IMG/VR virus record: IMGVR_UViG_3300020182_002648
Location: 82,810 to 146,809 of that record
DNA from: a virus
DNA: 64,000 nt
Strand: one strand, 5' to 3'
This document shows positions 1-64,000 of this stretch, one piece after another (within the stretch, counting starts at the first letter, position 1; each line of letters starts with the position of its first letter). The translations under genes were made by a program, and so were the position numbers. The notes under the pieces are model-generated. The model did no database searches. It had not been told where the DNA came from and worked only from the letters and a program-made list of their open reading frames with translations.

Positions 1-12
1 CACTGTAGGCAA

Positions 13-177
13 CTATTGTTTTTCTTTCTCTTCTTCTGGTACAATGTAGCTAGCGATTGTGGTTAACACATCCTCCAACTTGAGGACAGAGTCAGCTAGA
101 CTGTTGATTGTGTCTTCTAAGATCTGCACTCTACTCTCAAGTTCGATGATTTTACTGCTAGTTGGATCGTGACTCAT
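13..177 (-). CDS. Small coiled-coil protein, 54 aa
   Basis: Unrecognised 54-residue protein. It starts with MSHDPTSS, followed by a heptad-like stretch (IIELESRVQILEDTINSLADSVLKLEDVL) that should form one coiled coil, and ends in a charged EEEKEKQ tail. Its ATG overlaps the TAA of the upstream gene (TAATG), so it is probably translated by reinitiation. No function can be assigned. Confidence 0.7.
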   Translation of the reverse strand: MSHDPTSSKIIELESRVQILEDTINSLADSVLKLEDVLTTIASYIVPEEEKEKQ

Positions 178-518
178 TATCGTGACCTGGTGCGTGAGTG
201 ATAATTACGATTGTGATTATGAACGCGACGACGATTCCGGTTTTTGTAATGATGCTCAATCAATAGAGACACTTCATCACGATGCATGTTACGCTTGGTG
301 ATAATCTTAGGCGTCTCAGCATTTCTACCTGACGTGTCTGTGATCTCAATCAAGAAGTTCTCAACACCATCAGCTTGTTGTCCGGTGTTACCACCAGTCA
401 CTGTGATGTTGTAGCCTGAACTCAATGTACCTTGAGCAATACATCCTGTGTTGGGTACCACCATTGGGTGAAATACGAGATTAGCGAAAGAGGCGATTTG
501 ATCCTGATTTTTGTTCAT
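177..518 (-). CDS. Hypothetical protein, 113 aa, basic tail
   Basis: Unrecognised. The N-terminal 75 residues look like a small beta domain (PMVVPNTGCIAQGTLSSG, VTGGNTGQQADGVENFLIEI). The C-terminus is a low-complexity Arg/Asn/His tail (NRNRRRVHNHNRN), possibly nucleic-acid binding. The start overlaps the stop of the upstream gene as ATGA, so it belongs to the minus-strand operon 954-13. Confidence 0.7.
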   Translation of the reverse strand: MNKNQDQIASFANLVFHPMVVPNTGCIAQGTLSSGYNITVTGGNTGQQADGVENFLIEITDTSGRNAETPKIITKRNMHRDEVSLLIEHHYKNRNRRRVHNHNRNYHSRTRSR

Positions 519-754
519 AGTGTGTTTGTTAGGTGTCTAGTTATTAATGCTAAGTCTTCAATCTCTTTATTGAATCTTGTTAAATTGTGTGTTGTTGCGT
601 AGAAGATGGCTGACTTGAATCGTAACAACACGTCGTTCATCAACTCATCGCTAGGTTTGTCATCATTCTTCACAGCGTCATCGCAAATGGCATCCCATAG
701 ATCACCAGCGAAGAAATCAGTTACATCTGTCCAGTTTTGGTCGTCTTCATTCAT
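515..754 (-). CDS. Hypothetical acidic protein, 79 aa
   Basis: Unrecognised, helical and acidic (DDQNWTDVTDFFAGDLWDAI). It lies between a small membrane protein gene (954-763) and gene 518-177, overlapping the latter by ATGA. It has no signal peptide or known motif. Confidence 0.7.
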   Translation of the reverse strand: MNEDDQNWTDVTDFFAGDLWDAICDDAVKNDDKPSDELMNDVLLRFKSAIFYATTHNLTRFNKEIEDLALITRHLTNTL

Positions 755-762
755 GTGTTGTG

Positions 763-954
763 TTATTTAGCGATTACTACGAAGGCGTCTAAGACGAACT
801 CTAAGATGGCCCACCCGATAAACATGCAAAGCCCGCCGACTGCCATAACTCTGGCTTGAGCTGGGAAGAGAAAAAACCCTCCGATTAACATGCAGCTCGC
901 GATGAATATCGCTAAGACTACACCCATTGATCCTATTTCTATTTCTGGTGGCAT
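763..954 (-). CDS. Small membrane protein, 63 aa
   Basis: Unrecognised. Two hydrophobic segments, about residues 8-30 (MGVVLAIFIASCMLIGGFFL) and 36-58 (VMAVGGLCMFIGWAILEFVL), make a two-pass inner-membrane protein. It is the first gene of a four-gene operon reading to position 13. Size and topology would fit a holin, but there is no adjacent lysis gene to support that. Confidence 0.7.
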   Translation of the reverse strand: MPPEIEIGSMGVVLAIFIASCMLIGGFFLFPAQARVMAVGGLCMFIGWAILEFVLDAFVVIAK

Positions 955-1016
955 AATATGTAATTATTTAATGTTATTGTCGTTGTTAAAATTTAATTAT
1001 AATCTATTCTAGCTGA

Positions 1017-1970
1017 TCAGGCAACTAATAGATGTTCAACCGCTACTCGTTTGGCTCGAGCCTGCATGCCTGATCCTAGATTGCTGATAAACTTACGGGC
1101 AGACGGGTTCTTGCTACTCTTGGCATGGTGATCAAGATACTCTGTGACTGCATTCATCATGTCATAGCGTGTCTTCCCTTCATTTCCCATACCCTCTTTG
1201 AAGAGATGAATAAGATCATCCACTCGATTGTTCATCATGGTCTTGCTTCTGTCTGATTTCAATTTAGCAGCCTTCTTGACAGTCTCTTTGTCTCGGAAAT
1301 CATTGAAGAAGTTCTGAGCGAATGATTTAGCCTGTCCTTCGCTCATGTTCACCTTGTACAATTTACTTGCGATATGTTGAAACTCTTTGATCTGTCCTAC
1401 ACTCCTGCTGAACGCATCACGAGCCTGAGTCAAGTTGTCCTCCCATGTGGTTGAATGTCTCACACCGAATCCTCTGTCCTTGCTAGCAGCAGACAATGAG
1501 GCCATCATGTTGTTACAGATGATTCTGTTGTTGTATGACAGGAATGAGTTGCGTCTCATACCATCATGATACACTATCATGACCACTCGTTGCTCAAATT
1601 TATCATCCTTGTTGTTCGCAGCCTTAAAGTTCTCTGGAAGTTTAGCACTCACCCAACAGGTCTTTCCGTGATTAACAATTCCGGCGGATTCATAAACCGC
1701 CCCGGCGTCTTTGACTGTCTCATCAAATGGCGCGAACATGTCTTCATTGTCAACGATGTTGTAACGATCACTACATGTACCTAACACGAAATGATTGTCC
1801 TCACGACGCAACAGATACTTACCAGACACTTCATCACCTTCAGGTGTGTGCATTGGTACTTTCTCCATTTTGAAGTTGAGTTGGCTCCTCTCAAGGACGT
1901 TACTAAAGTCGATTTCACCGGTCAAGTCTGTGCCGGTTTTCTTATCTAAGCTGGTTAATTGACTGATCAT
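1017..1970 (-). CDS. DUF932 family protein, 317 aa
   Basis: Resembles the phage/plasmid-like DUF932 family, found in many phages and plasmids and without a settled biochemical role. Family-like stretches are the central LPENFKAANN and YDMMNAVTEYLDHH regions. I choose the start at 1970 (MISQLTSLDKK) because its ATG lies exactly 6 bases after a TATAAT box with a TTGCCC -35 box 17 bases further upstream. A longer reading from 2021 would begin upstream of that promoter. It is a single-gene unit with no Shine-Dalgarno sequence. Confidence 0.8.
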   Translation of the reverse strand: MISQLTSLDKKTGTDLTGEIDFSNVLERSQLNFKMEKVPMHTPEGDEVSGKYLLRREDNHFVLGTCSDRYNIVDNEDMFAPFDETVKDAGAVYESAGIVNHGKTCWVSAKLPENFKAANNKDDKFEQRVVMIVYHDGMRRNSFLSYNNRIICNNMMASLSAASKDRGFGVRHSTTWEDNLTQARDAFSRSVGQIKEFQHIASKLYKVNMSEGQAKSFAQNFFNDFRDKETVKKAAKLKSDRSKTMMNNRVDDLIHLFKEGMGNEGKTRYDMMNAVTEYLDHHAKSSKNPSARKFISNLGSGMQARAKRVAVEHLLVA

Positions 1971-1976
1971 ATTTAT

Positions 1977-2005
1977 ATTATAATGTATATTGTATTGATG
2001 GGCAA
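1977..2005 (-). promoter_or_regulatory. Sigma70-like promoter, leaderless, for DUF932 gene
   Basis: On the minus strand: TTGCCC (2005-2000), 17-base spacer, TATAAT (1982-1977), then 6 bases to the ATG at 1970. Confidence 0.75.
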
Positions 2006-2008
2006 CTA

Positions 2009-2239
2009 TTACATGCCCCATTCGTTAGTTACTTTAAGTTCGAACTTGGTCATCACCACATCATCTGACACTCGATCAGTGTGAGAGCAAGTGTATCCCC
2101 ATGGTTCCAATCGTGTCAACATATATGAAAGGTATCTTTCTCTATGTTTGACTAGATATGAGTACTCTTTCTCGATTATAACCTCCATCAGACTGATGCT
2201 AAATTCTTCTAATATCGACCTGACCGGCTTCCGTACCAT
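2009..2239 (-). CDS. Hypothetical protein, 76 aa
   Basis: Unrecognised small soluble protein (MVRKPVRSILEEFSISLMEVI). It directly follows the SprT-like gene: the upstream TAA is immediately followed by this ATG, so the two are probably co-translated. It ends just before the DUF932 promoter. Confidence 0.65.
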   Translation of the reverse strand: MVRKPVRSILEEFSISLMEVIIEKEYSYLVKHRERYLSYMLTRLEPWGYTCSHTDRVSDDVVMTKFELKVTNEWGM

Positions 2240-2968
2240 TTAGTCAACAGTTGCTTCAGCGAAAGCTTCTGCTTGAGTCTTTACCAAGATTGTCTCATAA
2301 TGCGATATCATGTGTTCTAAAGCATCCTCCACAAACTCACGTTGACTCATGGAGCTAGCCTCCACTACATTTTTCAATCGCTCCTTGAAGGAACTGTTGA
2401 CTATCAACGAGAAGTAACGATCATGTGTCTTCTTGACGTTTTTTCTTCTCAAGCCATTGAACAAAGACTCATCTGCATCTACTTTCTTGATAGCTTCAAT
2501 TGCTGGTTGGTCAAGTTTAGTGTGTGACCATCCTCGAGTACCGGACCGCTCAACAGTCAATCCGAATCGCTCGGCAGCTGTCTTGAACTTCTTATTATGG
2601 TACTGACCTCCACTGCAATCACTCACCTTCTCCACACATGCGTTCCACAGATGAGCCATCTCATGTAACAATGTTTCTAACAAGCATGAGGCACCTCTAG
2701 AGAGATATTCAGCACTCAAATTGATCTCAGGAACACTGTCACCTACTAAGTTGTCTTTCCAGAAACCATTTCCAAACCACCCGTAGGCATTGCGACGACC
2801 ACTCTCTTGAATGGTTATGACTACATTGGGTAGTTTGTTCTCTGCGAACGTCGCGTTAAAAATGTCAAATGCACGATACAGCTCAGAATACAATTGCTGG
2901 CTTCGTGATGCGGGACTAGAGACATACCTTCCGGTTTTTTGATCTCTATATTTGGTTTTCTGTTTCAT
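2240..2968 (-). CDS. SprT-like zinc metalloprotease, 242 aa
   Basis: Predicted SprT-family zinc metallopeptidase. The HEMAH motif at residues 102-106 supplies the metal-binding HExxH and catalytic Glu; a further His at about 124 (GGQYHNKKF) is the expected third ligand. The preceding QESGRRNAYGWF segment resembles the SprT substrate-binding region. In cells the related SPRTN cleaves DNA-protein crosslinks; the phage role is unknown. The C-terminal 70 residues are helical and not part of the core. The start is 6 bases after a TATAAT box. Confidence 0.85.
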   Translation of the reverse strand: MKQKTKYRDQKTGRYVSSPASRSQQLYSELYRAFDIFNATFAENKLPNVVITIQESGRRNAYGWFGNGFWKDNLVGDSVPEINLSAEYLSRGASCLLETLLHEMAHLWNACVEKVSDCSGGQYHNKKFKTAAERFGLTVERSGTRGWSHTKLDQPAIEAIKKVDADESLFNGLRRKNVKKTHDRYFSLIVNSSFKERLKNVVEASSMSQREFVEDALEHMISHYETILVKTQAEAFAEATVD

Positions 2969-2974
2969 GTCTTT

Positions 2975-3003
2975 ATTATATACTATTGAATTGTGTTGTG
3001 CAA
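2975..3003 (-). promoter_or_regulatory. Sigma70-like promoter, leaderless, for SprT-like gene
   Basis: TTGCAC (3003-2998), 17-base spacer, TATAAT (2980-2975), then 6 bases to the ATG at 2968. Confidence 0.75.
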
Positions 3004-3011
3004 CTTAAAGT

Positions 3012-3254
3012 TTAATATCCCCAATCGAATCCATCACGTCGGAATAGATTGATCTTACCATCATGAGATTTATACTCCTTGATGTATTGCTTTGCGTTAT
3101 TCTCTTTTGCTTTAGTGTGTCGCTTGAGCACTCTGTCTCTCTCAGCATCTCTTTTCTTCATTACCTTGGGGTCGTCATATTGATTACCCAGGCGATACTC
3201 TTGGGAACCACAGGACGATAGAAACAATACAGAAGTTATTAATAGTGCTTTCAT
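3012..3254 (-). CDS. Small lipoprotein, 80 aa
   Basis: A short signal peptide ends in a lipobox (MKALLITSVLFLSSCGS, lipidated Cys about residue 15), followed by a very basic, charged body. It is probably anchored to a membrane facing the periplasm. The start at 3254 is preferred over 3272 because the signal peptide begins there and the ATG overlaps the preceding stop as ATGA. Function unknown; spanin or superinfection-exclusion roles are possible for such proteins. Confidence 0.75.
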   Translation of the reverse strand: MKALLITSVLFLSSCGSQEYRLGNQYDDPKVMKKRDAERDRVLKRHTKAKENNAKQYIKEYKSHDGKINLFRRDGFDWGY

Positions 3255-3466
3255 TTTGTCATGATATAGCAATCCTCTTTGCTTTTGTCAATTCCAAGGC
3301 ATGGATAAATCTTACGGTCATCTCCTAGAACAGTATATGTTGCATGACCGTTATTCTCGAACGTAAGCTCCGTTACTGTTCCCTTGCGGTAAGACCCGGC
3401 ATGATAAAACCACACCCTGTCTTTGATCTTTCTTTTGTGTCTCTTAGGAAATGTCTTTTTCTTCAT
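3251..3466 (-). CDS. Hypothetical basic protein, 71 aa
   Basis: Unrecognised. Lys/Arg-rich N-terminus (MKKKTFPKRHKRKIKDRVWF) and a compact beta-rich remainder that could be an SH3-like fold (KGTVTELTFENNGHATYTVL). Overlaps genes on both sides in a chain reading from 4134 to 3012. Confidence 0.65.
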   Translation of the reverse strand: MKKKTFPKRHKRKIKDRVWFYHAGSYRKGTVTELTFENNGHATYTVLGDDRKIYPCLGIDKSKEDCYIMTK

Positions 3467-3740
3467 GTCCTGGTAATTCTCTAGCGTATGATTCTATCAA
3501 AGCTATACATGATTGAGCTAGCGCTTCAACTGACGGTGCCATGATATCAACTGGCTTGGGTTTGCCATTCTTTCCTGGTTTGCTTATCTCTAGTCTCTCT
3601 TTGCTCAACTCGATCAAGTTCCTGATTGCGATTGATTGCTTGAGTGTTGGAGATGTATCAGACATCATGACGTCATTTATACCGAATGGGTGTCGGCAGC
3701 TAAACCAAAACGCTTTCATTTCATCCTTGAACCAGCTCAT
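3444..3740 (-). CDS. Hypothetical protein, 98 aa
   Basis: Unrecognised, mostly helical soluble protein (SPTLKQSIAIRNLIELSKERLEI). Overlaps both neighbours, as is typical for this early-type operon. No motif assigned. Confidence 0.65.
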   Translation of the reverse strand: MSWFKDEMKAFWFSCRHPFGINDVMMSDTSPTLKQSIAIRNLIELSKERLEISKPGKNGKPKPVDIMAPSVEALAQSCIALIESYARELPGHEEKDIS

Positions 3741-3994
3741 CTCTTTTTGTATCGATTCCTCTTGATGTTGTTAGCTACAAATTCTTCTGCCATTTTGACT
3801 CTCTTCTCGAGAGACTTGCCTCGAGGCCATCCCTTGGTGAATATTATACTCTCCAAGCCTGTACTGATCATATTCTCGTACTCGAATACATCCTTCTTCT
3901 TTATCAAGAGTATGGTGATCCCGTCATCAAAATGAACTGAGTAACGTGCAGCTAGTTCTCCTCCTCCGTTGTATAATGAGCTTATAATCTTCAT
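3737..3994 (-). CDS. Hypothetical protein, 85 aa
   Basis: Unrecognised (MKIISSLYNGGGELAARYSVHFDDGITILLIKKKD). Its ATG overlaps the TGA of the upstream 47-residue gene (CTATGA), and its own stop overlaps the next start, so translation is probably coupled through the operon. Confidence 0.65.
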   Translation of the reverse strand: MKIISSLYNGGGELAARYSVHFDDGITILLIKKKDVFEYENMISTGLESIIFTKGWPRGKSLEKRVKMAEEFVANNIKRNRYKKR

Positions 3995-4134
3995 AGAAGC
4001 CAGCTGGCGATAAATCCTAGTGTTTTCATAAATTTTAGTTCTGGTAATTGAGCGAACTTATAGAAACGCTTCCACCAACTCTTGCTAAATACCCAGTCTC
4101 GAGATTTGATGTACTGTGTTCTTATTAGCCTCAT
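3991..4134 (-). CDS. Small basic protein, 47 aa
   Basis: Reads MRLIRTQYIKSRDWVFSKSW and ends IASWLL; Trp/Lys-rich with an amphipathic or membrane-associating C-terminus. Supported by its ATG 6 bases after a consensus promoter and by the ATGA overlap with the next gene. It is the first gene of the operon 4134-3012. Function unknown. Confidence 0.65.
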   Translation of the reverse strand: MRLIRTQYIKSRDWVFSKSWWKRFYKFAQLPELKFMKTLGFIASWLL

Positions 4135-4140
4135 AATACA

Positions 4141-4169
4141 ATTATAATGTCAGGTGATGTGATGCGCAA
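4141..4169 (-). promoter_or_regulatory. Sigma70-like promoter, leaderless, for operon 4134-3012
   Basis: TTGCGC (4169-4164), 17-base spacer, TATAAT (4146-4141), then 6 bases to the ATG at 4134. Confidence 0.75.
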
Positions 4170-4667
4170 CTACTTAAGCTCCCATGGGAACACGATCCAT
4201 TGATCATCCTCCACACACTTGTAATAGTAGTCTGGTGTGAATGATGTTCCTCGTTTGGTGAATATTGATGCAGTTTGAATAGGGTTACCGAAAGCCTCTT
4301 TCACATGGTTCACAACATGTCTCAATGTATTGCCTTTATCAGATATATCATCCACAATAAGAACTGGTTGTCCTTTGGAGAGACCCGGGCAATTGATAGG
4401 TAAGCGTTGATATGTACGTATGCTGCTTTGTATGTCTTCTACATATCCGTTACTGGTGTCGTAACTCGCAACTCCCATGCTATAAACTTCTCTGACACCC
4501 ATCAGGTTTGCGAAGGTTACAGCTGGTACCCATCCACCTCGGCTCAATCCGATGATCACTTGCGGTGGTGGAGGATGATATGTCTTGACTATCTCTCTGC
4601 AAGCACGTTCTATGTATCTCCAGCTATAATGCTTCTTTTTACTCGTCCACTTGCGAATCCAGCTCAT
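4170..4667 (-). CDS. Phosphoribosyltransferase, 165 aa
   Basis: Type I phosphoribosyltransferase, most like xanthine/hypoxanthine-guanine salvage enzymes, which join a purine base to PRPP to give the nucleotide. The PRPP-binding loop is at residues 102-114 (VLIVDDISDKGNT), and the IIGLSRGGWVPA segment (38-49) matches the family's N-terminal loop. The C-terminal VFPWE resembles the purine-binding end of XGPRT. A salvage role fits a phage that also carries NrdA/NrdB. The exact base is not determined. Confidence 0.82.
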   Translation of the reverse strand: MSWIRKWTSKKKHYSWRYIERACREIVKTYHPPPPQVIIGLSRGGWVPAVTFANLMGVREVYSMGVASYDTSNGYVEDIQSSIRTYQRLPINCPGLSKGQPVLIVDDISDKGNTLRHVVNHVKEAFGNPIQTASIFTKRGTSFTPDYYYKCVEDDQWIVFPWELK

Positions 4668-4818
4668 CGTTTAATTCAGTAAGGTTTTCGATTGCGTCAT
4701 TGAGACTTTCGAGAGTATCACCAGGTTCGATTGTGCAAGCATAAGCGTCGAGCGAGTATTCAAGTTTTTTGTATAAGTCATCTAATGTTGTTATATACTT
4801 CGCAAGATCTTTAGGCAT
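4639..4818 (-). CDS. Small acidic protein, 59 aa
   Basis: Reads MPKDLAKYITTLDDLYKKLE and ends DELDSQVDE. Acidic and helical, probably a coiled coil. Its 3' end overlaps the phosphoribosyltransferase start by 29 bases. The start is supported by a late promoter box exactly 5 bases upstream. Unrecognised. Confidence 0.65.
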   Translation of the reverse strand: MPKDLAKYITTLDDLYKKLEYSLDAYACTIEPGDTLESLNDAIENLTELNDELDSQVDE

Positions 4819-4822
4819 AAAC

Positions 4823-5035
4823 TTATTTATGCTCCTCCTGATCCAAAGTCGAGAAAAGTTCCAATTGATCTTTATTTTCTGTATTCAATGTTACGTTAGT
4901 GTCCCATATCTCTGTAACAATCTCATTAGCTAACTCTTCTTGAGCTCTGGAGCTACTCAGATTCACTTGACCTTCGTACTTGTCACTGAACCGCTTGATA
5001 GTGGTTGTAATTTTGTTTTTAATATCGTTTAACAT
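4823..5035 (-). CDS. Hypothetical protein, 70 aa
   Basis: Unrecognised, helical and charged (MLNDIKNKITTTIKRFSDKY). It follows the RadA-like gene by 4 bases and is probably in the same transcript. Confidence 0.65.
   Translation of the reverse strand: MLNDIKNKITTTIKRFSDKYEGQVNLSSSRAQEELANEIVTEIWDTNVTLNTENKDQLELFSTLDQEEHK
4824..4831 (-). promoter_or_regulatory. T4-type late promoter box
   Basis: CATAAATA on the minus strand, 5 bases before the ATG at 4818; it lies in the last codons of gene 5035-4823. Confidence 0.5.
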
Positions 5036-5039
5036 AAAG

Positions 5040-6017
5040 TTATTTGTTTTGCGCGGCGAAAGCTAGGATGTTATCTTCTCTTGACTCAAGCTCTTCAGCT
5101 GATAAAGTCCATACACCAGCAGTACCACGACCGTCTTTATTAGCTTTACCAATAGTAACTAACTCTCTTAACAAGTTATAAGCACGATTCACGTTATCTT
5201 CTAGAAGTTTAGAAGCCTCGCTGATGTTGATACCGGTTGGTGACTTGCTCATAGCGTCAAGTAACGCTTCACGGTCAGCAGCTTTACGGTCAGCCTTACT
5301 ACTAACTTTAGTAGTGCTTTCCTCATCACGGATAACAACCGCATCGAAGTCATAACCGTGAGGACCGATGACAGTCTCAAGCTCATTACAAGGACCGAAT
5401 CGATTCTTCTCAAAATACACAACCCGGGCACCGTCATTGTCAACATCGTCGATACGATCGATCTTGAGGTTAGAGTCAACAGTATGAGGAACAATTGTAC
5501 CACCCTTGAGCTCACCACTCTTGGTCAAGTGCATGATGAATACTACAGTACATTCTGTATCTTTAGCGCGCTTAGTCAAAGTCTGTACAGCATATTTCTC
5601 AAGCTGACGACTGTTCATTTTAGTCTTGCTAGTAAGAGCTTGAAATGAATCGATAACAATAAAGTCAAGATCAGTCATGTACTCACAAATCTCATCAATA
5701 TCAGTCATGTTGGCGATTTGTACTCTCTTAGCATTAACTCGATTAGCAGTAAATGCTAACTGATAAATGCTCTCTTCACCAGAGAAATAACCAGTCTTGT
5801 AACCGTTACGATCCATGCCGTCTAACAACTGCAACATGAATGTAGTCTTACCACAACCAGCTTTCGCAGTCAAAGTCAAAGCACTACCAGGTAGAATGCC
5901 TTCATCGAACAACGCATCAATCTTCGTGATGCCAGTTTTGAGGCGACGATTAAAGATGTCAGGGATAGTGATATCACATACCCTGGTGAGTTTGGTTGTT
6001 GTTAAGTCTAGATCCAT
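5040..6017 (-). CDS. RadA/Sms-like ATPase, 325 aa
   Basis: RecA-fold ATPase of the RadA type. Walker A is at residues 51-59 (AKAGCGKTT), Walker B at 118-124 (DFIVIDS), and the RadA-specific KNRFG motif at 204-208. Bacterial RadA promotes branch migration and loads helicase during recombination; here the N-terminal zinc finger and the C-terminal Lon-like domain are both absent. Residues from about 245 to 305 instead look like a winged helix (REALLDAMSKSPTGINISEA). The product is therefore a minimal phage recombination ATPase, or possibly a DnaB/RecA-like replication helper. Confidence 0.82.
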   Translation of the reverse strand: MDLDLTTTKLTRVCDITIPDIFNRRLKTGITKIDALFDEGILPGSALTLTAKAGCGKTTFMLQLLDGMDRNGYKTGYFSGEESIYQLAFTANRVNAKRVQIANMTDIDEICEYMTDLDFIVIDSFQALTSKTKMNSRQLEKYAVQTLTKRAKDTECTVVFIMHLTKSGELKGGTIVPHTVDSNLKIDRIDDVDNDGARVVYFEKNRFGPCNELETVIGPHGYDFDAVVIRDEESTTKVSSKADRKAADREALLDAMSKSPTGINISEASKLLEDNVNRAYNLLRELVTIGKANKDGRGTAGVWTLSAEELESREDNILAFAAQNK

Positions 6018-6056
6018 TTTATTATATGTTAGGTGTTGTTATCTTGTTATACTATA

Positions 6057-6085
6057 ATTATAACGTATTTGAGTAGTATGCGCAA
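6057..6085 (-). promoter_or_regulatory. Sigma70-like promoter upstream of RadA-like gene
   Basis: TTGCGC (6085-6080), 17-base spacer, TATAAT (6062-6057). The ATG at 6017 is about 39 bases downstream, so this transcript has a leader, unlike most others here. Confidence 0.7.
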
Positions 6086-6090
6086 CTTTA

Positions 6091-6312
6091 TTATTTGTCA
6101 TCTGCTGTGTCTGGTTCGCAGCATTCTTCTGCGAAATAGGTGCTTTTGATCTCAGTGGAAAGTTTCTGTTCATTTGACTGGCGAATCGCGCCCATCATGA
6201 CTTCGCTCTGTTCCCTATGAATATAATCATCAGTCCCTTTGCTGAATATGTCATCAAAATTGTCTCCATATTGCGTTATGTTGTAAGGTCTTGGTTTGCT
6301 TCCTTTGCTCAT
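6091..6312 (-). CDS. Hypothetical protein, 73 aa
   Basis: Unrecognised hydrophilic protein (MSKGSKPRPYNITQYGDNFD) with two adjacent Cys near the C-terminus (EECCEPD). Its ATG sits 6 bases after a TATAAT box. Confidence 0.65.
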   Translation of the reverse strand: MSKGSKPRPYNITQYGDNFDDIFSKGTDDYIHREQSEVMMGAIRQSNEQKLSTEIKSTYFAEECCEPDTADDK

Positions 6313-6318
6313 ATGTAT

Positions 6319-6347
6319 ATTATAACCTCACTCTTCAGAATGTTCAA
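6319..6347 (-). promoter_or_regulatory. Sigma70-like promoter, leaderless
   Basis: TTGAAC (6347-6342), 17-base spacer, TATAAT (6324-6319), 6 bases to the ATG at 6312. It overlaps the end of gene 6513-6328. Confidence 0.7.
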
Positions 6348-6513
6348 CTTCTTTCTCCTGTTGTATCAACTCGCGAGACACTTTCTCGGCTCTGACTACA
6401 ATTTCTGGATGTGCATCATCGATCCACCAGTCAACAATTTGTCTCTTGTATAAAGCGATCTTGTCATCCTCAGTGAAATCTATAGTGTATTTGTTTATTT
6501 TGACCTCGTCCAT
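6328..6513 (-). CDS. Hypothetical protein, 61 aa
   Basis: Unrecognised charged protein (MDEVKINKYTIDFTEDDKIA) transcribed divergently from gene 6531. No clear promoter of its own was seen in the 17-base divergent gap. Confidence 0.55.
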   Translation of the reverse strand: MDEVKINKYTIDFTEDDKIALYKRQIVDWWIDDAHPEIVVRAEKVSRELIQQEKEVEHSEE

Positions 6514-6514
6514 A

Positions 6515-6522
6515 TATAAATA
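6515..6522 (+). promoter_or_regulatory. T4-type late promoter box
   Basis: Perfect TATAAATA, 8 bases before the ATG at 6531. Confidence 0.65.
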
Positions 6523-6530
6523 ATAACATA

Positions 6531-6926
6531 ATGAAGACGTTTAAGCAACATTTTAGTTCAGTATTAGCAGAAATGACCCGTCCAGGTCTAGCCAGATACT
6601 TCAAGACATCAGAGAGAACAGGAGAGACTAAGTTTAAGAGTCGTCAATACGAAGATGATACTAATGATCTTCTACGCAGAGCACAACGCACAGTGAGCAA
6701 GCTCGATCAAGGAGACAAGGAGTCCATAAGGAGTGAGATAGCTGAACTGTTGTTCAAGATCGACATGATGTATGATGCATCAGGTGACGAGAGAACTGAT
6801 GCAAAAGGTGACCTAGCTCGTAAGCGTACAGAAATCATCAAGAGAGCCAGACAAATGAACGCCATGCCCACTTACGGAGAGGCAGTTCAATTTGCTAGAG
6901 ATTTAAAGATAATACTGAGAGGTTAA
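6531..6926 (+). CDS. Late hypothetical protein with possible capsid-targeting N-terminus, 131 aa
   Basis: Basic, helical protein. Its N-terminus (MKTFKQHFSSVLAEM) resembles the T4 capsid-targeting sequence (MKTYQEFIAEA type), which directs internal proteins into the prohead and is cut after Glu by the prohead protease. If so, this would be a packaged internal head protein. Supported by the perfect late promoter upstream. The stop overlaps the next start (TAATG). Confidence 0.65.
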   Translation: MKTFKQHFSSVLAEMTRPGLARYFKTSERTGETKFKSRQYEDDTNDLLRRAQRTVSKLDQGDKESIRSEIAELLFKIDMMYDASGDERTDAKGDLARKRTEIIKRARQMNAMPTYGEAVQFARDLKIILRG

Positions 6927-7243
6927 TGAACCTCGTTATTGACGGTAACTTGGTTTACCCTCCTAGCGAACTGTCTTGTATTAGAGACATAACATTGTAT
7001 AGCTCTATCTACAGTGACCTCACAATCGTTGTTCAGATTTGGCCTGAGTTGAAAGATGATGTCTGGTTCAGATTGAAAGCAGCTGGAGCCATGGATTATG
7101 TGTATGAGATAACTGATCCGGAGATCGATGGTATTGTCATAAGCGATGCTAAAGGTAGTAACATCAGAGTTGATGAGATAACATGTGACAATTTAAACAG
7201 TATTCTCAATCGATTGAGACCCTGGATTGATCTACCTATTTAG
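6926..7243 (+). CDS. Hypothetical protein, 105 aa
   Basis: Unrecognised alpha/beta protein (MNLVIDGNLVYPPSELSCIR). Translationally coupled to the gene before it by TAATG. Its stop overlaps the end of the convergent gene 7706-7236 by 8 bases. Confidence 0.65.
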   Translation: MNLVIDGNLVYPPSELSCIRDITLYSSIYSDLTIVVQIWPELKDDVWFRLKAAGAMDYVYEITDPEIDGIVISDAKGSNIRVDEITCDNLNSILNRLRPWIDLPI

Positions 7244-7706
7244 TGTTGCTTTTCTTTTCAGCTACATTCTTACGACTCTTGCGTACCTGCTCCATATACT
7301 CGCGATGCTTCTCTAGTCGCTTCTGAGCTTCATTAGCTTTATCCCAGGCAGCCATTACTGATGGATCCTTGATAGGTGATTTATCAGAGCCGTACAATGT
7401 ATGCTTCTCGTCTTTGACAGCCTTGTTAGCATCTCCATCCAATTGTTGTAATTTATCAATTGCCTCGTAGTTGTAAGGCATCCCGGACGGTCGATGTTTA
7501 GGTGAAGATGGTGAAGACGACATTCCGTTGTCTAACTTATAAACATAAAACATACCATTACCTACCTTCTTGATACCTGGTCGATTTTGCGACAGATCCT
7601 TTGGTGCTTGTAACTTCTTTAAGAAATTACCAATCATGCTCTCACCGTTAGTTGTGATTGGTAATAACAATGTTATTAATGTCAAGGTGCGTATGTATTT
7701 GTTCAT
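7236..7706 (-). CDS. Secreted hypothetical protein, 156 aa
   Basis: Begins with a typical signal peptide (MNKYIRTLTLITLLLPITTNG, about residues 1-21), so it is likely exported to the periplasm. The rest is hydrophilic, with a helical Lys/Glu-rich C-terminus. I choose the start at 7706 over 7862 because the signal peptide begins there and the longer form would overlap the lipoprotein gene extensively. Function unknown. Confidence 0.7.
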   Translation of the reverse strand: MNKYIRTLTLITLLLPITTNGESMIGNFLKKLQAPKDLSQNRPGIKKVGNGMFYVYKLDNGMSSSPSSPKHRPSGMPYNYEAIDKLQQLDGDANKAVKDEKHTLYGSDKSPIKDPSVMAAWDKANEAQKRLEKHREYMEQVRKSRKNVAEKKSNTK

Positions 7707-7725
7707 GTCAGTATTCAGTTTGATA

Positions 7726-8178
7726 TTAGTCCTCACGACGTCTTGGCAACACTTCAATCCGATCCATCTTACCGAGAGCTCGTTCATATCTCTTCTCGTA
7801 ATCGATGATCGCATTTGCTCGACTAGCGGCTTCCATATTTTCAGCTTGCGTTCTAGCAACATCAGCTTCTGCTTGCAATGTTCTTTCTCTGGCTGCTAGC
7901 ACATCAAACTCATCAATCGATTGACCGAACATGATACTCTCACGAGACACATATCGACTGCTCTCACGACGTTTGATGTTTCTGTCTAGGTCACGATCGC
8001 GGGCCTGCTCACGAGCTTCTAAAATCTCATTGCGTTCAGCGATGATGTTCTTAGCATCCCGACCAGTCGCGTAGTCTCCGGTGCTAGGGTCATAAACAAT
8101 GGTCTTCGATCGACATCCTACATTGAAGAGGATGGTCAGTGTTGCAGCGAGTTTCACTAATTTTAGTTTGTTTTTCAT
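7726..8178 (-). CDS. Lipoprotein with long helix, 150 aa
   Basis: Signal peptide and lipobox (MKNKLKLVKLAATLTILFNVGC, Cys 22), then an Arg/Glu-rich helical body likely to form a coiled coil. Probably a membrane-anchored periplasmic protein. Together with 7706-7236 it could be part of a spanin-like or envelope-modifying pair, but no family is recognised. Confidence 0.72.
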   Translation of the reverse strand: MKNKLKLVKLAATLTILFNVGCRSKTIVYDPSTGDYATGRDAKNIIAERNEILEAREQARDRDLDRNIKRRESSRYVSRESIMFGQSIDEFDVLAARERTLQAEADVARTQAENMEAASRANAIIDYEKRYERALGKMDRIEVLPRRRED

Positions 8179-8195
8179 AATCTTGTTTAATATGG

Positions 8196-8366
8196 TTATC
8201 GTTGGCGTATATCTAAGTATACGTCTATTTTCTCAAAGCGCAACTTATTTAAATATGCATCCGCTTTGTGATCGTCACTCCAGTCTGAACATACAAGAAC
8301 GCTAGCGATCAACGCTAACGTTCCTAGTACGGCATATAAAGTGATACCTTTGTTGTTTTTGTTCAT
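8196..8366 (-). CDS. Small single-pass membrane protein, 56 aa
   Basis: Reads MNKNNKGITLYAVLGTLALI onwards with one membrane segment (about residues 8-26) and a charged C-terminus. Its ATG is 6 bases after a consensus TATAAT box. The promoter of the next gene lies inside its 3' end. Function unknown. Confidence 0.65.
   Translation of the reverse strand: MNKNNKGITLYAVLGTLALIASVLVCSDWSDDHKADAYLNKLRFEKIDVYLDIRQR
8216..8243 (-). promoter_or_regulatory. Sigma70-like promoter for lipoprotein operon
   Basis: TTGCGC (8243-8238), 16-base spacer, TATACT (8221-8216); leader of about 37 bases before the ATG at 8178. Confidence 0.6.
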
Positions 8367-8372
8367 TCTATA

Positions 8373-8401
8373 ATTATAGAGATATAATCATAGACAGGCA
8401 A
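8373..8401 (-). promoter_or_regulatory. Sigma70-like promoter, leaderless
   Basis: TTGCCT (8401-8396), 17-base spacer, TATAAT (8378-8373), 6 bases to the ATG at 8366. Confidence 0.72.
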
Positions 8402-8408
8402 CTAATTA

Positions 8409-8639
8409 TCAATCATCCCATGGATCATCATCAATCTCTTGATTACAATCAAGTGAATCCTCTACTGAGAAACTCACTTCATTAGAATGTGCTCCTGAGT
8501 TGATGATATTAGTAAAAATCTCCAGCTCATCACTAGTGAGATACAACGCGCCTGTATTGTTTCCATCAATTTCTAATACTGCATGCACTGAACCAGATTC
8601 AGCTCGCGAGGCGATCAGTAGCTTCAATGCTTGCATCAT
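8409..8639 (-). CDS. Hypothetical acidic protein, 76 aa
   Basis: Unrecognised (MMQALKLLIASRAESGSVHAVLEI, acidic C-terminus EIDDDPWDD). Coupled to the upstream gene by a TAATG overlap. Confidence 0.65.
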   Translation of the reverse strand: MMQALKLLIASRAESGSVHAVLEIDGNNTGALYLTSDELEIFTNIINSGAHSNEVSFSVEDSLDCNQEIDDDPWDD

Positions 8640-8950
8640 TATGCGGGTGCAGGAGCCGGGGCGTCCTCACTCGTAACTTGAGCCTGCTCAGCATCTGCTT
8701 GAGCTTTTTCAGCCTGTTGTACCGCTTCAACGAATGCAGTCTTGATCTCCTTGATCTTCTCTTCATCAGCGTCACTCACGATAGTGTCAGCATCTCTCAG
8801 AGATACTTGCTGTACTAATGTTACAACCTGATTCAATGTGATATTGTTCAGAATGTTATTTGCTACGAAATTGACAAGTTCTTGCTTGTTCTCGATCTCG
8901 GGCTTTGCGTTAGATTTTGTGTCTTTACTCGTACTTTTTTTCTTGGCCAT
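8639..8950 (-). CDS. Hypothetical protein, 103 aa
   Basis: Unrecognised. Lys/Ser-rich start (MAKKKSTSKDTKSNAK), a helical acidic middle and a disordered Ala/Pro C-terminus (EDAPAPAPA). No motif recognised. Confidence 0.65.
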   Translation of the reverse strand: MAKKKSTSKDTKSNAKPEIENKQELVNFVANNILNNITLNQVVTLVQQVSLRDADTIVSDADEEKIKEIKTAFVEAVQQAEKAQADAEQAQVTSEDAPAPAPA

Positions 8951-8989
8951 ATAATTATATATTATGTTTAAGGGTTAAATCAACTGATT

Positions 8990-9184
8990 CTAGTCTTTTT
9001 CAACTAGATATGTTCCTAAATTCTCTGACAAAACTTCGCATGCAGCAATGATAGAAGCTTTGATCTCAGGATCTTCCTCACCTATGCTAGTCTCATATAC
9101 ATCTAGTATGAAATCGTGAGTGATTTCTTGCTTCACCTCTCCTGTATCCATGTCGTGTGTCTCTTTATTGTTTTTGTTACTCAT
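8990..9184 (-). CDS. Hypothetical protein, 64 aa
   Basis: Unrecognised small acidic protein (MSNKNNKETHDMDTGEVKQE). Its start overlaps the stop of the lipoprotein gene before it as ATGA. Confidence 0.65.
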   Translation of the reverse strand: MSNKNNKETHDMDTGEVKQEITHDFILDVYETSIGEEDPEIKASIIAACEVLSENLGTYLVEKD

Positions 9185-9708
9185 AGTTCTTCAGTTAGAG
9201 TCTCGATCTTTTGTTCGATCTTCTCTATCTTAATATCTAGTATAGATACTTTGCTAGCCAATTTCAACCTTTTTTGTTGAACATCGATAGCATCCACATG
9301 AACATCAGTGATAGCTTCTATGTTATCAATTTTTGTTCCTAATTTATTCTTGTCAATTGCTTCTAGTTTAGCCAATTGCACTCTGAGAGACTTCTCTTTG
9401 GTTAACTGAGTCAACATCTCTCTGTTGGTACGTGAGCGCTCTCTCTGCAGATCGTCTCGATCTTCCTCTAGCTTGCTGATCTCATGAATCTTTTTAGTAT
9501 CATCCAGATCATCACTCAAATCATCCACCTTTCCTCTGTCCTTAGCGTTTACTTGTGCGTACAGTGCGTCAGTACTTGAGGAACTAGATCCTGTAGGTAT
9601 CATACTCTTAGCACGGTCAAATGCATTGTTCATTGAGGATGTACATCCAATGTTCAGTGACATTGCTGCAGCTAGAAGGGAGTATATATAGATCTTGGTC
9701 TTTCTCAT
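9181..9708 (-). CDS. Coiled-coil lipoprotein, 175 aa
   Basis: Signal peptide with lipobox (IYSLLAAAMSLNIGCTSS, Cys 22), a Ser-rich linker (residues about 41-46), then about 115 residues of Lys/Glu/Leu heptads forming a long coiled coil. Shape and location resemble outer-membrane lipoproteins or o-spanins, but it is longer than typical spanins. Transcribed from a consensus promoter with a leader of about 40 bases. Confidence 0.72.
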   Translation of the reverse strand: MRKTKIYIYSLLAAAMSLNIGCTSSMNNAFDRAKSMIPTGSSSSSTDALYAQVNAKDRGKVDDLSDDLDDTKKIHEISKLEEDRDDLQRERSRTNREMLTQLTKEKSLRVQLAKLEAIDKNKLGTKIDNIEAITDVHVDAIDVQQKRLKLASKVSILDIKIEKIEQKIETLTEEL

Positions 9709-9749
9709 GGTAGTAATAATATTGGTTTACGAATAATCTTGATTCGCTA

Positions 9750-9778
9750 ATTATACTATGATCTATACTTAACGGCAA
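9750..9778 (-). promoter_or_regulatory. Sigma70-like promoter for coiled-coil lipoprotein operon
   Basis: TTGCCG (9778-9773), 17-base spacer, TATAAT (9755-9750); leader of about 41 bases to the ATG at 9708. Confidence 0.7.
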
Positions 9779-9782
9779 CTTC

Positions 9783-10340
9783 TTATCGATACTTGCTCAT
9801 GTCGATACCCTGAGCGAGGGCTTTTGCTCGTGCAAAACCAGTCAACTTGTCCGGATCTGGTGCTACTCTGTCTGGTTCATCCTGGTGTTCCTCTGGATCT
9901 CCTTCGACTTCAGCCTTTTTGACCAGGTCCCCTACTTTAGCCTTGGCTTGTTTCTCGATGTTGCGGTATCTTTCTGCACTCATTGGTGGTTTGCCTGTGG
10001 TGAATGCACCAATTGCTTCAAAATATCGTTTGATATCATCTAAATTGTACTCATCTCCTGCCATTCTGCTCTCTAGTTGTGCTAGTTCTCTAATTGACAG
10101 GTCGGCTAGTTCTTTTTTGCTCATTGGTCTTCCAGCTTCATCAGCATCGTCCCATTGAACCAGCACTCGTTCAGCAGCTTGTTCCATTGCTTGGAGTTTT
10201 CTGTTCTTGGTGTCTCTGAATTCAGATTGTTCACCCTCCGGAAGGATGTTAACTTGACGCTTGATACCGGTCATTTTCTCATACGGGCTGCTGAAGTATG
10301 CTTCTTTTAAGATCTTGTCTACTGATTCATCGAAATTCAT
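9783..10340 (-). CDS. Late hypothetical protein, 185 aa
   Basis: Hydrophilic, helical, with an acidic linker near the C-terminus. The N-terminus (MNFDESVDKILKEAYFSS) has the hydrophobic-hydrophobic-x-E-A-Y pattern shared by several late genes in this window, possibly a capsid-targeting tag. The start is supported by a late promoter box 5 bases upstream. Function unknown. Confidence 0.68.
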   Translation of the reverse strand: MNFDESVDKILKEAYFSSPYEKMTGIKRQVNILPEGEQSEFRDTKNRKLQAMEQAAERVLVQWDDADEAGRPMSKKELADLSIRELAQLESRMAGDEYNLDDIKRYFEAIGAFTTGKPPMSAERYRNIEKQAKAKVGDLVKKAEVEGDPEEHQDEPDRVAPDPDKLTGFARAKALAQGIDMSKYR

Positions 10341-10345
10341 ATAGT

Positions 10346-10353
10346 TATTTATT
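10346..10353 (-). promoter_or_regulatory. T4-type late promoter box
   Basis: AATAAATA, 5 bases before the ATG at 10340, in the gap after the glycan operon. Confidence 0.6.
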
Positions 10354-10354
10354 A

Positions 10355-11059
10355 TCAGAACGCTGTATGCCTAGGTTTTTCTTCAGTATAATTACCGTAC
10401 GGGTGAAGCAACCGGTTCATTTTGAACTTATCCCTGGGGTAGTAATTCCACTTATCGTCCAATATGAACCAATGATCACGTAATATTATGTTCAGAAAAG
10501 GTTCATCCTTTTTATAGTGCTCATGGTGACTGTATTGCCTTATCAACCTCATGTAATCATCAGTTGTGTTGATATCGAGCCACGTATTAATATCAAAAAC
10601 CATCATACCAGCATTAAAAAACTTCCTGGACTCATCCCCATTAGCGTATAACTCTGTTAGATTGTAGTATTTCAATGATTCATGTACGGTTTTTAGTATA
10701 TAATGAGGCACAGCTCCTATAGGTTGTTGGTTAAGATCATGTCTCCATAGATCATATATACATCCAGTAGCAAACACATCACTATCTAGAAAGATCGCCC
10801 GGGTGATTGATTCATCTAACTTGCGGAGTATCTCTGGGATATACACCCGCTGGTGCATCAATGGTAGTTTGCTGATTTCATCTGATGGTTTAACGTACGT
10901 TATGTTATCATGAGAGATCATATCATCACTGGTTATTATATAGTAGTTGATATCACTCTTATCTTTCCTGTAGAACATGTTGATATAGTTGATTGATTTT
11001 AATGTGAGCTTATGGTATGTTGAACCGCTCACTAGATAGCAGATATTAACACTCATCAT
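10355..11059 (-). CDS. GT8-like glycosyltransferase, 234 aa
   Basis: Probably transfers a sugar from a nucleotide donor. The fold looks like GT-A family 8: a Rossmann-like start (MMSVNICYLVSGSTYHKLTL) and the metal-binding DxD in RAIFLDSDVFATG at about residues 88-100. It is the last gene of the glycan operon and overlaps its upstream neighbour by ATGA. Acceptor unknown. Confidence 0.72.
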   Translation of the reverse strand: MMSVNICYLVSGSTYHKLTLKSINYINMFYRKDKSDINYYIITSDDMISHDNITYVKPSDEISKLPLMHQRVYIPEILRKLDESITRAIFLDSDVFATGCIYDLWRHDLNQQPIGAVPHYILKTVHESLKYYNLTELYANGDESRKFFNAGMMVFDINTWLDINTTDDYMRLIRQYSHHEHYKKDEPFLNIILRDHWFILDDKWNYYPRDKFKMNRLLHPYGNYTEEKPRHTAF

Positions 11060-11763
11060 ATCTTCAACTTAAATCTATAAGTATCGTCTTCAATCCATGA
11101 GCCTATATTCCAATGCATGCCAGCACCAGTGAGGGGTATGTTCATGTTTGATTCTTGTATTTTATATCTCTCTGTTTTTGAGAGAGACTCAAAACTTTGA
11201 TAGTCATGAGTAGTAGTGTTACAAATTGAACTGAACTTGTTATGACATACAGTCATATACCCACCGGCGGTGGTCATCATCACTTGATGATGTTTATCTG
11301 CCTCAGAGTCTCTACTATCAAGAGCGAATTGCAATCCTCTTATACAATAATTCATGAACTTGCTTCCTGGTACTGAGTAGAATATACTGTTAGTCAATAA
11401 TGGTTTATCATGAGGCCATCCTCCTAGACCATGCCCCGGGTGCTCTTCAAACAACACAACCTCGTCAGTAAGTAGGTGGCTAACATCTTTAAAACATTCG
11501 ATGTCTAAGTCACAATACAATCCACCATACTCATATAATATTAAGTATCTGCTCATGTCACTCCTAGATATATTACACTCATAACGCAAGTACAACCCCA
11601 TCAACTCCGGAAACTTCTCTTCTATCAATTTCTCTATAGATTCATCAGTCCAGAACACGTGGTTCCAATCACGGTGGTGCTCAATCCATGTTGCTCTCCA
11701 ATCAGCAAGCTTTGGTGGTATGTTATCATCTGACCACATCTGATGAATTGTCTTACAGGTCAT
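11056..11763 (-). CDS. GT32-type glycosyltransferase, 235 aa
   Basis: Matches the capsular polysaccharide / mannosyltransferase OCH1-like family with DxD sugar-binding region: IHQMWSDDNIPP at the start, then SDMSRYLILYEYGGLYCDLDIE, where DLD binds the metal-nucleotide sugar. I choose the start at 11763 (MTCKTIHQMW) because the domain begins there; it overlaps the deacetylase gene end by 11 bases. A longer reading starts at 11805. Confidence 0.78.
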   Translation of the reverse strand: MTCKTIHQMWSDDNIPPKLADWRATWIEHHRDWNHVFWTDESIEKLIEEKFPELMGLYLRYECNISRSDMSRYLILYEYGGLYCDLDIECFKDVSHLLTDEVVLFEEHPGHGLGGWPHDKPLLTNSIFYSVPGSKFMNYCIRGLQFALDSRDSEADKHHQVMMTTAGGYMTVCHNKFSSICNTTTHDYQSFESLSKTERYKIQESNMNIPLTGAGMHWNIGSWIEDDTYRFKLKI

Positions 11764-12274
11764 AAATATCCACCCGGTCCTTTCCATAGAATTTATTGAA
11801 ACCATGCTTCTCTAAAATACATTGATACACTGGATTGTCATCATTATACGGAAAGCAGAAACTGGTCGGTATCAGGTTGTGATCTCTAAAACGTCTCATC
11901 ATTAATTTTGTATCATTTACAGTATTAAACCCGGCATGCTTGATATGCATGTGACTGTGACCACCTATATAACACCTCGGAGTACTGGCTATCTCTTGTA
12001 TTTGTCTCCAGTTCATGTAGTGTGATAGGTCACCGGTTTCGAACAGCTTGTCATGTGCTTTGTGGCATTGTATAAATTCATCTGATTGTGATTGATCATC
12101 CGGAGCTACTATACCTGTACTGATGAAGAATATTTTATCGGTATCAATGCTATTAATCTTATCAAGATGTAAGTACTGTGTATATAGCCCATCATCGAAC
12201 GTCAATATATACTCATCTAGAGGAAGATCAAACATCCACTCCGCGACTTCATGTATCATCAATACAGGTTTCAT
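11753..12274 (-). CDS. NodB-like polysaccharide deacetylase, 173 aa
   Basis: Short version of the NodB-homology family, which removes acetyl groups from N-acetylated sugars. The TFDDG motif (residues 25-29) carries the metal-binding and catalytic Asp; GGHSHMHIKH (about 99-108) supplies the metal His pair. It is shorter than usual (about 200). Overlaps neighbours on both sides, and with the LmbE-like gene gives the operon two independent deacetylases. Confidence 0.75.
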   Translation of the reverse strand: MKPVLMIHEVAEWMFDLPLDEYILTFDDGLYTQYLHLDKINSIDTDKIFFISTGIVAPDDQSQSDEFIQCHKAHDKLFETGDLSHYMNWRQIQEIASTPRCYIGGHSHMHIKHAGFNTVNDTKLMMRRFRDHNLIPTSFCFPYNDDNPVYQCILEKHGFNKFYGKDRVDIYDL

Positions 12275-12918
12275 CTCTTGAACACTAACTTAAATCCCTC
12301 AGCGAGTTCGTACCCACACAAGCTTCCATGATACTGATCTCGAGCGGTTATCATCCGCAAGCTTACTGGATCAGGTGAGGGTCTGAGTTCCGTTGTATAT
12401 CTGCTTATCATCTTCATCTTGATGTTAGCATGCTGAGTTATATCCTCATATACATTGAGCTGTTTAGGCTCATGTCCCCATTCAGTGCTGCCAGGTATCG
12501 TGAACTCATATAATTCATTGACAGGACTAGACTCTCTCATCCGACAAGCGACTCGCGTTGCACTAGATATTATCTGATGATCCTTATGCACGTCACCATT
12601 GTAGTGTGTGTACACAACCGTCGGTTTAATTGACTGTATGTATTGATACATGATATTACACAACTCTGTTTGAGGTGTTTGATCTAGCCTGGTGTCTGAA
12701 TATCCATGAAATGATGTATCTATGATACCAACATCCTTGCAGTTAGCAAGGCATGCCTTCTTCCGAGGAGATCCAACCTTCTCATGACCCGGTCTATCCC
12801 CCTTGCAGAACACCATCAAGTGTACATCATTTTGCTCACATAACTTTGCAGTAGTACCGCCCATGCCTAACTCAAAATCATCTAAATGTGCTGTCAGTAA
12901 CAGTATTTTCTTTTTCAT
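12271..12918 (-). CDS. PIG-L/LmbE deacetylase, 215 aa
   Basis: Zinc-dependent N-acetylglucosaminyl deacetylase family. The signature AHLDDFELGMGG at residues 10-21 matches AHPDDxE (with Leu replacing Pro), and YTHYNGDVHKDHQ (about 103-115) matches the second HxDHxxxH-type motif. Acts on a GlcNAc-containing precursor. Overlaps the epimerase gene by ATGA. Confidence 0.85.
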   Translation of the reverse strand: MKKKILLLTAHLDDFELGMGGTTAKLCEQNDVHLMVFCKGDRPGHEKVGSPRKKACLANCKDVGIIDTSFHGYSDTRLDQTPQTELCNIMYQYIQSIKPTVVYTHYNGDVHKDHQIISSATRVACRMRESSPVNELYEFTIPGSTEWGHEPKQLNVYEDITQHANIKMKMISRYTTELRPSPDPVSLRMITARDQYHGSLCGYELAEGFKLVFKR

Positions 12919-13835
12919 ATCATGCTCTTGATTATTGAGCGAACATCATGGATTGGTGTGAAGTATTGATTGATCTTATCAGTGTTCGGTTTGCGTTTGT
13001 ATATTTCACCGAACTGATCACTGAAGTCATCTGCATGCGGTCTGTATATAATTTTACTCTTGCTGCCTATGACATCTATCACAGTTTCTGCTAGTTGTGA
13101 TATGGTTAGTACATTACTTGTGTTACCAATATTGTATATTTCCCCTGCATGCTGATCCATTGACACAATGTCAAGCATACTAACAGCATCTCTGATGTCA
13201 CAGAAAGTCCGGTATTGTGTACCATCACCATAAACAATTATATCTTCATCTTGTTTGGCTAGCTCCACGAACGTTGGTAACACCATACCGTATTTACTCA
13301 GCTGCCCCTCGCCTGTGACGTTGAAGAACCTTGCGATAGTGTGAGGGAATGAGTATGTTTTGAGTAGAAATTCTGACATGAGTTTAGCACAAGCATATCC
13401 CCAACGTAGGGTGTCAGGTGAGCCAATCTTCAGCGTGTCTGTCTCTCTAGCCTCTTCTGTATTACCATAAACCTCACTTGTGCTAGCAAATACGACACGA
13501 TTGTTATACTTCTCGAATAGCGGAAACATGTTGTTGTTTATGTTGAATGAATTGCGTAATGTACCTTGAGGGTCTCTGTCTACATACTTGACACCAACTG
13601 AACCAGCCATGTGATAAACCAGATCAGCATCAGCGAGCTCTTTCTCGATCGTCAAGATGTCGTGCTGTGTACTTAGATCAACTGATAAGACAGTCCGGTT
13701 GGGGCCTTTGATAAACACTTGACCGGTACTAAAATTATCGATAATAGTTACATGATCTTGTTGCTCTACATAAAACTCAGCCAGATGAGAGCCTATGAAA
13801 CCTCCACCACCGGTGATTATTATTTTTTTATCCAT
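12915..13835 (-). CDS. NAD-dependent nucleotide-sugar epimerase/dehydratase, 306 aa
   Basis: Extended short-chain dehydrogenase. The NAD-binding GGGGFIG is at residues 8-14, the catalytic triad region FASTSEVYG is followed by YACAK (YxxxK). The sequence is most like UDP-glucose 4-epimerase / UDP-glucuronate decarboxylase relatives (RFFNVTGEGQ). It would convert one nucleotide sugar to another for the glycosyltransferases in the operon. Exact substrate not determined. Confidence 0.85.
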   Translation of the reverse strand: MDKKIIITGGGGFIGSHLAEFYVEQQDHVTIIDNFSTGQVFIKGPNRTVLSVDLSTQHDILTIEKELADADLVYHMAGSVGVKYVDRDPQGTLRNSFNINNNMFPLFEKYNNRVVFASTSEVYGNTEEARETDTLKIGSPDTLRWGYACAKLMSEFLLKTYSFPHTIARFFNVTGEGQLSKYGMVLPTFVELAKQDEDIIVYGDGTQYRTFCDIRDAVSMLDIVSMDQHAGEIYNIGNTSNVLTISQLAETVIDVIGSKSKIIYRPHADDFSDQFGEIYKRKPNTDKINQYFTPIHDVRSIIKSMI

Positions 13836-14419
13836 TGTTTTATTTCTTGTATACTTTTCTTGTTGGTTACATCATACTCATGTGTAATGTTCGTGCTTGC
13901 TAATATCGGTTTAGTTTGATCGACAAACTCCTTCAATGTTATATATTCAATAACATTGTTCATGTCATCTGCCGGGATGATATTCTCTCGTATTTGTCTC
14001 ATTAGGCCTTTCTTTCTGCATTTACTATACACACGTGGTATACGCAGTATGATATAATTATTATATACACTCTTGATATAGTTTTCCATCAAAAGTTTAC
14101 AGTGACAATATATGTTATCAGGTTGTAATGCTCCAGCAGTACTAGCAAAGATAAATTTAGCATCATGCTTTTTTGTTAGCTCTATCATATTAATAGTACC
14201 GTTTACAATAACATCAACGACACGTGCAGCGTCCTTGAAATCATACACGTCTGACGGACCCGCGAAATGGTACATATTGTCAAAATTGCTTACATTGTCA
14301 CTAATGTTTAGTATGTCACCATAGTCCACGTTACTACCAATTACATGCTGCTTCAGAGCACCAGCGAGATACCCTCTCTGACCACCAGTGAATAGGTTAA
14401 CTGGTGGAATCCCACTCAC
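13820..14419 (-). CDS. Short SDR-family epimerase/reductase, 199 aa
   Basis: Short-chain dehydrogenase fold: glycine-rich loop TGGQRGYLAGAL (residues 11-22), IFASTAGAL with the catalytic Ser/Thr, and YCHCK as the YxxxK motif. It lacks much of the C-terminal substrate domain of full epimerases (about 300 residues). Overlaps the epimerase start by 16 bases and the transketolase C-subunit end by 23 bases. Confidence 0.72.
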   Translation of the reverse strand: MSGIPPVNLFTGGQRGYLAGALKQHVIGSNVDYGDILNISDNVSNFDNMYHFAGPSDVYDFKDAARVVDVIVNGTINMIELTKKHDAKFIFASTAGALQPDNIYCHCKLLMENYIKSVYNNYIILRIPRVYSKCRKKGLMRQIRENIIPADDMNNVIEYITLKEFVDQTKPILASTNITHEYDVTNKKSIQEIKQWIKK

Positions 14420-14885
14420 AGTTGTCCCATCCTAACCTTATGAAATTGGTGTGATTGTTTCTTAGACAGGATGTCAGAGTCTTAACAAATCCAGATCGAT
14501 TTACCGGTTCATGACATTCAACACCCAATGCTTCCATTAATTTATAATCATCATCTGGTATATGACCGATACCACATCTATCATAACAGCCATTATGACC
14601 AGCGTTGATCAGAGTGACATTATTACCATAATTCACTACGCTAAACTTTAACTGTTCATACGCTCGTTGATACACGAACCCAGCCACACCATACACTATG
14701 ACTCTCTTACCAGATCTCGCCAATCCTCCTGCAACGTTCATCATATTTGTCTCTTGAATACCAAAATTTAAACATCTCTCCGGGAACTTTTTCTGAAACT
14801 TCTTAAATCCCCACATGTCAGCATGCATGAAGATAGTGTCCTGGTTGTTATATTTACTTAAAAATGTATCAAGTGTCGCTCTCAT
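14397..14885 (-). CDS. Transketolase C-terminal subunit-like, 162 aa
   Basis: Corresponds to the pyrimidine-binding domain of transketolase: GIQETNMMNVAGGLARSGKRV carries the conserved Glu that activates thiamine diphosphate, followed by the VYGVAGFVYQRAYEQLK segment. It lacks the third C-terminal domain. It would pair with the N-subunit at 16543-15749 to form one active enzyme. Split transketolases are known, but here the two halves are separated by another gene. Confidence 0.78.
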   Translation of the reverse strand: MRATLDTFLSKYNNQDTIFMHADMWGFKKFQKKFPERCLNFGIQETNMMNVAGGLARSGKRVIVYGVAGFVYQRAYEQLKFSVVNYGNNVTLINAGHNGCYDRCGIGHIPDDDYKLMEALGVECHEPVNRSGFVKTLTSCLRNNHTNFIRLGWDNCEWDSTS

Positions 14886-15759
14886 TATAATTTTTCAGAT
14901 ATAGATTGAGTTCATGATTGTAGTCCTCAAATGTCATCTCTCTACCGGTTATTTTAAAATTAGATATACCTCTAGTCATTAATTGTTTGATCTGATTGGC
15001 CTTGAGGTCCATTCCATAACTATCTCCATACTTATTGATAGTAGGCCCGTGACCCTCATCCGGTTCGAAGCCAGAAGATTTGAGGTAATCAGATCTCTCA
15101 GATAACCAACATTCCTCTATTCTATACATCTCTTTCTCTCCCGCTTCTTCCCATGGCTTCTTATATGTTCTATTTTGTTTGGCTATCTCTTCAAAATGCT
15201 CACCATAGTAAGGACAGTTATAAAGACATGTGTCGTTCAACATTATCTCGTATTTGGATTGTGTTAATTTATCGAACTGGCTATCGAACACATGCTCACA
15301 TCTAGGTACTATATAATCGTATATTTCCTCTAGTCGAGTGTATAGTGAGATATCCTCCTCACTCATCGGGACTGTTATCTTCCCAAACCCAGTGATGGAC
15401 CGTGTATGCTTATACAATGGATATTTGTCCTTAACATAACTTACCAGATCTTCATTGACTGATATAATCACGTTACCCGCCCGGTGAAACTTCTCTAATA
15501 ACTCATTACCAATCTGGTCAGTCAGATCAACAACAGGGTTTGTGAACGTCAACGCTATAGTGATTTCATTCCGATAATAGAAGTCAATTGTGTCATCATC
15601 ATGAAACACATCGCGATTTATTCTACCACCATTCCATGGACAGTTATTAATACCATCATATACGGTAATATCTATATCCTTGAGCGTCGACTTGTTACGA
15701 AATATATACATCTTCAACTCAGTACTCTTACTGAACGCACCAGCTACATTAAACCTCAC
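14869..15759 (-). CDS. Hypothetical protein with U32/PrtC-like features, 296 aa
   Basis: Not firmly recognised. The C-YN-C-PYYGEHF stretch (about residues 177-186) and the pattern VIISVNEDLVSYVKDKYP resemble U32 (PrtC/YhbU-like) TIM-barrel proteins, in which a Cys-rich region binds an iron-sulfur cluster or substrate. It lies between the two transketolase halves and overlaps both, so it probably acts in the same step. Alternative: an operon-specific sugar enzyme of new type. Confidence 0.5.
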   Translation of the reverse strand: MRFNVAGAFSKSTELKMYIFRNKSTLKDIDITVYDGINNCPWNGGRINRDVFHDDDTIDFYYRNEITIALTFTNPVVDLTDQIGNELLEKFHRAGNVIISVNEDLVSYVKDKYPLYKHTRSITGFGKITVPMSEEDISLYTRLEEIYDYIVPRCEHVFDSQFDKLTQSKYEIMLNDTCLYNCPYYGEHFEEIAKQNRTYKKPWEEAGEKEMYRIEECWLSERSDYLKSSGFEPDEGHGPTINKYGDSYGMDLKANQIKQLMTRGISNFKITGREMTFEDYNHELNLYLKNYNESDT

Positions 15760-16543
15760 AATACATCTCCTCCATCGGTTTATAATGCCACTTGACTGGG
15801 TCCTTCTCCATATAAGGCACTCCGTGACCTTTTGTGGTCTTAAAAAAGAATATACGTGGACGGGGTTGATTACGTGAGAGTGGTGAATTGACTGAATGAT
15901 TCCAGTTATCTTTAATTTTATCTACGTCATGTCCCTCAACGTCATATGTAAGCCAGTCGTAACCTCTACACATGTCAATAATCGGATCGACAGTAAGTAC
16001 GTTATCAGTGAATCCGGTCACTTGCATATTATTATAATCTACAGTTACTAATACATTATAGATCCTATGGTGACCTATATATTGTAATGCTTCTAATGTA
16101 CTACCCATTTGTAGAGTTGCATCAGTTATATTGACCCATACTAGTTGTTGAGGATTCGCGAGAGCTATACCGGTTGCTACTCCTAAAGCATTTCCCATGG
16201 TCTCCTCACCGTAATCTACAAACTTGATCTCATCATGCTTCACACCAACAGACAGGTCTTCAATTTCCGTTAGATAGCCGAGATCTTTCCATAGAATATA
16301 GTAGGCTTGAGACCCAAATGGTTTACCTAAGACAATCCTATCACGGTATGGCTTGATATATTCATTTGTAAACAACACATCGATATATGTCAGCATTGAG
16401 AGAGCAGACGGTACGTGTGTTAGCTGGTGATCAAATGAATATTGAAGAATTCTATTACTGATAGAGCGCACTAATGTATTATAGTATATTTCTAATGTAA
16501 ATGCAACTACGGTCTTACTTTTTCTTGGGTATATAAAACTCAC
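15749..16543 (-). CDS. Transketolase N-terminal subunit-like, 264 aa
   Basis: Corresponds to the diphosphate-binding domain of transketolase: THVPSALSMLTYIDVLF, EETMGNALGVATGIALAN and VTVDYNNMQVTG, which holds the metal/TPP region, and the end TTKGHGVPYMEKDPVKWHYKP, a hallmark of the family. Predicted to move a two-carbon ketol unit together with the C-subunit gene at 14885-14397. The start overlaps the radical SAM gene by 29 bases; an internal start is possible. Confidence 0.82.
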   Translation of the reverse strand: MSFIYPRKSKTVVAFTLEIYYNTLVRSISNRILQYSFDHQLTHVPSALSMLTYIDVLFTNEYIKPYRDRIVLGKPFGSQAYYILWKDLGYLTEIEDLSVGVKHDEIKFVDYGEETMGNALGVATGIALANPQQLVWVNITDATLQMGSTLEALQYIGHHRIYNVLVTVDYNNMQVTGFTDNVLTVDPIIDMCRGYDWLTYDVEGHDVDKIKDNWNHSVNSPLSRNQPRPRIFFFKTTKGHGVPYMEKDPVKWHYKPMEEMYCEV

Positions 16544-17462
16544 CTTTACAACAACTCCACTTACATTTGGTGTAGTTGTTGGCTCTGATCTTGAATAATG
16601 TCTTATTGTCCAGTATATTTCCGATAGGCTTCTCTAAAGTATTTGCACAACACATAAAATAATCTCCATTTCCGTTTATTATAATATACTCCTTACCGAC
16701 AGAGCAAGTCCATCCCTCGAATGAAATGCCCTCTCTGTACAGATCATTTGTATCATGAGTTTTAATTGTACCGTCTTGGTATGTTACTTCGTACTCTTCA
16801 TGGAACATGGCATGCTCATTAACAAAATCGCTATACATGTCAGTGGTGCTTCGATAGTCAATGTAGCTATGAATAAATTCTATCTTGTTCTTGTATGGTC
16901 GCGTCAACATCTGCTTACTGTTGTCTATGATGTCATTCTTACTCTCTTCATCATGCTCCAACATCACATCTACCTTGCCTAACATCCCTGCATTATCAAT
17001 CATATCAATTTTATCTATAAACTTCTTAAAGTCCTTGGTGTATTTATGATGATATGATACGTTTATATCTAACTTGTTGTCTTTATGATCGTCAATCAAT
17101 TCCTGTATATATCCATGGCCTACTGACAGGTTTGTTTGTAATTCAACAATAACAGATTTGTTCATGTTGAATATAAATTTGATCACATCTCTGCATTTAG
17201 GGTGTGTTGTAGGTTCTCCGCCATGGAAGTATATCCGGAAGTTTGTGTGATCTATGCAGTCAATCGCCGAGGTGATTGTATTTTCAATATCATCTATATT
17301 GTAGTGATGACCGTATTTCCAGTGACAATACTCGCAGTCATAATTACAGTAATCTGTTATACGTAATTGGAATTCATAGTAAGGTTCATCAAACTTATGT
17401 ACTCCTTGTTGAGTATTACCTCCTCGGTCGGCTTTTATATTATAATCTTTTGGTATAATCAT
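16515..17462 (-). CDS. Radical SAM protein with C-terminal Cys cluster, 315 aa
   Basis: Radical S-adenosylmethionine enzyme: the CNYDCEYC motif (Cys 39, 43, 46) binds the 4Fe-4S cluster, and FRIYFHGGEPTTHP holds the SAM-binding GGE. The C-terminal 70 residues contain six Cys (TCSVG, MCCAN, KCKWSCCKG), as in SPASM/twitch enzymes with extra clusters. Such enzymes modify peptides or sugars by radical chemistry. Substrate unknown. Confidence 0.85.
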   Translation of the reverse strand: MIIPKDYNIKADRGGNTQQGVHKFDEPYYEFQLRITDYCNYDCEYCHWKYGHHYNIDDIENTITSAIDCIDHTNFRIYFHGGEPTTHPKCRDVIKFIFNMNKSVIVELQTNLSVGHGYIQELIDDHKDNKLDINVSYHHKYTKDFKKFIDKIDMIDNAGMLGKVDVMLEHDEESKNDIIDNSKQMLTRPYKNKIEFIHSYIDYRSTTDMYSDFVNEHAMFHEEYEVTYQDGTIKTHDTNDLYREGISFEGWTCSVGKEYIIINGNGDYFMCCANTLEKPIGNILDNKTLFKIRANNYTKCKWSCCKGEFYIPKKK

Positions 17463-17472
17463 AACAATCCTC

Positions 17473-18219
17473 TCACATTAAAAAGCATTTATCGTGATTA
17501 CATATACCGGTATGGTTCTTCCGGTGACAACAGTTATATAGACTTAAATCAGGAGCGTACAGGAAGTACACGCCAGTATACAAGCAAGGCTTGCCTCTAG
17601 GAGAATGACCCTCCCATAGTTTAGATCGATCTGTTCCTAGTCTTTCAACTTCCTCAAAATTAATTACCTTTTGCCAAGCCGGAGATCGTTTCAATCGATT
17701 ATAATCCTTCAATGACTCACCAGACACACCATCACCAAAGTCTGCCACCGGTGTCAAGTATGTATTTTTAACATGTTCTTTAACTTTCATATAATACTCA
17801 ATCGCACCTCTGTTGGTGTACATGACGTCGACTATTCGTATGTCAAGATTTGTTGGTATGTTTATATCATCTAGAGCTATTTGCGTGGGATGTATTGATA
17901 CTTGTAATGTTACTGGTTCAGTTATCTTACTCAGAACCCTTTGGCTCTTGTTCGATAAATTTGTTTGTATGACGAATGGTATTTTATGTTTATTGAATGT
18001 ACGTATTATATACTCTATGTGCTGGTGTAGGAACGGCTCTCCACCGAATACAAATATTTCTACTCCTGGGTATGTCTCACCTAACATTATTATAAATTCC
18101 TCTAACCGTGTCTTATCTAGCACCGGTTTTATTGATGGATCGAGATTTGTACAGTACGTACAACTATAATTGCACAACATAGTGACCTCCCATTCCACCA
18201 TTGTTGGAATTTTATTCAT
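17473..18219 (-). CDS. Radical SAM protein, 248 aa
   Basis: CNYSCTYC (Cys 16, 20, 23) is the cluster motif and EIFVFGGEPFLH the SAM-binding strand. The short C-terminus has a Cys group (YNCCHRKNHTGICNHDKC) that could hold an auxiliary cluster. Shorter than its relatives in this operon. Lies 10 bases after gene 17462 on the plus-strand scale and 8 bases before 18228. Confidence 0.83.
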   Translation of the reverse strand: MNKIPTMVEWEVTMLCNYSCTYCTNLDPSIKPVLDKTRLEEFIIMLGETYPGVEIFVFGGEPFLHQHIEYIIRTFNKHKIPFVIQTNLSNKSQRVLSKITEPVTLQVSIHPTQIALDDINIPTNLDIRIVDVMYTNRGAIEYYMKVKEHVKNTYLTPVADFGDGVSGESLKDYNRLKRSPAWQKVINFEEVERLGTDRSKLWEGHSPRGKPCLYTGVYFLYAPDLSLYNCCHRKNHTGICNHDKCFLM

Positions 18220-18227
18220 TACACTTA

Positions 18228-19016
18228 TTATAATATAATTTCGCGACGTTTTCCACTCAACATTATATTAAACTTTCTCACGTCAATGTCATATATTCTA
18301 TCATATGATTCCTTGGGAACATCTGTACCACCGTCTATCCATATGGAATTATCTATCCGAGGTGATAGTTGATACCGGGAGAGTTTTGGGTACTTGATTT
18401 GCGTCCTATCATCACTTATAAAAAAATCATCAGTATCAATATCAGTAAAGCTAACGCACGGTTTATACTGTTCTGAAGTAAATTCGAATGACTCTTTCAT
18501 GTTGTTACGAATAAGTTCAGGGTTACTGGAAACCAATTCCGGTTCCGATAACTCAATATACTCTTTATATAATGTTTTCTGTAACTCAATATCAGTACTA
18601 TCCAATAGATTATCCAATTGAAAATCAATAACTTGTCTCATCACAGATTTGAGTAGTTTGGTTGCTAGCGGTACCCCACCAATCACTGATACTAAGTCTT
18701 CCTCACGCATAACACGCCAACCAGTGGTCAACAATTCGATCCCTATATAGTTTGTAGTGTCAAACACGACCTCTGGTAATATATCATGTTTATTAGACTT
18801 TAAAATGCCTGGCATCCAGTTGATCATATCATACTTTGGCCAGATTACATTCTTATTATATATTTTTAAGAAATTTTCCGTCACTGTATCAAAATAACAT
18901 TCAAATAGAATACCGCTTTCCGGTAACGGGTTGCCTTTTGGTAAGGTTTCACGTGGTACTGATTTTATTCTATTGGCTGTAAGCTCTTCATTCAGCTGTA
19001 TTATATCGATATTCAT
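18228..19016 (-). CDS. Hypothetical protein of glycan operon, 262 aa
   Basis: Not recognised. Soluble, mixed alpha/beta, no obvious metal or nucleotide motif (MNIDIIQLNEELTANRIKSV). It sits between a radical SAM gene and a fucosyltransferase-like gene, so a role in the same pathway is inferred from position only. It has its own late promoter box 6 bases before the start. Confidence 0.65.
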   Translation of the reverse strand: MNIDIIQLNEELTANRIKSVPRETLPKGNPLPESGILFECYFDTVTENFLKIYNKNVIWPKYDMINWMPGILKSNKHDILPEVVFDTTNYIGIELLTTGWRVMREEDLVSVIGGVPLATKLLKSVMRQVIDFQLDNLLDSTDIELQKTLYKEYIELSEPELVSSNPELIRNNMKESFEFTSEQYKPCVSFTDIDTDDFFISDDRTQIKYPKLSRYQLSPRIDNSIWIDGGTDVPKESYDRIYDIDVRKFNIMLSGKRREIIL

Positions 19017-19022
19017 ATATAT

Positions 19023-19030
19023 TATTTATT
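19023..19030 (-). promoter_or_regulatory. T4-type late promoter box inside glycan operon
   Basis: AATAAATA, 6 bases before the ATG at 19016. Would let the downstream half of the operon be expressed late. Confidence 0.5.
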
Positions 19031-19838
19031 CTCTAGCATTCATTATAACAATTTTATCAAGGCTATCAGCATATTTGGCGATCAACGCAGAGTATTCTCC
19101 TTGTGTTGGTATGAATATGTCTCCTGACAGCATGTCTAACAAGTCACTATCAGCATCACTTGAACGGAATTGAGTTTTTATGCCACGACATGTGAAGACA
19201 TCACCTACCATATACATCTCATCAACAATCTCATCTAGATGTACCTCTACTTGCGAATCTCTAGTCCCGAGATCTTCGTGTGTTCCGGAATATATTGTAA
19301 TACTATCGCAATCAAGCTCGATCAATATATCAGCAATTTCATGAAATTTCTTAATTGGTGTGTACATTCTCCATTCTTTACCTACATGTCTAGAGATGCT
19401 CAGAACATCACCTGTTCTCAGATGTAACTGAGCAATGGTATCAGGGGAGCTCAATCTACTCTCTATTAAATTAAAGAATTTACGCTCTCTCGTGTCTATA
19501 TTATCACTTATATCAATTGACTGTATGAACATAGATAACAAACTCCCAGGGAAAGCATCTACCATCCACTCTAGATCACTCATCGAATTACAATGAGTGG
19601 CATAATTATAAAAATCACCCAACCTGTAGAGGTATCTCTCATCATCAACCGCGTGACAGCCAGTAAACCGGTCTAGATCAGGTGCTCTAGAGCTCTCATC
19701 AGAGCATGTATGTATTGTGTCTGTATATATTATTGAGAATAATTTTGCCCTCATGTTAAAGTTCATTGATCTTCGCTCCGGAGCATACTTTATGTTAGAG
19801 TTTAAATACATACTATCCTTAAGTTGTGCCCGGGTCAT
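19026..19838 (-). CDS. Fucosyltransferase-like protein, 270 aa
   Basis: Resembles the O-/alpha-fucosyltransferase superfamily (GT-B fold): IAQLHLRTGDVL corresponds to the family's HxRxGD nucleotide-sugar motif, and the C-terminal SSDADSDLLDMLSGDIFIP plus TQGEYSALIAKYAD matches the donor-binding end. Overlaps the radical SAM gene by ATGA. The sugar moved cannot be fixed from sequence. Confidence 0.6.
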   Translation of the reverse strand: MTRAQLKDSMYLNSNIKYAPERRSMNFNMRAKLFSIIYTDTIHTCSDESSRAPDLDRFTGCHAVDDERYLYRLGDFYNYATHCNSMSDLEWMVDAFPGSLLSMFIQSIDISDNIDTRERKFFNLIESRLSSPDTIAQLHLRTGDVLSISRHVGKEWRMYTPIKKFHEIADILIELDCDSITIYSGTHEDLGTRDSQVEVHLDEIVDEMYMVGDVFTCRGIKTQFRSSDADSDLLDMLSGDIFIPTQGEYSALIAKYADSLDKIVIMNARE

Positions 19839-20785
19839 TGTTTCTTCTCTTTGTATATTTTTAGCAGACCGTCACAGTTACATGAAGCGTGTGGACATTT
19901 CACTGGACAAACCCGGGTTATATTTTTAAAGAAATATATATCTCTCACTAGATCCACTGGCTCATCAAAACATACCCTATGTGCGATTCCATCATATGAT
20001 ATCTCATAATTATTATTCCAGCAATCCCAGTCCTTGAAGTTAGTAAATTTGTTTTCAAATATATTATAATCATTGTACATCTGCTTGTCTCCGGTTGCCG
20101 TCTCGAATGTAAAGTAATCCGGGTAATCCTTAAATCGTTGAAATTCACTATAAAACTCTTGATTGTATTCTTCTAGCTTATGTACATCTCCTTCTGCATA
20201 TAAAAAGTGAGGATGTATCACAACTTGATCGCCATATTTTTCGATCTCATCGACAAATTTATGAGTCTTGTTCCATAGACTCTTATTTGGTGATAGCATT
20301 ACATTTATCTTCACTCGGAATTTCCTTCGGGTAGCGATCTCAATATTATCTAGTAGTTTCTTGAAGTTCTCGCCATACCGAGATTCATACTCAGGGTGAA
20401 AGCTGAACAGGAAATACAATCGCTCGTGAAACTGATGCTGCTCAAATATACTAGATCGTTGTGAACCGTTTGTAGTTATATACAATCTACCATCTTGATG
20501 TGTAGTGACTGCATCCAGGCACCGGTTTACAAGCTCATCATAATGTGGATGGATTGTCGGTTCTCCTCCTAATAATCCTAGAAACACTGGTAAGCTACTT
20601 CTAGCAATATTATTTATCACTAACTTTTGCTTGAACCACTTATCTCTTCGTCCCCACTCTTCGCCATAATCTTTCATCGCATAACAATATGTACACTTGA
20701 AGTTACACTGAGTGCTAACATCCCAATGAATATATAACCGCTGCACCTTGTGCTTTGTGTCGTATTGCTTTACATAATTATTCAT
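19835..20785 (-). CDS. Radical SAM/SPASM-like protein, 316 aa
   Basis: Cluster motif CNFKCTYC (Cys 27, 31, 34); GGEPTIHP SAM-binding motif. C-terminal Cys set: DCWNN, RVCFDE, then CPVKCPHASCNC, as expected for SPASM auxiliary iron-sulfur sites. Closely related in layout to the next radical SAM gene (21722-20778), with which it overlaps by 8 bases, suggesting tandem duplication. Confidence 0.87.
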   Translation of the reverse strand: MNNYVKQYDTKHKVQRLYIHWDVSTQCNFKCTYCYAMKDYGEEWGRRDKWFKQKLVINNIARSSLPVFLGLLGGEPTIHPHYDELVNRCLDAVTTHQDGRLYITTNGSQRSSIFEQHQFHERLYFLFSFHPEYESRYGENFKKLLDNIEIATRRKFRVKINVMLSPNKSLWNKTHKFVDEIEKYGDQVVIHPHFLYAEGDVHKLEEYNQEFYSEFQRFKDYPDYFTFETATGDKQMYNDYNIFENKFTNFKDWDCWNNNYEISYDGIAHRVCFDEPVDLVRDIYFFKNITRVCPVKCPHASCNCDGLLKIYKEKKQ

Positions 20786-21722
20786 GTTTATAAAAGTTAT
20801 AACAATCAGTACATGGGCAACCAGTAGTCAGAGGACAGGTAACACATTCACTTATGTTTTTATTATTTAATAGTAATGGCTCACCGGTGCAACCATTACG
20901 AATCGATCCGTCTGGTTGTATATCCCAAAACGTAGCCTTGCACGACCATCCATAGAAGATATCTAATTCCTTCAATCGGACGTTATAATCGTCTATAATT
21001 GTTGTGTTGTTATCCTTGTCAGTAAACTTAACATCCTGAGATCTAAATAGAGATACACCATACCTCTGTTCAGTATCTCTTAAGAATATATTAAACTCAT
21101 CCACGAACTCATCAGTGTACTCTTCATTCCATACATCACTAACAGAGCTCAGCATTTGAAGCCCTATAGGTACTCCATGGTCAAGTAGATCGATGATAAC
21201 TGCCTTTATCTCACGCCACATCTTTTCATATATATTAATATTACATACATACGATACATGCTTAAACTTGTTCACCCCCACGCTAGTCTCCACAAACTTA
21301 TCTTTAGATTTTTCATATTGAGGATGATATGAGCCGTTGATCTTAAGTTTGTTAAACTGCTGTTGATCGTACTTTGAGTACCACTCTATACTTCTAACCA
21401 TATTTGTGTGTAGGTTTATCTCATTACATTTATTATTCATGCATAGAGATTTTATGATTATATCTATATCATCATGAAGAGTTGGTTCTCCACCTAATAG
21501 ATCCATATTAAATTTTGGTATTGTCTTGAGAGATACCCGCTTTAAAACATTAACGTAAGCAGTTTTATTTCCTGTGGGTTCAACTTTGTTTAGACTCTTC
21601 TTGAAATAACAATAGTCACACCTGTATTGACATTGTGTATTGATATGCCACTTTAAGAATATCGTATCATGATCCTCTCTTCCGGAAGTGATATAATTAT
21701 TCTTCATAGAATCTAGTATCAT
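20778..21722 (-). CDS. Radical SAM/SPASM-like protein, 314 aa
   Basis: Cluster motif CQYRCDYC (Cys 31, 35, 38 from the first Met) and GGEPTLHD. C-terminal Cys-rich tail SECVTCPLTTGCPCTDC. A second start at 21707 (MKNNYITSG) is equally possible. Probably a paralogue of gene 20785-19835; the pair may act on successive positions of one substrate. Confidence 0.86.
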   Translation of the reverse strand: MILDSMKNNYITSGREDHDTIFLKWHINTQCQYRCDYCYFKKSLNKVEPTGNKTAYVNVLKRVSLKTIPKFNMDLLGGEPTLHDDIDIIIKSLCMNNKCNEINLHTNMVRSIEWYSKYDQQQFNKLKINGSYHPQYEKSKDKFVETSVGVNKFKHVSYVCNINIYEKMWREIKAVIIDLLDHGVPIGLQMLSSVSDVWNEEYTDEFVDEFNIFLRDTEQRYGVSLFRSQDVKFTDKDNNTTIIDDYNVRLKELDIFYGWSCKATFWDIQPDGSIRNGCTGEPLLLNNKNISECVTCPLTTGCPCTDCYNFYKHE

Positions 21723-22356
21723 TATTAAGTTCAGGTACGCTTATGTTGTCCATCCCATCAGTAGTCTGTACCCATTTCTGTTCAGCTATATATTTAAAAC
21801 TACATCCAATCTCTGCTAACATTCCTAGCAAGTGGTAGTCATTTCTTATATTATTACCACGTGGTACTTGATCTATCAGGTTGTTCTTAAATATGATCTG
21901 ACCTAATTGAAAATACTCATCATCAAAGACGTTAAAGAACTCACTCAAGTTAGTGAGAGACTGATACTTGCGATTTTTCCGCATCATCTTATATGCACAA
22001 ACCGGGCCGTAATATTCAATTTCCGGTTCAGAAATATACTCGATATACAGTACATCAGAATCATATACTATGTTGTCAAAAAAATTACTTCTAATATAAT
22101 CATCATCTTCCAGAATATAGACATATTCCCCTCCGGATTGATCATATAACAGCTGATATATATCGGATATATCGATCGATGTTTGATAGTTATATCGAAT
22201 CTGTACCTGAGCGCTATGTATTTCGGTTATATCTTTACTGTCATTGTTAACTATGATTTCGATCGGATAATCTGGTAGATTATTGAGTATACTATTTATT
22301 GATCGTTTAAATAGTTCCGGGCGATTGTGTGTTGGTATTAATATCGATAACTTCAC
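21697..22356 (-). CDS. GT2 family glycosyltransferase, 219 aa
   Basis: GT-A glycosyltransferase family 2: MKLSILIPTHNRPELFKRSI start, IIVNNDSKD, and YILEDDDYIRSNFF containing the metal-binding DDD. Overlaps neighbours on both sides. Likely adds a sugar in the glycan made by this operon. Confidence 0.85.
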   Translation of the reverse strand: MKLSILIPTHNRPELFKRSINSILNNLPDYPIEIIVNNDSKDITEIHSAQVQIRYNYQTSIDISDIYQLLYDQSGGEYVYILEDDDYIRSNFFDNIVYDSDVLYIEYISEPEIEYYGPVCAYKMMRKNRKYQSLTNLSEFFNVFDDEYFQLGQIIFKNNLIDQVPRGNNIRNDYHLLGMLAEIGCSFKYIAEQKWVQTTDGMDNISVPELNNDTRFYEE

Positions 22357-23300
22357 GTTGCTTCTAGTATATTGATGATATCATCGCTCTCGGACAATCG
22401 AATACTATCAAAATCACTTTCGATATCCAGCATGCGATTCTTCAATCCAGTATCATGGTCAAGGTAATCATTGTCAATATTATGATAGATTACATCTCGG
22501 TCATAATGTTTACATTCTGCTGGGAGTCGAGGGCTACCATCAAACATCCCTCGTGTAGGTGTGTATATATAAGTGTTGAATCGACTGAACATATCTTGTA
22601 GAGGAGGTACAGTAAACTCAAACCGGTCATCTGGAATACTTCTGCATTGTTCTGTTATCACAACATATTTCTCAAACTCATAACTATCAGCCACCTGTAA
22701 CAAGTCAGTATCTGAGATTTGTCTGCAGTTGATAGTAGCGTATATCAACCCAGTTGATTCTGTACATGTGTCAACTTGCTTCAATATGTCGAAGTTTATT
22801 TTCTTCTTGTAATTTATACTCAACTTAGTATCCTCTGGATTGCACAGATCATACACTCGATCATCTTGCAAAATAGTCACATCATACGGTACATCATACA
22901 GTGTATCAAACCGCGAGCATTTGAAGGAATACACGCGATCAAAAATCAACTTCGTGCCTTGTCGCTTCAATCTGTGCAAATCACCATCTACAAATAGAAT
23001 ATTATTGCCTTTGATAAACCTCGGTAGATTTGTGAAGTAGGTAGAGTTCTTAATTGAATCTAACTGATCATCGCTCAAGCTATACTTACGTGTTATCACT
23101 AGTTTAAATTCATCCCAACATTTAAACGTGTCACCGAACAGTATACATACATTAAGCTTGGTTGATAGTATCACGAAGTAATCGATTATTTCGAAAACAT
23201 GACCTGATATTCGATGTGGTTGATCTGGGTACCAGGTCATCGATAAACATATATCATACTTCCGATCAAGTATGGTCATGTCACTCATCATACATCCCAT
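22353..23300 (-). CDS. Possible GT-B glycosyltransferase, 315 aa
   Basis: Weakly recognised. The C-terminal stretch YTPTRGMFDGSPRLPAECKHY resembles the donor-binding half of GT-B enzymes (FDxSPRxxxEC pattern). The N-terminal half has no clear motif. An alternative start lies at 23288 (MSDMTILDRK). Position between a GT2 and a radical SAM gene supports a glycan role. Confidence 0.5.
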   Translation of the reverse strand: MGCMMSDMTILDRKYDICLSMTWYPDQPHRISGHVFEIIDYFVILSTKLNVCILFGDTFKCWDEFKLVITRKYSLSDDQLDSIKNSTYFTNLPRFIKGNNILFVDGDLHRLKRQGTKLIFDRVYSFKCSRFDTLYDVPYDVTILQDDRVYDLCNPEDTKLSINYKKKINFDILKQVDTCTESTGLIYATINCRQISDTDLLQVADSYEFEKYVVITEQCRSIPDDRFEFTVPPLQDMFSRFNTYIYTPTRGMFDGSPRLPAECKHYDRDVIYHNIDNDYLDHDTGLKNRMLDIESDFDSIRLSESDDIINILEAT

Positions 23301-24312
23301 GACGATAATGATTCACGTCTGTGATCTTCTCACCTGGCTCAGGATTCGGCTTGCATGCGGTCACTTGCTTCTCGATACCATCACATATGTTATAATACTT
23401 ACAACTCATACACTCAACTGGCTTGACGTAATCCTCTTCACGTGGTTTACGCGCTGCATCATAAGCCATGTCTATCTTCTCTTCATGACTGTACTGTTTT
23501 GATACGTCAACACTGTAATCATAAATCTCTTTGTTCCAATCATATCTATCATAAATATGTTGATATTGATTGCATACATACTTCTCATATCCTTTCATGT
23601 AACAATAGGGTGTGTATCTAACGTTTATATATCGTACGTGATGCTTTATGTTATCGATACAAATTTTAATATTGTCCGTTACCTCCGTATAATCTATAGC
23701 ATCCGCAAACTTGTTATTTACCCAATAATTTAGAGTCAAGAAATTAACTTCTAATGGGTTTAACCTTTTGATAACCTCGTGATAACTCTTGAGACCTTCA
23801 CAATTTCTTTGATACACTGTACAGTTTACTCTCACTACCATGTCATGAGCATGAGCTAGTTCGATTGCCTGGTTAATCTTCTTCCAGGCACCCTTCCGGC
23901 GGACAATCTCATCATGGCTTTCCTCATCATATCCATGAACACTGAACATTATCTCTTTGAGTCCGCGCTCCTTGCTCTTCAATAAGAATTTCTCACGAGC
24001 AAATGCCCATCCATTACTCAATGTACTTATGTTACTGAATCTTGTATTACAGTAATCTAGTATATCAAACCATTGCTTATGCACGCTGCTCTCTCCGCCA
24101 GATAAATCAACCTCGTCAATACCGTATTTGTGGAGTATATCTATACGTCTCTTTATTTCATCAAAATCTGTCACTTGATCGAGCATGCCTTGGTAATAAC
24201 AAAACTCACAGTCATAATTACAGAACGTACCAGTGTCCAGCTTGGCACGGTTACATCTAGGAGTGGTATAATCTTTTCGTAGTAGTACGGTGCTGAACTT
24301 GTTGCAATTCAC
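23281..24312 (-). CDS. Radical SAM/SPASM protein, first gene of operon, 343 aa, GTG start
   Basis: Cluster motif CNYDCEFC (Cys 31, 35, 38), DLSGGESSVH as SAM-binding motif, and C-terminal CMSCKYYNICDG with further Cys, a SPASM-type end. The initiation codon is GTG, chosen because it lies 5 bases after a consensus TATAAT box; the encoded protein start (MNCNKFSTVLLRK) also fits the domain. It heads the operon reading to 10355. Confidence 0.87.
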   Translation of the reverse strand: MNCNKFSTVLLRKDYTTPRCNRAKLDTGTFCNYDCEFCYYQGMLDQVTDFDEIKRRIDILHKYGIDEVDLSGGESSVHKQWFDILDYCNTRFSNISTLSNGWAFAREKFLLKSKERGLKEIMFSVHGYDEESHDEIVRRKGAWKKINQAIELAHAHDMVVRVNCTVYQRNCEGLKSYHEVIKRLNPLEVNFLTLNYWVNNKFADAIDYTEVTDNIKICIDNIKHHVRYINVRYTPYCYMKGYEKYVCNQYQHIYDRYDWNKEIYDYSVDVSKQYSHEEKIDMAYDAARKPREEDYVKPVECMSCKYYNICDGIEKQVTACKPNPEPGEKITDVNHYRHGMYDE

Positions 24313-24317
24313 ACTAT

Positions 24318-24346
24318 ATTATATACTACCTGACTACAATTTGCAA
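24318..24346 (-). promoter_or_regulatory. Sigma70-like promoter of the glycan operon
   Basis: TTGCAA (24346-24341), 17-base spacer, TATAAT (24323-24318), 5 bases to the GTG at 24312. The only strong promoter for about 14 kb. Confidence 0.72.
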
Positions 24347-25465
24347 TCAGTCTTTCAATGATGTGATTCGATCTTCTATAACATCAATCCATGTACGATC
24401 AACCACCTTAATTTCACAGTCCGGGTTGTCATGGAGATCTATTTTTTGTTCATCGGTAAGTTCATCAGAGATTGTGAAGGTTTCACCTTGATATATATCA
24501 AGCAGCTCTTGCAATTGTTCCGGTTCGTTTACCTCACTGAGTATATTGATCAATTGTTGTAATTCAAAATTCATTTCAGATGGATCGATATCAATTTCCT
24601 CTTCCACGAACTCTGGTTCAAGTCCCTTGTTTAGTGTTTCATCCATCATGATGTCATCATCAACCAACTGTTTGATAGTGTCTCCGGATTCAATAATTGA
24701 TATCATCAATTCATTATTAGGCCCCGGTAACAGTAAACTGGGCCAAAATCTGAACAACTCCTGGAATGTATTGTATTGTGTTAGGTCAGTTTCCTGTGGT
24801 ATGTCTCTGAACATCTGCTTGATAGTGTCAATGTCTGCTAAATCGTCCTCACTTGTTTGCGCTTGCTTTGCTTCCTCTTCCAGTTGATCGAGCTCAACAA
24901 AGGCATCCTCGCGTTTGGTTCTGATCAGGTTCATGTATTCCTCCCTCATGCAGTGCAGGTCATCATCACACGCACAAGCTAAATCATGTATGTTATCAAA
25001 CTTCAAATTCATTGATTTGAGCGTGTACCACACATCAAATGTTTCCGGGTCTTGTACATTGGTTCTAGTGTGAAGTATCACATCTTCTACATGCTGATTA
25101 TCACACTTGACATGCTTAGAATCACAACAGCATTGTATTTCATCCTTCATCTTCTGTATGGTTTCCAATGTTCGGTCATGGTCGTAACCACCGTCATCAT
25201 CCACGAACACTGACATTATGCCAACATTATCAACCGCATGCACCACGAATTTTTCTGCAAATATATCCCACATCACGATTTGACTCGTGTCAACATCAGG
25301 TATGTCAGTGGTATCGATCGCTTCACAGCAGTAACAATCCTCATGATGAGGCCACATTGTGTAAAATCTATTGGAACCGAAATTGTCTTGATCGTCTTGA
25401 TATATCTCCAAGCGTATCACACTGTCAAGCATTGCTTGTTTAATTTTTTCTATTAGTATCGACAT
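24347..25465 (-). CDS. Hypothetical acidic protein, 372 aa
   Basis: Not recognised. Strongly acidic, with a Cys-rich N-terminal half (CYCCEA, CCCDSKHVKC) that could bind metal, and a helical Glu/Asp-rich C-terminal half. It starts 2 bases after the tail-protein gene 27015-25468 and probably shares its transcript, so a tail-fibre assembly or attachment role is possible but unproven. Confidence 0.7.
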   Translation of the reverse strand: MSILIEKIKQAMLDSVIRLEIYQDDQDNFGSNRFYTMWPHHEDCYCCEAIDTTDIPDVDTSQIVMWDIFAEKFVVHAVDNVGIMSVFVDDDGGYDHDRTLETIQKMKDEIQCCCDSKHVKCDNQHVEDVILHTRTNVQDPETFDVWYTLKSMNLKFDNIHDLACACDDDLHCMREEYMNLIRTKREDAFVELDQLEEEAKQAQTSEDDLADIDTIKQMFRDIPQETDLTQYNTFQELFRFWPSLLLPGPNNELMISIIESGDTIKQLVDDDIMMDETLNKGLEPEFVEEEIDIDPSEMNFELQQLINILSEVNEPEQLQELLDIYQGETFTISDELTDEQKIDLHDNPDCEIKVVDRTWIDVIEDRITSLKD

Positions 25466-25467
25466 GA

Positions 25468-27015
25468 TTAAAAGAGTTTGAAGTGATTAGCACTCGGTGC
25501 TACCCCGACATGTGTTTTACCGGTGTATATGTCATATCCGACTTTTTGAATCCAATGCGTGTATTTCGGTGCAGCACCGGTGCCCCAGTTGGTCCAGTTC
25601 AATTGTTCACCCCACGTGGGGGTTGACATCATTGGATCACCCCATACGTGTCCGGATGATACCCTGTTGCCTTTATCAGTACATACCATTATTCCATTGC
25701 TATAATTTCCACTCTGTCTAGATGTCCATGTCAGCTTGTCCCTGTCTGGTCCGAACGCGGTATCAGTATTTGATTTCCCAATAGCCACAACTTGCTCAGG
25801 CTTGCTTGTGTTCCATATTGCAGCCGCAACCGCGCATGGATTTCTACCTTGAAATTGGTGTGGTACATTTCCATTTTTGACCTCAACTTCGATCTTCTGA
25901 TATCGGTTCGCGCCAGCTGGTAATGTAAAAGTGTGACTCGGTGGCATGTTAGATGAGTGCGAGGCTCCAGTGAATGAAAGTCCAAGCGTGGGTAAACTTA
26001 CCTTCGACGCATCATCTCCACCGACCTTGATAGCCCACGTGTTGGGTTGACCAACACCGAAATCAACCATATCAACATATGTGTATGTTCCTGGTAATGG
26101 ATTCCTTGATTTACCGAAAGCGTCAGTCGCGTTCATGGCATATGACCATGATCCTTGACCCATGTCACCAAAACCAATACCAGTATATTTTGTAAAAGGC
26201 AACATTGGAAATGAACCATTAAATTCAAGCCATTTCCCCCAACCGGCGAGAACTCCACCGTACGGTACGTTCCATGACTGGTAATAAATCGTACCGTACC
26301 AATCGGAGCTGGCAATTCCTATCATGACAGCTTTGTTTGTTGTTCTGATTGTAACTCCTGAACTAGCCGTCCATTCCAACTTGACTGGGTGATGAGATTT
26401 GTTGAATGCATGATCATTGGCCTGCCGGAATAACCAGCTTGAAGTACGGGAGTGAACTCTTTTGGTCGCTCCTAAAAGGAATGATGCAGTCCCGCCGGCG
26501 GAGGTAGTTTTGGCGATCGAATCACATGTGACCTTGACGATATCACCAGTTCCGTGACCTAAAAACCGTTGAGAGTATGCTCCATTCTTCGCATCAGCAT
26601 AACCACCCACAGCCGCGCGTGGTTTCACTCTCTCGTAATATTGCAAACATGTATGATCGCGAAAATCACTGAACTTTACTGGGTTTTTACCTCCATCAAA
26701 TGTTTGATGTAATGCACCTACTGATCCTAAAGTGCCTTGGTTTGTTATCTGTGATTTGTGATAGTTGTCTATGTTAGTTCCTTGAGGTATAGGAAACATC
26801 CTTCTGGCGTACCAGCTCCACATCTCACTCAAGGATGCTTTGTTGTTCCATGATCCTCCTACTTTGGCAGTCTCATCACTACTAGTGAATCCACCGTGCA
26901 CGTAATTTCTTTTATGGTCAGCATACACCCTAGTGGCTGCATTCATGTCACTCATACCAATTGCACCAGTGGCAGGTGTTTGTACTGTTGCTTTTACGTT
27001 ACTTGTTCTAGGCAT
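25468..27015 (-). CDS. Putative tail/fibre protein, 515 aa
   Basis: Large Gly/Ser/Thr/Trp-rich beta protein (MPRTSNVKATVQTPATGAIG) of the sort found as phage tail-fibre or receptor-binding proteins. The N-terminal MSDMNAATRVYADHK region resembles short motifs at the start of fibre-tip proteins. It directly follows the S74 fibre gene, which supports a virion role. No enzyme motif is visible. Confidence 0.7.
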   Translation of the reverse strand: MPRTSNVKATVQTPATGAIGMSDMNAATRVYADHKRNYVHGGFTSSDETAKVGGSWNNKASLSEMWSWYARRMFPIPQGTNIDNYHKSQITNQGTLGSVGALHQTFDGGKNPVKFSDFRDHTCLQYYERVKPRAAVGGYADAKNGAYSQRFLGHGTGDIVKVTCDSIAKTTSAGGTASFLLGATKRVHSRTSSWLFRQANDHAFNKSHHPVKLEWTASSGVTIRTTNKAVMIGIASSDWYGTIYYQSWNVPYGGVLAGWGKWLEFNGSFPMLPFTKYTGIGFGDMGQGSWSYAMNATDAFGKSRNPLPGTYTYVDMVDFGVGQPNTWAIKVGGDDASKVSLPTLGLSFTGASHSSNMPPSHTFTLPAGANRYQKIEVEVKNGNVPHQFQGRNPCAVAAAIWNTSKPEQVVAIGKSNTDTAFGPDRDKLTWTSRQSGNYSNGIMVCTDKGNRVSSGHVWGDPMMSTPTWGEQLNWTNWGTGAAPKYTHWIQKVGYDIYTGKTHVGVAPSANHFKLF

Positions 27016-27019
27016 GAGA

Positions 27020-29827
27020 TTATTTAAGTCGAGATTCTAGTTCTTCCACTTTCGCGGTTAGTTCTTTTATCGATTCGATTAACAGAGGCACTAGTTTTTC
27101 ATACTTGACTGCCTTGTAACCATCATCACGAGCTGCAACAACCTCTGGCATGACCTGCTCGACCTCTTGTGCTACAACTCCTACATCATGGCCAGAGTAT
27201 GTATTCTGCTTGTCATTCCAGTCAAATTCATATCCGTTTAACCTCGAGACTTTCTCTAGTGGACTGGATATAAGTGTTAAGTTGTCCTTCAATCGTTCAT
27301 CTGACGATGCGAATGCAATAATATCACCTTGACATTCTATCGTACCGGCACAGCTGATATCACTACAGGTAAGTCTCGAAGCAGTTATAATTTGTTTGAG
27401 AACATATATCGAGTCATCGACTCTAACATGACCTGTGAAGGTACCTCCTGTAACATCCACAAAATTACCTTTTGGAATTGACGCATTGTTGCTCAAGTCT
27501 AAATTATCACCATTTCCATGAAAACTAGTAGCATGGCATTGGGAGTTGATTGAGACACCTTCGCTAGTGGTCATGATTCTCCAAGTGTTGTTGTGATATA
27601 ACTTTGAATCTGAATTGCCGGCGAATCTTGCAGATGTTTCAGAACCGCTACCAATTGTTACAACCCCAGCTGCGTTATCCGTCTTGACTTGGAGATGTGT
27701 ACCGGTGTTGATTAACATATTACCGCTAGCTGTTTGCTGAATGTATGATCGCTGAGTAGTTCCTTCCGAAAAAGCGACTTTTGCTTTGTTATTGAATGAA
27801 GTGGTCATACTTGCTCCAGTTGTGGCGGAACTTGCATTGCTTTTCAGAAACGATGCATTACCAATAGCAGTCTGCAAGTCATTTAGTTGAGTTTGAACTC
27901 CTGAGAATCGATTACCTACTTCATGTCTATTGTAGTAATTGGCCTTGAGATCATACACATGTGTGGCTTTAATTGTACCATAATCATTAAAATCAAATCC
28001 GGTTACAACTTGAGCATGGTAAGTCGCACTGTTCTCCACAACACCGGATGTCAGTGAAGGTGTGGACGCTGATCTACCTGTCATCAGATTGTAATCATTA
28101 GGTGCAGTGACTGATCCACCGGACCTGCTAGGTTTAGTACCTACATGCTCTAGAGAGAGAAAACTATCAGATGGTGAGTTGGTCGTAATATTGGTCACGT
28201 GACCGGCTCGATTAAATTGAATACTCTCGACTAACGTACCACCACCGCCAACAGTCGCTAACGTTTGACCGCTAGTAGCATGAGCAGTGAAAAGCGTCTG
28301 TGCGTGGGATTTGTGATTGATCTTGATCTTGTTCCCTGTGATGTTTTGGGTGCTTATGTTAACCTCACTAGAACTACCAGCACCATTACTAGCACTGTCT
28401 CCGACAAATGATATCGCGGAGTGGTTTGTGGTGGGATTGAAATTACCTGTGTTAGTGGATACATTGTACCACTTGTTAAAGAACTCAGTTTGTGTAGTAG
28501 CAGCATCAACAAATGCTGCAGTAGGTACCATACGATTTGCGAAGGATATAACACCGGTCGTTGCATTGGATGTAATATCGATCCAACTAGCAGAATCAAA
28601 ACTAGTGGATTTAGCGCCGGTGCTTGAACCAGTTATCAATTGACCGGCACCAAGAACCAAACTTCTGAACGGACCATCACTGTCTGTCTCATGAGAAGCT
28701 AACACTCCTCCAGCGGCGTATGAACTGTTACCAGTACCACCACTACTCACTGACATAGGATCACCTGGTGTACCATCTGCGTTCTGAATGTTGATACCAG
28801 CGAAAGTCGGAGAGGCTCCTGTGTCAGTGCTTTGATTGATTAGATAGCCATTCCATCCACCGATATCAGTTGCTCCTTCACCGTACACAATCAAACCGGT
28901 CTCAAACACTAGATCAGCATTACCAGAGTATTGACTCGGTCTAGCACTTTTCAGCACCAGAGGCTTACAAGCATTGAGCCCAGAGCCAACTGATATACCT
29001 CCACCGGTCCAACCGCTAGTTGTTTGGGAGTTTCTGTCTAATCTTGTCAATAGATCTGTCTCACCATTGGTCCAGTCGTTTTCATATACAGGTGGTTGTA
29101 TCTCAATAGTACTCCATCCTGTATCATCACCAGTATGTCCGACGGATATATGACCGGCACTCAGATAATTTCTATGAGATAGATACAATCCAGTCTTTTC
29201 TGATGTTCCTCCAACTCCCGGTGCTGTTATATTACCATTAGTTACATTGACGTTAAGATCAAGTGTCTTGTCTTCGTATACAGTTGTATCAGCTTCCGCA
29301 AAAATAAGTTTAGCTGCCTCAAAGGTAGTTGAATCGGTGCTAAATCGTACTGAACCTAATCCAGTATCATCTACATCTACATACAATGCATTACCTATAT
29401 TGATTGTACCTCCGTTGGTTCTATTAATATAAAATTCAGACTCTGCAGAGCCATTGTAAAAGATTGCCGGTTCTGTTTGGCTTATGGTGCTGAACTGTAG
29501 AGGGTAGTCAGTGTTGATAGTCCGGTCTGTGCCATGAACTGATCTGTTGTACTCACCATCACCAACGAGAGAGGCACTCAACCCATGAACATTGATATCT
29601 AATTTCTGCGGCCCGGCACCCTGTTGTCCGCTAGCATCAGTGTAATGTAAGTGTTGATCGGCTCCACTCAAGGCCGGATAACCACCAGGAGTAACACCGT
29701 CACCAATCCATAATCGTTTAGTATCTAATGCCCAGCCTGGTTCCCCACTCGCTAAGATTGTCTTTTCTCTGTCAGAATTATTCCCTCTACGGAATAACAT
29801 TTTAGTAATTGTAGTTGTTGTTGCCAT
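27020..29827 (-). CDS. Tail fibre with S74 chaperone, 935 aa
   Basis: Trimeric tail fibre. The N-terminal module (MLFRRGNNSDREKTILASGE ... LWIGDG) is the phage fibre N-domain seen in many marine fibres. The long middle is repetitive beta structure. The last ~100 residues (SSDERLKDNL ... GVVAQEVEQVMPEVV) are a peptidase S74 / endosialidase-type intramolecular chaperone, which cuts itself off after assembly. Recognises the host surface. Confidence 0.9.
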   Translation of the reverse strand: MATTTTITKMLFRRGNNSDREKTILASGEPGWALDTKRLWIGDGVTPGGYPALSGADQHLHYTDASGQQGAGPQKLDINVHGLSASLVGDGEYNRSVHGTDRTINTDYPLQFSTISQTEPAIFYNGSAESEFYINRTNGGTINIGNALYVDVDDTGLGSVRFSTDSTTFEAAKLIFAEADTTVYEDKTLDLNVNVTNGNITAPGVGGTSEKTGLYLSHRNYLSAGHISVGHTGDDTGWSTIEIQPPVYENDWTNGETDLLTRLDRNSQTTSGWTGGGISVGSGLNACKPLVLKSARPSQYSGNADLVFETGLIVYGEGATDIGGWNGYLINQSTDTGASPTFAGINIQNADGTPGDPMSVSSGGTGNSSYAAGGVLASHETDSDGPFRSLVLGAGQLITGSSTGAKSTSFDSASWIDITSNATTGVISFANRMVPTAAFVDAATTQTEFFNKWYNVSTNTGNFNPTTNHSAISFVGDSASNGAGSSSEVNISTQNITGNKIKINHKSHAQTLFTAHATSGQTLATVGGGGTLVESIQFNRAGHVTNITTNSPSDSFLSLEHVGTKPSRSGGSVTAPNDYNLMTGRSASTPSLTSGVVENSATYHAQVVTGFDFNDYGTIKATHVYDLKANYYNRHEVGNRFSGVQTQLNDLQTAIGNASFLKSNASSATTGASMTTSFNNKAKVAFSEGTTQRSYIQQTASGNMLINTGTHLQVKTDNAAGVVTIGSGSETSARFAGNSDSKLYHNNTWRIMTTSEGVSINSQCHATSFHGNGDNLDLSNNASIPKGNFVDVTGGTFTGHVRVDDSIYVLKQIITASRLTCSDISCAGTIECQGDIIAFASSDERLKDNLTLISSPLEKVSRLNGYEFDWNDKQNTYSGHDVGVVAQEVEQVMPEVVAARDDGYKAVKYEKLVPLLIESIKELTAKVEELESRLK
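27021..27028 (-). promoter_or_regulatory. Late promoter-like box
   Basis: CTTAAATA, 5 bases before the ATG at 27015. Deviates from TATAAATA at two positions. Confidence 0.4.
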
Positions 29828-29839
29828 GGTATACTACAT

Positions 29840-29847
29840 TATTTATT
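29840..29847 (-). promoter_or_regulatory. T4-type late promoter box for fibre operon
   Basis: AATAAATA, 12 bases before the ATG at 29827; the longest gap of the late boxes seen here. Confidence 0.55.
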
Positions 29848-29890
29848 TGAGGAGATTCGTTTTCCAATGGCCTTTTACTACATTTGTTGT

Positions 29891-29896
29891 TATAAT
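29891..29896 (+). promoter_or_regulatory. TATAAT box, leaderless
   Basis: TATAAT exactly 6 bases before the ATG at 29903; no convincing -35 box 17 bases upstream. Confidence 0.5.
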
Positions 29897-29902
29897 ATAG
29901 AT

Positions 29903-30274
29903 ATGTCAGATATTAAATCTAAAAAACTTGAATGTATCGTTACAGGGAGAAAGCTCATTGCCACCAAGGATTACTATGCTAGAAAGGTAGAAAAGGCTGG
30001 AAGTGAAGATGAATTGCATAGAACTTATATATGCAGGGAGGCGAAAAATTTACTCAAATCCGGCACCAGTGTCGACAAAGTACGTGACATTCTCGGATCC
30101 ACTGACACTGTGGCGCCTGAGATTGATCAGGATATTATCAACAGTATAGTTGATGACAGTACCAGAACCAGCTTGAGACGTATAAACAATATCGTGAGTA
30201 TCAGCAACATGATCAACAACAAGACAGATCCAGCTGTCAAAAAATACATTTTAAACATCACTAAGACTAATTAA
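29903..30274 (+). CDS. Conserved phage hypothetical protein, 123 aa
   Basis: Resembles a small protein common in T4-like marine phages: ECIVTGRKLIATKDYYARKV then REAKNLLKSGTSVDKVRDIL. Function unknown. The start at 29903 (MSDIKSKK) is chosen for its fixed 6-base distance from TATAAT; a longer form from 29867 would begin upstream of the promoter box. Confidence 0.7.
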   Translation: MSDIKSKKLECIVTGRKLIATKDYYARKVEKAGSEDELHRTYICREAKNLLKSGTSVDKVRDILGSTDTVAPEIDQDIINSIVDDSTRTSLRRINNIVSISNMINNKTDPAVKKYILNITKTN

Positions 30275-30278
30275 TAAC

Positions 30279-30503
30279 ATGAACAGAGTGTACACAGTAT
30301 CACCAGTTGGACCTGGTATATATCAAACAGCAGACATGTCAAATGGAATGATATTGAGTAGATTCAATATCCCGGGTGTGCTTATAAGTGGACCGATCGT
30401 TAATGGTGATCAGTGCACGATTGTCACCAAGGAGCACGGAACACAACACGGATATACACTGCGACTACCCAGTGGTATGATCATGAACAGATATATCATG
30501 TAG
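30279..30503 (+). CDS. Hypothetical protein, 74 aa
   Basis: Unrecognised beta-rich small protein (MNRVYTVSPVGPGIYQTADM). Lies 4 bases after the gene before it, probably co-transcribed. Confidence 0.6.
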   Translation: MNRVYTVSPVGPGIYQTADMSNGMILSRFNIPGVLISGPIVNGDQCTIVTKEHGTQHGYTLRLPSGMIMNRYIM

Positions 30504-30529
30504 AATATTCAGTCGCGCACAGTGAGATG

Positions 30530-30537
30530 ATTAAGTA
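30530..30537 (+). promoter_or_regulatory. Late promoter-like box
   Basis: ATTAAGTA, 5 bases before the ATG at 30543; the same spacing and ATTAC spacer as at 47125-47132. Confidence 0.45.
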
Positions 30538-30542
30538 ATTAC

Positions 30543-30983
30543 ATGAGTGAAAAGGAATCATCAAATACACATGGCGCATGCAATATCGAAGAAAGGCTCG
30601 AAGGAGAGTTACATAAAATTAGGCGCGAAGTAGATGATTTATACGAGACGGTCTACAAAGGAAATGGAGTTCCATCGTTGGTTACACGCGCCAACAACAT
30701 GGAATCCAAACTCAGCGGGTTACGCGAAATAATGAACGACAAAATCTCTCATATATCATCAGAAAATGCACTCAGATTCGAGTCAATAAACCAGAAGATA
30801 GACAGCAAGTTCACTCGACTGGAAGGATGGATAGAGACAAAGTTATCAAGCGTTGAGATGATACTTCATGGTCTGTCTGAAGCGAAAAAAATCGACCGTA
30901 CTGGTGGTTGGCAATTGAAAGCTGCCTTGATCACCGCAACAGTCGCGATAGCTGGTATTGTAGCTTCATTATTATCTAAATAA
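30543..30983 (+). CDS. Coiled-coil protein with C-terminal membrane anchor, 146 aa
   Basis: Long coiled coil (about residues 15-115) followed by one membrane segment at the C-terminus (LKAALITATVAIAGIVASLL). The layout resembles haemolysin XhlA-type and other holin-associated phage proteins, so a lysis role is possible, but the sequence is not a clear family member. Confidence 0.65.
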   Translation: MSEKESSNTHGACNIEERLEGELHKIRREVDDLYETVYKGNGVPSLVTRANNMESKLSGLREIMNDKISHISSENALRFESINQKIDSKFTRLEGWIETKLSSVEMILHGLSEAKKIDRTGGWQLKAALITATVAIAGIVASLLSK

Positions 30984-30986
30984 AAC

Positions 30987-31015
30987 TTGACTTACACCGG
31001 TGTATACTATATCAT
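30987..31015 (+). promoter_or_regulatory. Sigma70-like promoter, leaderless, for nrdA operon
   Basis: TTGACT (30987-30992), 17-base spacer, TATCAT (31010-31015), 6 bases to the ATG at 31022. Confidence 0.65.
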
Positions 31016-31021
31016 TAGTAT

Positions 31022-31516
31022 ATGCACGAGCAATTATTAGAACTAGCTGACTCTCCACCGGACTTAGAGCAGTACACACCTTACGTTCAATATGGACCAC
31101 CAGTTTTAATTTATGGTGTCCCTATCAAGAATAGCTATGATCATGAGAGGTTGACTCTCAATGAGAGTTTAGAACCCAAAAGATTGAGAGTTGGTACTGA
31201 TTGCTTTTATGGCTTTATATTGCAACCGACACGATTGATGAGCAAGGTGTGTAGTGTTGCAACTAGTGTGCCGATGGATCACCCAGACTGTGTCAATATG
31301 TATAAGAAGAGACTCGCCATGTGTGAATTGACATGTGACAATTGTTGGGCTCACTTGAGTGAAAATATTTTTCCTATTGATGCGAATAATTTACCTCTCT
31401 TAGCTATAAATAGTCGGTACATGCGGATGGCGAACCCCATGCCACTACAATCAACTCGCACCAAACTTCCCTGGTTCACACAACACGCACAAATGAAAAT
31501 TTTTATCCTCAAATAA
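31022..31516 (+). CDS. Cys-rich hypothetical protein, 164 aa
   Basis: Unrecognised. Has a Cys group (CELTCDNCWAH) that could bind zinc. Its stop overlaps the nrdA start (TAATG), so it is translated with and probably linked to ribonucleotide reductase expression. Confidence 0.68.
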   Translation: MHEQLLELADSPPDLEQYTPYVQYGPPVLIYGVPIKNSYDHERLTLNESLEPKRLRVGTDCFYGFILQPTRLMSKVCSVATSVPMDHPDCVNMYKKRLAMCELTCDNCWAHLSENIFPIDANNLPLLAINSRYMRMANPMPLQSTRTKLPWFTQHAQMKIFILK

Positions 31517-33156
31517 TGAACGTAAAGAAACGTAACAACAAAACAGAAGAATTTAACGAACAGAAAATTCGCGCTTGTATCGAGAGATGCTGCGTCGATC
31601 CTGAAGGAAATGTATACCCCGGGGTCACAGCTGATACTATAGTGTTTAATGCTAAGATCAAACTGTATGATGGTATAACAACTCAAGAGATCGATGACAG
31701 TATAGTCAAGAGCGCTCGTAGCATGATTGAGCAAGAGCCTAACTACAAGTTTGTTGCTGCCAAGTTGTTGTTAAACACCATATACAAAGAAGTGTTCAAC
31801 ACTGGTGTTGATGGTGATGCGTTTGAATTACAATATCGTACCAGCTTCATTGTGAATCTCAAGAAACTGGTGAAAGCAGGTATCTTGCACAAAGACATGG
31901 CCAAGTTTGATCTTAACAAGTTGTCGAGTCATTTGAAAATTGAGAGAGACAACAATTTCGAATATTTAGGTATTCAGACTATCTATGATAGATATCTGCA
32001 TCATATTGATGAACAGAAAATGGAGGCTCCTCAGGCATTCTGGATGAGAGTCGCCATGGGACTGGCATTAGGTGAAGCTAAGGAAGATAGAGTCGAGTGG
32101 GCTTTGAAGTTCTATGATCAATTGAGCAGTTTCAATTGGATGAGCAGCACTCCTACATTGTTTAATAGTGGCGGGACGTTCAGTCAGCTGAGCAGTTGTT
32201 TCCTCAACACATTCGAAGACAGTATTGTGGGTATATTTGATGGCTTGTTACAAGAGGCTCTCAAGAACAAATATTCAGGTGGGTTGGGTATGGACATGAC
32301 CAACTTCAGAGCCACAAACAGTTATATCAAGGGTACAAATGGAGAGACACAAGGCGCTGTATACTTCTGGAAGCTGTATGGTGACATGCTCACTGCTGTC
32401 AATCAAGGTGGCAAGAGAAGAGGAGCCGGATGTGCTTACTTAGAGACTTGGCATGCTGATATTGAAGACTTTATTCAATTGCGGAAGAACACAGGAGATG
32501 AACGCAAGCGCGCTCATGATATGAACACAGCTAACTGGATTCCTGATCTGTTTCTCAAATGCGTCAATGAGGACAAGCCATGGTATTTGTTCACACCCAA
32601 TGAGACTCCTGATCTTCATGATTTATATGGTAAGGATTTTGAGAAGAGGTACTATGAGTATGTCAAGAAAGGTAAAGCAGGAGAGCTCAGAGTGTTTAGA
32701 GAGGTTCAAGCTAAGGATCTGTGGAAGAAAATGCTTAGATCTCTATTCGAGACTGGTCATCCATGGATCACTTTCAAAGACTCATGCAATCTGAGAAGCC
32801 CTCAACAACATGCTGGTGTGGTTCACAGCAGTAACCTTTGTGTAGTGGGTGATACAGAGATAGATTGTATCATAGATGGTCGTAACAGTGTTGTACGTAT
32901 GGATGAACTTGTTGATCTACATAACAGTGGTAAACGATGTGAGACAATGTCATATAACGTCGATACACAAGAGTATGAATATAAGCTAATAACTGATGCT
33001 GCTATGACGAACGACAACGCAGAGATCCTAGAGATTGAGGATTGTACCTCCGGTAAGGTCATCAGATGTACTGCTGATCACAAGATATACACAACCAACC
33101 GTGGGTATGTACCTGCCGGAGAGCTAACAGAGGAGGATATTTTAGTAATATCGTAA
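31516..33156 (+). CDS. nrdA: NrdA N-terminal part fused to N-half of a split intein, 546 aa
   Basis: First half of the class I ribonucleotide reductase large subunit, which makes deoxyribonucleotides. Residues 1-441 are extein: an ATP-cone-like start (KRNNKTEEFNEQKIRACIER) then the barrel, ending HSSNL. Residues 442-546 are the N-intein: block A CVVGDTEI and block B RCTADHKIYT with the TxxH motif, ending in a stop. The break falls between the residues equivalent to E. coli Leu438 and catalytic Cys439. The ATG overlaps the preceding stop. Needs trans-splicing with 33979-35205. Confidence 0.92.
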   Translation: MNVKKRNNKTEEFNEQKIRACIERCCVDPEGNVYPGVTADTIVFNAKIKLYDGITTQEIDDSIVKSARSMIEQEPNYKFVAAKLLLNTIYKEVFNTGVDGDAFELQYRTSFIVNLKKLVKAGILHKDMAKFDLNKLSSHLKIERDNNFEYLGIQTIYDRYLHHIDEQKMEAPQAFWMRVAMGLALGEAKEDRVEWALKFYDQLSSFNWMSSTPTLFNSGGTFSQLSSCFLNTFEDSIVGIFDGLLQEALKNKYSGGLGMDMTNFRATNSYIKGTNGETQGAVYFWKLYGDMLTAVNQGGKRRGAGCAYLETWHADIEDFIQLRKNTGDERKRAHDMNTANWIPDLFLKCVNEDKPWYLFTPNETPDLHDLYGKDFEKRYYEYVKKGKAGELRVFREVQAKDLWKKMLRSLFETGHPWITFKDSCNLRSPQQHAGVVHSSNLCVVGDTEIDCIIDGRNSVVRMDELVDLHNSGKRCETMSYNVDTQEYEYKLITDAAMTNDNAEILEIEDCTSGKVIRCTADHKIYTTNRGYVPAGELTEEDILVIS

Positions 33157-33164
33157 AAGTATTC

Positions 33165-33208
33165 AGGGGTATCTCATAAGTAGTTATATGACGCTTAGAG
33201 ATACCCCT
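33165..33208 (+). promoter_or_regulatory. Hairpin around endonuclease start with embedded late promoter
   Basis: Perfect 11-base inverted repeat: AGGGGTATCTC (33165-33175) and GAGATACCCCT (33198-33208). The 22-base loop contains a late box CATAAGTA (33175-33182, its C shared with the stem) and, 5 bases later, the endonuclease ATG at 33188. Transcripts from upstream would fold the start into the hairpin; late transcripts would start inside it and lack the left arm. Confidence 0.75.
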
Positions 33209-33976
33209 AAACACTATGTATATATGCATACAATAACTACAACAAACAAGTCCTATATAGGATACACATCAAAGAGTGTATCTGAGAGGTTGAAGGGTCA
33301 TTATAAGAATGCTTTCATTAATAACCTACAAGCCCATTGGCATAAAGCTTTAAGAAAGCACGGGATGGGAGCAGTTAAGACTAAGTTACTAGCAGAAGCT
33401 GATTCTAGAGAAGAGGGATTGAAACTTGAAATGGAATTTATCGAGAAATTTGATACTTATAAGAATGGTTATAATCAAACACTTGGAGGTACCGGAGGTG
33501 TTACTATAGACAGGGAACGCGATCCAGAGAAGTGGCAAGCATGGTATGACAAGAAGTTAAAACATGTACAAGGAGCAAACAATCCTAGTTATTCTGGATA
33601 CACTGATGACCAGCTGGTCGACATCGCGGTTGGTTTATATTTAGACAATAACAGATTGTTCACGTACGGTATATGGAAGAGACATTGCCAGTCGTCAAAG
33701 ACTCCACAGAGTTTCTCTAAAATGAGATTCAATGGAGAAGGGTTCAGAGGTTTCAAGAGAATGATCAAACTAGAATTGACAAATAGAGGTATTGATTATA
33801 CTGATGATAGTTTTACATACAAGAGAACTGCTGAGCATAATGCCAATTTGAGAAACAACAATATAGGAAAAAAGTGGTTCACAAACGGGACGAAGAGGTT
33901 AATGACATATCAAGATGACCCGCGGGTATCCGGTTGGAAGAACGGAAGGACTTTAAACAAGACAAACACAATTTAA
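33188..33976 (+). CDS. Free-standing GIY-YIG homing endonuclease, 262 aa
   Basis: GIY-YIG nuclease domain in residues 9-100: YVYMHTI and KSYIGYT form the two name strands, Arg in VSERLKGHY and Glu in LKLEMEFIEKFDT are the catalytic pair, and GYNQTLGG completes the fold. The C-terminal half is likely DNA binding, with a KKWFTNGTKR motif common in phage endonucleases. It lies between the two intein halves and probably cuts intein-free nrdA to spread the element. Confidence 0.9.
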   Translation: MTLRDTPKHYVYMHTITTTNKSYIGYTSKSVSERLKGHYKNAFINNLQAHWHKALRKHGMGAVKTKLLAEADSREEGLKLEMEFIEKFDTYKNGYNQTLGGTGGVTIDRERDPEKWQAWYDKKLKHVQGANNPSYSGYTDDQLVDIAVGLYLDNNRLFTYGIWKRHCQSSKTPQSFSKMRFNGEGFRGFKRMIKLELTNRGIDYTDDSFTYKRTAEHNANLRNNNIGKKWFTNGTKRLMTYQDDPRVSGWKNGRTLNKTNTI

Positions 33977-33978
33977 TT

Positions 33979-35205
33979 ATGATAAAAATTACAAAACTTA
34001 AACAAAAGCAACCAGTGTATGATATCACTGTAAAAGATAATCACAATTTCTTCGGAAATAATATACTAGTACACAACTGCACCGAGATCACATTAAACAC
34101 AAAAGCGACTAGCTACACAAAAACTGGCAGAAGTGTCAAGGAGTATGGAGAGACCGCTGTTTGTAATTTAGGTAGTATCAATCTGAAGAATCATTTGATT
34201 GAAGTAGATGGAAAAGTAACGTTAGACTATGACAAGCTGAAGAACACAGTGACTGTTGGTATGAGGATGTTAGATAACGTTATTGATATCAACTTCTATC
34301 CGACTGAAGAGACTCGGAGGAGCAATACTAAGCACAGACCAGTAGGCATGGGTAGCATGGGCTGGCATGATATGTTCTTGTCAATGGGCATTGAATTCGA
34401 TAGCGATGAGGCTGTCAAGTTGTCAAGCGATGTGTATGAATACATTTCATACAATGCTATATCAGCTAGTAACGATCTAGCCAAAGCCAGAGGCAAGTAT
34501 GAATCATTCGAAGGATCAGCCTGGTCACAAGGTATATTACCGATGGATAGTTATCGTGACTTGATGAAGTTACGTACTGTGCGAGCTAGCAGTCGATCCA
34601 AACTCGATTGGGACTCTCTCAGAGCGTCTGTAGTTAAGCATGGCATGCGGAACAGCAACACGATGGCCATAGCACCAACAGCCACGATTAGCTCTATTGT
34701 AGGATCAAGTCCGAGTATCGAGCCATATTACAGTGTGTTGTATGTGTACAGTACATTGAGTGGTGAGTTTACCATGGTCAATGATCACTTCGTCAAGGAC
34801 ATGAAGAAGTTAGGATTATGGTCTCAGAGGCTAATCGATGATGTGAAACGTACAGATGGTGATATCTCCAAGTTGACTGATTGGAAAATTCCAGCAGAGA
34901 TTGTGTCCAAATACCGAACAGCGTTTCAGCAGGATCAGATGAAGATGGTTGAATCTGCTGCTGCAAGGCAAAAGTGGATTGACCAGGGGGTGAGTTTAAA
35001 TCTGTACAATGACAAGTCGAGTCTCAAGTTTTTGAATGATTTGTACATGCATGCATGGGAGAACGGATTGAAGACCACATACTATCTACGCAATCGTGCT
35101 GCCAGTACAATTGAGAAGAGCACAGTTGGGTCAACTCCAGAACCAGAAAATATCACAGCATGTAGTTTGAACAGTGCCCCTGGTGAATGTGAAGCTTGTC
35201 AGTAG
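33979..35205 (+). CDS. nrdA: C-half of split intein fused to NrdA C-terminal part, 408 aa
   Basis: Residues 1-33 are the C-intein: block F VYDITVKDNHNFF and block G NNILVHN, then Cys34 as first extein residue. The extein (375 aa) begins CTEI, giving the reassembled active-site SNLCTE (N437, C439 and E441 equivalents), continues with VCNLGSINL and ends ECEACQ, the C-terminal redox Cys pair. Splicing would give an NrdA of about 816 residues. The start at 33979 is 2 bases after the endonuclease stop; the longer frame from 33934 would add unrelated residues. Confidence 0.92.
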   Translation: MIKITKLKQKQPVYDITVKDNHNFFGNNILVHNCTEITLNTKATSYTKTGRSVKEYGETAVCNLGSINLKNHLIEVDGKVTLDYDKLKNTVTVGMRMLDNVIDINFYPTEETRRSNTKHRPVGMGSMGWHDMFLSMGIEFDSDEAVKLSSDVYEYISYNAISASNDLAKARGKYESFEGSAWSQGILPMDSYRDLMKLRTVRASSRSKLDWDSLRASVVKHGMRNSNTMAIAPTATISSIVGSSPSIEPYYSVLYVYSTLSGEFTMVNDHFVKDMKKLGLWSQRLIDDVKRTDGDISKLTDWKIPAEIVSKYRTAFQQDQMKMVESAAARQKWIDQGVSLNLYNDKSSLKFLNDLYMHAWENGLKTTYYLRNRAASTIEKSTVGSTPEPENITACSLNSAPGECEACQ

Positions 35206-35371
35206 CGTGAGAATAATATTTGCCTGGTTATTATATCAAGTTGGTGACATTATAAGTAGATTGTTACGGTATAGTATGTTCGCGTGGTTATATCCAGTAT
35301 ATAGCAAGTTGATGTTGTGGAGCTCTCATCTCGATAGTAGTGATGCTATATGGCATAAAAAAAATGACTGA
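35189..35371 (+). CDS. Small membrane protein after nrdA, 60 aa
   Basis: Hydrophobic N-terminal half (IIFAWLLYQVGDIISRLL) and FAWLYPVYSKLMLWSSHLD, resembling a small protein often found in T4-like marine phages. The start is uncertain: GTG codons at 35174, 35183, 35189 and 35207 are possible, all near the nrdA stop; 35189 fits the similarity best. Confidence 0.5.
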   Translation: MKLVSSVRIIFAWLLYQVGDIISRLLRYSMFAWLYPVYSKLMLWSSHLDSSDAIWHKKND

Positions 35372-35375
35372 TATG

Positions 35376-35383
35376 TATAAATA
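35376..35383 (+). promoter_or_regulatory. T4-type late promoter box
   Basis: Perfect TATAAATA, 5 bases before the ATG at 35389. Confidence 0.65.
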
Positions 35384-35388
35384 ATAGT

Positions 35389-35541
35389 ATGCCAGTAACA
35401 ACCACGACTACAAGCACTAGACCTGTACTAGAATCATCGCATGCAGGTGCGATGTTATTCGACACAGATACCAATCAACTCATCATATGGGATGGCACTA
35501 TATGGTATGTATTCGAACCAACGGCCACAATAGATCCTTGA
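35389..35541 (+). CDS. Small virion-type protein, 50 aa
   Basis: Thr-rich start (MPVTTTTTSTRPV) then SSHAGAMLFDTDTNQLIIWD and GTIWYVFEP. The GAMLFDTxTNQLxxWDG pattern is common in phage fibre and neck-appendage proteins. The perfect late promoter supports it as a structural gene. Lies 7 bases before the next gene, which carries a similar theme. Confidence 0.62.
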   Translation: MPVTTTTTSTRPVLESSHAGAMLFDTDTNQLIIWDGTIWYVFEPTATIDP

Positions 35542-35548
35542 TTCCATA

Positions 35549-35854
35549 ATGAGTACAAAGATTATAGGAAAGAACGGGTCGATATGGTTAACTGGTAGAT
35601 CTGCATTTGATCTAGATCAAGGAGGAGTCATTACTTTCCCGTACCCGGATATAGTTGATATTGAGAGTGTCATCACCGCTGCAGCAGCAGAGGACGGTAT
35701 AATGGGATTCGGTACCGATACTAAGAACTTGTATATATCAAATAATGGAAGATGGTATAAGTTTGATTCTAGGTGGCATAAATGGAATACTCACGACCTA
35801 GATTGGAATGAGGAGAGCTTTGTTGCGATTGATTCTAATAGCACACCAATATAG
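35549..35854 (+). CDS. Hypothetical virion-type protein, 101 aa
   Basis: Unrecognised; Gly- and Trp-rich beta protein (GIMGFGTDTKNLYISNNGRW) with the same 'value shown as text' pattern as the small protein before it. Probably a minor fibre or decoration protein under the same late promoter. Confidence 0.6.
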   Translation: MSTKIIGKNGSIWLTGRSAFDLDQGGVITFPYPDIVDIESVITAAAAEDGIMGFGTDTKNLYISNNGRWYKFDSRWHKWNTHDLDWNEESFVAIDSNSTPI

Positions 35855-35887
35855 GCTGAATAACTTTCTATAATTAAGTAGTACTTG

Positions 35888-35915
35888 TTGCTATTTATCA
35901 GCAATAATATATACT
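35888..35915 (+). promoter_or_regulatory. Sigma70-like promoter for nrdB
   Basis: TTGCTA (35888-35893), 16-base spacer, TATACT (35910-35915), 12 bases to the ATG at 35928. Confidence 0.6.
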
Positions 35916-35927
35916 AAGTATTGAAAT

Positions 35928-36923
35928 ATGAGTCAAATCTTAGGCAAAGAATCCGCAGGAGTAAATCAAATACTCCCACACAAAAACAAATGGGCTTGGG
36001 ACCTGTATCGTTCTGGAAAGAACAACAATTGGACACCTGAAGAAGTGCCTATGACCAAGGATGTACAGAACTGGAAGAAGAGTGATGTTATCTCTGATAA
36101 TGAAAGACTGCTCATCAAGAGATGTCTAGGGTTTTTTGCTGGTAGTGAGAGTTTGGTAGGTAACAACTTGTTCACATTGTTCAAGTATATAACGGATGCT
36201 GAATGTCGGCAGTACTTGAGCAGGCAGATGTATGAGGAGTGTTTACATAATGATACAATCGTGTATATTTGTGATTCACTTGATCTGGATATTACTGAGG
36301 TATATCAAGCATATGAAAATATTCCTAGCATCAAGGCTAAAGATGATTTTCTCATGAATGTAACAGGTGACTTGGTTAACAATCCAGTTGACACGAGCAC
36401 ACCTGAAGGAGTGAGAGAAGTTATCAAAGCAGCGTTCATATACTGGATTGTATGTGAGGGTACATTTTTCTTCAGCGGATTCGCCATGCTGCTGGCATTA
36501 TCGGACAAGATTCCTGGAATCGCTGAGCAAATTCAATACACATTGAGAGATGAGAGTATACACATCAAGTTTGGCACAATGCTTCTCAACAAGATCAGAG
36601 AACAACATCCAGACGTGTGGGACGCTAAGCTAGATGAAGAGTTGACAGGATATCTCAAGAGTGCTGTAGAGTTGGAGATAAACTACGCTAAAGACGCTCT
36701 CCCCTCAGGGATCCTAGGTTTAAACTCTGACATGTTCGTTGATTACATGCAACATATTGCAAATCGTAGATTGTCCGGATTAGGCATGGATTTCCGGTAT
36801 GAAAAGGACGAGAATCCGTTTCCTTGGTTGAGTGAAGTGATAGATTTGAGCAAACAAAAGAACTTCTTTGAATCAAAGGTTACAGAGTATCAAAACTCTG
36901 GTGCTCTCGACGACGACTTTTAG
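35928..36923 (+). CDS. nrdB: Ribonucleotide reductase small subunit, class Ic-like, 331 aa
   Basis: Ferritin-fold metal subunit that starts the radical used by NrdA. Metal ligands: Glu74 (SESLV, where most class Ia enzymes have Asp), Glu104 and His107 (ECLH), the Glu in CEGTFFFSG, and DESIH. The position of the usual radical Tyr (His107+4) is Ile111; Tyr113 follows. This resembles the Chlamydia-type class Ic enzyme with a Mn/Fe centre. The C-terminus GALDDDF is the NrdA-docking tail. Confidence 0.9.
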   Translation: MSQILGKESAGVNQILPHKNKWAWDLYRSGKNNNWTPEEVPMTKDVQNWKKSDVISDNERLLIKRCLGFFAGSESLVGNNLFTLFKYITDAECRQYLSRQMYEECLHNDTIVYICDSLDLDITEVYQAYENIPSIKAKDDFLMNVTGDLVNNPVDTSTPEGVREVIKAAFIYWIVCEGTFFFSGFAMLLALSDKIPGIAEQIQYTLRDESIHIKFGTMLLNKIREQHPDVWDAKLDEELTGYLKSAVELEINYAKDALPSGILGLNSDMFVDYMQHIANRRLSGLGMDFRYEKDENPFPWLSEVIDLSKQKNFFESKVTEYQNSGALDDDF

Positions 36924-36961
36924 AAATACGTATACTTTTCGGTAGCGCAACCGACTTTTCG

Positions 36962-36969
36962 ATTAAATA
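36962..36969 (+). promoter_or_regulatory. Late promoter-like box for subtilase gene
   Basis: ATTAAATA, 5 bases before the ATG at 36975. Confidence 0.45.
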
Positions 36970-36974
36970 ATTAT

Positions 36975-38192
36975 ATGATCGAGAAAATAAAGAATATACT
37001 TAAATTTAAAAATGATGTAAGCCTGCCTGACATAGAGGTCAACGAGGTGTCACAGACTTTATCTCAATCCATTGGATGGGGATTAACACAAAACAACATA
37101 CCACGGGCTTGGACAGAGTCTAAGGGCAAAGGAGTTGTCGTGGCTGTGATTGACACAGGCATGCCCATTCATCCAGATATAGGGGACAATGCTATTGAAG
37201 GTAAATCCTTCATACCTGGTGAGAACATATATGACAACCATGGACATCAAACTCATTGCGTTGGTATCATATGTGCCAAGAATAATGAGTTTGGAATGGT
37301 CGGAGTTGCTCCGGAATCTAAATGTGTTTGTATCAAGGGATTGAGCAACAGTGGCAGTGGCAGTTCTAAAGGAATCGCAGATGCACTAGATTATTGTTTG
37401 GAAATCAAGCCGGATATCGTGAGCATGAGTCTAGGTAGTTCCAGAGCAGACCCAGCCATGCATGAGGCTATCAAGCGACTGGTCAAGGCTGGTATAGTTG
37501 TAGTATGCGCCGCTGGCAATAGCGCTGCAGCTGGTGTCAATTATCCTGGAGCATTTCCAGAGACTATAGCTATTGGTTCACATGAAGTTGATGGTAAGCT
37601 GTCATGGTTTAGTAGTGTAGGTACTCAAGTCGATTGGGCTGCACCTGGAGGTAAAATATACAGCACGTACACCAAAGGACGATATGCAGAGCTGAGCGGA
37701 ACTTCAATGGCATGTCCATTTGTAGCTGGTGTTCTAGCTCTATTGATATCTAAATGGAAGAAGGACGGTAGAGAATACACTGTGGATGATGTTTGGTTGT
37801 CGTTACTTTCCAATACTATAGACAAGTTTACACCTGGTGAAGACAATCACTTTGGTAATGGCATCATTGATGTGTTGTCTCTTTTAGATGCTGGGCCGGA
37901 ACCTGAACCAACACCGGAACCTGAACCAACACCGGAACCAACACCGGAACCAACACCGGAACCAACACCGGAACCTGAACCAACACCGGAACCAAAACCC
38001 GGGGTATGGATGAGACAACGGACATGGGTTACTATTGGGTTGTTTTTACTAACCACAATAGGCATACTGTCACTAATAAATCACCACATGTCTATTGACG
38101 TTCTAGAAGAGATCGATTGGGATCAACGACTAGAGGAGGACTTGGAGAGCAGAGGACTAACGGAAGAGCAATGGCGCTCTATGAGGCGTTAA
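36975..38192 (+). CDS. Subtilisin-like protease with Pro-Glu linker and membrane anchor, 405 aa
   Basis: S8 serine protease: Asp60 in AVIDTG, His91 in HGHQTH, oxyanion Asn182 in AAGN and Ser244 in SGTSMACP. No classical signal peptide. Residues about 312-345 are Pro-Glu-Thr repeats (EPTPEPEPTPEP) forming a rigid spacer, then a membrane segment (TIGLFLLTTIGILSLI) and a charged tail. Could process virion or host envelope proteins. The end overlaps the convergent pyrophosphatase gene by 14 bases. Confidence 0.88.
   Translation: MIEKIKNILKFKNDVSLPDIEVNEVSQTLSQSIGWGLTQNNIPRAWTESKGKGVVVAVIDTGMPIHPDIGDNAIEGKSFIPGENIYDNHGHQTHCVGIICAKNNEFGMVGVAPESKCVCIKGLSNSGSGSSKGIADALDYCLEIKPDIVSMSLGSSRADPAMHEAIKRLVKAGIVVVCAAGNSAAAGVNYPGAFPETIAIGSHEVDGKLSWFSSVGTQVDWAAPGGKIYSTYTKGRYAELSGTSMACPFVAGVLALLISKWKKDGREYTVDDVWLSLLSNTIDKFTPGEDNHFGNGIIDVLSLLDAGPEPEPTPEPEPTPEPTPEPTPEPTPEPEPTPEPKPGVWMRQRTWVTIGLFLLTTIGILSLINHHMSIDVLEEIDWDQRLEEDLESRGLTEEQWRSMRR
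37893..37999 (+). repeat. Pro-Glu-Thr codon repeat in subtilase linker
   Basis: Short tandem repeats of GAACCAACACCG-type units encoding EPTP / EPEPTP between the protease domain and the membrane anchor. Confidence 0.8.
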
Positions 38193-38688
38193 GAGAGTCT
38201 TTTTTGATAATTTTAAGTGCTGCTTCGCGATCTAACCAGTCGTGAACCAGCACTTGTTTGTTGGACAAATCCTTGTAGTGTTGAAAGAAATTCTTAGTCA
38301 CATCTAAGAATAACCGGCTGACTTGATGTATGTCGGTTTTTCTTTTAACTGCGGATGTAGGCACGCCTAAGATCTTGTAATCCTTATCACCATCGTCATC
38401 CATATCTAACACTCCTATCACGCGACACTCTACTAATGTGGTTCTCTCTATGGGAGCATTAGCATACACCAGGATGTCTAGTGGGTCGCCATCAGCACCT
38501 AATGTGTTAGGTATAAACCCGTAATTGGCAGGGTAGACCATGGCGCTCGTTAAGCATCTATCCAGTCTAAATATCTCTAAATCTTTATCATATTCATACT
38601 TCGTACTGGTTCCTTTGGGTATCTCTACAATAGCGTTTACTATGTCCGGGGAGTCCTTATGTAGGGGAATCTTGTACAGGTTTATCAT
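38179..38688 (-). CDS. ppa: Inorganic pyrophosphatase, family I, 169 aa
   Basis: Soluble family I pyrophosphatase that hydrolyses pyrophosphate to two phosphates. Signature DGDPLDILV, plus VEIPKGTSTKYEYDKD at the start and DMDDDGDKDYKILGV, which hold the Mg-binding acids. Removing pyrophosphate would favour DNA synthesis and also ATP sulfurylase and nucleotidyltransferase reactions in the adjacent sugar/sulfate island. A late box lies 5 bases upstream of the start. Confidence 0.9.
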   Translation of the reverse strand: MINLYKIPLHKDSPDIVNAIVEIPKGTSTKYEYDKDLEIFRLDRCLTSAMVYPANYGFIPNTLGADGDPLDILVYANAPIERTTLVECRVIGVLDMDDDGDKDYKILGVPTSAVKRKTDIHQVSRLFLDVTKNFFQHYKDLSNKQVLVHDWLDREAALKIIKKDSLNAS

Positions 38689-38693
38689 GTGAT

Positions 38694-38701
38694 TATTTAT
38701 G
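38694..38701 (-). promoter_or_regulatory. Late promoter-like box
   Basis: CATAAATA, 5 bases before the ATG at 38688. Confidence 0.5.
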
Positions 38702-38723
38702 ATAGTGTTGTGTGATTAAATAC

Positions 38724-38754
38724 AAAAAAGCCTGCCAACTTTCGCTGACAGGCT
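38724..38754 (-). terminator. Rho-independent terminator after outer-membrane protein gene
   Basis: On the minus strand, stem AGCCTGTCAGC / GTTGGCAGGCT with a GAAA loop, followed by six T. It ends the transcript of gene 39441-38782. Confidence 0.85.
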
Positions 38755-38781
38755 AGATATTTTTAGCTCTTATTCCATCAA

Positions 38782-39441
38782 TTAGAAGTCCATGGACAGT
38801 CCAACTGATACAATAGTTTCCCCATCGACGTCTTCTGCATCAATGTAATCGACTCCCAAGTTACCCTTGAGATCACCAACGACCACACGTGAAGCACCCA
38901 GACCAGCAATGAAGTAGTCTCGGTCGAGTGTTTTGGTCACTTCAGTCCGTCCAACACCAGCTCCAACCGTCAATGCGGCAAGGTCAGTGTCGAACGTGTG
39001 ACTGATTCCAAGCTCAGTAGTATACAACTCATCGTCGAGATTGTAAAACACTGTAACTGTTGGTGACAATACTACATCAGCTGACAAACCAATGAACAAT
39101 TCACCAACTGACGCTCCGTCTACTTGCTCACGGTGAGTGTACCCACCAGTTGCAGCTAACAGACCGTCAAGGAAGGTTGATGACACACCTCCGACGAATT
39201 CATACGTATCACTCGTGCCTGCTAGAGGTGAGCTCATGAATCCGGAGAAGTACGCTCCGATATTATCAGAGACATCCCCTTGGACACCTAGTTGAGTTTG
39301 GATTGCTTCAGAAGACACGAGAGCACCACGATAAATGTAGTCGGACTTGTACCCCGTGCTAATATTACCAGACAGCTCTCCTGCCGTTACGTTATTGATT
39401 AAGCTGCAAAGCAGCGTTAGAATAGTTAATTTAACTTTCAT
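38782..39441 (-). CDS. Outer-membrane beta-barrel protein, 219 aa
   Basis: Signal peptide (MKVKLTILTLLCSLINNVTAG), then alternating strands and a terminal SVGLSMDF with the final Phe typical of outer-membrane proteins. The start GNISTGYKSDYIYRGALVS matches the TIGR02001-type conserved proteobacterial outer-membrane family. It has its own sigma70-like promoter and terminator, so it is expressed alone, probably early, and may alter the host surface, for example to block other phages. Confidence 0.82.
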   Translation of the reverse strand: MKVKLTILTLLCSLINNVTAGELSGNISTGYKSDYIYRGALVSSEAIQTQLGVQGDVSDNIGAYFSGFMSSPLAGTSDTYEFVGGVSSTFLDGLLAATGGYTHREQVDGASVGELFIGLSADVVLSPTVTVFYNLDDELYTTELGISHTFDTDLAALTVGAGVGRTEVTKTLDRDYFIAGLGASRVVVGDLKGNLGVDYIDAEDVDGETIVSVGLSMDF

Positions 39442-39447
39442 GCCATT

Positions 39448-39476
39448 ATTATAATGGCTTCTGAAGCTAATGGCAA
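39448..39476 (-). promoter_or_regulatory. Sigma70-like promoter, leaderless, for outer-membrane protein
   Basis: TTGCCA (39476-39471), 17-base spacer, TATAAT (39453-39448), 6 bases to the ATG at 39441. Confidence 0.75.
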
Positions 39477-39483
39477 CTGTTAC

Positions 39484-39600
39484 CTACTCTCCAAATTTGT
39501 ACCCGAAACAATCTTCATCTATCACACTTTCATAAAACCCCAATAAACTATTAAGTTCTGAGCATAATCCACGTATTGTGAGTTTGTATGTATAATTCAT
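39484..39600 (-). CDS. Small protein at end of sulfation operon, 38 aa
   Basis: Reads MNYTYKLTIRGLCSELNSLL and ends CFGYKFGE. Its ATG overlaps the methyltransferase stop (ATGA), the main support for it being translated. Unrecognised. Confidence 0.45.
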   Translation of the reverse strand: MNYTYKLTIRGLCSELNSLLGFYESVIDEDCFGYKFGE

Positions 39601-40256
39601 TTCTCTAAAATTATTCTCATTAATACAGGGTTATCATCTTTGTAGATAGATAAATCGTCTTGCTCGTTGAAATAAAGCAATTTAAATCCAAGAGATAGAA
39701 CTGTATTTAAGAACTTTTGTGAATCTACGAATCTACGAGTATGTCCATCATTAAAATATGTTGTGTCACATATATGCTCACCCACTCCGAATTTTGTATC
39801 TTTGGTTGTGCGAACTTCAATACAAAACAAACCCTCTCCCCTTAAACATTCGAATACTTTGGTTAATAGTCTATCTTGCTCTTCTGATGTAATTGAATGA
39901 ATAGTGAACCGAGAATAAAACACATCAATTGGTAACAGGTCTGGATGATATTCATTTGTATGTTTATCATCTGAGTGATGCGAGGGTTTGATAAAATCAT
40001 CCACAAGAAACTGTAGTCTATGGTGAGCTTTGCCTTCTTTAACTGAAGAATCTATAGACTGATCAACAGCCAGAACATCATGACCTAATTTAGCGAAATA
40101 AAACGAGTCTCTTGCATTTCCACACCCTAAGTCCACGATTGATCGCTGATGTTTAAAAAAGTTTTCTTCGCAAAATTTAGCAAAAGTGCTACATTCAGAT
40201 ATATCCTCTCTAAACGAGTGATCTCTATAAAATTTATTCCAGTATTGTTTGTCCAT
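39597..40256 (-). CDS. SAM-dependent methyltransferase, 219 aa
   Basis: Class I methyltransferase: SIVDLGCGNARDSFYFAK is the SAM-binding loop (about residues 39-56), with VLAVDQS as the acidic strand. Position at the end of the sugar/sulfate operon suggests a small-molecule or sugar target. Directly adjacent to the LicD-like gene. Confidence 0.82.
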   Translation of the reverse strand: MDKQYWNKFYRDHSFREDISECSTFAKFCEENFFKHQRSIVDLGCGNARDSFYFAKLGHDVLAVDQSIDSSVKEGKAHHRLQFLVDDFIKPSHHSDDKHTNEYHPDLLPIDVFYSRFTIHSITSEEQDRLLTKVFECLRGEGLFCIEVRTTKDTKFGVGEHICDTTYFNDGHTRRFVDSQKFLNTVLSLGFKLLYFNEQDDLSIYKDDNPVLMRIILEK

Positions 40257-40843
40257 TATCGTTTTCCGTGTCTAGTATGAGCATGCTTGTCTTTTATTGG
40301 TGTGCGCCAATCACTACCATAAAGTTTCTGAAAATAAACCTCTGGATTTACTGGGCATGCAAACTCTCTATTGTTGAAGCTCACTGTGTTATTTTTTGAG
40401 AAATCCGCAGGTGTCAAAGTGCCAAAAGACGGATGATTGATTAAGTTTTCTGATTCCGTATTTTCTTTTTCATAGAAATAAATATCTATATAATCCCCGC
40501 CACGAGTGAATGAGGTAATCAAAGGGAGCAACCTAGTTAGTATCAGCTTATTTTCTTTCATCTTTTCTACGATTTTGATAAGCTCCTCCTCATTATCAAT
40601 CCATACAGCTATATCTGTATCCGTATCATGCTCGATAAGGTTTCCATCTCTGTATATCCCCAGTAGAGTACCAAATACAATACAATACTTGACTTCAAGA
40701 TGTTCAAAGATATCAACCGTGGTTAACAGGTTGGATGTTGACTGTTGTATATTGATTGGAGTTCCGGGCTGGTTAGGATGATTTGAGAACCGATTTTGCC
40801 CGGTGATTCGAGGGTACTTACGTTTGATTTTATTTATTTTCAT
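40256..40843 (-). CDS. LicD-like transferase, 195 aa
   Basis: LicD/fukutin family with nucleotidyltransferase-like fold: FGTLLGIYRDGNLIEHDTDTDIAV contains the metal-binding DTDTD. Members attach phosphocholine or phosphoribitol groups to cell-surface sugars. It would decorate the same glycan as the sulfotransferases. The remainder of the domain is present (DYIDIYFYEKEN). Confidence 0.8.
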   Translation of the reverse strand: MKINKIKRKYPRITGQNRFSNHPNQPGTPINIQQSTSNLLTTVDIFEHLEVKYCIVFGTLLGIYRDGNLIEHDTDTDIAVWIDNEEELIKIVEKMKENKLILTRLLPLITSFTRGGDYIDIYFYEKENTESENLINHPSFGTLTPADFSKNNTVSFNNREFACPVNPEVYFQKLYGSDWRTPIKDKHAHTRHGKR

Positions 40844-40853
40844 TTTATAAATT

Positions 40854-41015
40854 TTACATTTTTGTTATAATCCCATGCATTTTGTTTTTGCAGTGAGTCT
40901 TGTTTGTTGTTTTGGGAGTATCTAATTGTAATCCAGTTTTTTTAGCCAGCACATATGCAGCTGCATATTGTATCAGTCGGTTTCCAAGGCGACCTCGATA
41001 TTTCATATCAATCAT
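40854..41015 (-). pseudogene. Truncated GT11-like fucosyltransferase fragment, 53 aa
   Basis: Short frame that begins like alpha-1,2-fucosyltransferases (GT11): RGRLGNRLIQYAAAYVLAKK matches their GGLGNQxFQYAxAxxLAxK start. It then runs out after about 30 residues in a Lys/Asn/Thr-rich tail, so some 240 residues of the enzyme are missing. The ATG overlaps the upstream stop (ATGA). Best read as the remnant of a deleted gene, though a small peptide may still be made. Confidence 0.6.
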
Positions 41016-41980
41016 AACTTGCTATCTAATCCTTTTAAACTTAAAATTTCAGTAGATATAAATTTATTATCAATTTTATTTATATCAAAATCATTTTTAT
41101 ATATTTCCACGAGCTTTGCTAACAGAAACTCCGAGAATCCATATGCAGCACAATTGTGTTTAAAGAACATATCATGAAATTTGCGAATATTGTTCTTCAT
41201 ATACAATACACGTTCTTTGTCTTCTAATAACAATGTAACTTGTTGATGTATATGTTCCATGCTATGTTCTCGTAAATCAAATCTTAACACGTAATCGTCG
41301 ACATTCGTAAATATATTTTCCCAGCCATAGTCATTCATAGAATTGATCATAATCGGAATACACCCACATCTTATTACATCAAAAAATGTATGTGTCCAAA
41401 TTCTATCACCACGTAACATATACACGACATCTGATTTGGATAAATTATTTAAATAAGTTTCATATGTTCCTGTTTTGAATCCATCTCTGTAGATCTTCTC
41501 TTTAAATAAAGAAACATCGAATCTTTTGTCATCTACTTTGTTGTAAAAAGAAAGAACGTTACCTCGTGTTTCATGAGTGTTGTTACCAGACCAAAAAACT
41601 TTATTGTGAAAAGTTTCATTTTTAATTGTTTTATTGTCGCCAAACTTAGGGCCGAGAGGAGTCGGTATGACATAAGGAATATCGCATAAATCGTTTGTTG
41701 AAAAACAAAAGTTACTAAAGTTTGGACGAGGTGAAATTGCATTATCAACACAAAATCCTTCACGGCACTTCAACAAACTTAAGTTTACATATTTGCGAGG
41801 ATTGCGAAGAATAGAAACCTCATTGGGTTTTACTTTGTTTGAATCATATGCATGCCAGTGCTTTTCCGTAAAATACAAATCGGCATCTTTAGATGAGCCA
41901 TCAACGAAATTGATTTTTTTATGAAAAGTGTCGCAAAACCGGTTTTGCTTTAATCCAAAATCTGTTGCTATTGTTATCAT
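41012..41980 (-). CDS. Exostosin-like glycosyltransferase, 322 aa
   Basis: The C-terminal half matches the exostosin (GT47) domain: VYMLRGDRIWTHTFFDVIRCG followed by CIPIMINSMNDYGWENIF, the donor-binding part. The N-terminal half (ATDFGLKQNRFCDTFHKK) is not clear. Predicted to build a glycan backbone that the sulfotransferases could modify. Confidence 0.72.
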   Translation of the reverse strand: MITIATDFGLKQNRFCDTFHKKINFVDGSSKDADLYFTEKHWHAYDSNKVKPNEVSILRNPRKYVNLSLLKCREGFCVDNAISPRPNFSNFCFSTNDLCDIPYVIPTPLGPKFGDNKTIKNETFHNKVFWSGNNTHETRGNVLSFYNKVDDKRFDVSLFKEKIYRDGFKTGTYETYLNNLSKSDVVYMLRGDRIWTHTFFDVIRCGCIPIMINSMNDYGWENIFTNVDDYVLRFDLREHSMEHIHQQVTLLLEDKERVLYMKNNIRKFHDMFFKHNCAAYGFSEFLLAKLVEIYKNDFDINKIDNKFISTEILSLKGLDSKL

Positions 41981-41981
41981 A

Positions 41982-42701
41982 TTATAGTAATTTATTTAAG
42001 AAATCATCATATTGTTGTATAAAAGGAAATTCACTCAATAATTTGCTCTGTTCCTCATTGCTGAGTTTTTTCTTCCACTCATAAATGTCTGTGGTTCTTT
42101 TGTGAGATTTTAACTTACCCGCTTCGATTAAATCGCTTTTATCTTCAATCGGTGCGAAAGAGTATTTCCATTTCTCGTAAGTTTTATCGTATACAGAAGC
42201 CATGTCAAGAGTTTGTAACAACTCTTTTAAAAATTCACTAAAATTACCTATCATGAACTCATACGGTAATATAACTTTGTTGGTTGCCGGCAAGTTCCAA
42301 AATTTTTCAATTTTCTTTGAATTAATGGGGGTAACTCTATTGATATAATTCGCAAGTCCTTCTTTTTGAATTTTTTGCCGTTTCGACTCAAATTGTTCTT
42401 GTGTAAAACCAGCAGGGCACTTATGAGTGTATCCGAACGAATAAAACATAGATATGGTAATACCAATAGGATTGCGAGGTATGAAAATAAAATTGTCATT
42501 AGCGAGATTAACACCAACAAGTTTTGCCGGATTTGCTGGATTGATCAATCGCTCAAATCGCAACTTCATTAAGCCTGAATCATTATTAACCACAATATCT
42601 TCTCCCACTTTGATTCGCGGAAGATCGAAAACACTCTTCAAAATTTTTGAAACTATTGTTGATCCGCACTTGTGCGGTGCATGTATTATATATTTTTTCA
42701 T
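41982..42701 (-). CDS. Sulfotransferase-like protein, 239 aa
   Basis: PAPS-binding loop at the very start (IIHAPHKCGSTIVSKIL) and FIPRNPIGITISMFYSFG matching the 3'-phosphate-binding RxxxxxxxS region. Predicted to transfer sulfate from PAPS to a sugar. I take the start at 42701 because the loop must be near the N-terminus; a longer reading from 42764 overlaps the upstream gene. Confidence 0.75.
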   Translation of the reverse strand: MKKYIIHAPHKCGSTIVSKILKSVFDLPRIKVGEDIVVNNDSGLMKLRFERLINPANPAKLVGVNLANDNFIFIPRNPIGITISMFYSFGYTHKCPAGFTQEQFESKRQKIQKEGLANYINRVTPINSKKIEKFWNLPATNKVILPYEFMIGNFSEFLKELLQTLDMASVYDKTYEKWKYSFAPIEDKSDLIEAGKLKSHKRTTDIYEWKKKLSNEEQSKLLSEFPFIQQYDDFLNKLL

Positions 42702-42747
42702 TTTTGTTTTTTTTTCGTTCCCTAAGAAAGTATACTTTTTTATTTTG

Positions 42748-43380
42748 CTAAAATTTATATCCAAAGTAATTTATGTCCCACTCAAATAATTTTGAAACCT
42801 TTTCTTTGGTCTCGTCGTTGTAGTATTTTCTATAATCATATTCTACCCGGTTAGTATTATGCTTTTGGTGTGAGAGATTATAATCAACAATTCCCAGTTT
42901 ATTAAAAACGACCTTCGCATCGTGTTCTATGTTTTCTTGTCTTATGAAGTGATCTATACATAGTTCGTTGTTATAATGAAACATTGATTTATATGTGTTG
43001 TTACGGGTAAAATGATCTCTCTCTAGATTATGACAAACCCAATCATTAAATGTAGATGTTACTCCACGATGAACCGATATATGATGGTAAAAAGAGACAA
43101 CCCTATCAAAAGGATTTCTTATAACTGTAAATATATACCATTCCTTTCTTTTAAAACAATCTTCAGAATACCTGTCATTAATAAATTTAACAAATTGAGG
43201 TAGTGCTCCATGTACAGATAGATAATAATTTATGCCTTCGTTAGATAAATCCATACCAAACGGCTCTAGTTCTTTATTTCCATCGAAGGATCCATACTGA
43301 CGTCGCAATACCGCCCTAACACTTGTACCAGCACATTTAGGTGGATGTATGAACATGAATTTTTCTGAATTATTAATCAT
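42748..43380 (-). CDS. Sulfotransferase family 2-like protein, 210 aa
   Basis: FMFIHPPKCAGTSVRAVL is the 5'-phosphosulfate loop and FTVIRNPFDRVVSFYHH the 3'-phosphate motif (RNPxxRxxSxY) of carbohydrate sulfotransferases. The C-terminus is typical too. Overlaps the glycosyltransferase stop by ATGA. Confidence 0.85.
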   Translation of the reverse strand: MINNSEKFMFIHPPKCAGTSVRAVLRRQYGSFDGNKELEPFGMDLSNEGINYYLSVHGALPQFVKFINDRYSEDCFKRKEWYIFTVIRNPFDRVVSFYHHISVHRGVTSTFNDWVCHNLERDHFTRNNTYKSMFHYNNELCIDHFIRQENIEHDAKVVFNKLGIVDYNLSHQKHNTNRVEYDYRKYYNDETKEKVSKLFEWDINYFGYKF

Positions 43381-44195
43381 TGATCATCAGTTATAATTCT
43401 ATCAAGCTCATTACCTTTTACACTTAAGTCAACATATCTGTCTGGTTGTTGGGTAGCTCTACTGCTATAATGACCAAATATATCGTCATAATTTGTTTCA
43501 GCTATAAGTTCTAGACCATCTTCTTTCCACCTATCAATCCAGAAAAAATCTTCATGAGTAAATTCATGTGCATATGCTCCCATCACATTATATTCAGACA
43601 TAATAGGTAAATCTTTTAATACATCCACAAGAGGGGTACTCTCATTGATTCCTTCAATGTACTCTCGTACCAGTTTGCTTAAGTTCTTCGGATATACTAG
43701 AGGCATCCTGAACATGAATTCAAACTCGACATTAAAATTAAGAATTTCTGATGTAGTGTCTTGCCATCTCTTGACCCCTTCAATAGGATGTCCAATTTTT
43801 TGTAAGCGAGGTAATAATTTGCTGTATCTATTTTTTACTAAAAGAGGCTTATTGTTTTTAAAAAATCTATCTGGTGTATGCTCTTTTTTAAATAAGCTAT
43901 CTGCATCAATATGACATATGTAATCAGTGTCAGTCGGGACATACAGGTCACTTAATAATTTCATATATTGCTGCCGCACATATCCCCTTTTAACGTGTTT
44001 CGCTTCTTTGTTTATGAAATATTTTTGTTCTATTGAATCAAGGTAACGCTGTGTTTCAATGCAATCATTTTCATGGTCGTCTATAATTACCACGTTATCA
44101 TGATATCCTTTACAAAACTTTTTGATGGACTTGAGGTTGTACTTTAAGAACTCAAGGTCCTTATCGTAAGTTATTGTAACGATGGAAGTTTTCAT
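43377..44195 (-). CDS. Glycosyltransferase, GT-A type, 272 aa
   Basis: MKTSIVTITYDKDLEFLKYNL start and YICHIDADSLFKKEHTPD with the metal-binding DAD. Resembles DUF6492-like glycosyltransferases. Overlaps neighbours by ATGA on both sides. Confidence 0.72.
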   Translation of the reverse strand: MKTSIVTITYDKDLEFLKYNLKSIKKFCKGYHDNVVIIDDHENDCIETQRYLDSIEQKYFINKEAKHVKRGYVRQQYMKLLSDLYVPTDTDYICHIDADSLFKKEHTPDRFFKNNKPLLVKNRYSKLLPRLQKIGHPIEGVKRWQDTTSEILNFNVEFEFMFRMPLVYPKNLSKLVREYIEGINESTPLVDVLKDLPIMSEYNVMGAYAHEFTHEDFFWIDRWKEDGLELIAETNYDDIFGHYSSRATQQPDRYVDLSVKGNELDRIITDDQ

Positions 44196-44506
44196 TTTTT
44201 ATTTTTTTTGTAGTCTGTTAATTTTACTTGCATACGTGATGCTATTGATGTGATTATTAATATCATTTTTTGCAGACCCTTATCATCTTCGTAACAATTG
44301 TATAATACTCTTAGTAAATCGCACACAACCTTCGGGTTTTCCGGGGATATTTTATCCCTGTTTTGAAGGTGTAATAGACACCATTTTAGTCTTTCTTCGT
44401 CATGTTTTGTAGTGCCACGTAGATTAACTTCACCGGTAATTATACTATCAGCGAACTGCTTAAGTTGCTCTTTTGTTTTTATTTTTGTTATATCGATTGT
44501 CTTCAT
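44192..44506 (-). CDS. Hypothetical protein, 104 aa
   Basis: Unrecognised, basic, helical (MKTIDITKIKTKEQLKQFAD). Lies in the island between a sulfotransferase-like and a glycosyltransferase gene. Confidence 0.6.
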   Translation of the reverse strand: MKTIDITKIKTKEQLKQFADSIITGEVNLRGTTKHDEERLKWCLLHLQNRDKISPENPKVVCDLLRVLYNCYEDDKGLQKMILIITSIASRMQVKLTDYKKNKK

Positions 44507-44521
44507 AAATGTAATGATGTT

Positions 44522-45445
44522 TCAAGAATTACAATATCTCTCCCATAATTTTCTGTCCCAATATGTGCGGTCAAGAAAAGTTTGTTGTGTCTGATCGTCA
44601 AGTTCGTTGAATTCAAGTTTGATCTTGTTAGGTGTGTTGTTCCGCCAAACATCAACAACCTCTACCTCCACATCTGATCTCATGACACCGTATGCTCCGT
44701 GAAACACCTGGTCAATCAATTGGTCTGTGTTTTGTATGCTTTTGACTATCCAATGCCTCAAGTATTGATCACATGCGGTCAGGTGTTTAGGTTCAATTAT
44801 GGTATCATCTGATAGATTCAACAAATTGCGAATGAACCAGCTGTCCTCTAGTTCATCTGAGTTGATATACTTGATGAAATCTTCTGCTTGAATGGCTCCA
44901 TGATTTGGTTCATGTGCGCTGGCATCTGTGGTCAAATAGTTGTACATCGATTGAGTTCTGCTCCATGGATCTCTCAGGATGGTGAAATTGAGCAGATGTT
45001 CACGTCCAGTGGCTTGTTGAATCAATTGCAAGGCTTGTCTGTGCTGACTGTAACCATGAGAGTAATCATCTGGCATGTTTGAAGCACCATCACCCACTGG
45101 ATCGACACTCACAGAAAAAACCTCAATCTCACCAGATTCAATCGCCTCAACAAAATGTACTATATCCACCCAATCGGAATTTCCGTCTCCACTTGGGTTG
45201 CTTTTGAAGTGTTCATTGTTGATATGTACATCTGTCGGAGTGTATATCACGCAGGTCAATTGCTTGTGACCTCCTACGTTCACAATACTTCTTCGAATTC
45301 GATCAGACGTCCAACCCGGGACAGATCTAGATCCCATCTCTATACTGTACACACGACACAACATCATCATCCAACCCAAAGTGTACGTACCGGCGTTTTT
45401 TGCTATGTGGTAGAACACTGGAAGTAGTGATGGTGATGAATTCAT
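44522..45445 (-). CDS. Sulfotransferase-like protein, 307 aa
   Basis: HIAKNAGTYTLGWMM corresponds to the PAPS 5' loop and FTILRDPWSRTQSMYNYL to the 3' motif. Larger than the other two. The insertion between the motifs (about residues 60-150) is unlike the standard family and may define a particular acceptor. Confidence 0.72.
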   Translation of the reverse strand: MNSSPSLLPVFYHIAKNAGTYTLGWMMMLCRVYSIEMGSRSVPGWTSDRIRRSIVNVGGHKQLTCVIYTPTDVHINNEHFKSNPSGDGNSDWVDIVHFVEAIESGEIEVFSVSVDPVGDGASNMPDDYSHGYSQHRQALQLIQQATGREHLLNFTILRDPWSRTQSMYNYLTTDASAHEPNHGAIQAEDFIKYINSDELEDSWFIRNLLNLSDDTIIEPKHLTACDQYLRHWIVKSIQNTDQLIDQVFHGAYGVMRSDVEVEVVDVWRNNTPNKIKLEFNELDDQTQQTFLDRTYWDRKLWERYCNS

Positions 45446-46233
45446 GTCTTTTGATGTAAGATAATAGTATATGGATGTTTGGCTAATATATCCTTCTCAG
45501 AAATACCAGAATCGCAAGGGAGAGAGTAGTTAGCTATTATGTTTGTGTCTATCACTTGTGACAAGTATTTAGCTCCCTCAGGTGAATTAACATAATACCA
45601 TATGGCTATATCATAATTTAAGCGTGCATACGCTTTCTTGTGTATATATCTATACAACAATTCCTTGCTACCTTTCATAATGTCATATAATTCATCACAA
45701 TTCTTGTATAACGCGATTCCATTAAGATGGTATCTCCACTCGCTATCCGGTAATTTCTGTTTACCCTTGTATCTACTACCACCTATAATAAACTCCTTCA
45801 TATTACAGTAATGGACTAGTCCATCTAACCAATATTCACTCATTGGCCTTGAATCTGTTTCTATGACCATAACGAAATCATGAGATTTAGATTTAAGATA
45901 ATCGAACGTTCTATAGAAAGATTGATTAGGCCCGTTTGATTGTCCTAATTCATGTTTAACATCTACTTTATCATCGTGCGTGTATATATCTTCTTCAGCA
46001 GGGATATTACAGTTGTGTATATCTAGAGAGTTGACACTCTTATTGCTCTTGATGTAATCAAGCTGACTCGAATCGACATCAGTGTTAAGTGATATGATAA
46101 TATCGATCAACCGGTTCTCTGAAACACTCTCAACATATCTATCTATACACTCTTTAACATCACCAGATATGAGCTCTGATTTTGTAGTGATTAGAACTAA
46201 CGCGATCTTGTACTCCTCAGATCGTAACGGCAT
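45442..46233 (-). CDS. Glycosyltransferase-like protein, 263 aa
   Basis: GT-A-like layout: IALVLITTKSELISGDVKEC start and HDFVMVIETDSRPMSEYWL with an ExD acidic motif. The later RYHLNGIALYKNCDELYD resembles acceptor-side motifs of phage glycosyltransferases. Overlaps the sulfotransferase start by ATGA. Confidence 0.65.
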   Translation of the reverse strand: MPLRSEEYKIALVLITTKSELISGDVKECIDRYVESVSENRLIDIIISLNTDVDSSQLDYIKSNKSVNSLDIHNCNIPAEEDIYTHDDKVDVKHELGQSNGPNQSFYRTFDYLKSKSHDFVMVIETDSRPMSEYWLDGLVHYCNMKEFIIGGSRYKGKQKLPDSEWRYHLNGIALYKNCDELYDIMKGSKELLYRYIHKKAYARLNYDIAIWYYVNSPEGAKYLSQVIDTNIIANYSLPCDSGISEKDILAKHPYTIILHQKT

Positions 46234-47060
46234 TACTCCGGACGTTTCCCGGTTGGTTTCCCGTCCTGACCTATGATACCAGCTCTGATCTTAGTGGCAG
46301 ACACTTCTTGTAACTCTTTGCTCAATTCCAATTGCTCGATGTTGTATCCAACACCGCGACCGTAAAACACATCCATTATGTTAGGTAGTTCGATAACCTT
46401 GATCTTGTCCCCAAATTCCACGCATGCAGCGTGTATCTCCGCTTTGACTTTCTCAAAGTCATATGGGTTACTGTCATCAATTCCACCAACGTCTCTAAGA
46501 GCTATGCAGCATTGACCTGTACGTTTCACAGCTTCCGCCACAAGAGTTTTGTGACCAACATGAAAAGGTTGATACCTACCAATTAACAATGCTGTAGGAG
46601 CTTGATTGTCCCACTTCTCGGTCTCGTAAATAGCTTCAAGAGCTTGTTCACACCACTCATCAGGTGTACCATCAGTTAAAATCAAATCTTTCTCATCCCA
46701 TCTAGCATCTTTGGTAGGATCCTCAAACATTTTGTTTGTGTCAGCGTATCTACCTTCTTCAATTCTGTTGACCCATATAACAAGATCAGGATTGAATAGC
46801 TCTCTAGCTTCTTCTGTGGGACAGCAAAAATCTGAAACTACATAACCACCACCAAGTGTGGCCCAGTCGGCAAGTTTGCCCATTCGACGTGCATGTTCAT
46901 TACGATCTTCCGGTGTGAATCCTAGATCCTTGTGGATCTCTTGCCTGATAGCATCAGCATTAAACCATACAGCTTGAAGCTTAGGAACTAGCTTTTCTGC
47001 CAACGTTGTCTTGCCTGAACCAGGAAGGCCCATGATTAAAATTTTTCGTTTTAAGCGCAT
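46233..47060 (-). CDS. APS kinase-like / nucleotidyltransferase fusion, 275 aa
   Basis: Two domains. Residues 1-150: P-loop GLPGSGKT (11-18) and KDLGFTPEDRNEHARRMGK, the hallmark of adenylylsulfate kinase, which makes PAPS from APS. Residues 155-275: cytidylyltransferase-fold domain with HVGH (167-170) and SATKIR (254-259), most like NMN adenylyltransferase / sulfurylase-type enzymes. With three sulfotransferases downstream, PAPS supply is the likely role. It starts the operon, 5 bases after a late box. Confidence 0.8.
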   Translation of the reverse strand: MRLKRKILIMGLPGSGKTTLAEKLVPKLQAVWFNADAIRQEIHKDLGFTPEDRNEHARRMGKLADWATLGGGYVVSDFCCPTEEARELFNPDLVIWVNRIEEGRYADTNKMFEDPTKDARWDEKDLILTDGTPDEWCEQALEAIYETEKWDNQAPTALLIGRYQPFHVGHKTLVAEAVKRTGQCCIALRDVGGIDDSNPYDFEKVKAEIHAACVEFGDKIKVIELPNIMDVFYGRGVGYNIEQLELSKELQEVSATKIRAGIIGQDGKPTGKRPE

Positions 47061-47065
47061 ACAAA

Positions 47066-47073
47066 TACTTATT
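47066..47073 (-). promoter_or_regulatory. Late promoter-like box for sulfation operon
   Basis: AATAAGTA, 5 bases before the ATG at 47060. Confidence 0.5.
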
Positions 47074-47124
47074 CAAACCCCGGAGGATCTTTCTTCGTAA
47101 GCGCGACATAATTATGCTTTTTTT

Positions 47125-47132
47125 GATAAGTA
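47125..47132 (+). promoter_or_regulatory. Late promoter-like box
   Basis: GATAAGTA, 5 bases before the ATG at 47138; a T-run lies just upstream. Confidence 0.45.
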
Positions 47133-47137
47133 ATTAC

Positions 47138-47356
47138 ATGAGCGGAGATTACGATAAATTATTAGGGGATTTGCAAGAGAACAGTGCCCGGAATGTAGAC
47201 CTTAGGTTAGCCTTGAAGCATGCACACCAAAAGATAGATGAGCTCGAGAAAGAAGTTTTCAGATATAAAATGTTAATGGCGGGCAAGGACGAGATGATGA
47301 ATTCTCTAGGATGGGCATGTAAGAAGCCTGAGGAGAAATACAACGGAGACGCTTAA
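47138..47356 (+). CDS. Small coiled-coil protein, 72 aa
   Basis: MSGDYDKLLGDLQENSARNV then heptads (LKHAHQKIDELEKEVF), a short coiled coil. The start at 47138 is chosen for the 5-base distance to the late box; 47114 would be upstream of it. Function unknown. Confidence 0.62.
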   Translation: MSGDYDKLLGDLQENSARNVDLRLALKHAHQKIDELEKEVFRYKMLMAGKDEMMNSLGWACKKPEEKYNGDA

Positions 47357-47370
47357 ATTTAAAATAATGG

Positions 47371-47399
47371 TTGCATCGGTGTGATTGAGCATGTATAAT
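47371..47399 (+). promoter_or_regulatory. Sigma70-like promoter with Shine-Dalgarno leader
   Basis: TTGCAT (47371-47376), 17-base spacer, TATAAT (47394-47399). Followed by AAAGGAG and the ATG at 47409: one of few genes here with a clear ribosome binding site. Confidence 0.7.
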
Positions 47400-47408
47400 A
47401 AAGGAGTT

Positions 47409-47642
47409 ATGAAAAATACACTAGATACAATCCAGAGTTTAATCGGAGGAGTTACTGCGGTACTTCTATCAGCATTAGGCTTGTTAGTCGTCGCCCAAGT
47501 AGTTTTTGGCGAAGCGACTAGTCTTAACGTCATCAGTAACCTACAAGGAATCCTAGACGGGTTCGTAGGGCAAGGTGCTAGCTTAGCAGGTATTATTACC
47601 CTGTTGTTAGTCGTTGCATTACTTCAACGCAAGAAAGAATAA
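47409..47642 (+). CDS. Small two-pass membrane protein, 77 aa
   Basis: Two hydrophobic segments: LIGGVTAVLLSALGLLVVAQ (about 10-29) and LAGIITLLLVVALL (about 58-72), with a basic end QRKKE. Own promoter, ribosome binding site and terminator make it a complete independent unit. The topology would suit a holin or pinholin, but no family is recognised. Confidence 0.7.
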   Translation: MKNTLDTIQSLIGGVTAVLLSALGLLVVAQVVFGEATSLNVISNLQGILDGFVGQGASLAGIITLLLVVALLQRKKE

Positions 47643-47665
47643 CAGTCCAGAATATTCTATACCCT

Positions 47666-47697
47666 AACCCGTTAGCCTAGTGCTAGCGGGTTTTTTT
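47666..47697 (+). terminator. Rho-independent terminator
   Basis: AACCCGTTAGC / GCTAGCGGGTT stem with a CTAGT-type loop and seven T; ends the transcript of the small membrane protein gene. Confidence 0.88.
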
Positions 47698-47723
47698 ATG
47701 TAAAAACCTTGTTTTATAGTGGC
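47688..47723. repeat. Direct repeat copy 1 (about 35 bases)
   Basis: GGG, T-run, ATGTAAAAACC, TTGTTTTATAGTGGC. Nearly identical to 48322-48355 (differs by one T). It contains the terminator tail and the stop codon of gene 48268-47714. Confidence 0.85.
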
Positions 47724-48268
47724 TTGCCTGTATTAACGTCAAATTTATTTGGTTGAGCTGCTGGTAGTGGCTTGCCTGTATTAACGTCAAATTTATTTGG
47801 TTGAGCTGCTGGTAGTGGCTTGCCTGTATTAACGTCAAATTTATTTGGTTGAGCTGCTGGTTGAGCTGCTGGTAGTGGCTTGCCTGTATTAACGTCAAAT
47901 TTATTTGGTTGAGCTGCAGCATCGCTAGCGACGCGACGCTCATTTCGACTGACAACCTGCTTATATGTCTTATCTATCATTTGATTGTATTTATCAATGA
48001 TAGGTTTCTCCGTTGGACCTAGTTGATCATAAGTACCACCCTTCAAGTAACTTTGCATGTTTGTATCATACTGCGCGAATAGTGTCATCTGAGCAGGTGA
48101 TAATGCCTCCCACTCGACTCCTGCTTTAGTGGCATCATACCATTCGGGCATTGGTGGTAATTCCATTCCCTGGTCGGCCATCAACTTCTTTACCCCAGAG
48201 TTCCGTTGTTGGTGGTAATCCACCGAAGAATATGCCTCCCAAAGTAACCTACTATCTATATCAGTCAT
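47714..48268 (-). CDS. Late protein with C-terminal PNKFDVNTGKPLP repeats, 184 aa
   Basis: N-terminal tag MTDIDSRLLWEAYSSVD, a helical middle, and four C-terminal copies of AAQPNKFDVNTGKPLP. The tag is shared with other late genes and might direct packaging into the capsid. The start at 48268 (not 48319) is fixed by a perfect late promoter 5 bases upstream. Unrecognised otherwise; the repeats suggest a surface-exposed or binding tail. Confidence 0.7.
   Translation of the reverse strand: MTDIDSRLLWEAYSSVDYHQQRNSGVKKLMADQGMELPPMPEWYDATKAGVEWEALSPAQMTLFAQYDTNMQSYLKGGTYDQLGPTEKPIIDKYNQMIDKTYKQVVSRNERRVASDAAAQPNKFDVNTGKPLPAAQPAAQPNKFDVNTGKPLPAAQPNKFDVNTGKPLPAAQPNKFDVNTGKPL
47721..47913 (-). repeat. 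Four tandem repeats of about 48 bases
   Basis: Near-identical units encoding AAQPNKFDVNTGKPLP; one has an extra 12 bases (AAQP duplicated). The low divergence means recent expansion. Confidence 0.9.
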
Positions 48269-48273
48269 ATTTT

Positions 48274-48281
48274 TATTTATA
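48274..48281 (-). promoter_or_regulatory. T4-type late promoter box
   Basis: Perfect TATAAATA, 5 bases before the ATG at 48268. Confidence 0.65.
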
Positions 48282-48321
48282 CCCATTACAATTGAATAAC
48301 AGTTAAACTTCATGCTCAATC

Positions 48322-48355
48322 GGGTTTTTTATGTAAAAACCTTGTTTTATAGTGG
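48322..48355. repeat. Direct repeat copy 2
   Basis: Second copy of the 35-base sequence at 47688-47723, on the far side of gene 48268-47714. Confidence 0.85.
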
Positions 48356-48381
48356 CATTCATATAAGTAATGATTTATAAT
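48353..48381 (+). promoter_or_regulatory. TATAAT promoter, leaderless
   Basis: TATAAT (48376-48381), 6 bases before the ATG at 48388; weak -35 TGGCAT at 48353-48358. Confidence 0.5.
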
Positions 48382-48387
48382 TAAGAT

Positions 48388-48717
48388 ATGAAAGCATTAT
48401 TTTCCATTGTATTCTTTATTCCGTTAGCATTTTTGTTACTTGGTTCATCACATAACGCTCCTGAGAAGGAAAACAATCTGAACATCACCAAGGCTGTGGT
48501 GAAGATACCTAGGGACAATTTACCAGAAGTGAAGCATCCAGTTGTTATACAGATCGAACATCAAGGGTTTCCTTTTGATATAAGCGGAAACTTTCCATAT
48601 GTTGTTATGGTTGACAACAGAGTGTATAGGTGCAACAAGGATGATGTCAAGCTGTTCTTAGAGAAGATTGTAACAGACAAGCCGTTTGTCCCTGGTCGTG
48701 TTCAGGGATTGAATTAA
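48388..48717 (+). CDS. Secreted or anchored hypothetical protein, 109 aa
   Basis: N-terminal hydrophobic segment (MKALFSIVFFIPLAFLLLGS) acting as signal peptide or anchor, then a small soluble domain (VVIQIEHQGFPFDISGNFPY). Function unknown. Confidence 0.68.
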   Translation: MKALFSIVFFIPLAFLLLGSSHNAPEKENNLNITKAVVKIPRDNLPEVKHPVVIQIEHQGFPFDISGNFPYVVMVDNRVYRCNKDDVKLFLEKIVTDKPFVPGRVQGLN

Positions 48718-49254
48718 TCACTCACCGCGTTCCGGTAAGCCTTCACCTCTTCTGTAATCATTTTCTGACTGACTGAACAAGTCAGCATCCGGATCTTCTT
48801 CTTCCATTGGCGGAAACTTTATATACTCAAGGAAATGACCATCAGCCAATCCAACAATCACGTCACCTAGATCGTGCTCAATCACGCCTCCCATACCATC
48901 TCCATCAGATCCATATGATTTAAACTCGTCAGAAGGTTCCAGTACAAAAAACGAACCCTCACGACTTGGCCGAAACAACTTGTCCAAGCCCATGGGCAAT
49001 TGCTCTAATGCTTGTCTCATCTGTTGTTCACTATCGAAAGCACCATCTTTAGGTCCTCTGTATACATACTCTCTACCATAATCATCGAGCTCCTTTTGTT
49101 CAGGAGGTCTGTTGAGTTTCAAACTTGAAGATTTACTTGGTTGAGGTCTTCTGCTAGGATTTTCATTCGCGAAGTCCATGTGTTCGTCCTCAATACCTTC
49201 ATTGTTGGTCATGTATGCTTCCCAAATTAGTTGCACGTCTTTGTTACTGCTCAT
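48718..49254 (-). CDS. Late hypothetical protein with WEAY tag, 178 aa
   Basis: Starts MSSNKDVQLIWEAYMTNNEG. Hydrophilic, with a compact acidic C-terminal half (EHDLGDVIVGLADGHFLEYI). The start at 49254 is supported by a late box 5 bases upstream and by the shared tag; 49317 is unlikely. Function unknown. Confidence 0.68.
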   Translation of the reverse strand: MSSNKDVQLIWEAYMTNNEGIEDEHMDFANENPSRRPQPSKSSSLKLNRPPEQKELDDYGREYVYRGPKDGAFDSEQQMRQALEQLPMGLDKLFRPSREGSFFVLEPSDEFKSYGSDGDGMGGVIEHDLGDVIVGLADGHFLEYIKFPPMEEEDPDADLFSQSENDYRRGEGLPERGE

Positions 49255-49259
49255 ATACT

Positions 49260-49267
49260 TACTTATC
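49260..49267 (-). promoter_or_regulatory. Late promoter-like box
   Basis: GATAAGTA, 5 bases before the ATG at 49254. Confidence 0.5.
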
Positions 49268-49334
49268 ATGTACAACCTATGTTGCATCAGTTTATCACTA
49301 AAAAAGTTTGGATTCAATCATCGTGTGGCAATGG

Positions 49335-49342
49335 CATAAGTA
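49335..49342 (+). promoter_or_regulatory. Late promoter-like box
   Basis: CATAAGTA, 5 bases before the ATG at 49348; identical to the box in the endonuclease hairpin. Confidence 0.5.
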
Positions 49343-49347
49343 ACTAT

Positions 49348-50295
49348 ATGTATTATGATTTATTTAATGGTGATGCTGACGGTATGATCAGCACTCATAT
49401 GTACCGGACTTTCATGCCTAAGGATTCTATCAAGTTCACGGGCATGAAGAGAGACATCAAGTTGCTTAGACATGTCACCAAAGCTCATGACAGTATCATA
49501 ACTGTATTTGATGTGTCTCTCGCGAGTAACGACGATTACGTGGAGAAGATTTTGCAGAATAATAATAATATCAGGTGGTTTGATCATCACGACCCAGGAG
49601 AGACTGACTTTGGAGATAGATTGATGGCTAAGATTGATCCTGATCCGGATTGTTGTACTGCTATACTGGTTGATAAACATCTAGATGGATTGTACCGACC
49701 GTGGACAATCGCTGCAGCGTTTGGTGACAACTTGCATAAGCAAGCAGAGGAGATGAACCCAAACATGTCTCAAGAGAGAATGGACACATTGCGTACCATA
49801 GGTGAGACGTTGAATTATAGTGGTTATGGTAATACTGAGGATGACTTGTTAGCACAACCTATAGACATATATGAGGACATGGCTCAATATCGTAATCCGT
49901 TCAATTACTTCAGAAGAAGCAGATTGTTTCACTCCATACATGATCAAATGTTAGCAGACAAAGAGCAGTTGTCTCGATCCGCAGTGTTGTTTGATGAAGA
50001 ATTCGGCATGGTGGTACAATTGCCTAGTTCTGTAGCTAGTTCACGATACAGTGGTATATATAGCAACGACCTGGCCATGAGTGATCCAGACAAAGCGTTT
50101 GCTATAGTAACTGCAAACGGAGAAGACTTCAAGGTTAGTATCAGAGCTCCAATCAACAGACCAACTGGTGCAGTCACGTTAGCTAATCAATTTCCAACAG
50201 GTGGAGGAAGAGAGAAGGCTGCTGGCATAAATGTACTACCTCAAGACAAAATACATGAGTTTTATAGTGGTTTTAGTGATATTTTTAATGTATAA
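49348..50295 (+). CDS. DHH-family phosphoesterase-like protein, 315 aa
   Basis: DHH superfamily: FNGDADGMIS (about residues 5-14), TVFDVSL and RWFDHHDPG are the three acidic/His metal motifs. The C-terminal GGGREKAAGINV matches the DHHA1 substrate domain (GGGHxxAAG). Members are exonucleases or nanoRNases/cyclic-dinucleotide phosphodiesterases. The phage may use it to recycle short RNA or to remove signalling nucleotides used in defence; the latter is inference. Start set by the late box. Confidence 0.8.
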   Translation: MYYDLFNGDADGMISTHMYRTFMPKDSIKFTGMKRDIKLLRHVTKAHDSIITVFDVSLASNDDYVEKILQNNNNIRWFDHHDPGETDFGDRLMAKIDPDPDCCTAILVDKHLDGLYRPWTIAAAFGDNLHKQAEEMNPNMSQERMDTLRTIGETLNYSGYGNTEDDLLAQPIDIYEDMAQYRNPFNYFRRSRLFHSIHDQMLADKEQLSRSAVLFDEEFGMVVQLPSSVASSRYSGIYSNDLAMSDPDKAFAIVTANGEDFKVSIRAPINRPTGAVTLANQFPTGGGREKAAGINVLPQDKIHEFYSGFSDIFNV

Positions 50296-50302
50296 CAATT
50301 AG

Positions 50303-50331
50303 TTGCTATTTCTCTGTATTTATGTTATAAT
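50303..50331 (+). promoter_or_regulatory. Sigma70-like promoter for DUF1501 gene
   Basis: TTGCTA (50303-50308), 17-base spacer, TATAAT (50326-50331), 7 bases to the ATG at 50339. Confidence 0.72.
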
Positions 50332-50338
50332 TATATAT

Positions 50339-51604
50339 ATGGACGAACTCAACAGAAGACAATTTGTAACACAACTAGCAAAAACGTGCCTGGGTGTGGG
50401 TATGTTACCTCTCACGCAGAACTACATGCATGCTGATCAACTGAAAACATCACGTGTCATGGCCAAAGCGCAACATGTGATATACTTGAACATGAGTGGA
50501 GCCATGAGCCATGTGGACACATTTGATCCAAAACCAGGCACAACCAGTCAAGGACCTGTACAACCAATACAATCAAGCGCGGATGATATACAACTGTCTG
50601 AGTACTTACCGAACATAGCATCACAAATGCATAACGCAGCACTGATCAGATCTGTCAAATCAAGTCAAGGTGCACATGAACAAGCCAGTTACTTGATGCA
50701 CACCAGTTATCAAAAGAGAGGCACAATCTCGCACCCCACATTCGGCAGCTGGGTGAGCAAATTAAAGGGTAGTAAAAACACAACAATTCCCAACCACGTG
50801 AAGATCGGAGGAGGTCCTGGGCATGCTGGTTATCTAGAAGCCAAGCACGGGCCAGTACCAATTGGCAATCCAAAAGCTGGTCTGGCCAACAGCAAGCTGG
50901 CTGAATACTTAGGTACCAGTCGATTCGACCGCCGGCTCATGGTGTCATCTGCAATGAACAAGACTTTCACGGAGAGTTACCCGCAAAAGAAAGTGAGAGC
51001 ATACACTGATCTATACAAAGATGCGGTCAAGTTGATGAGAAGTACCGATTTGTTAGCGTTTGATATAGAATCTGAACCAGAGAGCATGCACGAGTTGTAT
51101 GGTGATAGTAATTTTGGTCAAGGTTGCCTGCTAGCCAGACGATTGATCGAGCATGGTGTGCGTTATGTGGAGGTGACCAGAGGAGGTTGGGACACACATG
51201 ATGATAATTTTGAAAGAGTCGCGGACAATTGCCTGGATGTTGACAATGCCGTTGGCGCGTTGCTCAGAGACCTGGACAGAAGAGGGTTGCTGAGCACCAC
51301 GCTCGTGGTGATGACTTCTGAATTTGGTCGCACTCCGGATATCAATCCCAGAGACGGTAGAGACCATTGGCCTAATGCATTCAGTGCCATGTTCGCTGGA
51401 GCTGGTATCAAAGGAGGTACATTGTATGGTAGTAGTGATGAGTTAGGCAAACGAGTTGCCGAGCATCCAACCAAACCAGAAGACCTGAATGCTACAATAG
51501 CACATTTAATGGGTATGTCCACTCTGGATATTCATTACTCACCTAGTGGCAGACCCTTCAAGGTGGCTCATGAGGGTACACCTGTTATGGATATAATCAA
51601 TTGA
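50339..51604 (+). CDS. DUF1501 protein with Tat-type signal, 421 aa
   Basis: Twin-arginine signal at the start (NRRQFVTQLAKTCLGVGML), then a DUF1501 domain, a relative of the alkaline phosphatase/sulfatase superfamily: LNMSGAMSHVDTFDPKPG, GGWDTHDDNFERV and VVMTSEFGRTPDINPRDGRDHWP are its metal-site motifs. Predicted to be exported folded to the periplasm. The family is abundant in Planctomycetes and relatives. The start is set by the promoter; 50303 would begin upstream of it. Confidence 0.82.
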   Translation: MDELNRRQFVTQLAKTCLGVGMLPLTQNYMHADQLKTSRVMAKAQHVIYLNMSGAMSHVDTFDPKPGTTSQGPVQPIQSSADDIQLSEYLPNIASQMHNAALIRSVKSSQGAHEQASYLMHTSYQKRGTISHPTFGSWVSKLKGSKNTTIPNHVKIGGGPGHAGYLEAKHGPVPIGNPKAGLANSKLAEYLGTSRFDRRLMVSSAMNKTFTESYPQKKVRAYTDLYKDAVKLMRSTDLLAFDIESEPESMHELYGDSNFGQGCLLARRLIEHGVRYVEVTRGGWDTHDDNFERVADNCLDVDNAVGALLRDLDRRGLLSTTLVVMTSEFGRTPDINPRDGRDHWPNAFSAMFAGAGIKGGTLYGSSDELGKRVAEHPTKPEDLNATIAHLMGMSTLDIHYSPSGRPFKVAHEGTPVMDIIN

Positions 51605-51774
51605 GAGAGCAATATTTAAAGCTCACAGAGATGTGGCAGAATGCTCAGTACAATGAAGTTGGTAGATATATCAACAATGCCGGTTGGTTACCTAGAGAGA
51701 TGGCTGAGTTTTGTGCATACTTCTGTAAATACCTGGGAACAAATCAGTTAAATATTCTTTATAAGTTCATTTAA
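51601..51774 (+). CDS. Small conserved-looking protein, 57 aa, TTG start
   Basis: Reads REQYLKLTEMWQNAQYNEVG then NNAGWLPREMAEFCAYFCKY and ends NILYKFI. The TTG start overlaps the DUF1501 stop as TTGA, the same coupling as ATGA elsewhere. It resembles small proteins seen in T4-like marine phages. Function unknown. Confidence 0.6.
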   Translation: MREQYLKLTEMWQNAQYNEVGRYINNAGWLPREMAEFCAYFCKYLGTNQLNILYKFI

Positions 51775-51777
51775 GGT

Positions 51778-51785
51778 TATAAATA
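51778..51785 (+). promoter_or_regulatory. T4-type late promoter box
   Basis: Perfect TATAAATA, 6 bases before the ATG at 51792; overlaps the end region of the preceding small gene. Confidence 0.65.
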
Positions 51786-51791
51786 CTGTAT

Positions 51792-52433
51792 ATGAAACCT
51801 GATGAAATTTACTTACGATATCAAGCGTATCAACATCTATTAACAGAAGGGTACACTTCTGAAGATGCTAGAGAGATGATATCAGAAGGGAAGTGGGATA
51901 GAGCTAAGGCTTTAGGAGCTCTAGCTCTAGGAAGCACCGGATTGTTAGGTGGTAATGCTGCTCACGCTTCTAGTGCGATGGACAGAGACGCTGATCTTCA
52001 GATGGCTCAATCGATTGAAGACAAGGGCAGGGGAATCAATTGGGGTAAGAAGAACATCAGAACCGGAAAGAAGGACATGCTTCCTAGTGGTGGTAGTATA
52101 ATTTTCACTGGATCTGATTTTGGTATGACTCATGATGAGTATCTGGAGTTGATAGATCAATACAAAAGATCGTTGTCACAATTTAATGGTTTCCGAGATA
52201 TGATAAAGATGGCATCAGAGGATGCACAAAATGCTAGTATTGAGGATCACGTCAAGAGAGCTCATGTAAAAGGTATTTTCAAGGGAATGGAAATAGAGGA
52301 TGCAATGGAACGCGCAGGTGTTTTAGATAAGAATCTAAGTGAGTTGTCTGGTATGATGGAGAAGACAATCAAGGAGATGATACAATTCCTCACTAGTTTG
52401 GACCGTGCTGGTTATATTGACTGGAGCAAATAA
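51792..52433 (+). CDS. Late hypothetical protein, 213 aa
   Basis: N-terminus MKPDEIYLRYQAYQHLLTEG, a weaker form of the tag seen in other late genes. Middle has a hydrophobic Ala/Gly stretch (ALGALALGSTGLLGGNAAHA) that may insert in a membrane or be a signal-like segment. The rest is helical. Function unknown. Confidence 0.68.
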   Translation: MKPDEIYLRYQAYQHLLTEGYTSEDAREMISEGKWDRAKALGALALGSTGLLGGNAAHASSAMDRDADLQMAQSIEDKGRGINWGKKNIRTGKKDMLPSGGSIIFTGSDFGMTHDEYLELIDQYKRSLSQFNGFRDMIKMASEDAQNASIEDHVKRAHVKGIFKGMEIEDAMERAGVLDKNLSELSGMMEKTIKEMIQFLTSLDRAGYIDWSK

Positions 52434-52467
52434 ACTAACGGGAATACTATATTAATTCATTTGGACT

Positions 52468-52475
52468 GATAAATA
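52468..52475 (+). promoter_or_regulatory. T4-type late promoter box
   Basis: GATAAATA, 5 bases before the ATG at 52481. Confidence 0.6.
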
Positions 52476-52480
52476 ATAAT

Positions 52481-53077
52481 ATGAAAGACAAAGATGCATT
52501 ACTTTTATGGGAATCTTATTTAGAGAGTACAAAACCGGACTTCGCTGACATTGACAAAGATGGAGACAAAAAGGAGTCCATGAAGAAGGCCGCTAAAGAC
52601 AAAGAAGAGGATACAGAGACTGTTGAAGAAACTGATCATAGTAATTTAAGAGCAGCTAGAACTGATAAAGAGAATGAGGAAGCTGACAAAGAGGAAGCTG
52701 ACAAAAAGAAGGATGACGATGGAGAAGATGTAGTTGAGGAAGCAGCAATGCCTGAGGATGATGTTTTCAGTGCTATTGAGATGGCTGAAGGTGGAGATTA
52801 CAGAGGTGCTATTGAAACAGCAGTATCTGCTATTGCTAACCACATGTTAAATGATATCGAGAATACTGGGAACGGTCCATTGGATGAAGCTGAGACAGCT
52901 GATGTATGGAACATCAAGGATGGTATCAAACTTGCAATGGAAGATTTATTCGGAGGAGCTAATGCAGAAGCATACGAGGCATTAACTAAAAATTTACGTA
53001 ACGCTTTTCATAAGAGTAGCAACGAACCAGCTATCGATGAGTACCAGCCAAGTCCTGAACAGGATTTAGGTTATTAA
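52481..53077 (+). CDS. Acidic late protein with WESY tag, 198 aa
   Basis: Starts MKDKDALLLWESYLESTKPD, then a highly charged Lys/Glu/Asp section (about residues 20-85) like prohead core or internal head proteins, and a helical C-terminal domain (AIETAVSAIANHMLNDIENT). A packaged head protein is the favoured guess from the tag and composition. Confidence 0.68.
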   Translation: MKDKDALLLWESYLESTKPDFADIDKDGDKKESMKKAAKDKEEDTETVEETDHSNLRAARTDKENEEADKEEADKKKDDDGEDVVEEAAMPEDDVFSAIEMAEGGDYRGAIETAVSAIANHMLNDIENTGNGPLDEAETADVWNIKDGIKLAMEDLFGGANAEAYEALTKNLRNAFHKSSNEPAIDEYQPSPEQDLGY

Positions 53078-53086
53078 TAAAGCAGA

Positions 53087-53572
53087 ATGACTCTAAGAGA
53101 GTTGATCCACTTTGTAATGGATCGCGGCAAGTCCACACACACCATAGGTTACATACACACATTTGATCCCAGGTGGAAGGAACGACCAATAGATGATGTG
53201 TTTCACAAGTACACCAATGCATTGAGAGAACTTCTAGAATTGTCAGGTGGTGACGAGCTTGAGGGTCATTCTATAGTTGTAGAAGGCAATGTACAAGATG
53301 GAGAGGAATTCACAGATGTGTACATAGGCAATGATGATGACAAGTGGAGCACCAGTTTTGTAGATTGGAATGAGTTGATAGACCTGCCAGTTGTAGACAT
53401 GACCAGTGTGGAGCTAACTGAGATGCTGGCTCATGTGTTGTATGATATTACGTTTTACGGATTCACTAGAAAAAGTGTGATGGACAGTGCTGAGAGTCTA
53501 CATGAAGTGATAAAAGAGGACACAATATTCTATGATCTTAGCAGCTTCACTGGTGATATCGATGTAGAGTAG
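53087..53572 (+). CDS. Hypothetical protein, 161 aa
   Basis: Unrecognised acidic alpha/beta protein (MTLRELIHFVMDRGKSTHTI; VDWNELIDLPVVDMTSVELT). Follows the acidic late gene by 9 bases. Confidence 0.65.
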   Translation: MTLRELIHFVMDRGKSTHTIGYIHTFDPRWKERPIDDVFHKYTNALRELLELSGGDELEGHSIVVEGNVQDGEEFTDVYIGNDDDKWSTSFVDWNELIDLPVVDMTSVELTEMLAHVLYDITFYGFTRKSVMDSAESLHEVIKEDTIFYDLSSFTGDIDVE

Positions 53573-53601
53573 TTGCACTTCACACAGATTGTCTTTATAA
53601 T
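53573..53601 (+). promoter_or_regulatory. Sigma70-like promoter, leaderless, for LOG gene
   Basis: TTGCAC (53573-53578), 17-base spacer, TATAAT (53596-53601), 6 bases to the ATG at 53608. Confidence 0.75.
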
Positions 53602-53607
53602 TGTTAT

Positions 53608-54324
53608 ATGAAGTACAATCCAAAGCAACGCAGAAAGCTCCGAGCCACAAAAGCATACAATAACAACACCTTTCTCAACAGCCGGGAAGCTAGAAGTCTT
53701 CGTATACAGTGTGAGATGATTGAGCCTGGTATTCGATTGAAGCGGCTGGGTGTTGATCACATGATAACATTTTTCGGAAGTGCCAGACCAAAAGAAGATG
53801 ACCAGAATTATATAGATGCAAGGAATCTAGCGAGGATGTTAGGAGAGGTTGAAGGAGCAACAGGAGACGTTGGTATTAGCTCTGGTGGTGGACCTGGCAT
53901 CATGGAGGCAGTTAACAGAGGAGCAAGAGAGGGAGGCGCCAAGAGCATAGGCATGGGCATAAGTCTGCCATTCGAGCAAAGAAACAACCAGTATGTCAGC
54001 AGTGATTTAGATTTTGAGTTTCATTACTTCTTTACAAGGAAATACTGGTGTGTTTATCTGACCAAAGCGTATGTTATAATGCCTGGTGGTGTTGGCACGT
54101 TGGATGAGATGTTTGAGATTTTAACTTTGATACAAACTCAGAAAATGCCCGCGGTACCTATTGTGTTGTTCAATAGTGATTTCTGGAACAGAGTAGTTAA
54201 CTTTGATACTATGATCGAATACGGTACAATCTCACCAGAAGATGTGAATCTATTTAAAATTACTGATGATTATGATGAAGCTGTTAGTTATATCAGTGAT
54301 AATATTAACTTGGCACCTAAATAG
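53608..54324 (+). CDS. LOG-family nucleotide phosphoribohydrolase, 238 aa
   Basis: LOG / 'lysine decarboxylase-like' family (TIGR00730): ISSGGGPGIMEAVNRGA and PGGVGTLDEMFE are its two signature motifs, which bind the phosphate and carry catalytic Arg/Glu. Members cleave the base from nucleoside 5'-monophosphates. In a phage this could serve nucleotide recycling alongside the phosphoribosyltransferase. Leaderless promoter upstream. Confidence 0.87.
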   Translation: MKYNPKQRRKLRATKAYNNNTFLNSREARSLRIQCEMIEPGIRLKRLGVDHMITFFGSARPKEDDQNYIDARNLARMLGEVEGATGDVGISSGGGPGIMEAVNRGAREGGAKSIGMGISLPFEQRNNQYVSSDLDFEFHYFFTRKYWCVYLTKAYVIMPGGVGTLDEMFEILTLIQTQKMPAVPIVLFNSDFWNRVVNFDTMIEYGTISPEDVNLFKITDDYDEAVSYISDNINLAPK

Positions 54325-54328
54325 TTAT

Positions 54329-54607
54329 ATGAAATCAAGTAAAGGAGAGCCAATCGTACTCATCAATCTTCTTTTCATAGTAGCTATCATGATATGGGCA
54401 GCAGTGTATTATGTCAATCATGTTCAAGAGTTGAGAGAGGTGATCGACGTTCAGGATGAAGCGATTCAAATGCAACGCGTTGAAATCGACATGTTGAATC
54501 GAGTCTTTCTACCAGGATTACCATACACTCCGGGAAACACAAACCCGTTGTATAGACCTAATTACAATACTGGTGACAACTCTAATGCTAATATGAACAA
54601 TGAGTAG
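54329..54607 (+). CDS. Membrane-anchored coiled-coil protein, 92 aa
   Basis: One N-terminal membrane segment (IVLINLLFIVAIMIWAAVYY), a short coiled coil (LREVIDVQDEAIQMQRVEID) and a Pro/Asn-rich tail. Type II topology like an inner-membrane spanin (Rz-like), but no partner overlapping gene is seen. Start chosen at 54329, 4 bases after the LOG stop. Confidence 0.65.
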   Translation: MKSSKGEPIVLINLLFIVAIMIWAAVYYVNHVQELREVIDVQDEAIQMQRVEIDMLNRVFLPGLPYTPGNTNPLYRPNYNTGDNSNANMNNE

Positions 54608-54929
54608 AAAGATAGAACGTGAACCACGACCAGACATATATCGTCTGATATATAGACCTGGGAAGTGGACCACAAAAGGAGAGAGATTTTTTAATACATT
54701 CACTGCCGGAGAGGCATTAGATGATTTGTACCATGCATTCAAGACAGGTAAAGTCAATGCACCGTGCTTGACATTAGTAACAATAGATGTATGGAACCCG
54801 TACTCAAACAAATGGGAATGCCGGCAGATTGAAGCTATTCAAGAGACAACTATCAAGCCACCTCAAATGACTATCAAAGGTAGATCTATATACATATGCA
54901 ATGAAGAAGAAGGACCAACGGGTAATTAG
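54600..54929 (+). CDS. Hypothetical protein, 109 aa
   Basis: Unrecognised basic protein (MSRKIEREPRPDIYRLIYRP). It overlaps the genes on either side by 8 and 29 bases. Confidence 0.62.
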   Translation: MSRKIEREPRPDIYRLIYRPGKWTTKGERFFNTFTAGEALDDLYHAFKTGKVNAPCLTLVTIDVWNPYSNKWECRQIEAIQETTIKPPQMTIKGRSIYICNEEEGPTGN

Positions 54930-55131
54930 TGCAATAAGGCATGATTTGCTGAGTGAGCTCCATCGCCATGAAGATATACTGATCAAATCTCTCGAGATAC
55001 AAGTGAGCAAGTTGGAGTTCTCTGCTTTTAAATACAAGGAGCAAGAGGTGTATGATGATCTGCTGGACATGAAGAGAGCATTAAATATACTCAAGTGTTA
55101 CTTCGAGGTTACTCACACTGACGATTGTTAG
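54901..55131 (+). CDS. Hypothetical helical protein, 76 aa
   Basis: Unrecognised; helical, Lys/Glu/Leu-rich (HDLLSELHRHEDILIKSLEI). The end is 6 bases from the end of the convergent spike gene. Confidence 0.62.
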   Translation: MKKKDQRVISAIRHDLLSELHRHEDILIKSLEIQVSKLEFSAFKYKEQEVYDDLLDMKRALNILKCYFEVTHTDDC

Positions 55132-55137
55132 TCTGTG

Positions 55138-57609
55138 TTAAACCTTACCAGTTGCTGGGACTATCTCAACATCAGCAGAGTCATTACGACCAGGAGGAGT
55201 CTTATCATTGTTTGCTTTTCCTATGTCACGAACACTATCATTAGTATCCATTAAATGCATAGCTGCATTCTTGAATAAATGACTGTGATCTTTGGCGACA
55301 ACATGATCAACATTACTATCACTGATCAACGTTAGTGTTGCACCAGTCCAATGAGGGTGATTGTCACTAGCATCGGCACTATCAACATGCTTTCCACCAT
55401 GAAGCTCACAATCGAAATGCAAACCTCTTAACAATTTACTATACAGCTTAACCAGTTCTGTTTCATGTATCTCTACAGGAGCTGTGATATGCTGACAAGT
55501 TAGCTCTCCTTCAACGTGAAGACCTCCTCCCACTATGACATTCTGGCTCACTCCTAAGTTACTATCAACCATCACCTGACCTCTGTCACGTTGCCGGATT
55601 GATATGATGTCACTCACTATGTTGAGTCTCTTGCCACCATCTATATTGACTTCATTCTGACTGCCTATATTGACTTGATCTCCTGCTACGTTAATTTGAG
55701 TGCCTCCGATCTCAACTCTGCCTAAAGTCTTGATAGCTATACCACCGGCACCAACATGAACATTCCATCTGTTGGTAACATTGAGAGAATAACTACCACC
55801 AGGTAGATCATCCACATGTACTGGTTCTATCAAAGGAGATGGTTTTTGACTGGCCAACACACCTTCTTTGTGGATGATCATGCTGTCACGATACATCTTA
55901 CCAACAGGATCAGTTCTGATACTAGGAAAGTCATTCATCACCATTCCTATATTTTCTATCTTGTGTTTAGCTACATTTATAATCTCACAACCTCCTAATC
56001 CTAACATGCTTTCAATTGGAGCGAGTTTTTCAGTTGTGATTTTGAGTAACTTTTCAAAATTCTTATCACTTTTTTTCTCCTCAACCTTCCATGTACCTTC
56101 CATTGTGCTAGGACTAAGACCACTACCATTACAAACCGGGCATGTCTCACCAAATATTTTACCCTGTCCACCACCGTGAGATTGAGAGCTTTGGTATCCT
56201 TCATTCTTGAATTTGTATTGTATAGCATTAGGAGATGACGGTACACCTAGATCACTACGACCAATTGGATTGAAAAATCCTTGCTGGTTGTTACCTGTAG
56301 CAGCCGATGATGCACCATTACCACCACCCCAGCTGGTGTCAGTCAATCCTGTATATCGAAATTGATTACGTAAGCTCCAGTACTTTATACGGTCATCATC
56401 ATTACACACAGGACAAGGCAAGAATGTACCGGTTTGGGTTGATTCTAACACACCGTTAGACCAACTAGGGCCGTTTATTCTTTGTATCTCGAACAATGCC
56501 TTCACTTCAGCTAGAGATCTCATCTCATCTCTCCATTGTAAGTGATAATTATAATTCTGATATCCTATTTTCTTGTAACTGTCTCCTCTGACTATATAAT
56601 CTAAATCCCGTTCAGTGTATATGTTACGAAAGCCTTTGACTGTGTCATAATAATCTTCTTGAATCAATCGCTGACTGTTACGTGTCGCGAATTCTATGTT
56701 GGTATGATTGTTGAACTCAATAAACGATCCACTGAAGTGAGTCATTTTTAACACTTCCTTGTTGTCTGTGTTGACGAACTCTAATGCACCACCTTTCTGA
56801 TTTATCACGTATTTGTTACGATACGTCTCAGTGTTGTTGTCGAACATCTTCTCTTCCTTGTTGCTTATGTTCTCATATGTACCTGGGTAATCAGATCCAT
56901 GTTCATCATTACAGTCATATATACCCTTCCAATCCTCCTCACCATGCATCACACCAAACACAACTGGTTGCATGTGATCGCCATCCTGAAAGAACACCCA
57001 CACATGGCTACCTACATTAGGTATGCTGAAGCTACCTTTGGCTAAATTACTATACGTGTTAGGTCTGTAGTTGTGTGCATATTTGTTAGGGCGATTCACG
57101 CCGTTGGCTCTGTCACCAGGTTCTAGTTCAGAAAACAGATCAGCATCAATATCATCAGGATTTTCTGTGTTAGTGAATGCATCCTTGGTCCATGTAGGAT
57201 GAGACTCATACACCTTGCCAGGGCTCTCACCTATATGCTCATCATTAAGCTTGTACTTCTTCTCCACATCTGTCTGATGTTTGTGAGGTTGTATAGTCTC
57301 ATTTCGATTACTGTCGCTTATCGTACCAATTTGCTGGTGAGCGTTATACTTACCGCTACCGGAAGCACCTATCAATGGCATGCTGTTCTCAGCCCATGGT
57401 AACACAGTCTTAAGCTCTGGTAAAATTTTCTCCAGATCACTCTGTATATTTTTACCTAAAAATCTGAAACTCTTGTCAGACAGCTCTGAAAACCAGTCCT
57501 GGTAAACATTAGCTTGTATGTGTGGTACATACACTTTTACGCGACCTCGGAAATCCGGATCGTTGTTCTGGATAACTATACCCAAGTACATTCCTGTGTA
57601 TTCATTCAT
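55138..57609 (-). CDS. gp5-like tail spike / baseplate hub protein, 823 aa
   Basis: Cell-puncturing hub of a contractile tail. The start (MNEYTGMYLGIVIQNNDPDF ... GRVKVYVPHI) is the gp5 OB-fold, and GSHVWVFFQDGDHMQPVVFG is the typical spike beta-motif. The C-terminal part (about 590-760) is the repetitive triple beta-helix (INVAGDQVNIGSQNEVNIDG). No lysozyme motif was seen. Instead two CPVC pairs (CPVCNDDD and CPVCNGSG, about residues 397-505) resemble a DnaJ-type zinc-binding insert. Confidence 0.85.
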   Translation of the reverse strand: MNEYTGMYLGIVIQNNDPDFRGRVKVYVPHIQANVYQDWFSELSDKSFRFLGKNIQSDLEKILPELKTVLPWAENSMPLIGASGSGKYNAHQQIGTISDSNRNETIQPHKHQTDVEKKYKLNDEHIGESPGKVYESHPTWTKDAFTNTENPDDIDADLFSELEPGDRANGVNRPNKYAHNYRPNTYSNLAKGSFSIPNVGSHVWVFFQDGDHMQPVVFGVMHGEEDWKGIYDCNDEHGSDYPGTYENISNKEEKMFDNNTETYRNKYVINQKGGALEFVNTDNKEVLKMTHFSGSFIEFNNHTNIEFATRNSQRLIQEDYYDTVKGFRNIYTERDLDYIVRGDSYKKIGYQNYNYHLQWRDEMRSLAEVKALFEIQRINGPSWSNGVLESTQTGTFLPCPVCNDDDRIKYWSLRNQFRYTGLTDTSWGGGNGASSAATGNNQQGFFNPIGRSDLGVPSSPNAIQYKFKNEGYQSSQSHGGGQGKIFGETCPVCNGSGLSPSTMEGTWKVEEKKSDKNFEKLLKITTEKLAPIESMLGLGGCEIINVAKHKIENIGMVMNDFPSIRTDPVGKMYRDSMIIHKEGVLASQKPSPLIEPVHVDDLPGGSYSLNVTNRWNVHVGAGGIAIKTLGRVEIGGTQINVAGDQVNIGSQNEVNIDGGKRLNIVSDIISIRQRDRGQVMVDSNLGVSQNVIVGGGLHVEGELTCQHITAPVEIHETELVKLYSKLLRGLHFDCELHGGKHVDSADASDNHPHWTGATLTLISDSNVDHVVAKDHSHLFKNAAMHLMDTNDSVRDIGKANNDKTPPGRNDSADVEIVPATGKV

Positions 57610-57610
57610 A

Positions 57611-59188
57611 TCAAAGATTAAAAGCTGCCATCAACATAGGATCAAAATCACCATTTCTCCCTACATAATCTAAACTTTCTATAGTTACCGGGTCTTCATA
57701 GTTAATTATAGCCCTTAACATGAATTCATGAGGGAAATATGACTTGTTCATGTTTGAGCTGAAGTTAGGTATTGATACGAAGATTGTATTATCGGGTTCC
57801 CACTCAACTTGCGCGACCTTAGCATAATCCTTTCCCCATCCGGACTCTTTGTTTATTAAAGCGTTTTTCTTGCATAATTCAGAGAACACCGGTGTAAATA
57901 TTTTCCACCACCAAGCAAGTCTAGAAGTTGAGAAATTACTAAACACTCCAATGTCATCTGTTCCGGTGCCGTGTTGCACGTTCTCGTATCCTTTGATCTT
58001 GGGTAACCCGCCGTTCAAGTTTATATCTTCCGGTATTTCGAACTCATCATTCCATATCCGGAAGAATTGCTCCATTCGCTCCGTTCCGGTTGTTCGGATT
58101 GCATTATCGTATGACCATACCCTTGACCTACCTCCAAATGTATTAGGATGTTTATTCCGGAGAATAGTACGATATGAATCACCAACCAAGACATCTCTGC
58201 TCGCTGGTTCATCGCTAGAGATGTCACCACATCCATTATTCTTCCATAGATCTATTGTCATCGTCATCAGCTTGCGATACGCCATGACACGGACTGTGTC
58301 ACCTAGAATCCTTTGCGCTGAAATTGTTGGTGGGTTAGGGAATCTTTTGGGATATGCTATGTGGTTGAGTATCGCGTTAGTCTCGGCTTGAATATCCCGA
58401 AGGTTACTAAGCATGATTCCATGCAGAAATATCATGTATTCTAGATAATGCCATTTCTCTGTTAACGGGCATCGCTCTACCTTCTTACTCACAGTAGTCA
58501 CACTGTCTGCTTGAGTCACTGTTTGTACTGTTCTGACTTCCTTGTTTATTGTGACAGATGTCTTGACAGTCTCTTGTTTGGTCTCTTCTTTGACTTCAGC
58601 TATTATCTTTTCCTTCTGCACCTTGGCAACCTCTGGATCCTTTAACGCAGCCACTCTCTCCTTGGGGGTAAGAGCCTCTGTCTTACTCTTTATCTTGTCA
58701 TCCATCTTCACACCAACAGCACTAGCTTTGCCAGCAAATTGCTTACCACAATCCTTCTCAAGTGCAGCTGCGCGTGCGGCTACGGCATCTGATGCACCGT
58801 TCACTTTTCCTTTCACATTGTTGAGTGTTTCCTCAGGACTGTTAGGTACAAAACTCTTGACCTTGGCAGCTGGATCAAATCCTGTTATCATGTCCTTGAG
58901 ATTTGATAACCCGGTCACTGCTGCATCAACTCTGCTGGTTATAGATCCGGCTATTCCTTCAATTGCATCTCCAATTTTACCGGCGATCGCATCCGGAGAA
59001 AAACTGTTTCCTAATTTCTTGGCGTTTGATGTGATCAAACCGCCGGCTCCCTTGAGAGAGTCTGACAATGTAGATTTGCTCACTGGAGCTTTCAAATCAT
59101 CTAGACTTTTGCCAGCTGGGAGATTACCTTTGAGCTTGCTAACGTCAAGCTCTGGTACTTCAGGTGGTTTTATCTCGTCACATCCCAT
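57611..59188 (-). CDS. Putative baseplate/tail structural protein, 525 aa
   Basis: Not matched to a named family. N-terminal 215 residues are helical and low complexity (Ala/Lys/Ser; MGCDEIKPPEVPELDVSKLK). The C-terminal 300 residues form a globular domain (FLHGIMLSNLRDIQAETNAI). Its place directly before the gp5-like gene, under a perfect late promoter, indicates a virion protein. Confidence 0.7.
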   Translation of the reverse strand: MGCDEIKPPEVPELDVSKLKGNLPAGKSLDDLKAPVSKSTLSDSLKGAGGLITSNAKKLGNSFSPDAIAGKIGDAIEGIAGSITSRVDAAVTGLSNLKDMITGFDPAAKVKSFVPNSPEETLNNVKGKVNGASDAVAARAAALEKDCGKQFAGKASAVGVKMDDKIKSKTEALTPKERVAALKDPEVAKVQKEKIIAEVKEETKQETVKTSVTINKEVRTVQTVTQADSVTTVSKKVERCPLTEKWHYLEYMIFLHGIMLSNLRDIQAETNAILNHIAYPKRFPNPPTISAQRILGDTVRVMAYRKLMTMTIDLWKNNGCGDISSDEPASRDVLVGDSYRTILRNKHPNTFGGRSRVWSYDNAIRTTGTERMEQFFRIWNDEFEIPEDINLNGGLPKIKGYENVQHGTGTDDIGVFSNFSTSRLAWWWKIFTPVFSELCKKNALINKESGWGKDYAKVAQVEWEPDNTIFVSIPNFSSNMNKSYFPHEFMLRAIINYEDPVTIESLDYVGRNGDFDPMLMAAFNL

Positions 59189-59194
59189 ATATAT

Positions 59195-59202
59195 TATTTA
59201 TA
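59195..59202 (-). promoter_or_regulatory. T4-type late promoter box
   Basis: Perfect TATAAATA, 6 bases before the ATG at 59188. Confidence 0.65.
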
Positions 59203-59240
59203 CAGGAAGCTCTATAGTTACAGCTATCTAACGTAGGTTC

Positions 59241-62200
59241 TTACTTGTTTTCTAATGTACTGATACGATTCTTAAGATCTTCAATTAATGCTTGTTGCTC
59301 TTGAATTGCTTTGGTTAGCACTGGAATGAGCTGAACATATTCCATCTCCAGTTTTGTGTCATCAGATTTAGGTATCATTTCAAGACTATCTTCATCTTCA
59401 GGTTGTTCATAACCGTCGATACAATCACCGGTGTCACGGACCGTCTCGGGGATTATCGGTTGAGTTGTTTGAGCTCCGAATCCTAATTTTGTTGTTGATG
59501 ATGTATCTTCTTTTAAGGTGTATGATATAGGTTTCAATTTCAACACATCACTCAAGCCGTAACTGAAATTCTCGTGGATGTCTTTCAATCTCTCATCTGA
59601 TGTCTGAGACCCTACTATGCTACCTCCGCCGGCATTAGCAGATGCAAACGAGGTTGCCATTTTCAACGTTTGGTTATCACTGTATATTATATTATTTGTA
59701 GTACTGTCCCGGCAAGTTGCTAGCCAGTAACTCCATGCATCAACCGCACCGGAAGGAGGGGATGCTTCTCTGTATAATCCAATTTCACTAACCGCGGCAC
59801 TGTTTAGATCTTCTACTCTGAAGTAATTCGCTGTGTCGTTGTATTGATATTGCTTGATGGTGTGTCGACCAGCGTTGGGATTTCCGCCGGCATTGACAGT
59901 GGTTGTTCCAAACCGGTCGACCGTCATGACTGTGTTCAAGGATTGAGTATCACCGGCTGCGGATGCAATTGTTGGGGATGCGCTGAATGTAAACTGCCCT
60001 TGAAGCAAACCTATTGCTGAAGGGTATCCAACTCCGTATGCTCGATTCGTTCCATCTGAGTGACTGTAATAGTTACTCTGAAGGTACAATTGGTCGTAAA
60101 CTGCAGACTCGTCTGAAACGCACATGAGCGTTGATGACTTACCTACCTTTAAGTTTTTGTAATAAGGATATGGTGCGTTGTGTGGTGCGTTACCAATTCC
60201 TACATTACCGAATGAGTCGATACGTAATCGCTCAGCAGCTACGTTACCTCCTTCCGTGACGAAAGCTAAATAACCATCAGCCACACTAGTGTGTGAAGAT
60301 ACAATTCTATTTACAATTCTATCAGCGTTGGTGCTAAAGTCTATAGACGCAAATGTGTTAGCTGCTGTCCCGGAATTCCGGAGGGTGATACATGAGTCTC
60401 CTCCTTGACCAAGGGCGGTTGAACTGTATAATGTTGAACTATTTCCACTGATGTCTAGTTTACTTTGAGGAGCTGTTGTGCTCAGTCCTGCATAGCCGTT
60501 GGATTTGACTAGAAATTTGAAATTCCCATCTGCGTGGACGCCAAAAACAGACTTGTTGTCTGCATTAGTTGCATCACTCCTGACGAGCAATCCGTTACCG
60601 GCAGTACCGCCTGTCCCCTTGTTGTATATTCGTGAAATCCAATCACTATCGACAACATCTTCTACAGTAAGCCTATAATTTGGAGCAGCAGTACCGATAC
60701 CTACATTGCCTTTTGATTTAACTGTGAATATAGTGCTATTGCTTGTGGAAAGGTCTCCTCTAACGTTAATAAGGTCAATTTCGTCAGCTCTAGTGGATGA
60801 ATCGATAAACAAGCCGCCAGGTGAATTATTTAACTGAGCGTTTATGCAAAATTTATGAGACGTGACTGCATTGCCAATACCTGCTGTACCGTCACCGTTC
60901 ATGACCATTATTGGGACGGCATTTGAGTTTCTTATTTGAAGTTGGTTTGAGGAATATACTGGGGTTAAGAAAAAATCTGCCGGATCAGGTGTATTGGCTG
61001 TGTTCCTTAAACGTATCTGAGATCTTGTATTATTATTACCCTCGATGTGCAGCGCGCAGTTGGGACTCGTAGTACCAATGCCTACATTATTTCGCTTTGT
61101 TATTAATACTGCAGAGCTTAAATCGGAGGCACCTACAAACAAACCAACATGATCACTTGCAGTACCATCCTCGACAATATGCACAGTGGCCGGGGCGCTT
61201 CCCCCTCCATTATAAAATTTGCTTGTCGTAACAGTATTTGAAGAGTTAACAACCTCTAAATTCGCATTAGGACTCGTAGTACCAATACCTACATTGCCGG
61301 ATGAATCAATAACCATTCTCTTATTAGCCGCGGTGGAGGAGGAAGTAGTAGTGTTCGCTGCTGTACCAAAGGTGATTTTTGTAGGACAATTCATACTACC
61401 AGTACCCCATCCGATAAATAAATTACTCTCAGTAGCACTTGATGTATGCATCATCATGTTTACTGGTTTAGAAGCATTCGTATACGCTATACCACCTATT
61501 CTAGATGATTTAAGAGCGTTATCAGTTACCCCCAAACCGTCATCACTACCTCCTAAAACCATGGTTGAAGTGTCTGCTACATCAAGTTTAAACTTAGGAC
61601 TCGTAGTACCAATACCTACATTACCACCCAAAAAGATCGCGGACGCATCACTACCTTCTTGATCTACATACAGAGTTGCTGAGGAATCACTATTACTTCT
61701 GAGCCAAGTTTGAGCCTCTGATACACGAAGTGTTCCTATGATATCTAATGGGAAACTAGGGCTCGTAGTACCAATACCTACGTTACCACCATCTTTAACA
61801 AATATTCCATTACCACCATCATCAAAGAGAGATAACCCGGACGTGTCTCTAGCCTGAACCTTATCAGTATATAGATACTTACCATCATTCAATATTACAT
61901 TCTCACTAAAATTCCAAGACTGACTTGCGTTAGACCATAATATAGTTTTATCAGTTGTTCCCTTGAGAGTTATACCTCCACCATTCGCAGTAGCGTCAGT
62001 AGGTGTGTTGATTGAGCCTATCTCAATATTCTTATCATCAACTGAAAGTGTTGTTGAGTTGATCGTCGTGGTAGTACCATTTACAGTTAATGTACCAGCT
62101 ACAACAAGATCCTGTGTACCGGTTGACCCAGTTACAGTCAAATCTTTAGTTGTGGTACCATTTGTTACCGATAAGTCTTTAGTTGTGGTCGTGTTCGTTA

Positions 62201-63569
62201 CAGAAGCGTTGTCTGTTACTGACAAGTCTTTAGTTGTCGTACCATTTGTTACCGACAAGTCTTTAGTTGTGGTCGTGTTCGTTACAGTAGCACTATCAGT
62301 TACAGAAAGGTCTTTAGTTGTCGTGGTGTTTGTTACAGTAGCTGAATCTGTTACAGAAAGGTCTTTAGTTGTGGTCGTGTTCGTTACAGTAGCACTATCA
62401 GTTACAGAAAGGTCTTTAGTTGTCGTACCATTTGTTACCGACAAGTCTTTAGTTGTGGTCGTGTTCGTTACAGTAGCTGAATCTGTTACAGAAAGGTCTT
62501 TAGTTGTGGTCGTGTTCGTTACAGTAGCTGAATCTGTTACAGAAAGGTCTTTAGTTGTCGTACCATTTGTTACCGACAAGTCTTTAGTTGTCGTGGTGTT
62601 TGTTACAGAAGCTGAATCTGTTACAGAAAGGTCTTTAGTTGTGGTCGTGTTCGTTACAGTAGCACTATCTGTTACCGATAAGTCTTTAGTTGTCGTACCA
62701 TTTGTTACAGTAGCACTATCACCAACTGTTAGTGAACCATCAACTGTTGAGCTACCAGTGGCTGATATACCCTGCACGTACAAATCACGCCATTGTTGTG
62801 AATTTGAACCTAGGTCATGAGTCTTGTTGGTATTTGGTATGATATTACTATCTACATCGGCGTTAAACACTACGTTATCATTATCACTATCACCGACATT
62901 TATATTACCACCAGCTCCAGCACTCAAATAGGCATTACCATCAACTCTAAGATCACCTTTTATATGTACATTATCGTCAAATACCGAACTACCCATAGCA
63001 CTCACTGTACCACCTAGAGTAATACCCGTGTCAGTTATGATCGCGCGTCTTTCCCCAGTTGTGAAGAATTTCAATTCATCGTTATCATCTCCAGCTATAT
63101 CCTCAGCTGATACATATGTGTCTTGATCGACATCAATTACTCCACCTAGTGAGCCCCAAGCTGGACCGGCTCCAAATCCTTCAAATTGATCAGTTGTTGT
63201 GTTGTATCTAATATAACCTTTGTGCTCTGCAGTTGTTGATGTTGGTCGCTCGGCTGTGGTTCCTTTGGGTATCTTGATAGCATCAACTGTGTTAACATCT
63301 ATAGATACCGCTGGTGACCATGTGTTAATACCGATGTTATCTGCTCTTAACGTTATGGCTCTCAACATTCCATCGACCTGTAATAATGATTCCACTGCTG
63401 GGTACTCTGTACCTATACCGATCTGTGTGGTTGAAATACTTAGTATAGAGGGTGTTCCTTCACCATCTTCAATCCACCGGGTTGCTGCATCTACTCCTGT
63501 GTTATTATTACTGACTTGTAACAAGTCTTTATAGCTAGTAGCTATGGTTCTATTCGTCAATGTACTCAT
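59241..63569 (-). CDS. Giant repeat tail fibre with S74 chaperone, 1442 aa
   Basis: Long trimeric fibre. N-terminus MSTLTNRTIATSYKDLLQVS, then fibre modules, a block of Thr-rich repeats (TVTNTTTTKDLSVTDSA type, about residues 285-475), many NVGIGTTSP-type repeats and a C-terminal S74 chaperone (QTSDERLKDIHENFSYGLSD), ending in a coiled coil. The start at 63569 is set by the late box 5 bases upstream; the longer frame to 63722 would cross it. Confidence 0.87.
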   Translation of the reverse strand: MSTLTNRTIATSYKDLLQVSNNNTGVDAATRWIEDGEGTPSILSISTTQIGIGTEYPAVESLLQVDGMLRAITLRADNIGINTWSPAVSIDVNTVDAIKIPKGTTAERPTSTTAEHKGYIRYNTTTDQFEGFGAGPAWGSLGGVIDVDQDTYVSAEDIAGDDNDELKFFTTGERRAIITDTGITLGGTVSAMGSSVFDDNVHIKGDLRVDGNAYLSAGAGGNINVGDSDNDNVVFNADVDSNIIPNTNKTHDLGSNSQQWRDLYVQGISATGSSTVDGSLTVGDSATVTNGTTTKDLSVTDSATVTNTTTTKDLSVTDSASVTNTTTTKDLSVTNGTTTKDLSVTDSATVTNTTTTKDLSVTDSATVTNTTTTKDLSVTNGTTTKDLSVTDSATVTNTTTTKDLSVTDSATVTNTTTTKDLSVTDSATVTNTTTTKDLSVTNGTTTKDLSVTDNASVTNTTTTKDLSVTNGTTTKDLTVTGSTGTQDLVVAGTLTVNGTTTTINSTTLSVDDKNIEIGSINTPTDATANGGGITLKGTTDKTILWSNASQSWNFSENVILNDGKYLYTDKVQARDTSGLSLFDDGGNGIFVKDGGNVGIGTTSPSFPLDIIGTLRVSEAQTWLRSNSDSSATLYVDQEGSDASAIFLGGNVGIGTTSPKFKLDVADTSTMVLGGSDDGLGVTDNALKSSRIGGIAYTNASKPVNMMMHTSSATESNLFIGWGTGSMNCPTKITFGTAANTTTSSSTAANKRMVIDSSGNVGIGTTSPNANLEVVNSSNTVTTSKFYNGGGSAPATVHIVEDGTASDHVGLFVGASDLSSAVLITKRNNVGIGTTSPNCALHIEGNNNTRSQIRLRNTANTPDPADFFLTPVYSSNQLQIRNSNAVPIMVMNGDGTAGIGNAVTSHKFCINAQLNNSPGGLFIDSSTRADEIDLINVRGDLSTSNSTIFTVKSKGNVGIGTAAPNYRLTVEDVVDSDWISRIYNKGTGGTAGNGLLVRSDATNADNKSVFGVHADGNFKFLVKSNGYAGLSTTAPQSKLDISGNSSTLYSSTALGQGGDSCITLRNSGTAANTFASIDFSTNADRIVNRIVSSHTSVADGYLAFVTEGGNVAAERLRIDSFGNVGIGNAPHNAPYPYYKNLKVGKSSTLMCVSDESAVYDQLYLQSNYYSHSDGTNRAYGVGYPSAIGLLQGQFTFSASPTIASAAGDTQSLNTVMTVDRFGTTTVNAGGNPNAGRHTIKQYQYNDTANYFRVEDLNSAAVSEIGLYREASPPSGAVDAWSYWLATCRDSTTNNIIYSDNQTLKMATSFASANAGGGSIVGSQTSDERLKDIHENFSYGLSDVLKLKPISYTLKEDTSSTTKLGFGAQTTQPIIPETVRDTGDCIDGYEQPEDEDSLEMIPKSDDTKLEMEYVQLIPVLTKAIQEQQALIEDLKNRISTLENK
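62140..62715 (-). repeat. Thr-rich codon repeats in giant fibre
   Basis: About a dozen near-identical units of 36-48 bases encoding TNTTTTKDLSVTDSA or TNGTTTKDLS. They fit a shaft that can change length by recombination. Confidence 0.88.
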
Positions 63570-63574
63570 ACATA

Positions 63575-63582
63575 TATTTATT
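63575..63582 (-). promoter_or_regulatory. T4-type late promoter box
   Basis: AATAAATA, 5 bases before the ATG at 63569. Confidence 0.6.
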
Positions 63583-63624
63583 CTCTGGTTGGGTCTGTTC
63601 GTACACTTATGGTGATTTATTAAG

Positions 63625-63653
63625 TTGCATGTTGAAGCGCGATGTGTTATAAT
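63625..63653 (+). promoter_or_regulatory. Sigma70-like promoter, leaderless
   Basis: TTGCAT (63625-63630), 17-base spacer, TATAAT (63648-63653). An ATG at 63654 touches the box; the one at 63660 is at the usual 6-base distance. Confidence 0.72.
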
Positions 63654-63659
63654 ATGAAA

Positions 63660-64000
63660 ATGGATGTATATACAATTCCGGATTTTGTCTCTAAAGAGGA
63701 GATAGAAGCGATATACCAACAAACAAGTGTGGGTTTACAACGACCATGGACGTTCTCTGGTGATGTGATTGGACTGGGTGGCAGTAGCCGGAGTGTCCCG
63801 GGGATTTGTTTTGACATGACAGATGATATACATGTATATAAATCATGGAACCAACCAATCCGTCCGGAATTGTTCGAACCAGGGTGTGAGCTGGCGTGTG
63901 AAATACTTGATTCATTTGAATCAAGAGGATCACCAGTTGGGGTTCATGAGTTGTATCGGTTTCGGTTCAACTACCTGTTTAACAGTCTGGTGGATGGTTA
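63660..64000 (+). CDS. Possible 2OG-Fe(II) oxygenase, cut by window end
   Basis: Partial. Starts MDVYTIPDFVSKEEIEAIYQ, like phage prolyl-hydroxylase-type oxygenases (xVxxxPxFLSxEE), and reaches HELYRFRFNYLFNSLVDG, which resembles the strand before the iron-binding HxD motif. The catalytic residues lie beyond the window, so this is a moderate call. The start is fixed by the leaderless promoter. Confidence 0.5.
   Translation, partial: MDVYTIPDFVSKEEIEAIYQQTSVGLQRPWTFSGDVIGLGGSSRSVPGICFDMTDDIHVYKSWNQPIRPELFEPGCELACEILDSFESRGSPVGVHELYRFRFNYLFNSLVDG

What the first reader, a model, noticed from the sequence alone, without database searches (positions are those of the whole stretch)
31516..35205. 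nrdA broken into two genes by a split intein with a GIY-YIG endonuclease between the halves
Seen: the NrdA frame ends in an N-intein (CVVGDTEI ... CTADHK) with a stop, then a separate GIY-YIG gene, then a C-intein (DITVKDNHNFF, NNILVHN) in frame with the rest of NrdA. Known: 'fractured' phage genes with split inteins and intervening endonuclease genes have been described from marine metagenomes, including an NrdA-type split intein. Inference: the two proteins trans-splice at the catalytic Cys (C439 equivalent), so no reductase works without splicing. The GIY-YIG nuclease class makes this a useful comparator and possible new fast split intein.
Basis: partly seen in the sequence, partly recalled or inferred. 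Interest (0 to 1): 0.9.

Follow-up and report, generated by a model that had tools for sequence, protein, structure and literature searches.

The report
Split-intein nrdA carrying a homing endonuclease
In this phage a DNA-building enzyme is made as two separate proteins that probably stitch themselves together, because a selfish DNA-cutting gene sits in the middle of the enzyme's gene; this is a well-preserved new example of an arrangement already known from other phages.

Summary
nrdA is cut in two at the codon of the catalytic cysteine (E. coli C439). The first gene ends in a 105-residue N-intein. A GIY-YIG homing endonuclease gene follows, then a gene that starts with a 33-residue C-intein and continues NrdA. 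All class 1 splicing residues are present; splicing would give 816 residues.

It is not a new kind. A GIY-YIG gene between split-intein halves of a reductase gene is in print (AceL NrdHF). All 13 full-length relatives of this endonuclease that my scan found also sit inside split-intein nrdA genes. Of 80 nrdA loci kept from the N-half scan, 75 are uninterrupted at this site.

What I can add:
1. In four of five (not independent) pairs of relatives, intein and endonuclease are less diverged at silent sites than the flanking nrdA, as homing would leave them.
2. The endonuclease start codon lies in the most stable of 83 start-codon folds. A late-promoter motif begins 13 nt upstream, as in I-TevI control.
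3. In 18 of 19 such loci the second nrdA half starts within -32 to +4 nt of the endonuclease stop.

Splicing, cutting and regulation are inferred, not shown.

The parts
31516..32838 (+). NrdA N-extein (441 aa: ATP-cone, all-alpha domain, first part of the barrel), ending HSSNL
32839..33156 (+). N-intein (105 aa, Cys1, block B TxxH = CTADHK) plus TAA stop
33158..33215 (+). RNA hairpin directly after the N-half stop, with the start codon of the GIY-YIG gene in its top loop (-27.8 kcal/mol, z -5.2; rank 1 of 83 start-codon windows)
33175..33182 (+). late-promoter-like motif CATAAGTA, beginning 13 nt 5' of the GIY-YIG ATG, inside the hairpin
33188..33976 (+). GIY-YIG homing endonuclease gene (262 aa; I-TevI-like catalytic domain about 9-93, then a conserved C-terminal part)
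33979..34077 (+). C-intein (33 aa, blocks F and G, ends VHN); its ATG lies 2 nt after the endonuclease stop
34078..35205 (+). NrdA C-extein (375 aa) starting with Cys+1, the C439 equivalent
35928..36923 (+). nrdB, the partner small subunit (context)

Best explanation
A composite homing element, a class 1 split intein with a GIY-YIG homing endonuclease gene between its halves, has invaded nrdA at the C439 codon. Proposed steps: the two proteins meet, the intein halves fold together, and splicing joins HSSNL to CTEI, putting the radical cysteine (the +1 residue) in place (inferred). The GIY-YIG protein would cut uninterrupted nrdA of co-infecting phages at or near the same site, and repair would copy in intein and endonuclease together (inferred; its footprint is seen in relatives). 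On transcripts entering from upstream, a hairpin hides the endonuclease start codon. A late promoter inside the hairpin would give transcripts that lack its 5' arm, so the endonuclease would be made late, as for I-TevI (inferred from sequence). The C-half starts 2 nt after the endonuclease stop and is probably translated by coupling to it (inferred).
For: Anatomy and frames. Splicing residues: T78 and H81 are invariant in 9 N-inteins and D15, H32, N33 and Cys+1 in 9 C-inteins; Cys1 is present here. Site = C439. Absence in relatives: 17 of the 41 loci of the C-half scan and 75 of the 80 loci kept of 221 in the N-half scan are uninterrupted at this site; the nearest, L002, has exteins 81% and 73% identical. 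Against L132, exteins are 34%, intein 59%, endonuclease 37% identical. Fixed address: 13 of 13 full-length endonuclease relatives lie between split-intein halves of nrdA, as does the one in KP13-7. Movement as a unit in relatives: in 4 of 5 pairs N-extein pS 0.57-0.71 against N-intein 0.17-0.33 and endonuclease 0.18-0.45; endonuclease dN/dS about 0.08-0.15 in all 5; L140/L141 DNA identity 0.81 and 0.83 in far flanks, 0.94 within 50 nt, 0.95-0.98 in the element. GIY-YIG fold: I-TevI 1mk0, TM 0.84 by target length. Control elements. No intron family in the window region.
Against: No splicing, cutting or transcript data. One of five pairs (L137/L140) shows little element-versus-flank contrast, the pairs share members, and some uninterrupted pairs show rises in identity near the site. 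Over 15 loci the pairwise identities of exteins, intein and endonuclease correlate (r 0.73, 0.88, 0.93; Mantel p 0.0005), so much of the history is shared and not all of it is recent movement. The hairpin is not general: z <= -3.4 in 6 of 17 loci folded, near zero in L132, L135, L137 and L139. CATAAGTA is a variant of the T4 consensus. If the hairpin blocks the endonuclease, a coupled C-half would be short on early transcripts. The post-stop region does not resemble the homing site more than shuffles, so no I-TevI-type operator is supported.
Confidence: 0.87

Rival explanations
1. The two NrdA chains work together without being spliced, as in phage Aeh1, and the intein halves are only tails.
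For: Aeh1 nrdA-a/mobE/nrdA-b is reported as functional as two chains (PMC3653736 and PMC10448857, passages).
Against: The Aeh1 chains show no intein (by eye) and its first chain runs past C439 (NLCIEIALPT). Here the break is before C439, which is on the second chain behind a complete C-intein, and splicing residues are conserved across 9 divergent loci.
Confidence: 0.06
2. The split nrdA is decaying: the intein or endonuclease is no longer active and the phage uses the host's reductase.
For: No activity data; reductase genes of some Campylobacter phages are described as degenerating (PMC3653736, passages).
Against: All three frames are open, catalytic positions are kept, the exteins against L002 have nonsynonymous pN 0.13 and 0.20 against synonymous pS 0.80 and 0.84, nrdB is intact, and the record holds only this one match to the C-half.
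Confidence: 0.05
3. Assembly or frameshift artefact of a continuous cis-intein with a nested endonuclease (as in Vibrio phage YC).
For: A cis-intein with a continuous frame exists at the same site in Vibrio phage YC and L025.
Against: A second contig, L001, is 99.95% identical over 9,474 bp with the same arrangement. The endonuclease has its own start, promoter motif and hairpin, the C-half its own ATG, and 19 loci share the layout of an ORF of over 200 aa between the halves.
Confidence: 0.02

Closest known systems
NrdA-2 split intein of the 'fractured genes' (Dassa et al. 2009, doi 10.1093/nar/gkp095; not held, sequence recalled from memory)
   Same: nrdA cut at the same codon by a split intein; L132-L136 and L139, which resemble NrdA-2 as I remember it, carry a relative of this GIY-YIG gene in the same place
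   Different: Intein about 59%, endonuclease about 37%, exteins about 34% identical to L132; here an ATP-cone is present, whereas the L132 N-half is a shorter 391-aa ORF (not scanned for an ATP-cone); strong start-codon hairpin here, none in L132
AceL NrdHF split intein (PMC7891396, passages)
   Different: In nrdHF (beta subunit), class 3 intein with Ala at position 1; here nrdA and class 1
Klebsiella phage KP13-7 nrdA (OP617745.1)
   Same: Split intein with a 39%-identical GIY-YIG gene, and a hairpin (-26.4 kcal/mol, z -7.0) with AATAAATA in the loop
   Different: Insertion one codon later (NLC|C); its nrdA also has a probable group I intron with an HNH ORF and what looks like a second split intein
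Yersinia phage vB_YenM_TG1 nrdA (KP202158.1)
   Same: Split intein at the same codon, endonuclease gene between halves, hairpin with TATAAATA in the loop
   Different: The endonuclease is annotated HNH (Pfam HNH only E 0.16), not GIY-YIG
I-TevI and Aeh1 mobE regulation (PMC2988022, section 12 read)
   Same: Hairpin over the translation start of a homing endonuclease plus an adjacent late promoter
   Different: Here between split-intein halves; the start codon, not a Shine-Dalgarno site, is enclosed; no operator-like homing-site copy found
Phage Aeh1 nrdA-a/mobE/nrdA-b
   Same: nrdA split by an endonuclease gene close to C439
   Different: No intein seen, HNH endonuclease (PMC2988022), break after C439
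NrdJ-1 split intein (PDB 8ubs)
   Same: Best solved match of the N-intein, E 3e-17
   Different: By its name from nrdJ (class II RNR); a homolog, not the same element

Membership tests
Class 1 split intein | Cys1, TxxH of block B, Asp of block F, His-Asn of block G, Cys/Ser/Thr+1 | tested here: met
   Cys1 at nt 32839; T78/H81; D15; H32 N33; Cys34 (roles from PMC4031507 passages)
Class 1 split intein | Separate genes with break between blocks B and F | tested here: met
   Stop after 105 aa, own start for the 33-aa C-intein, 822 nt between
Class 1 split intein | Trans-splicing activity | not testable with these tools
   No experiment possible
Fractured gene (split intein + free-standing endonuclease) | Conserved enzyme gene broken by split intein with an endonuclease ORF between the halves | tested here: met
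NrdA-2 split intein | Same insertion codon in nrdA as the published sequence | tested here: inconclusive
   Same codon as L132-L136 and L139, but their identity with NrdA-2 rests on memory; Dassa 2009 not held
GIY-YIG homing endonuclease | GIY-YIG domain with R, E and N catalytic positions | tested here: met
   PF01541 6.1e-6; Y12, R34, E81, N96 invariant in 8 sequences; model matches 1mk0/1ln0. Equivalence to I-TevI R27/E75/N90 is recalled
GIY-YIG homing endonuclease | Cuts the insert-free allele and drives its own copying | not testable with these tools
   Indirect only: homing-like footprints in relatives
I-TevI type regulation | Stable RNA structure over the translation start | tested here: met
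I-TevI type regulation | Adjacent late promoter whose transcript cannot form the hairpin | tested here: inconclusive
   CATAAGTA at the commonest spacing; transcript start not measured
I-TevI type regulation | Operator resembling the homing site | tested here: not met
   Score 9 against shuffles mean 7.0, p 0.13
Aeh1-type genes in pieces | Split NrdA without intein | tested here: not met
   Complete intein halves present
Group I intron | Catalytic intron RNA around the endonuclease | tested here: not met
   Window 31000-36000 at E <= 5: two matches, neither an intron and both far below gathering score

The most novel reading that the evidence does not exclude
The parasite gene has built itself into the timing and supply of the host enzyme. 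The endonuclease has its own late promoter inside a start-codon hairpin that begins right behind the N-intein stop. The essential second half of the reductase is translated by coupling to the endonuclease stop codon. The phage then cannot lose the endonuclease without losing the C-half, and reductase assembly follows endonuclease translation.
Probability: 0.25. Interest if true: 0.6.

Novelty: new member of a known kind. Interest (0 to 1): 0.42.

Why it matters
It adds an intact, divergent split intein at the radical cysteine of class I ribonucleotide reductase, with uninterrupted relatives as natural homing targets. The set assembled here makes two open questions testable. One is how an endonuclease and a split intein travel together. 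The other is how a phage expresses both halves of an essential enzyme with a regulated parasite gene between them. The set includes close pairs with homing-like footprints, loci that stay split without an endonuclease, and the same site holding different nucleases.

Tried and rejected
Group I/II intron in the window: no intron match in Rfam. Aeh1-type split without intein: rejected. I-TevI-like operator copy of the homing site: 300 shuffles per locus, 21 loci; lowest forward p 0.037 (L136) and 0.050 (L042), no more than chance over 21 loci; window p 0.13; dropped. Absence of a Shine-Dalgarno site as evidence for coupling of the C-half: dropped, because only 4 of 52 ORFs of at least 180 aa have a 4-nt core at -18 to -4 (mechanical ORFs). 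Sequence search of the endonuclease against solved structures: no match at E <= 1; the fold search found I-TevI. Scan with an alignment of 9 N-inteins: not possible, too divergent; the single N-intein gave only its own virus and one short match. Bacterial genomes: 3 loci, matching C-intein residues only; their contexts were not examined. Papers: Dassa 2009 not held; 'NrdA-2' with 'split intein' gave one paper, which calls NrdA-2 identified but not characterised before (passages).

Hairpins of L134, L136, L138 and L143, near or exact copies of folded loci, were not folded.
Full report
WHAT IS THERE. The window is the end of a 146,809-base virus record (positions 82810-146809). At 31516-33156 an ORF encodes 441 residues of NrdA and then 105 residues of an N-intein before a stop. 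At 33188-33976 lies a 262-residue GIY-YIG protein. At 33979-35205 lies a 33-residue C-intein followed by 375 residues of NrdA. Removing the 1,239 nt between would leave HSSNL|CTEI and a protein of 816 residues. Pfam and NCBIfam recognise both NrdA parts and both intein parts, the intein parts partly below the curated cut-offs. nrdB follows at 35928.

THE SITE. The N-half aligns with the 761-residue R1 chains up to residue 440 (439 in two of them), so intein Cys1 stands at position 439 of the unspliced chain. After splicing that position is filled by Cys+1 from the second chain. In uninterrupted relatives the same two peptides are joined.

WILL IT SPLICE? Everything needed for class 1 splicing is present: Cys1, TxxH (T78, H81), Asp of block F, His-Asn of block G, Cys+1. 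T78 and H81 are invariant among 9 N-inteins, and D15, H32, N33 and Cys+1 among 9 C-inteins from divergent loci (in one search my row for L045 began one residue late and so lacks its Cys1). The best solved match of the N-intein is NrdJ-1 (8ubs, E 3e-17). Splicing itself is not shown.

HOW IT GOT THERE. One search (C-half scan) gave 41 loci: L001, the same virus; L002-L018, 17 loci in which the two nrdA parts abut exactly at this site (in 15 of the 17 one open frame of 775 codons or more spans it, L009 and L016 being broken elsewhere); L019, an intein at another nrdA site; L020-L026, nrdA with an intein at this site or the next codon; and L027-L041, which match the C-intein but not NrdA and were not followed. 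One of the search patterns was in the C-intein, so intein-bearing loci are enriched in that scan. (N-half scan) kept 80 of 221 loci: 75 uninterrupted (72 new plus L009, L010, L018), 2 cut off by contig ends (L085, L103), the window's own virus (L047), and two with inteins, L061 and L090 (the latter is the contig of L019). Some contigs are in both scans. Of four uninterrupted relatives' records searched for the endonuclease, three (L002, L007, L100) have no match and one (L104) has a domain-only match, 34% over residues 8-106; these records may be incomplete.

RELATIVES OF THE ENDONUCLEASE. Scanning with the window and KP13-7 proteins (39% identical) gave 48 loci: the window's virus, 13 with full-length matches (L132-L144), and 34 with partial matches (31 GIY-YIG domain, 3 C-terminal part), which I did not examine. 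All 13 lie between split-intein halves of nrdA. Twelve of the 13 use the same codon and L142 the next one (NLC|C), as do KP13-7 and Campylobacter CC_R7. L137/L138 and L140/L143 are identical in the element, so about 11 are distinct. Against L132 the window's exteins are 34%, intein 59%, endonuclease 37% identical. Over all 15 loci, however, pairwise identities correlate (exteins-intein r 0.73, exteins-endonuclease 0.88, intein-endonuclease 0.93; Mantel p 0.0005 each), so intein and endonuclease have largely travelled together and part of the history follows nrdA. The predicted structure (mean pLDDT 72.9; 81-93 in the ten-residue blocks of residues 11-90; below 50 after 228) matches the I-TevI catalytic domain 1mk0 (E 1e-5, TM 0.84 by target length). 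R34, E81 and N96 are invariant in 8 sequences.

HOMING FOOTPRINT (in relatives, not in the window). N-extein dS / N-intein dS / endonuclease dS were: L132-L133 2.04/0.32/0.41; L132-L139 1.26/0.42/0.51; L132-L135 2.18/0.44/0.68; L140-L141 1.07/0.20/0.20; L137-L140 1.10/0.92/0.74. dS above 1 is near saturation; the raw pS tell the same (0.57-0.71 against 0.17-0.33 and 0.18-0.45 in the first four pairs; 0.58, 0.53, 0.47 in the fifth). So four of five pairs, which share members, show an element younger than its surroundings. Endonuclease dN/dS is about 0.08-0.15. In the DNA profile of 11 pairs, by my reading, 7 show clearly higher identity in the element than in the flanks, one (L133/L136) slightly, one (L137/L140) not, and two (L137/L138, L140/L143) are identical or nearly so throughout. 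In L140/L141 identity is 0.81 far upstream, 0.94 within 50 nt on each side, 0.95-0.98 inside, 0.83 far downstream, which fits copying with short co-conversion. Uninterrupted pairs show no consistent rise at the site, though some pairs do rise.

CONTROL OF THE ENDONUCLEASE. The segment behind the N-half stop folds into a hairpin of -27.8 kcal/mol (z -5.2) with the GIY-YIG ATG in its top loop. Of 83 start-codon windows of mechanical ORFs of at least 100 aa in the window, this is the most stable; of 12,784 overlapping 81-nt stretches on both strands 36 are as stable or more, some of them over this hairpin itself. Among 17 loci folded, z <= -3.4 in 6 (window, KP13-7, TG1, L140, L141, L142); L144 -2.4, L133 -2.2, L045 -1.5, L019 -1.3; the other seven between -0.6 and +1.9. 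In TG1, KP13-7 and L019 the loop holds TATAAATA or AATAAATA. In this phage record 22 of 65 NATAAATA and 13 of 32 NATAAGTA sites have a start codon of an ORF of at least 60 aa 11-17 nt from the motif's first base. The other 20 one-mismatch variants reach at most 14%; the 20 permutations pool to 125 of 1,158, but two of them, shifted forms that overlap the true motif, reach 22 of 56 and 18 of 64. Spacing 13 is the commonest, 17 of 35 in my count of that list. The endonuclease has CATAAGTA at exactly that spacing. This resembles I-TevI control (PMC2988022, section 12). No operator-like copy of the homing site was found.

TWO OPEN POINTS ON EXPRESSION. In 18 of 19 loci with an ORF of over 200 aa between the halves, the C-half start lies -32 to +4 nt from the end of that ORF's stop; L045 is at +19 (for L042 and L020, with two candidate starts, the one nearer to the stop was counted). 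This suggests coupled translation, but then early transcripts with the hairpin would make little C-half. In the window, KP13-7, TG1 and L019 the main stem begins within about 10 nt of the N-half stop, so a terminating ribosome might open it (inference).

OTHER STATES AT THE SITE. TG1 has an annotated HNH gene. L020 has another ORF without a Pfam match. L021, L022/L023 and L061 are split with no endonuclease-sized ORF between. L025 and Vibrio phage YC have continuous cis-inteins. L019 has a split intein at a second nrdA site, PW|CTFKDA.

KNOWN OR NEW. Fractured genes are published (Dassa 2009, not held; cited in PMC3653736 for 7 nrdA and 2 nrdJ, passages). GIY-YIG in a fractured RNR gene is published (PMC7891396, passages). 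NrdA-2 is mentioned in PMC7090010 (passages); that L132 is NrdA-2-like rests on my memory of that sequence. So this is a new member of a known kind. The homing footprints, the hairpin with late-promoter motif in this setting, and the endonuclease/C-half coupling are what I would add. The listings showed no paper whose title or abstract start is about them, but I read only passages of a few, the library lacks most subscription journals, and Dassa 2009 could not be checked.

Noticed in passing
L042 (OP617745.1, Klebsiella phage KP13-7) 4998-10528: nrdA appears interrupted three times: a probable group I intron (Rfam E 1.6e-9, 43.3 bits, below the gathering score of 50) with an HNH_3 ORF, the split intein with GIY-YIG, and what looks like a second split intein (PGE|C ... 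SHN|TSSQ) with an ORF between that looks HNH-like by eye but has no Pfam match.
   Followed up: partly
window and G000 record, e.g. window 51778, 52468, 59202(-), 38701(-), 10353(-): Late-promoter motif NATAA(A/G)TA begins 11-17, most often 13, nt 5' of ORF starts in 35 places, so late transcripts may be nearly leaderless.
   Followed up: partly
window, 52 ORFs of at least 180 aa: Shine-Dalgarno cores are almost absent upstream of starts (4 of 52, mechanical ORFs), which hints at a host or phage that starts translation without them.
   Followed up: no
L061 6626-6713; L022 5804-6001; L021 191-246: nrdA stays split between intein halves although no endonuclease gene is there; possible end state after endonuclease loss.
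   Followed up: partly
L142 2848-6034: The N-half of this nrdA also contains a continuous small intein-like insert (SC|CLRPD ... THN|SQGG, by eye), and the C-half ORF ends early after 102 aa, perhaps at a further insert.
   Followed up: no
L019 4902-6084: Split intein at another nrdA site (PW|CTFKDA) with an ORF that looks GIY-YIG-like by eye but has no Pfam GIY-YIG match.
   Followed up: partly
window 36975-38192: Protease (phrog_3677) with a long run of EPTP-type repeats and, by eye, a C-terminal membrane-like segment, next to nrdB.
   Followed up: no

Follow-up and report, generated by a model that had tools for sequence, protein, structure and literature searches.

A proposed compact PAPS synthase in marine phages and alphaproteobacteria: an APS-kinase-like domain joined to a minimal HxGH nucleotidyltransferase

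The window analysed here, a stretch of 64,000 nucleotides, comes from the 146.8-kb record of a marine phage. On its minus strand, at 46233-47060, lies one ORF of 275 amino acids; the plus strand there holds many stops. The ORF and its parts are as follows.

46233..47060, minus strand: bifunctional ORF of 275 aa with an ATG start, proposed to be a compact PAPS synthase; APS-kinase-like domain followed by a minimal HxGH nucleotidyltransferase
46617..47060, minus strand: kinase domain, residues 1-148, with P-loop GLPGSGKT (11-18) and the nucleotide-binding half of APS kinases (PF01583, PDB profile search, Foldseek)
46275..46601, minus strand: minimal nucleotidyltransferase domain, residues 154-262, with GRxQPxHxGH, Arg189, NP(F/Y), PN(I/V), YGRxVGY and SATxxR (PF01467, NadM by PDB profile, conserved columns)
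46551..46562, minus strand: HxGH signature HVGH, residues 167-170
46344..46364, minus strand: YGRxVGY motif, residues 233-239, a near-invariant family signature
46284..46301, minus strand: SATKIR motif, residues 254-259

The first-pass annotation had read this gene as an odd fusion of an APS kinase to an HxGH nucleotidyltransferase, with a P-loop in the N-terminal half and HVGH and SATKIR in the C-terminal half. We confirmed that the fusion is genuine: both domains pass the curated Pfam cut-offs within a single minus-strand ORF, and the three motifs fall in the halves to which they had been assigned. It is also far beyond chance, since both domains are kept in 38 relatives recovered by a scan of viral contigs. 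Only the word 'odd' has to be given up, because the protein is no one-off: it is one of a large family, some members of which are encoded by two neighbouring genes.

The N-terminal domain matched APS_kinase (PF01583) at 48.3 bits against a curated cut-off of 21.1 (E 1.4e-12), in an alignment covering only positions 5-90 of the 152 in the profile, and scored 44.5 bits with the NCBIfam equivalog-domain model TIGR00455, below its cut-off of 138.7. When a profile of the domain was searched against the PDB, APS kinases came first (1.6e-15), with non-APS kinases far behind. A Foldseek search with an AlphaFold model (mean pLDDT 84) likewise found the APS kinase fold, ranks 1-36 all being APS kinases with E down to 1.2e-7. 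The profile matches end at about residue 88, upstream of the APS-kinase cap, a region that carries conserved Arg, Lys and Phe residues (PMC13213808). By eye, the spacing across the cap region is about 17 residues shorter than in APS kinases; judged from the sequence, the cap appears shortened and most of it absent, and one aromatic (GRF/Y) may be the counterpart of the cap Phe. The family-invariant Asp36, Arg39, Phe48 and Arg53 align with an Asp, Arg, Phe and Arg of PAPSS1, which we take to be its APS-site residues D89, R92, F101 and R106. The APS-site Asn is replaced by His or Gln in the fusion family.

The C-terminal domain passed CTP_transf_like (PF01467) barely, at 21.4 bits against a curated cut-off of 21.0 (E 3e-4). 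Its best PDB match by profile was NadM (4.6e-9), but the NadM equivalog TIGR01527 (NCBIfam) gave 20.6 bits against a cut-off of 181.2. No ATP-sulfurylase match (PF01747) was present in the window genome in a profile search at E <= 0.1, and hhalign of the domain against three sulfurylases returned no significant match (3.7% probability). A structure search with this domain alone was not decisive: the matches were weak and included NadM, PPAT and pantothenate synthetase as well as ATP sulfurylase (rank 35). By these family tests the domain is neither an ATP sulfurylase (PF01747) nor a NadM enzyme. Across 41 sequences its near-invariant columns are GR-QP-H-GH, Arg189, NP, PN, YGRxVGY and SATxxR. 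Human PAPSS1 reportedly holds sulfate through R421 and R522, according to docking (PMC11697783). Compared by eye, the position equivalent to R421, four residues before HxxH, is Tyr, Phe or Trp here, with an Arg one position upstream, and the Arg of YGRxVGY could be the counterpart of R522 in sulfate binding.

Further ORFs of note lie nearby on the same strand.

45442..46233, minus strand: ORF adjoining the fusion, no Pfam family; also beside the fusion in carrier L018 (32% identity)
44522..45445, minus strand: sulfotransferase-like ORF (weak); in L018 its homologue (43% identity) lies two genes away from the fusion
42748..43380, minus strand: Sulfotransfer_2 sulfotransferase (PF03567, 3.9e-10), a probable PAPS user
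41982..42764, minus strand: ORF whose N-terminus has a sulfotransferase-like motif, HAPHKCGST; unsupported by Pfam
41012..41980, minus strand: exostosin, a GT47-type glycosyltransferase (PF03016, 1.8e-8), member of a glycan cluster
38179..38688, minus strand: inorganic pyrophosphatase (PF00719, 1.2e-49)

We did not retain the ORFs at 41982-42764 and 44522-45445 as sulfotransferases, as neither has Pfam support of its own; the L018 homologue of the latter matched PF03567 at E 0.03 only. The pyrophosphatase could pull a PPi-releasing adenylylation forward, and L008, L010 and L018 likewise encode one near the fusion.

Elsewhere in the window, a large glycan and metabolic cluster (10355-24312, minus strand) holds several radical-SAM ORFs, transketolase-like halves and sugar epimerases. 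At 31516-35205 (plus strand) nrdA, the gene for the large subunit of ribonucleotide reductase, is, by eye, apparently broken by an intein. The two intein halves are on separate ORFs, with a GIY-YIG-like ORF between them (33188-33976), an arrangement that resembles a split intein enclosing a homing endonuclease. Tandem-peptide-repeat proteins are encoded at 47714-48319 and 59241-63722 (minus strand; QPNKFDVNTGKPLPAA; SVTDSATVTNTTTTKDL). The ORF at 50303-51604 (plus strand) resembles DUF1501-type secreted proteins by eye and has homologues adjoining the fusion in L014 and L015; it might hint at the host.

Among the 38 viral relatives, about two thirds are fusions and the remainder two separate neighbouring genes. 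Whole-length relatives among 50,697 phage records were four Casjensviridae and phage DLP6. A search of the viral contigs with the Casjensviridae protein as query returned no relatives. In bacterial genomes the C-terminal domain gave hundreds of matches. Of these, the 80 best had 48-60% identity for the most part and came largely from SAR11, in which the kinase gene adjoins the nucleotidyltransferase gene; among 385 alphaproteobacteria sampled, 13 were carriers. The family extends over marine viruses, phages of Stenotrophomonas and Xanthomonas, SAR11 and other alphaproteobacteria. In a concatenated tree (whose entry L145, labelled SAR11, is the same genome as L261) the marine viral fusions stood beside fusions of Rhizobium and other alphaproteobacteria. 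In every lineage the two domains stay together, fused or adjacent.

To judge the viral context, 30 contigs with the fusion were compared with 34 that have nrdB and lack it, nrdB contigs being taken as the control because a baseplate-protein control yielded no relatives. Sulfotransfer_2 occurred in 24 of the 30 (121 copies in 2.97 Mb) as against 10 of the 34 controls (19 copies in 2.95 Mb), a density of 4.1 versus 0.64 copies per 100 kb; with near-duplicate contigs and shared lineages among them, these counts lack phylogenetic independence, and the Fisher value (6e-5) should be read as a guide only. Among contigs of 100 kb or more the figures were 12 of 13, the thirteenth having a Sulfotransfer_3, versus 5 of 10 controls, while the short split-type contigs, which are fragments, were mostly without a sulfotransferase. 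CysQ, the phosphatase that clears PAP, was encoded by 8 of the 30 contigs and by none of the 34 controls, at or near its curated equivalog cut-off, and in L006 it starts 2 nt past the fusion stop. No PF01747 sulfurylase exceeded the cut-off in 76 viral contigs, and no PAPS_reduct/CysD-type match was found in any contig with the fusion; searches of the viral contigs with PF01507 and PF13469 added little. Isolated phages present a similar picture, with different sulfotransferases. DLP6 has one PF03567 sulfotransferase (6e-9), and in the Casjensviridae a 'hypothetical' gene two genes upstream of the fusion is a Sulfotransfer_4 (PF17784, 8e-6) with close homologues in exactly the four Casjensviridae records that bear the fusion. 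Between that sulfotransferase and the fusion sits a NADAR-domain gene (L134:15056-15499, Bhz60).

The bacterial carriers extend this link. In Rhizobium sp. BK376 an uninterrupted 555-aa ORF joins Sulfotransfer_2 (21-231), APS_kinase (292-373) and CTP_transf_like (436-), in one genome and with a sequencing error at the junction possible. A second such fusion, suspected in a 480-aa open frame of G191, was rejected because that protein has the two domains only. In one alphaproteobacterial clade (G078, G251, G349, G428) the pair comes last in the run cbiX-cobA-cysI-cysH-DUF2061-kinase-nucleotidyltransferase, with CysI at 708 bits (cut-off 457) and CysH at 248-254 (cut-off 154; NCBIfam); the slot after cysIH is the usual place of cysDN(C). 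No CysD turned up in G078, which has a single PF01507 match, adjoining the pair, and one PF01747 protein away from it. Sulfotransfer_3 exceeded its cut-off in 12 of 22 cellular carriers, and G282 and G477 have sulfotransferases in the vicinity of the pair. PF01747 was found in 3 of the 22, two of which, on inspection, have it within surface-glycan clusters; G078, G079, G097 and Rhizobium BK376 also carry a PF01747 sulfurylase or CysDN. A PF01747-like gene stands beside a pyruvate-kinase-like ORF in a surface-glycan cluster of alphaproteobacterial or SAR11 sequences (L273:1793-2857 with 355-1692; L271:6117-7103 with 7100-8425). Most SAR11 copies of the pair are flanked by genes for a Rieske oxygenase and an enoyl-CoA hydratase, with a DmdA-like gene nearby, a setting that does not itself suggest sulfate. 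In HTCC9565 (L152 5123-9345) the pair sits in a conserved block near GcvT-family (DmdA-like), MTHFR-like and Rieske oxygenase genes. Linkage to PAPS-using or PAP-removing enzymes is seen in the sulfotransferase fusion, CysQ and the cysH operon.

We consider it probable that the fusion is a compact bifunctional PAPS synthase, in which the C-terminal domain takes the place of ATP sulfurylase, and that it serves the phage sulfotransferases. PAPS production is the most likely role because relatives adjoin, or are fused to, sulfur-handling enzymes. The HxGH domain of about 110 aa would adenylylate sulfate (ATP + sulfate -> APS + PPi) and the APS-kinase-like domain would then add a phosphate at the 3'-OH of APS, yielding PAPS, which cells use as sulfate donor. 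Phage-encoded sulfotransferases would consume it, probably sulfating surface glycans of the neighbouring cluster, with the pyrophosphatase clearing PPi and, in several relatives, CysQ clearing the product PAP. The data themselves establish the two domains with their conservation and their fusion or adjacency, the link to a sulfotransferase in one ORF, the cysIH operon and the co-occurrences; from these we infer sulfate as the substrate of the C-terminal domain, APS as that of the kinase and surface glycans as the target. The first-pass annotation had left three options for the C-terminal domain: a minimal sulfurylase, an NAD enzyme or a CDP-sugar enzyme. Genomic context and gene fusion favour the first; homology does not, for the domain shows none detectable to PF01747 and is nearest NadM. 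The other two are disfavoured by the sulfotransferase, CysQ and cysIH contexts and by the separate NAD genes of DLP6.

The strongest competitor, though an unlikely one, is that the host supplies APS (through CysDN or Sat) for the kinase to turn into PAPS, while the C-terminal domain binds or channels APS or adenylylates another anion. It would account for a kinase that is far more clearly APS-kinase-like than its partner is sulfurylase-like, and Rhizobium BK376 does own CysDN. Yet the domains are kept together in every lineage, no CysD turned up in G078 of the cysIH-operon clade, and the catalytic HxGH, YGRxVGY and SATxxR motifs are near-invariant. Less probable still is that the nucleotidyltransferase couples AMP or CMP to some other small group, after which the product is 3'-phosphorylated by the APS-kinase-like domain; the cytidine diphosphoramidate route of Campylobacter offers an analogue. 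There are known APS-kinase relatives that act on analogues, the apparent shortening of the cap suggests changed substrate handling and the window has a glycan-cluster setting, but sulfate is indicated by the sulfotransferase fusion, by the cysIH operon and by CysQ.

NAD salvage by a ribosylnicotinamide kinase and NMN adenylyltransferase, NadR-like with the domain order reversed, is very improbable, and we dropped NAD synthesis even though the nearest C-domain family is NadM / NMNAT-Nudix and a NADAR gene adjoins the fusion in Casjensviridae. DLP6 has a complete separate route, with an annotated nicotinamide phosphoribosyltransferase (NadV) and a confirmed NMNAT/Nudix (6.6e-98), so a second NMNAT would be unneeded; moreover, the kinase is not NadR-like, matching in the P-loop only, and the C-terminal domain is far below NadM in length. 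We give least credence of all to a nucleotide-sugar or lipid cytidylyltransferase with a sugar kinase for the glycan cluster, as suggested by the glycosyltransferase cluster that follows the gene and by the Pfam name CTP_transf_like, because the surroundings of relatives, DNA-metabolism regions or cysIH operons, have no glycan genes, and a separate TagD-like gene is present in relatives.

If the fusion is indeed a compact PAPS synthase, its reach would go beyond phages. We regard as plausible, and on balance favour, a new non-orthologous sulfate activation in which a NadM-derived adenylyltransferase of about 110 aa and a reduced APS kinase, spread across phages and alphaproteobacteria, provide PAPS for SAR11 and its viruses and take over from cysDNC in at least one clade. 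Sulfate activation is generally ascribed to two kinds of enzyme, CysDN and Sat, and our literature search found no description of this compact kinase-nucleotidyltransferase system. Genomes of SAR11, an abundant ocean bacterium, carry the pair, and many also carry sulfotransferases. As SAR11 has been described as lacking cysDNCHIJ and sat (PMC5069961), the pair may give it a sulfate-activation route. A third, much smaller sulfate-activating enzyme would alter how sulfate metabolism is read from genomes, would mean that some phages supply their own sulfate donor, apparently for glycan modification, and would offer a small PAPS-making enzyme for laboratory sulfation.

Among known systems, a homologue family over the whole length is phrog_10255 (7e-51 over the entire protein), which is named 'kinase' only, with no mention of the second domain or the sulfur context. 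The C-terminal domain shares GRxQPFHxGH, NPF/Y and SxTxxR with NadM-type NMN adenylyltransferases, its best sequence match, but is about 110 aa against 167-181, much shortened between the PxI strand and SATxIR, has the new near-invariant YGRxVGY and scores below TIGR01527. With ATP sulfurylase (Sat, PF01747) it shares the HxxH adenylyltransferase superfamily, and the GRDHAG and ISGTxxR of that enzyme resemble YGRxVGY and SATxxR by eye only; it differs in lacking the PUA domain, in a catalytic domain of about half the length and in giving no significant sequence or profile match. The N-terminal domain resembles APS kinase (CysC, PF01583) in the P-loop, the first-half motifs and the near-invariant Asp, Arg, Phe and Arg that align with PAPSS1, and departs from it in a second half missed by the models, a TIGR00455 score under the cut-off and the replaced APS-site Asn. 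Set against bifunctional PAPS synthases (animal PAPSS1/2; bacterial and fungal Sat-CysC), the fusion is about 275 rather than about 620 aa, lacks the PUA-like domain, has an apparently shortened kinase cap and carries a NadM-like adenylyltransferase where they have PF01747. It shares with them the two proposed steps and the pairing of an HxxH adenylyltransferase with an APS-kinase fold and, as in animal PAPSS1/2, the kinase comes first.
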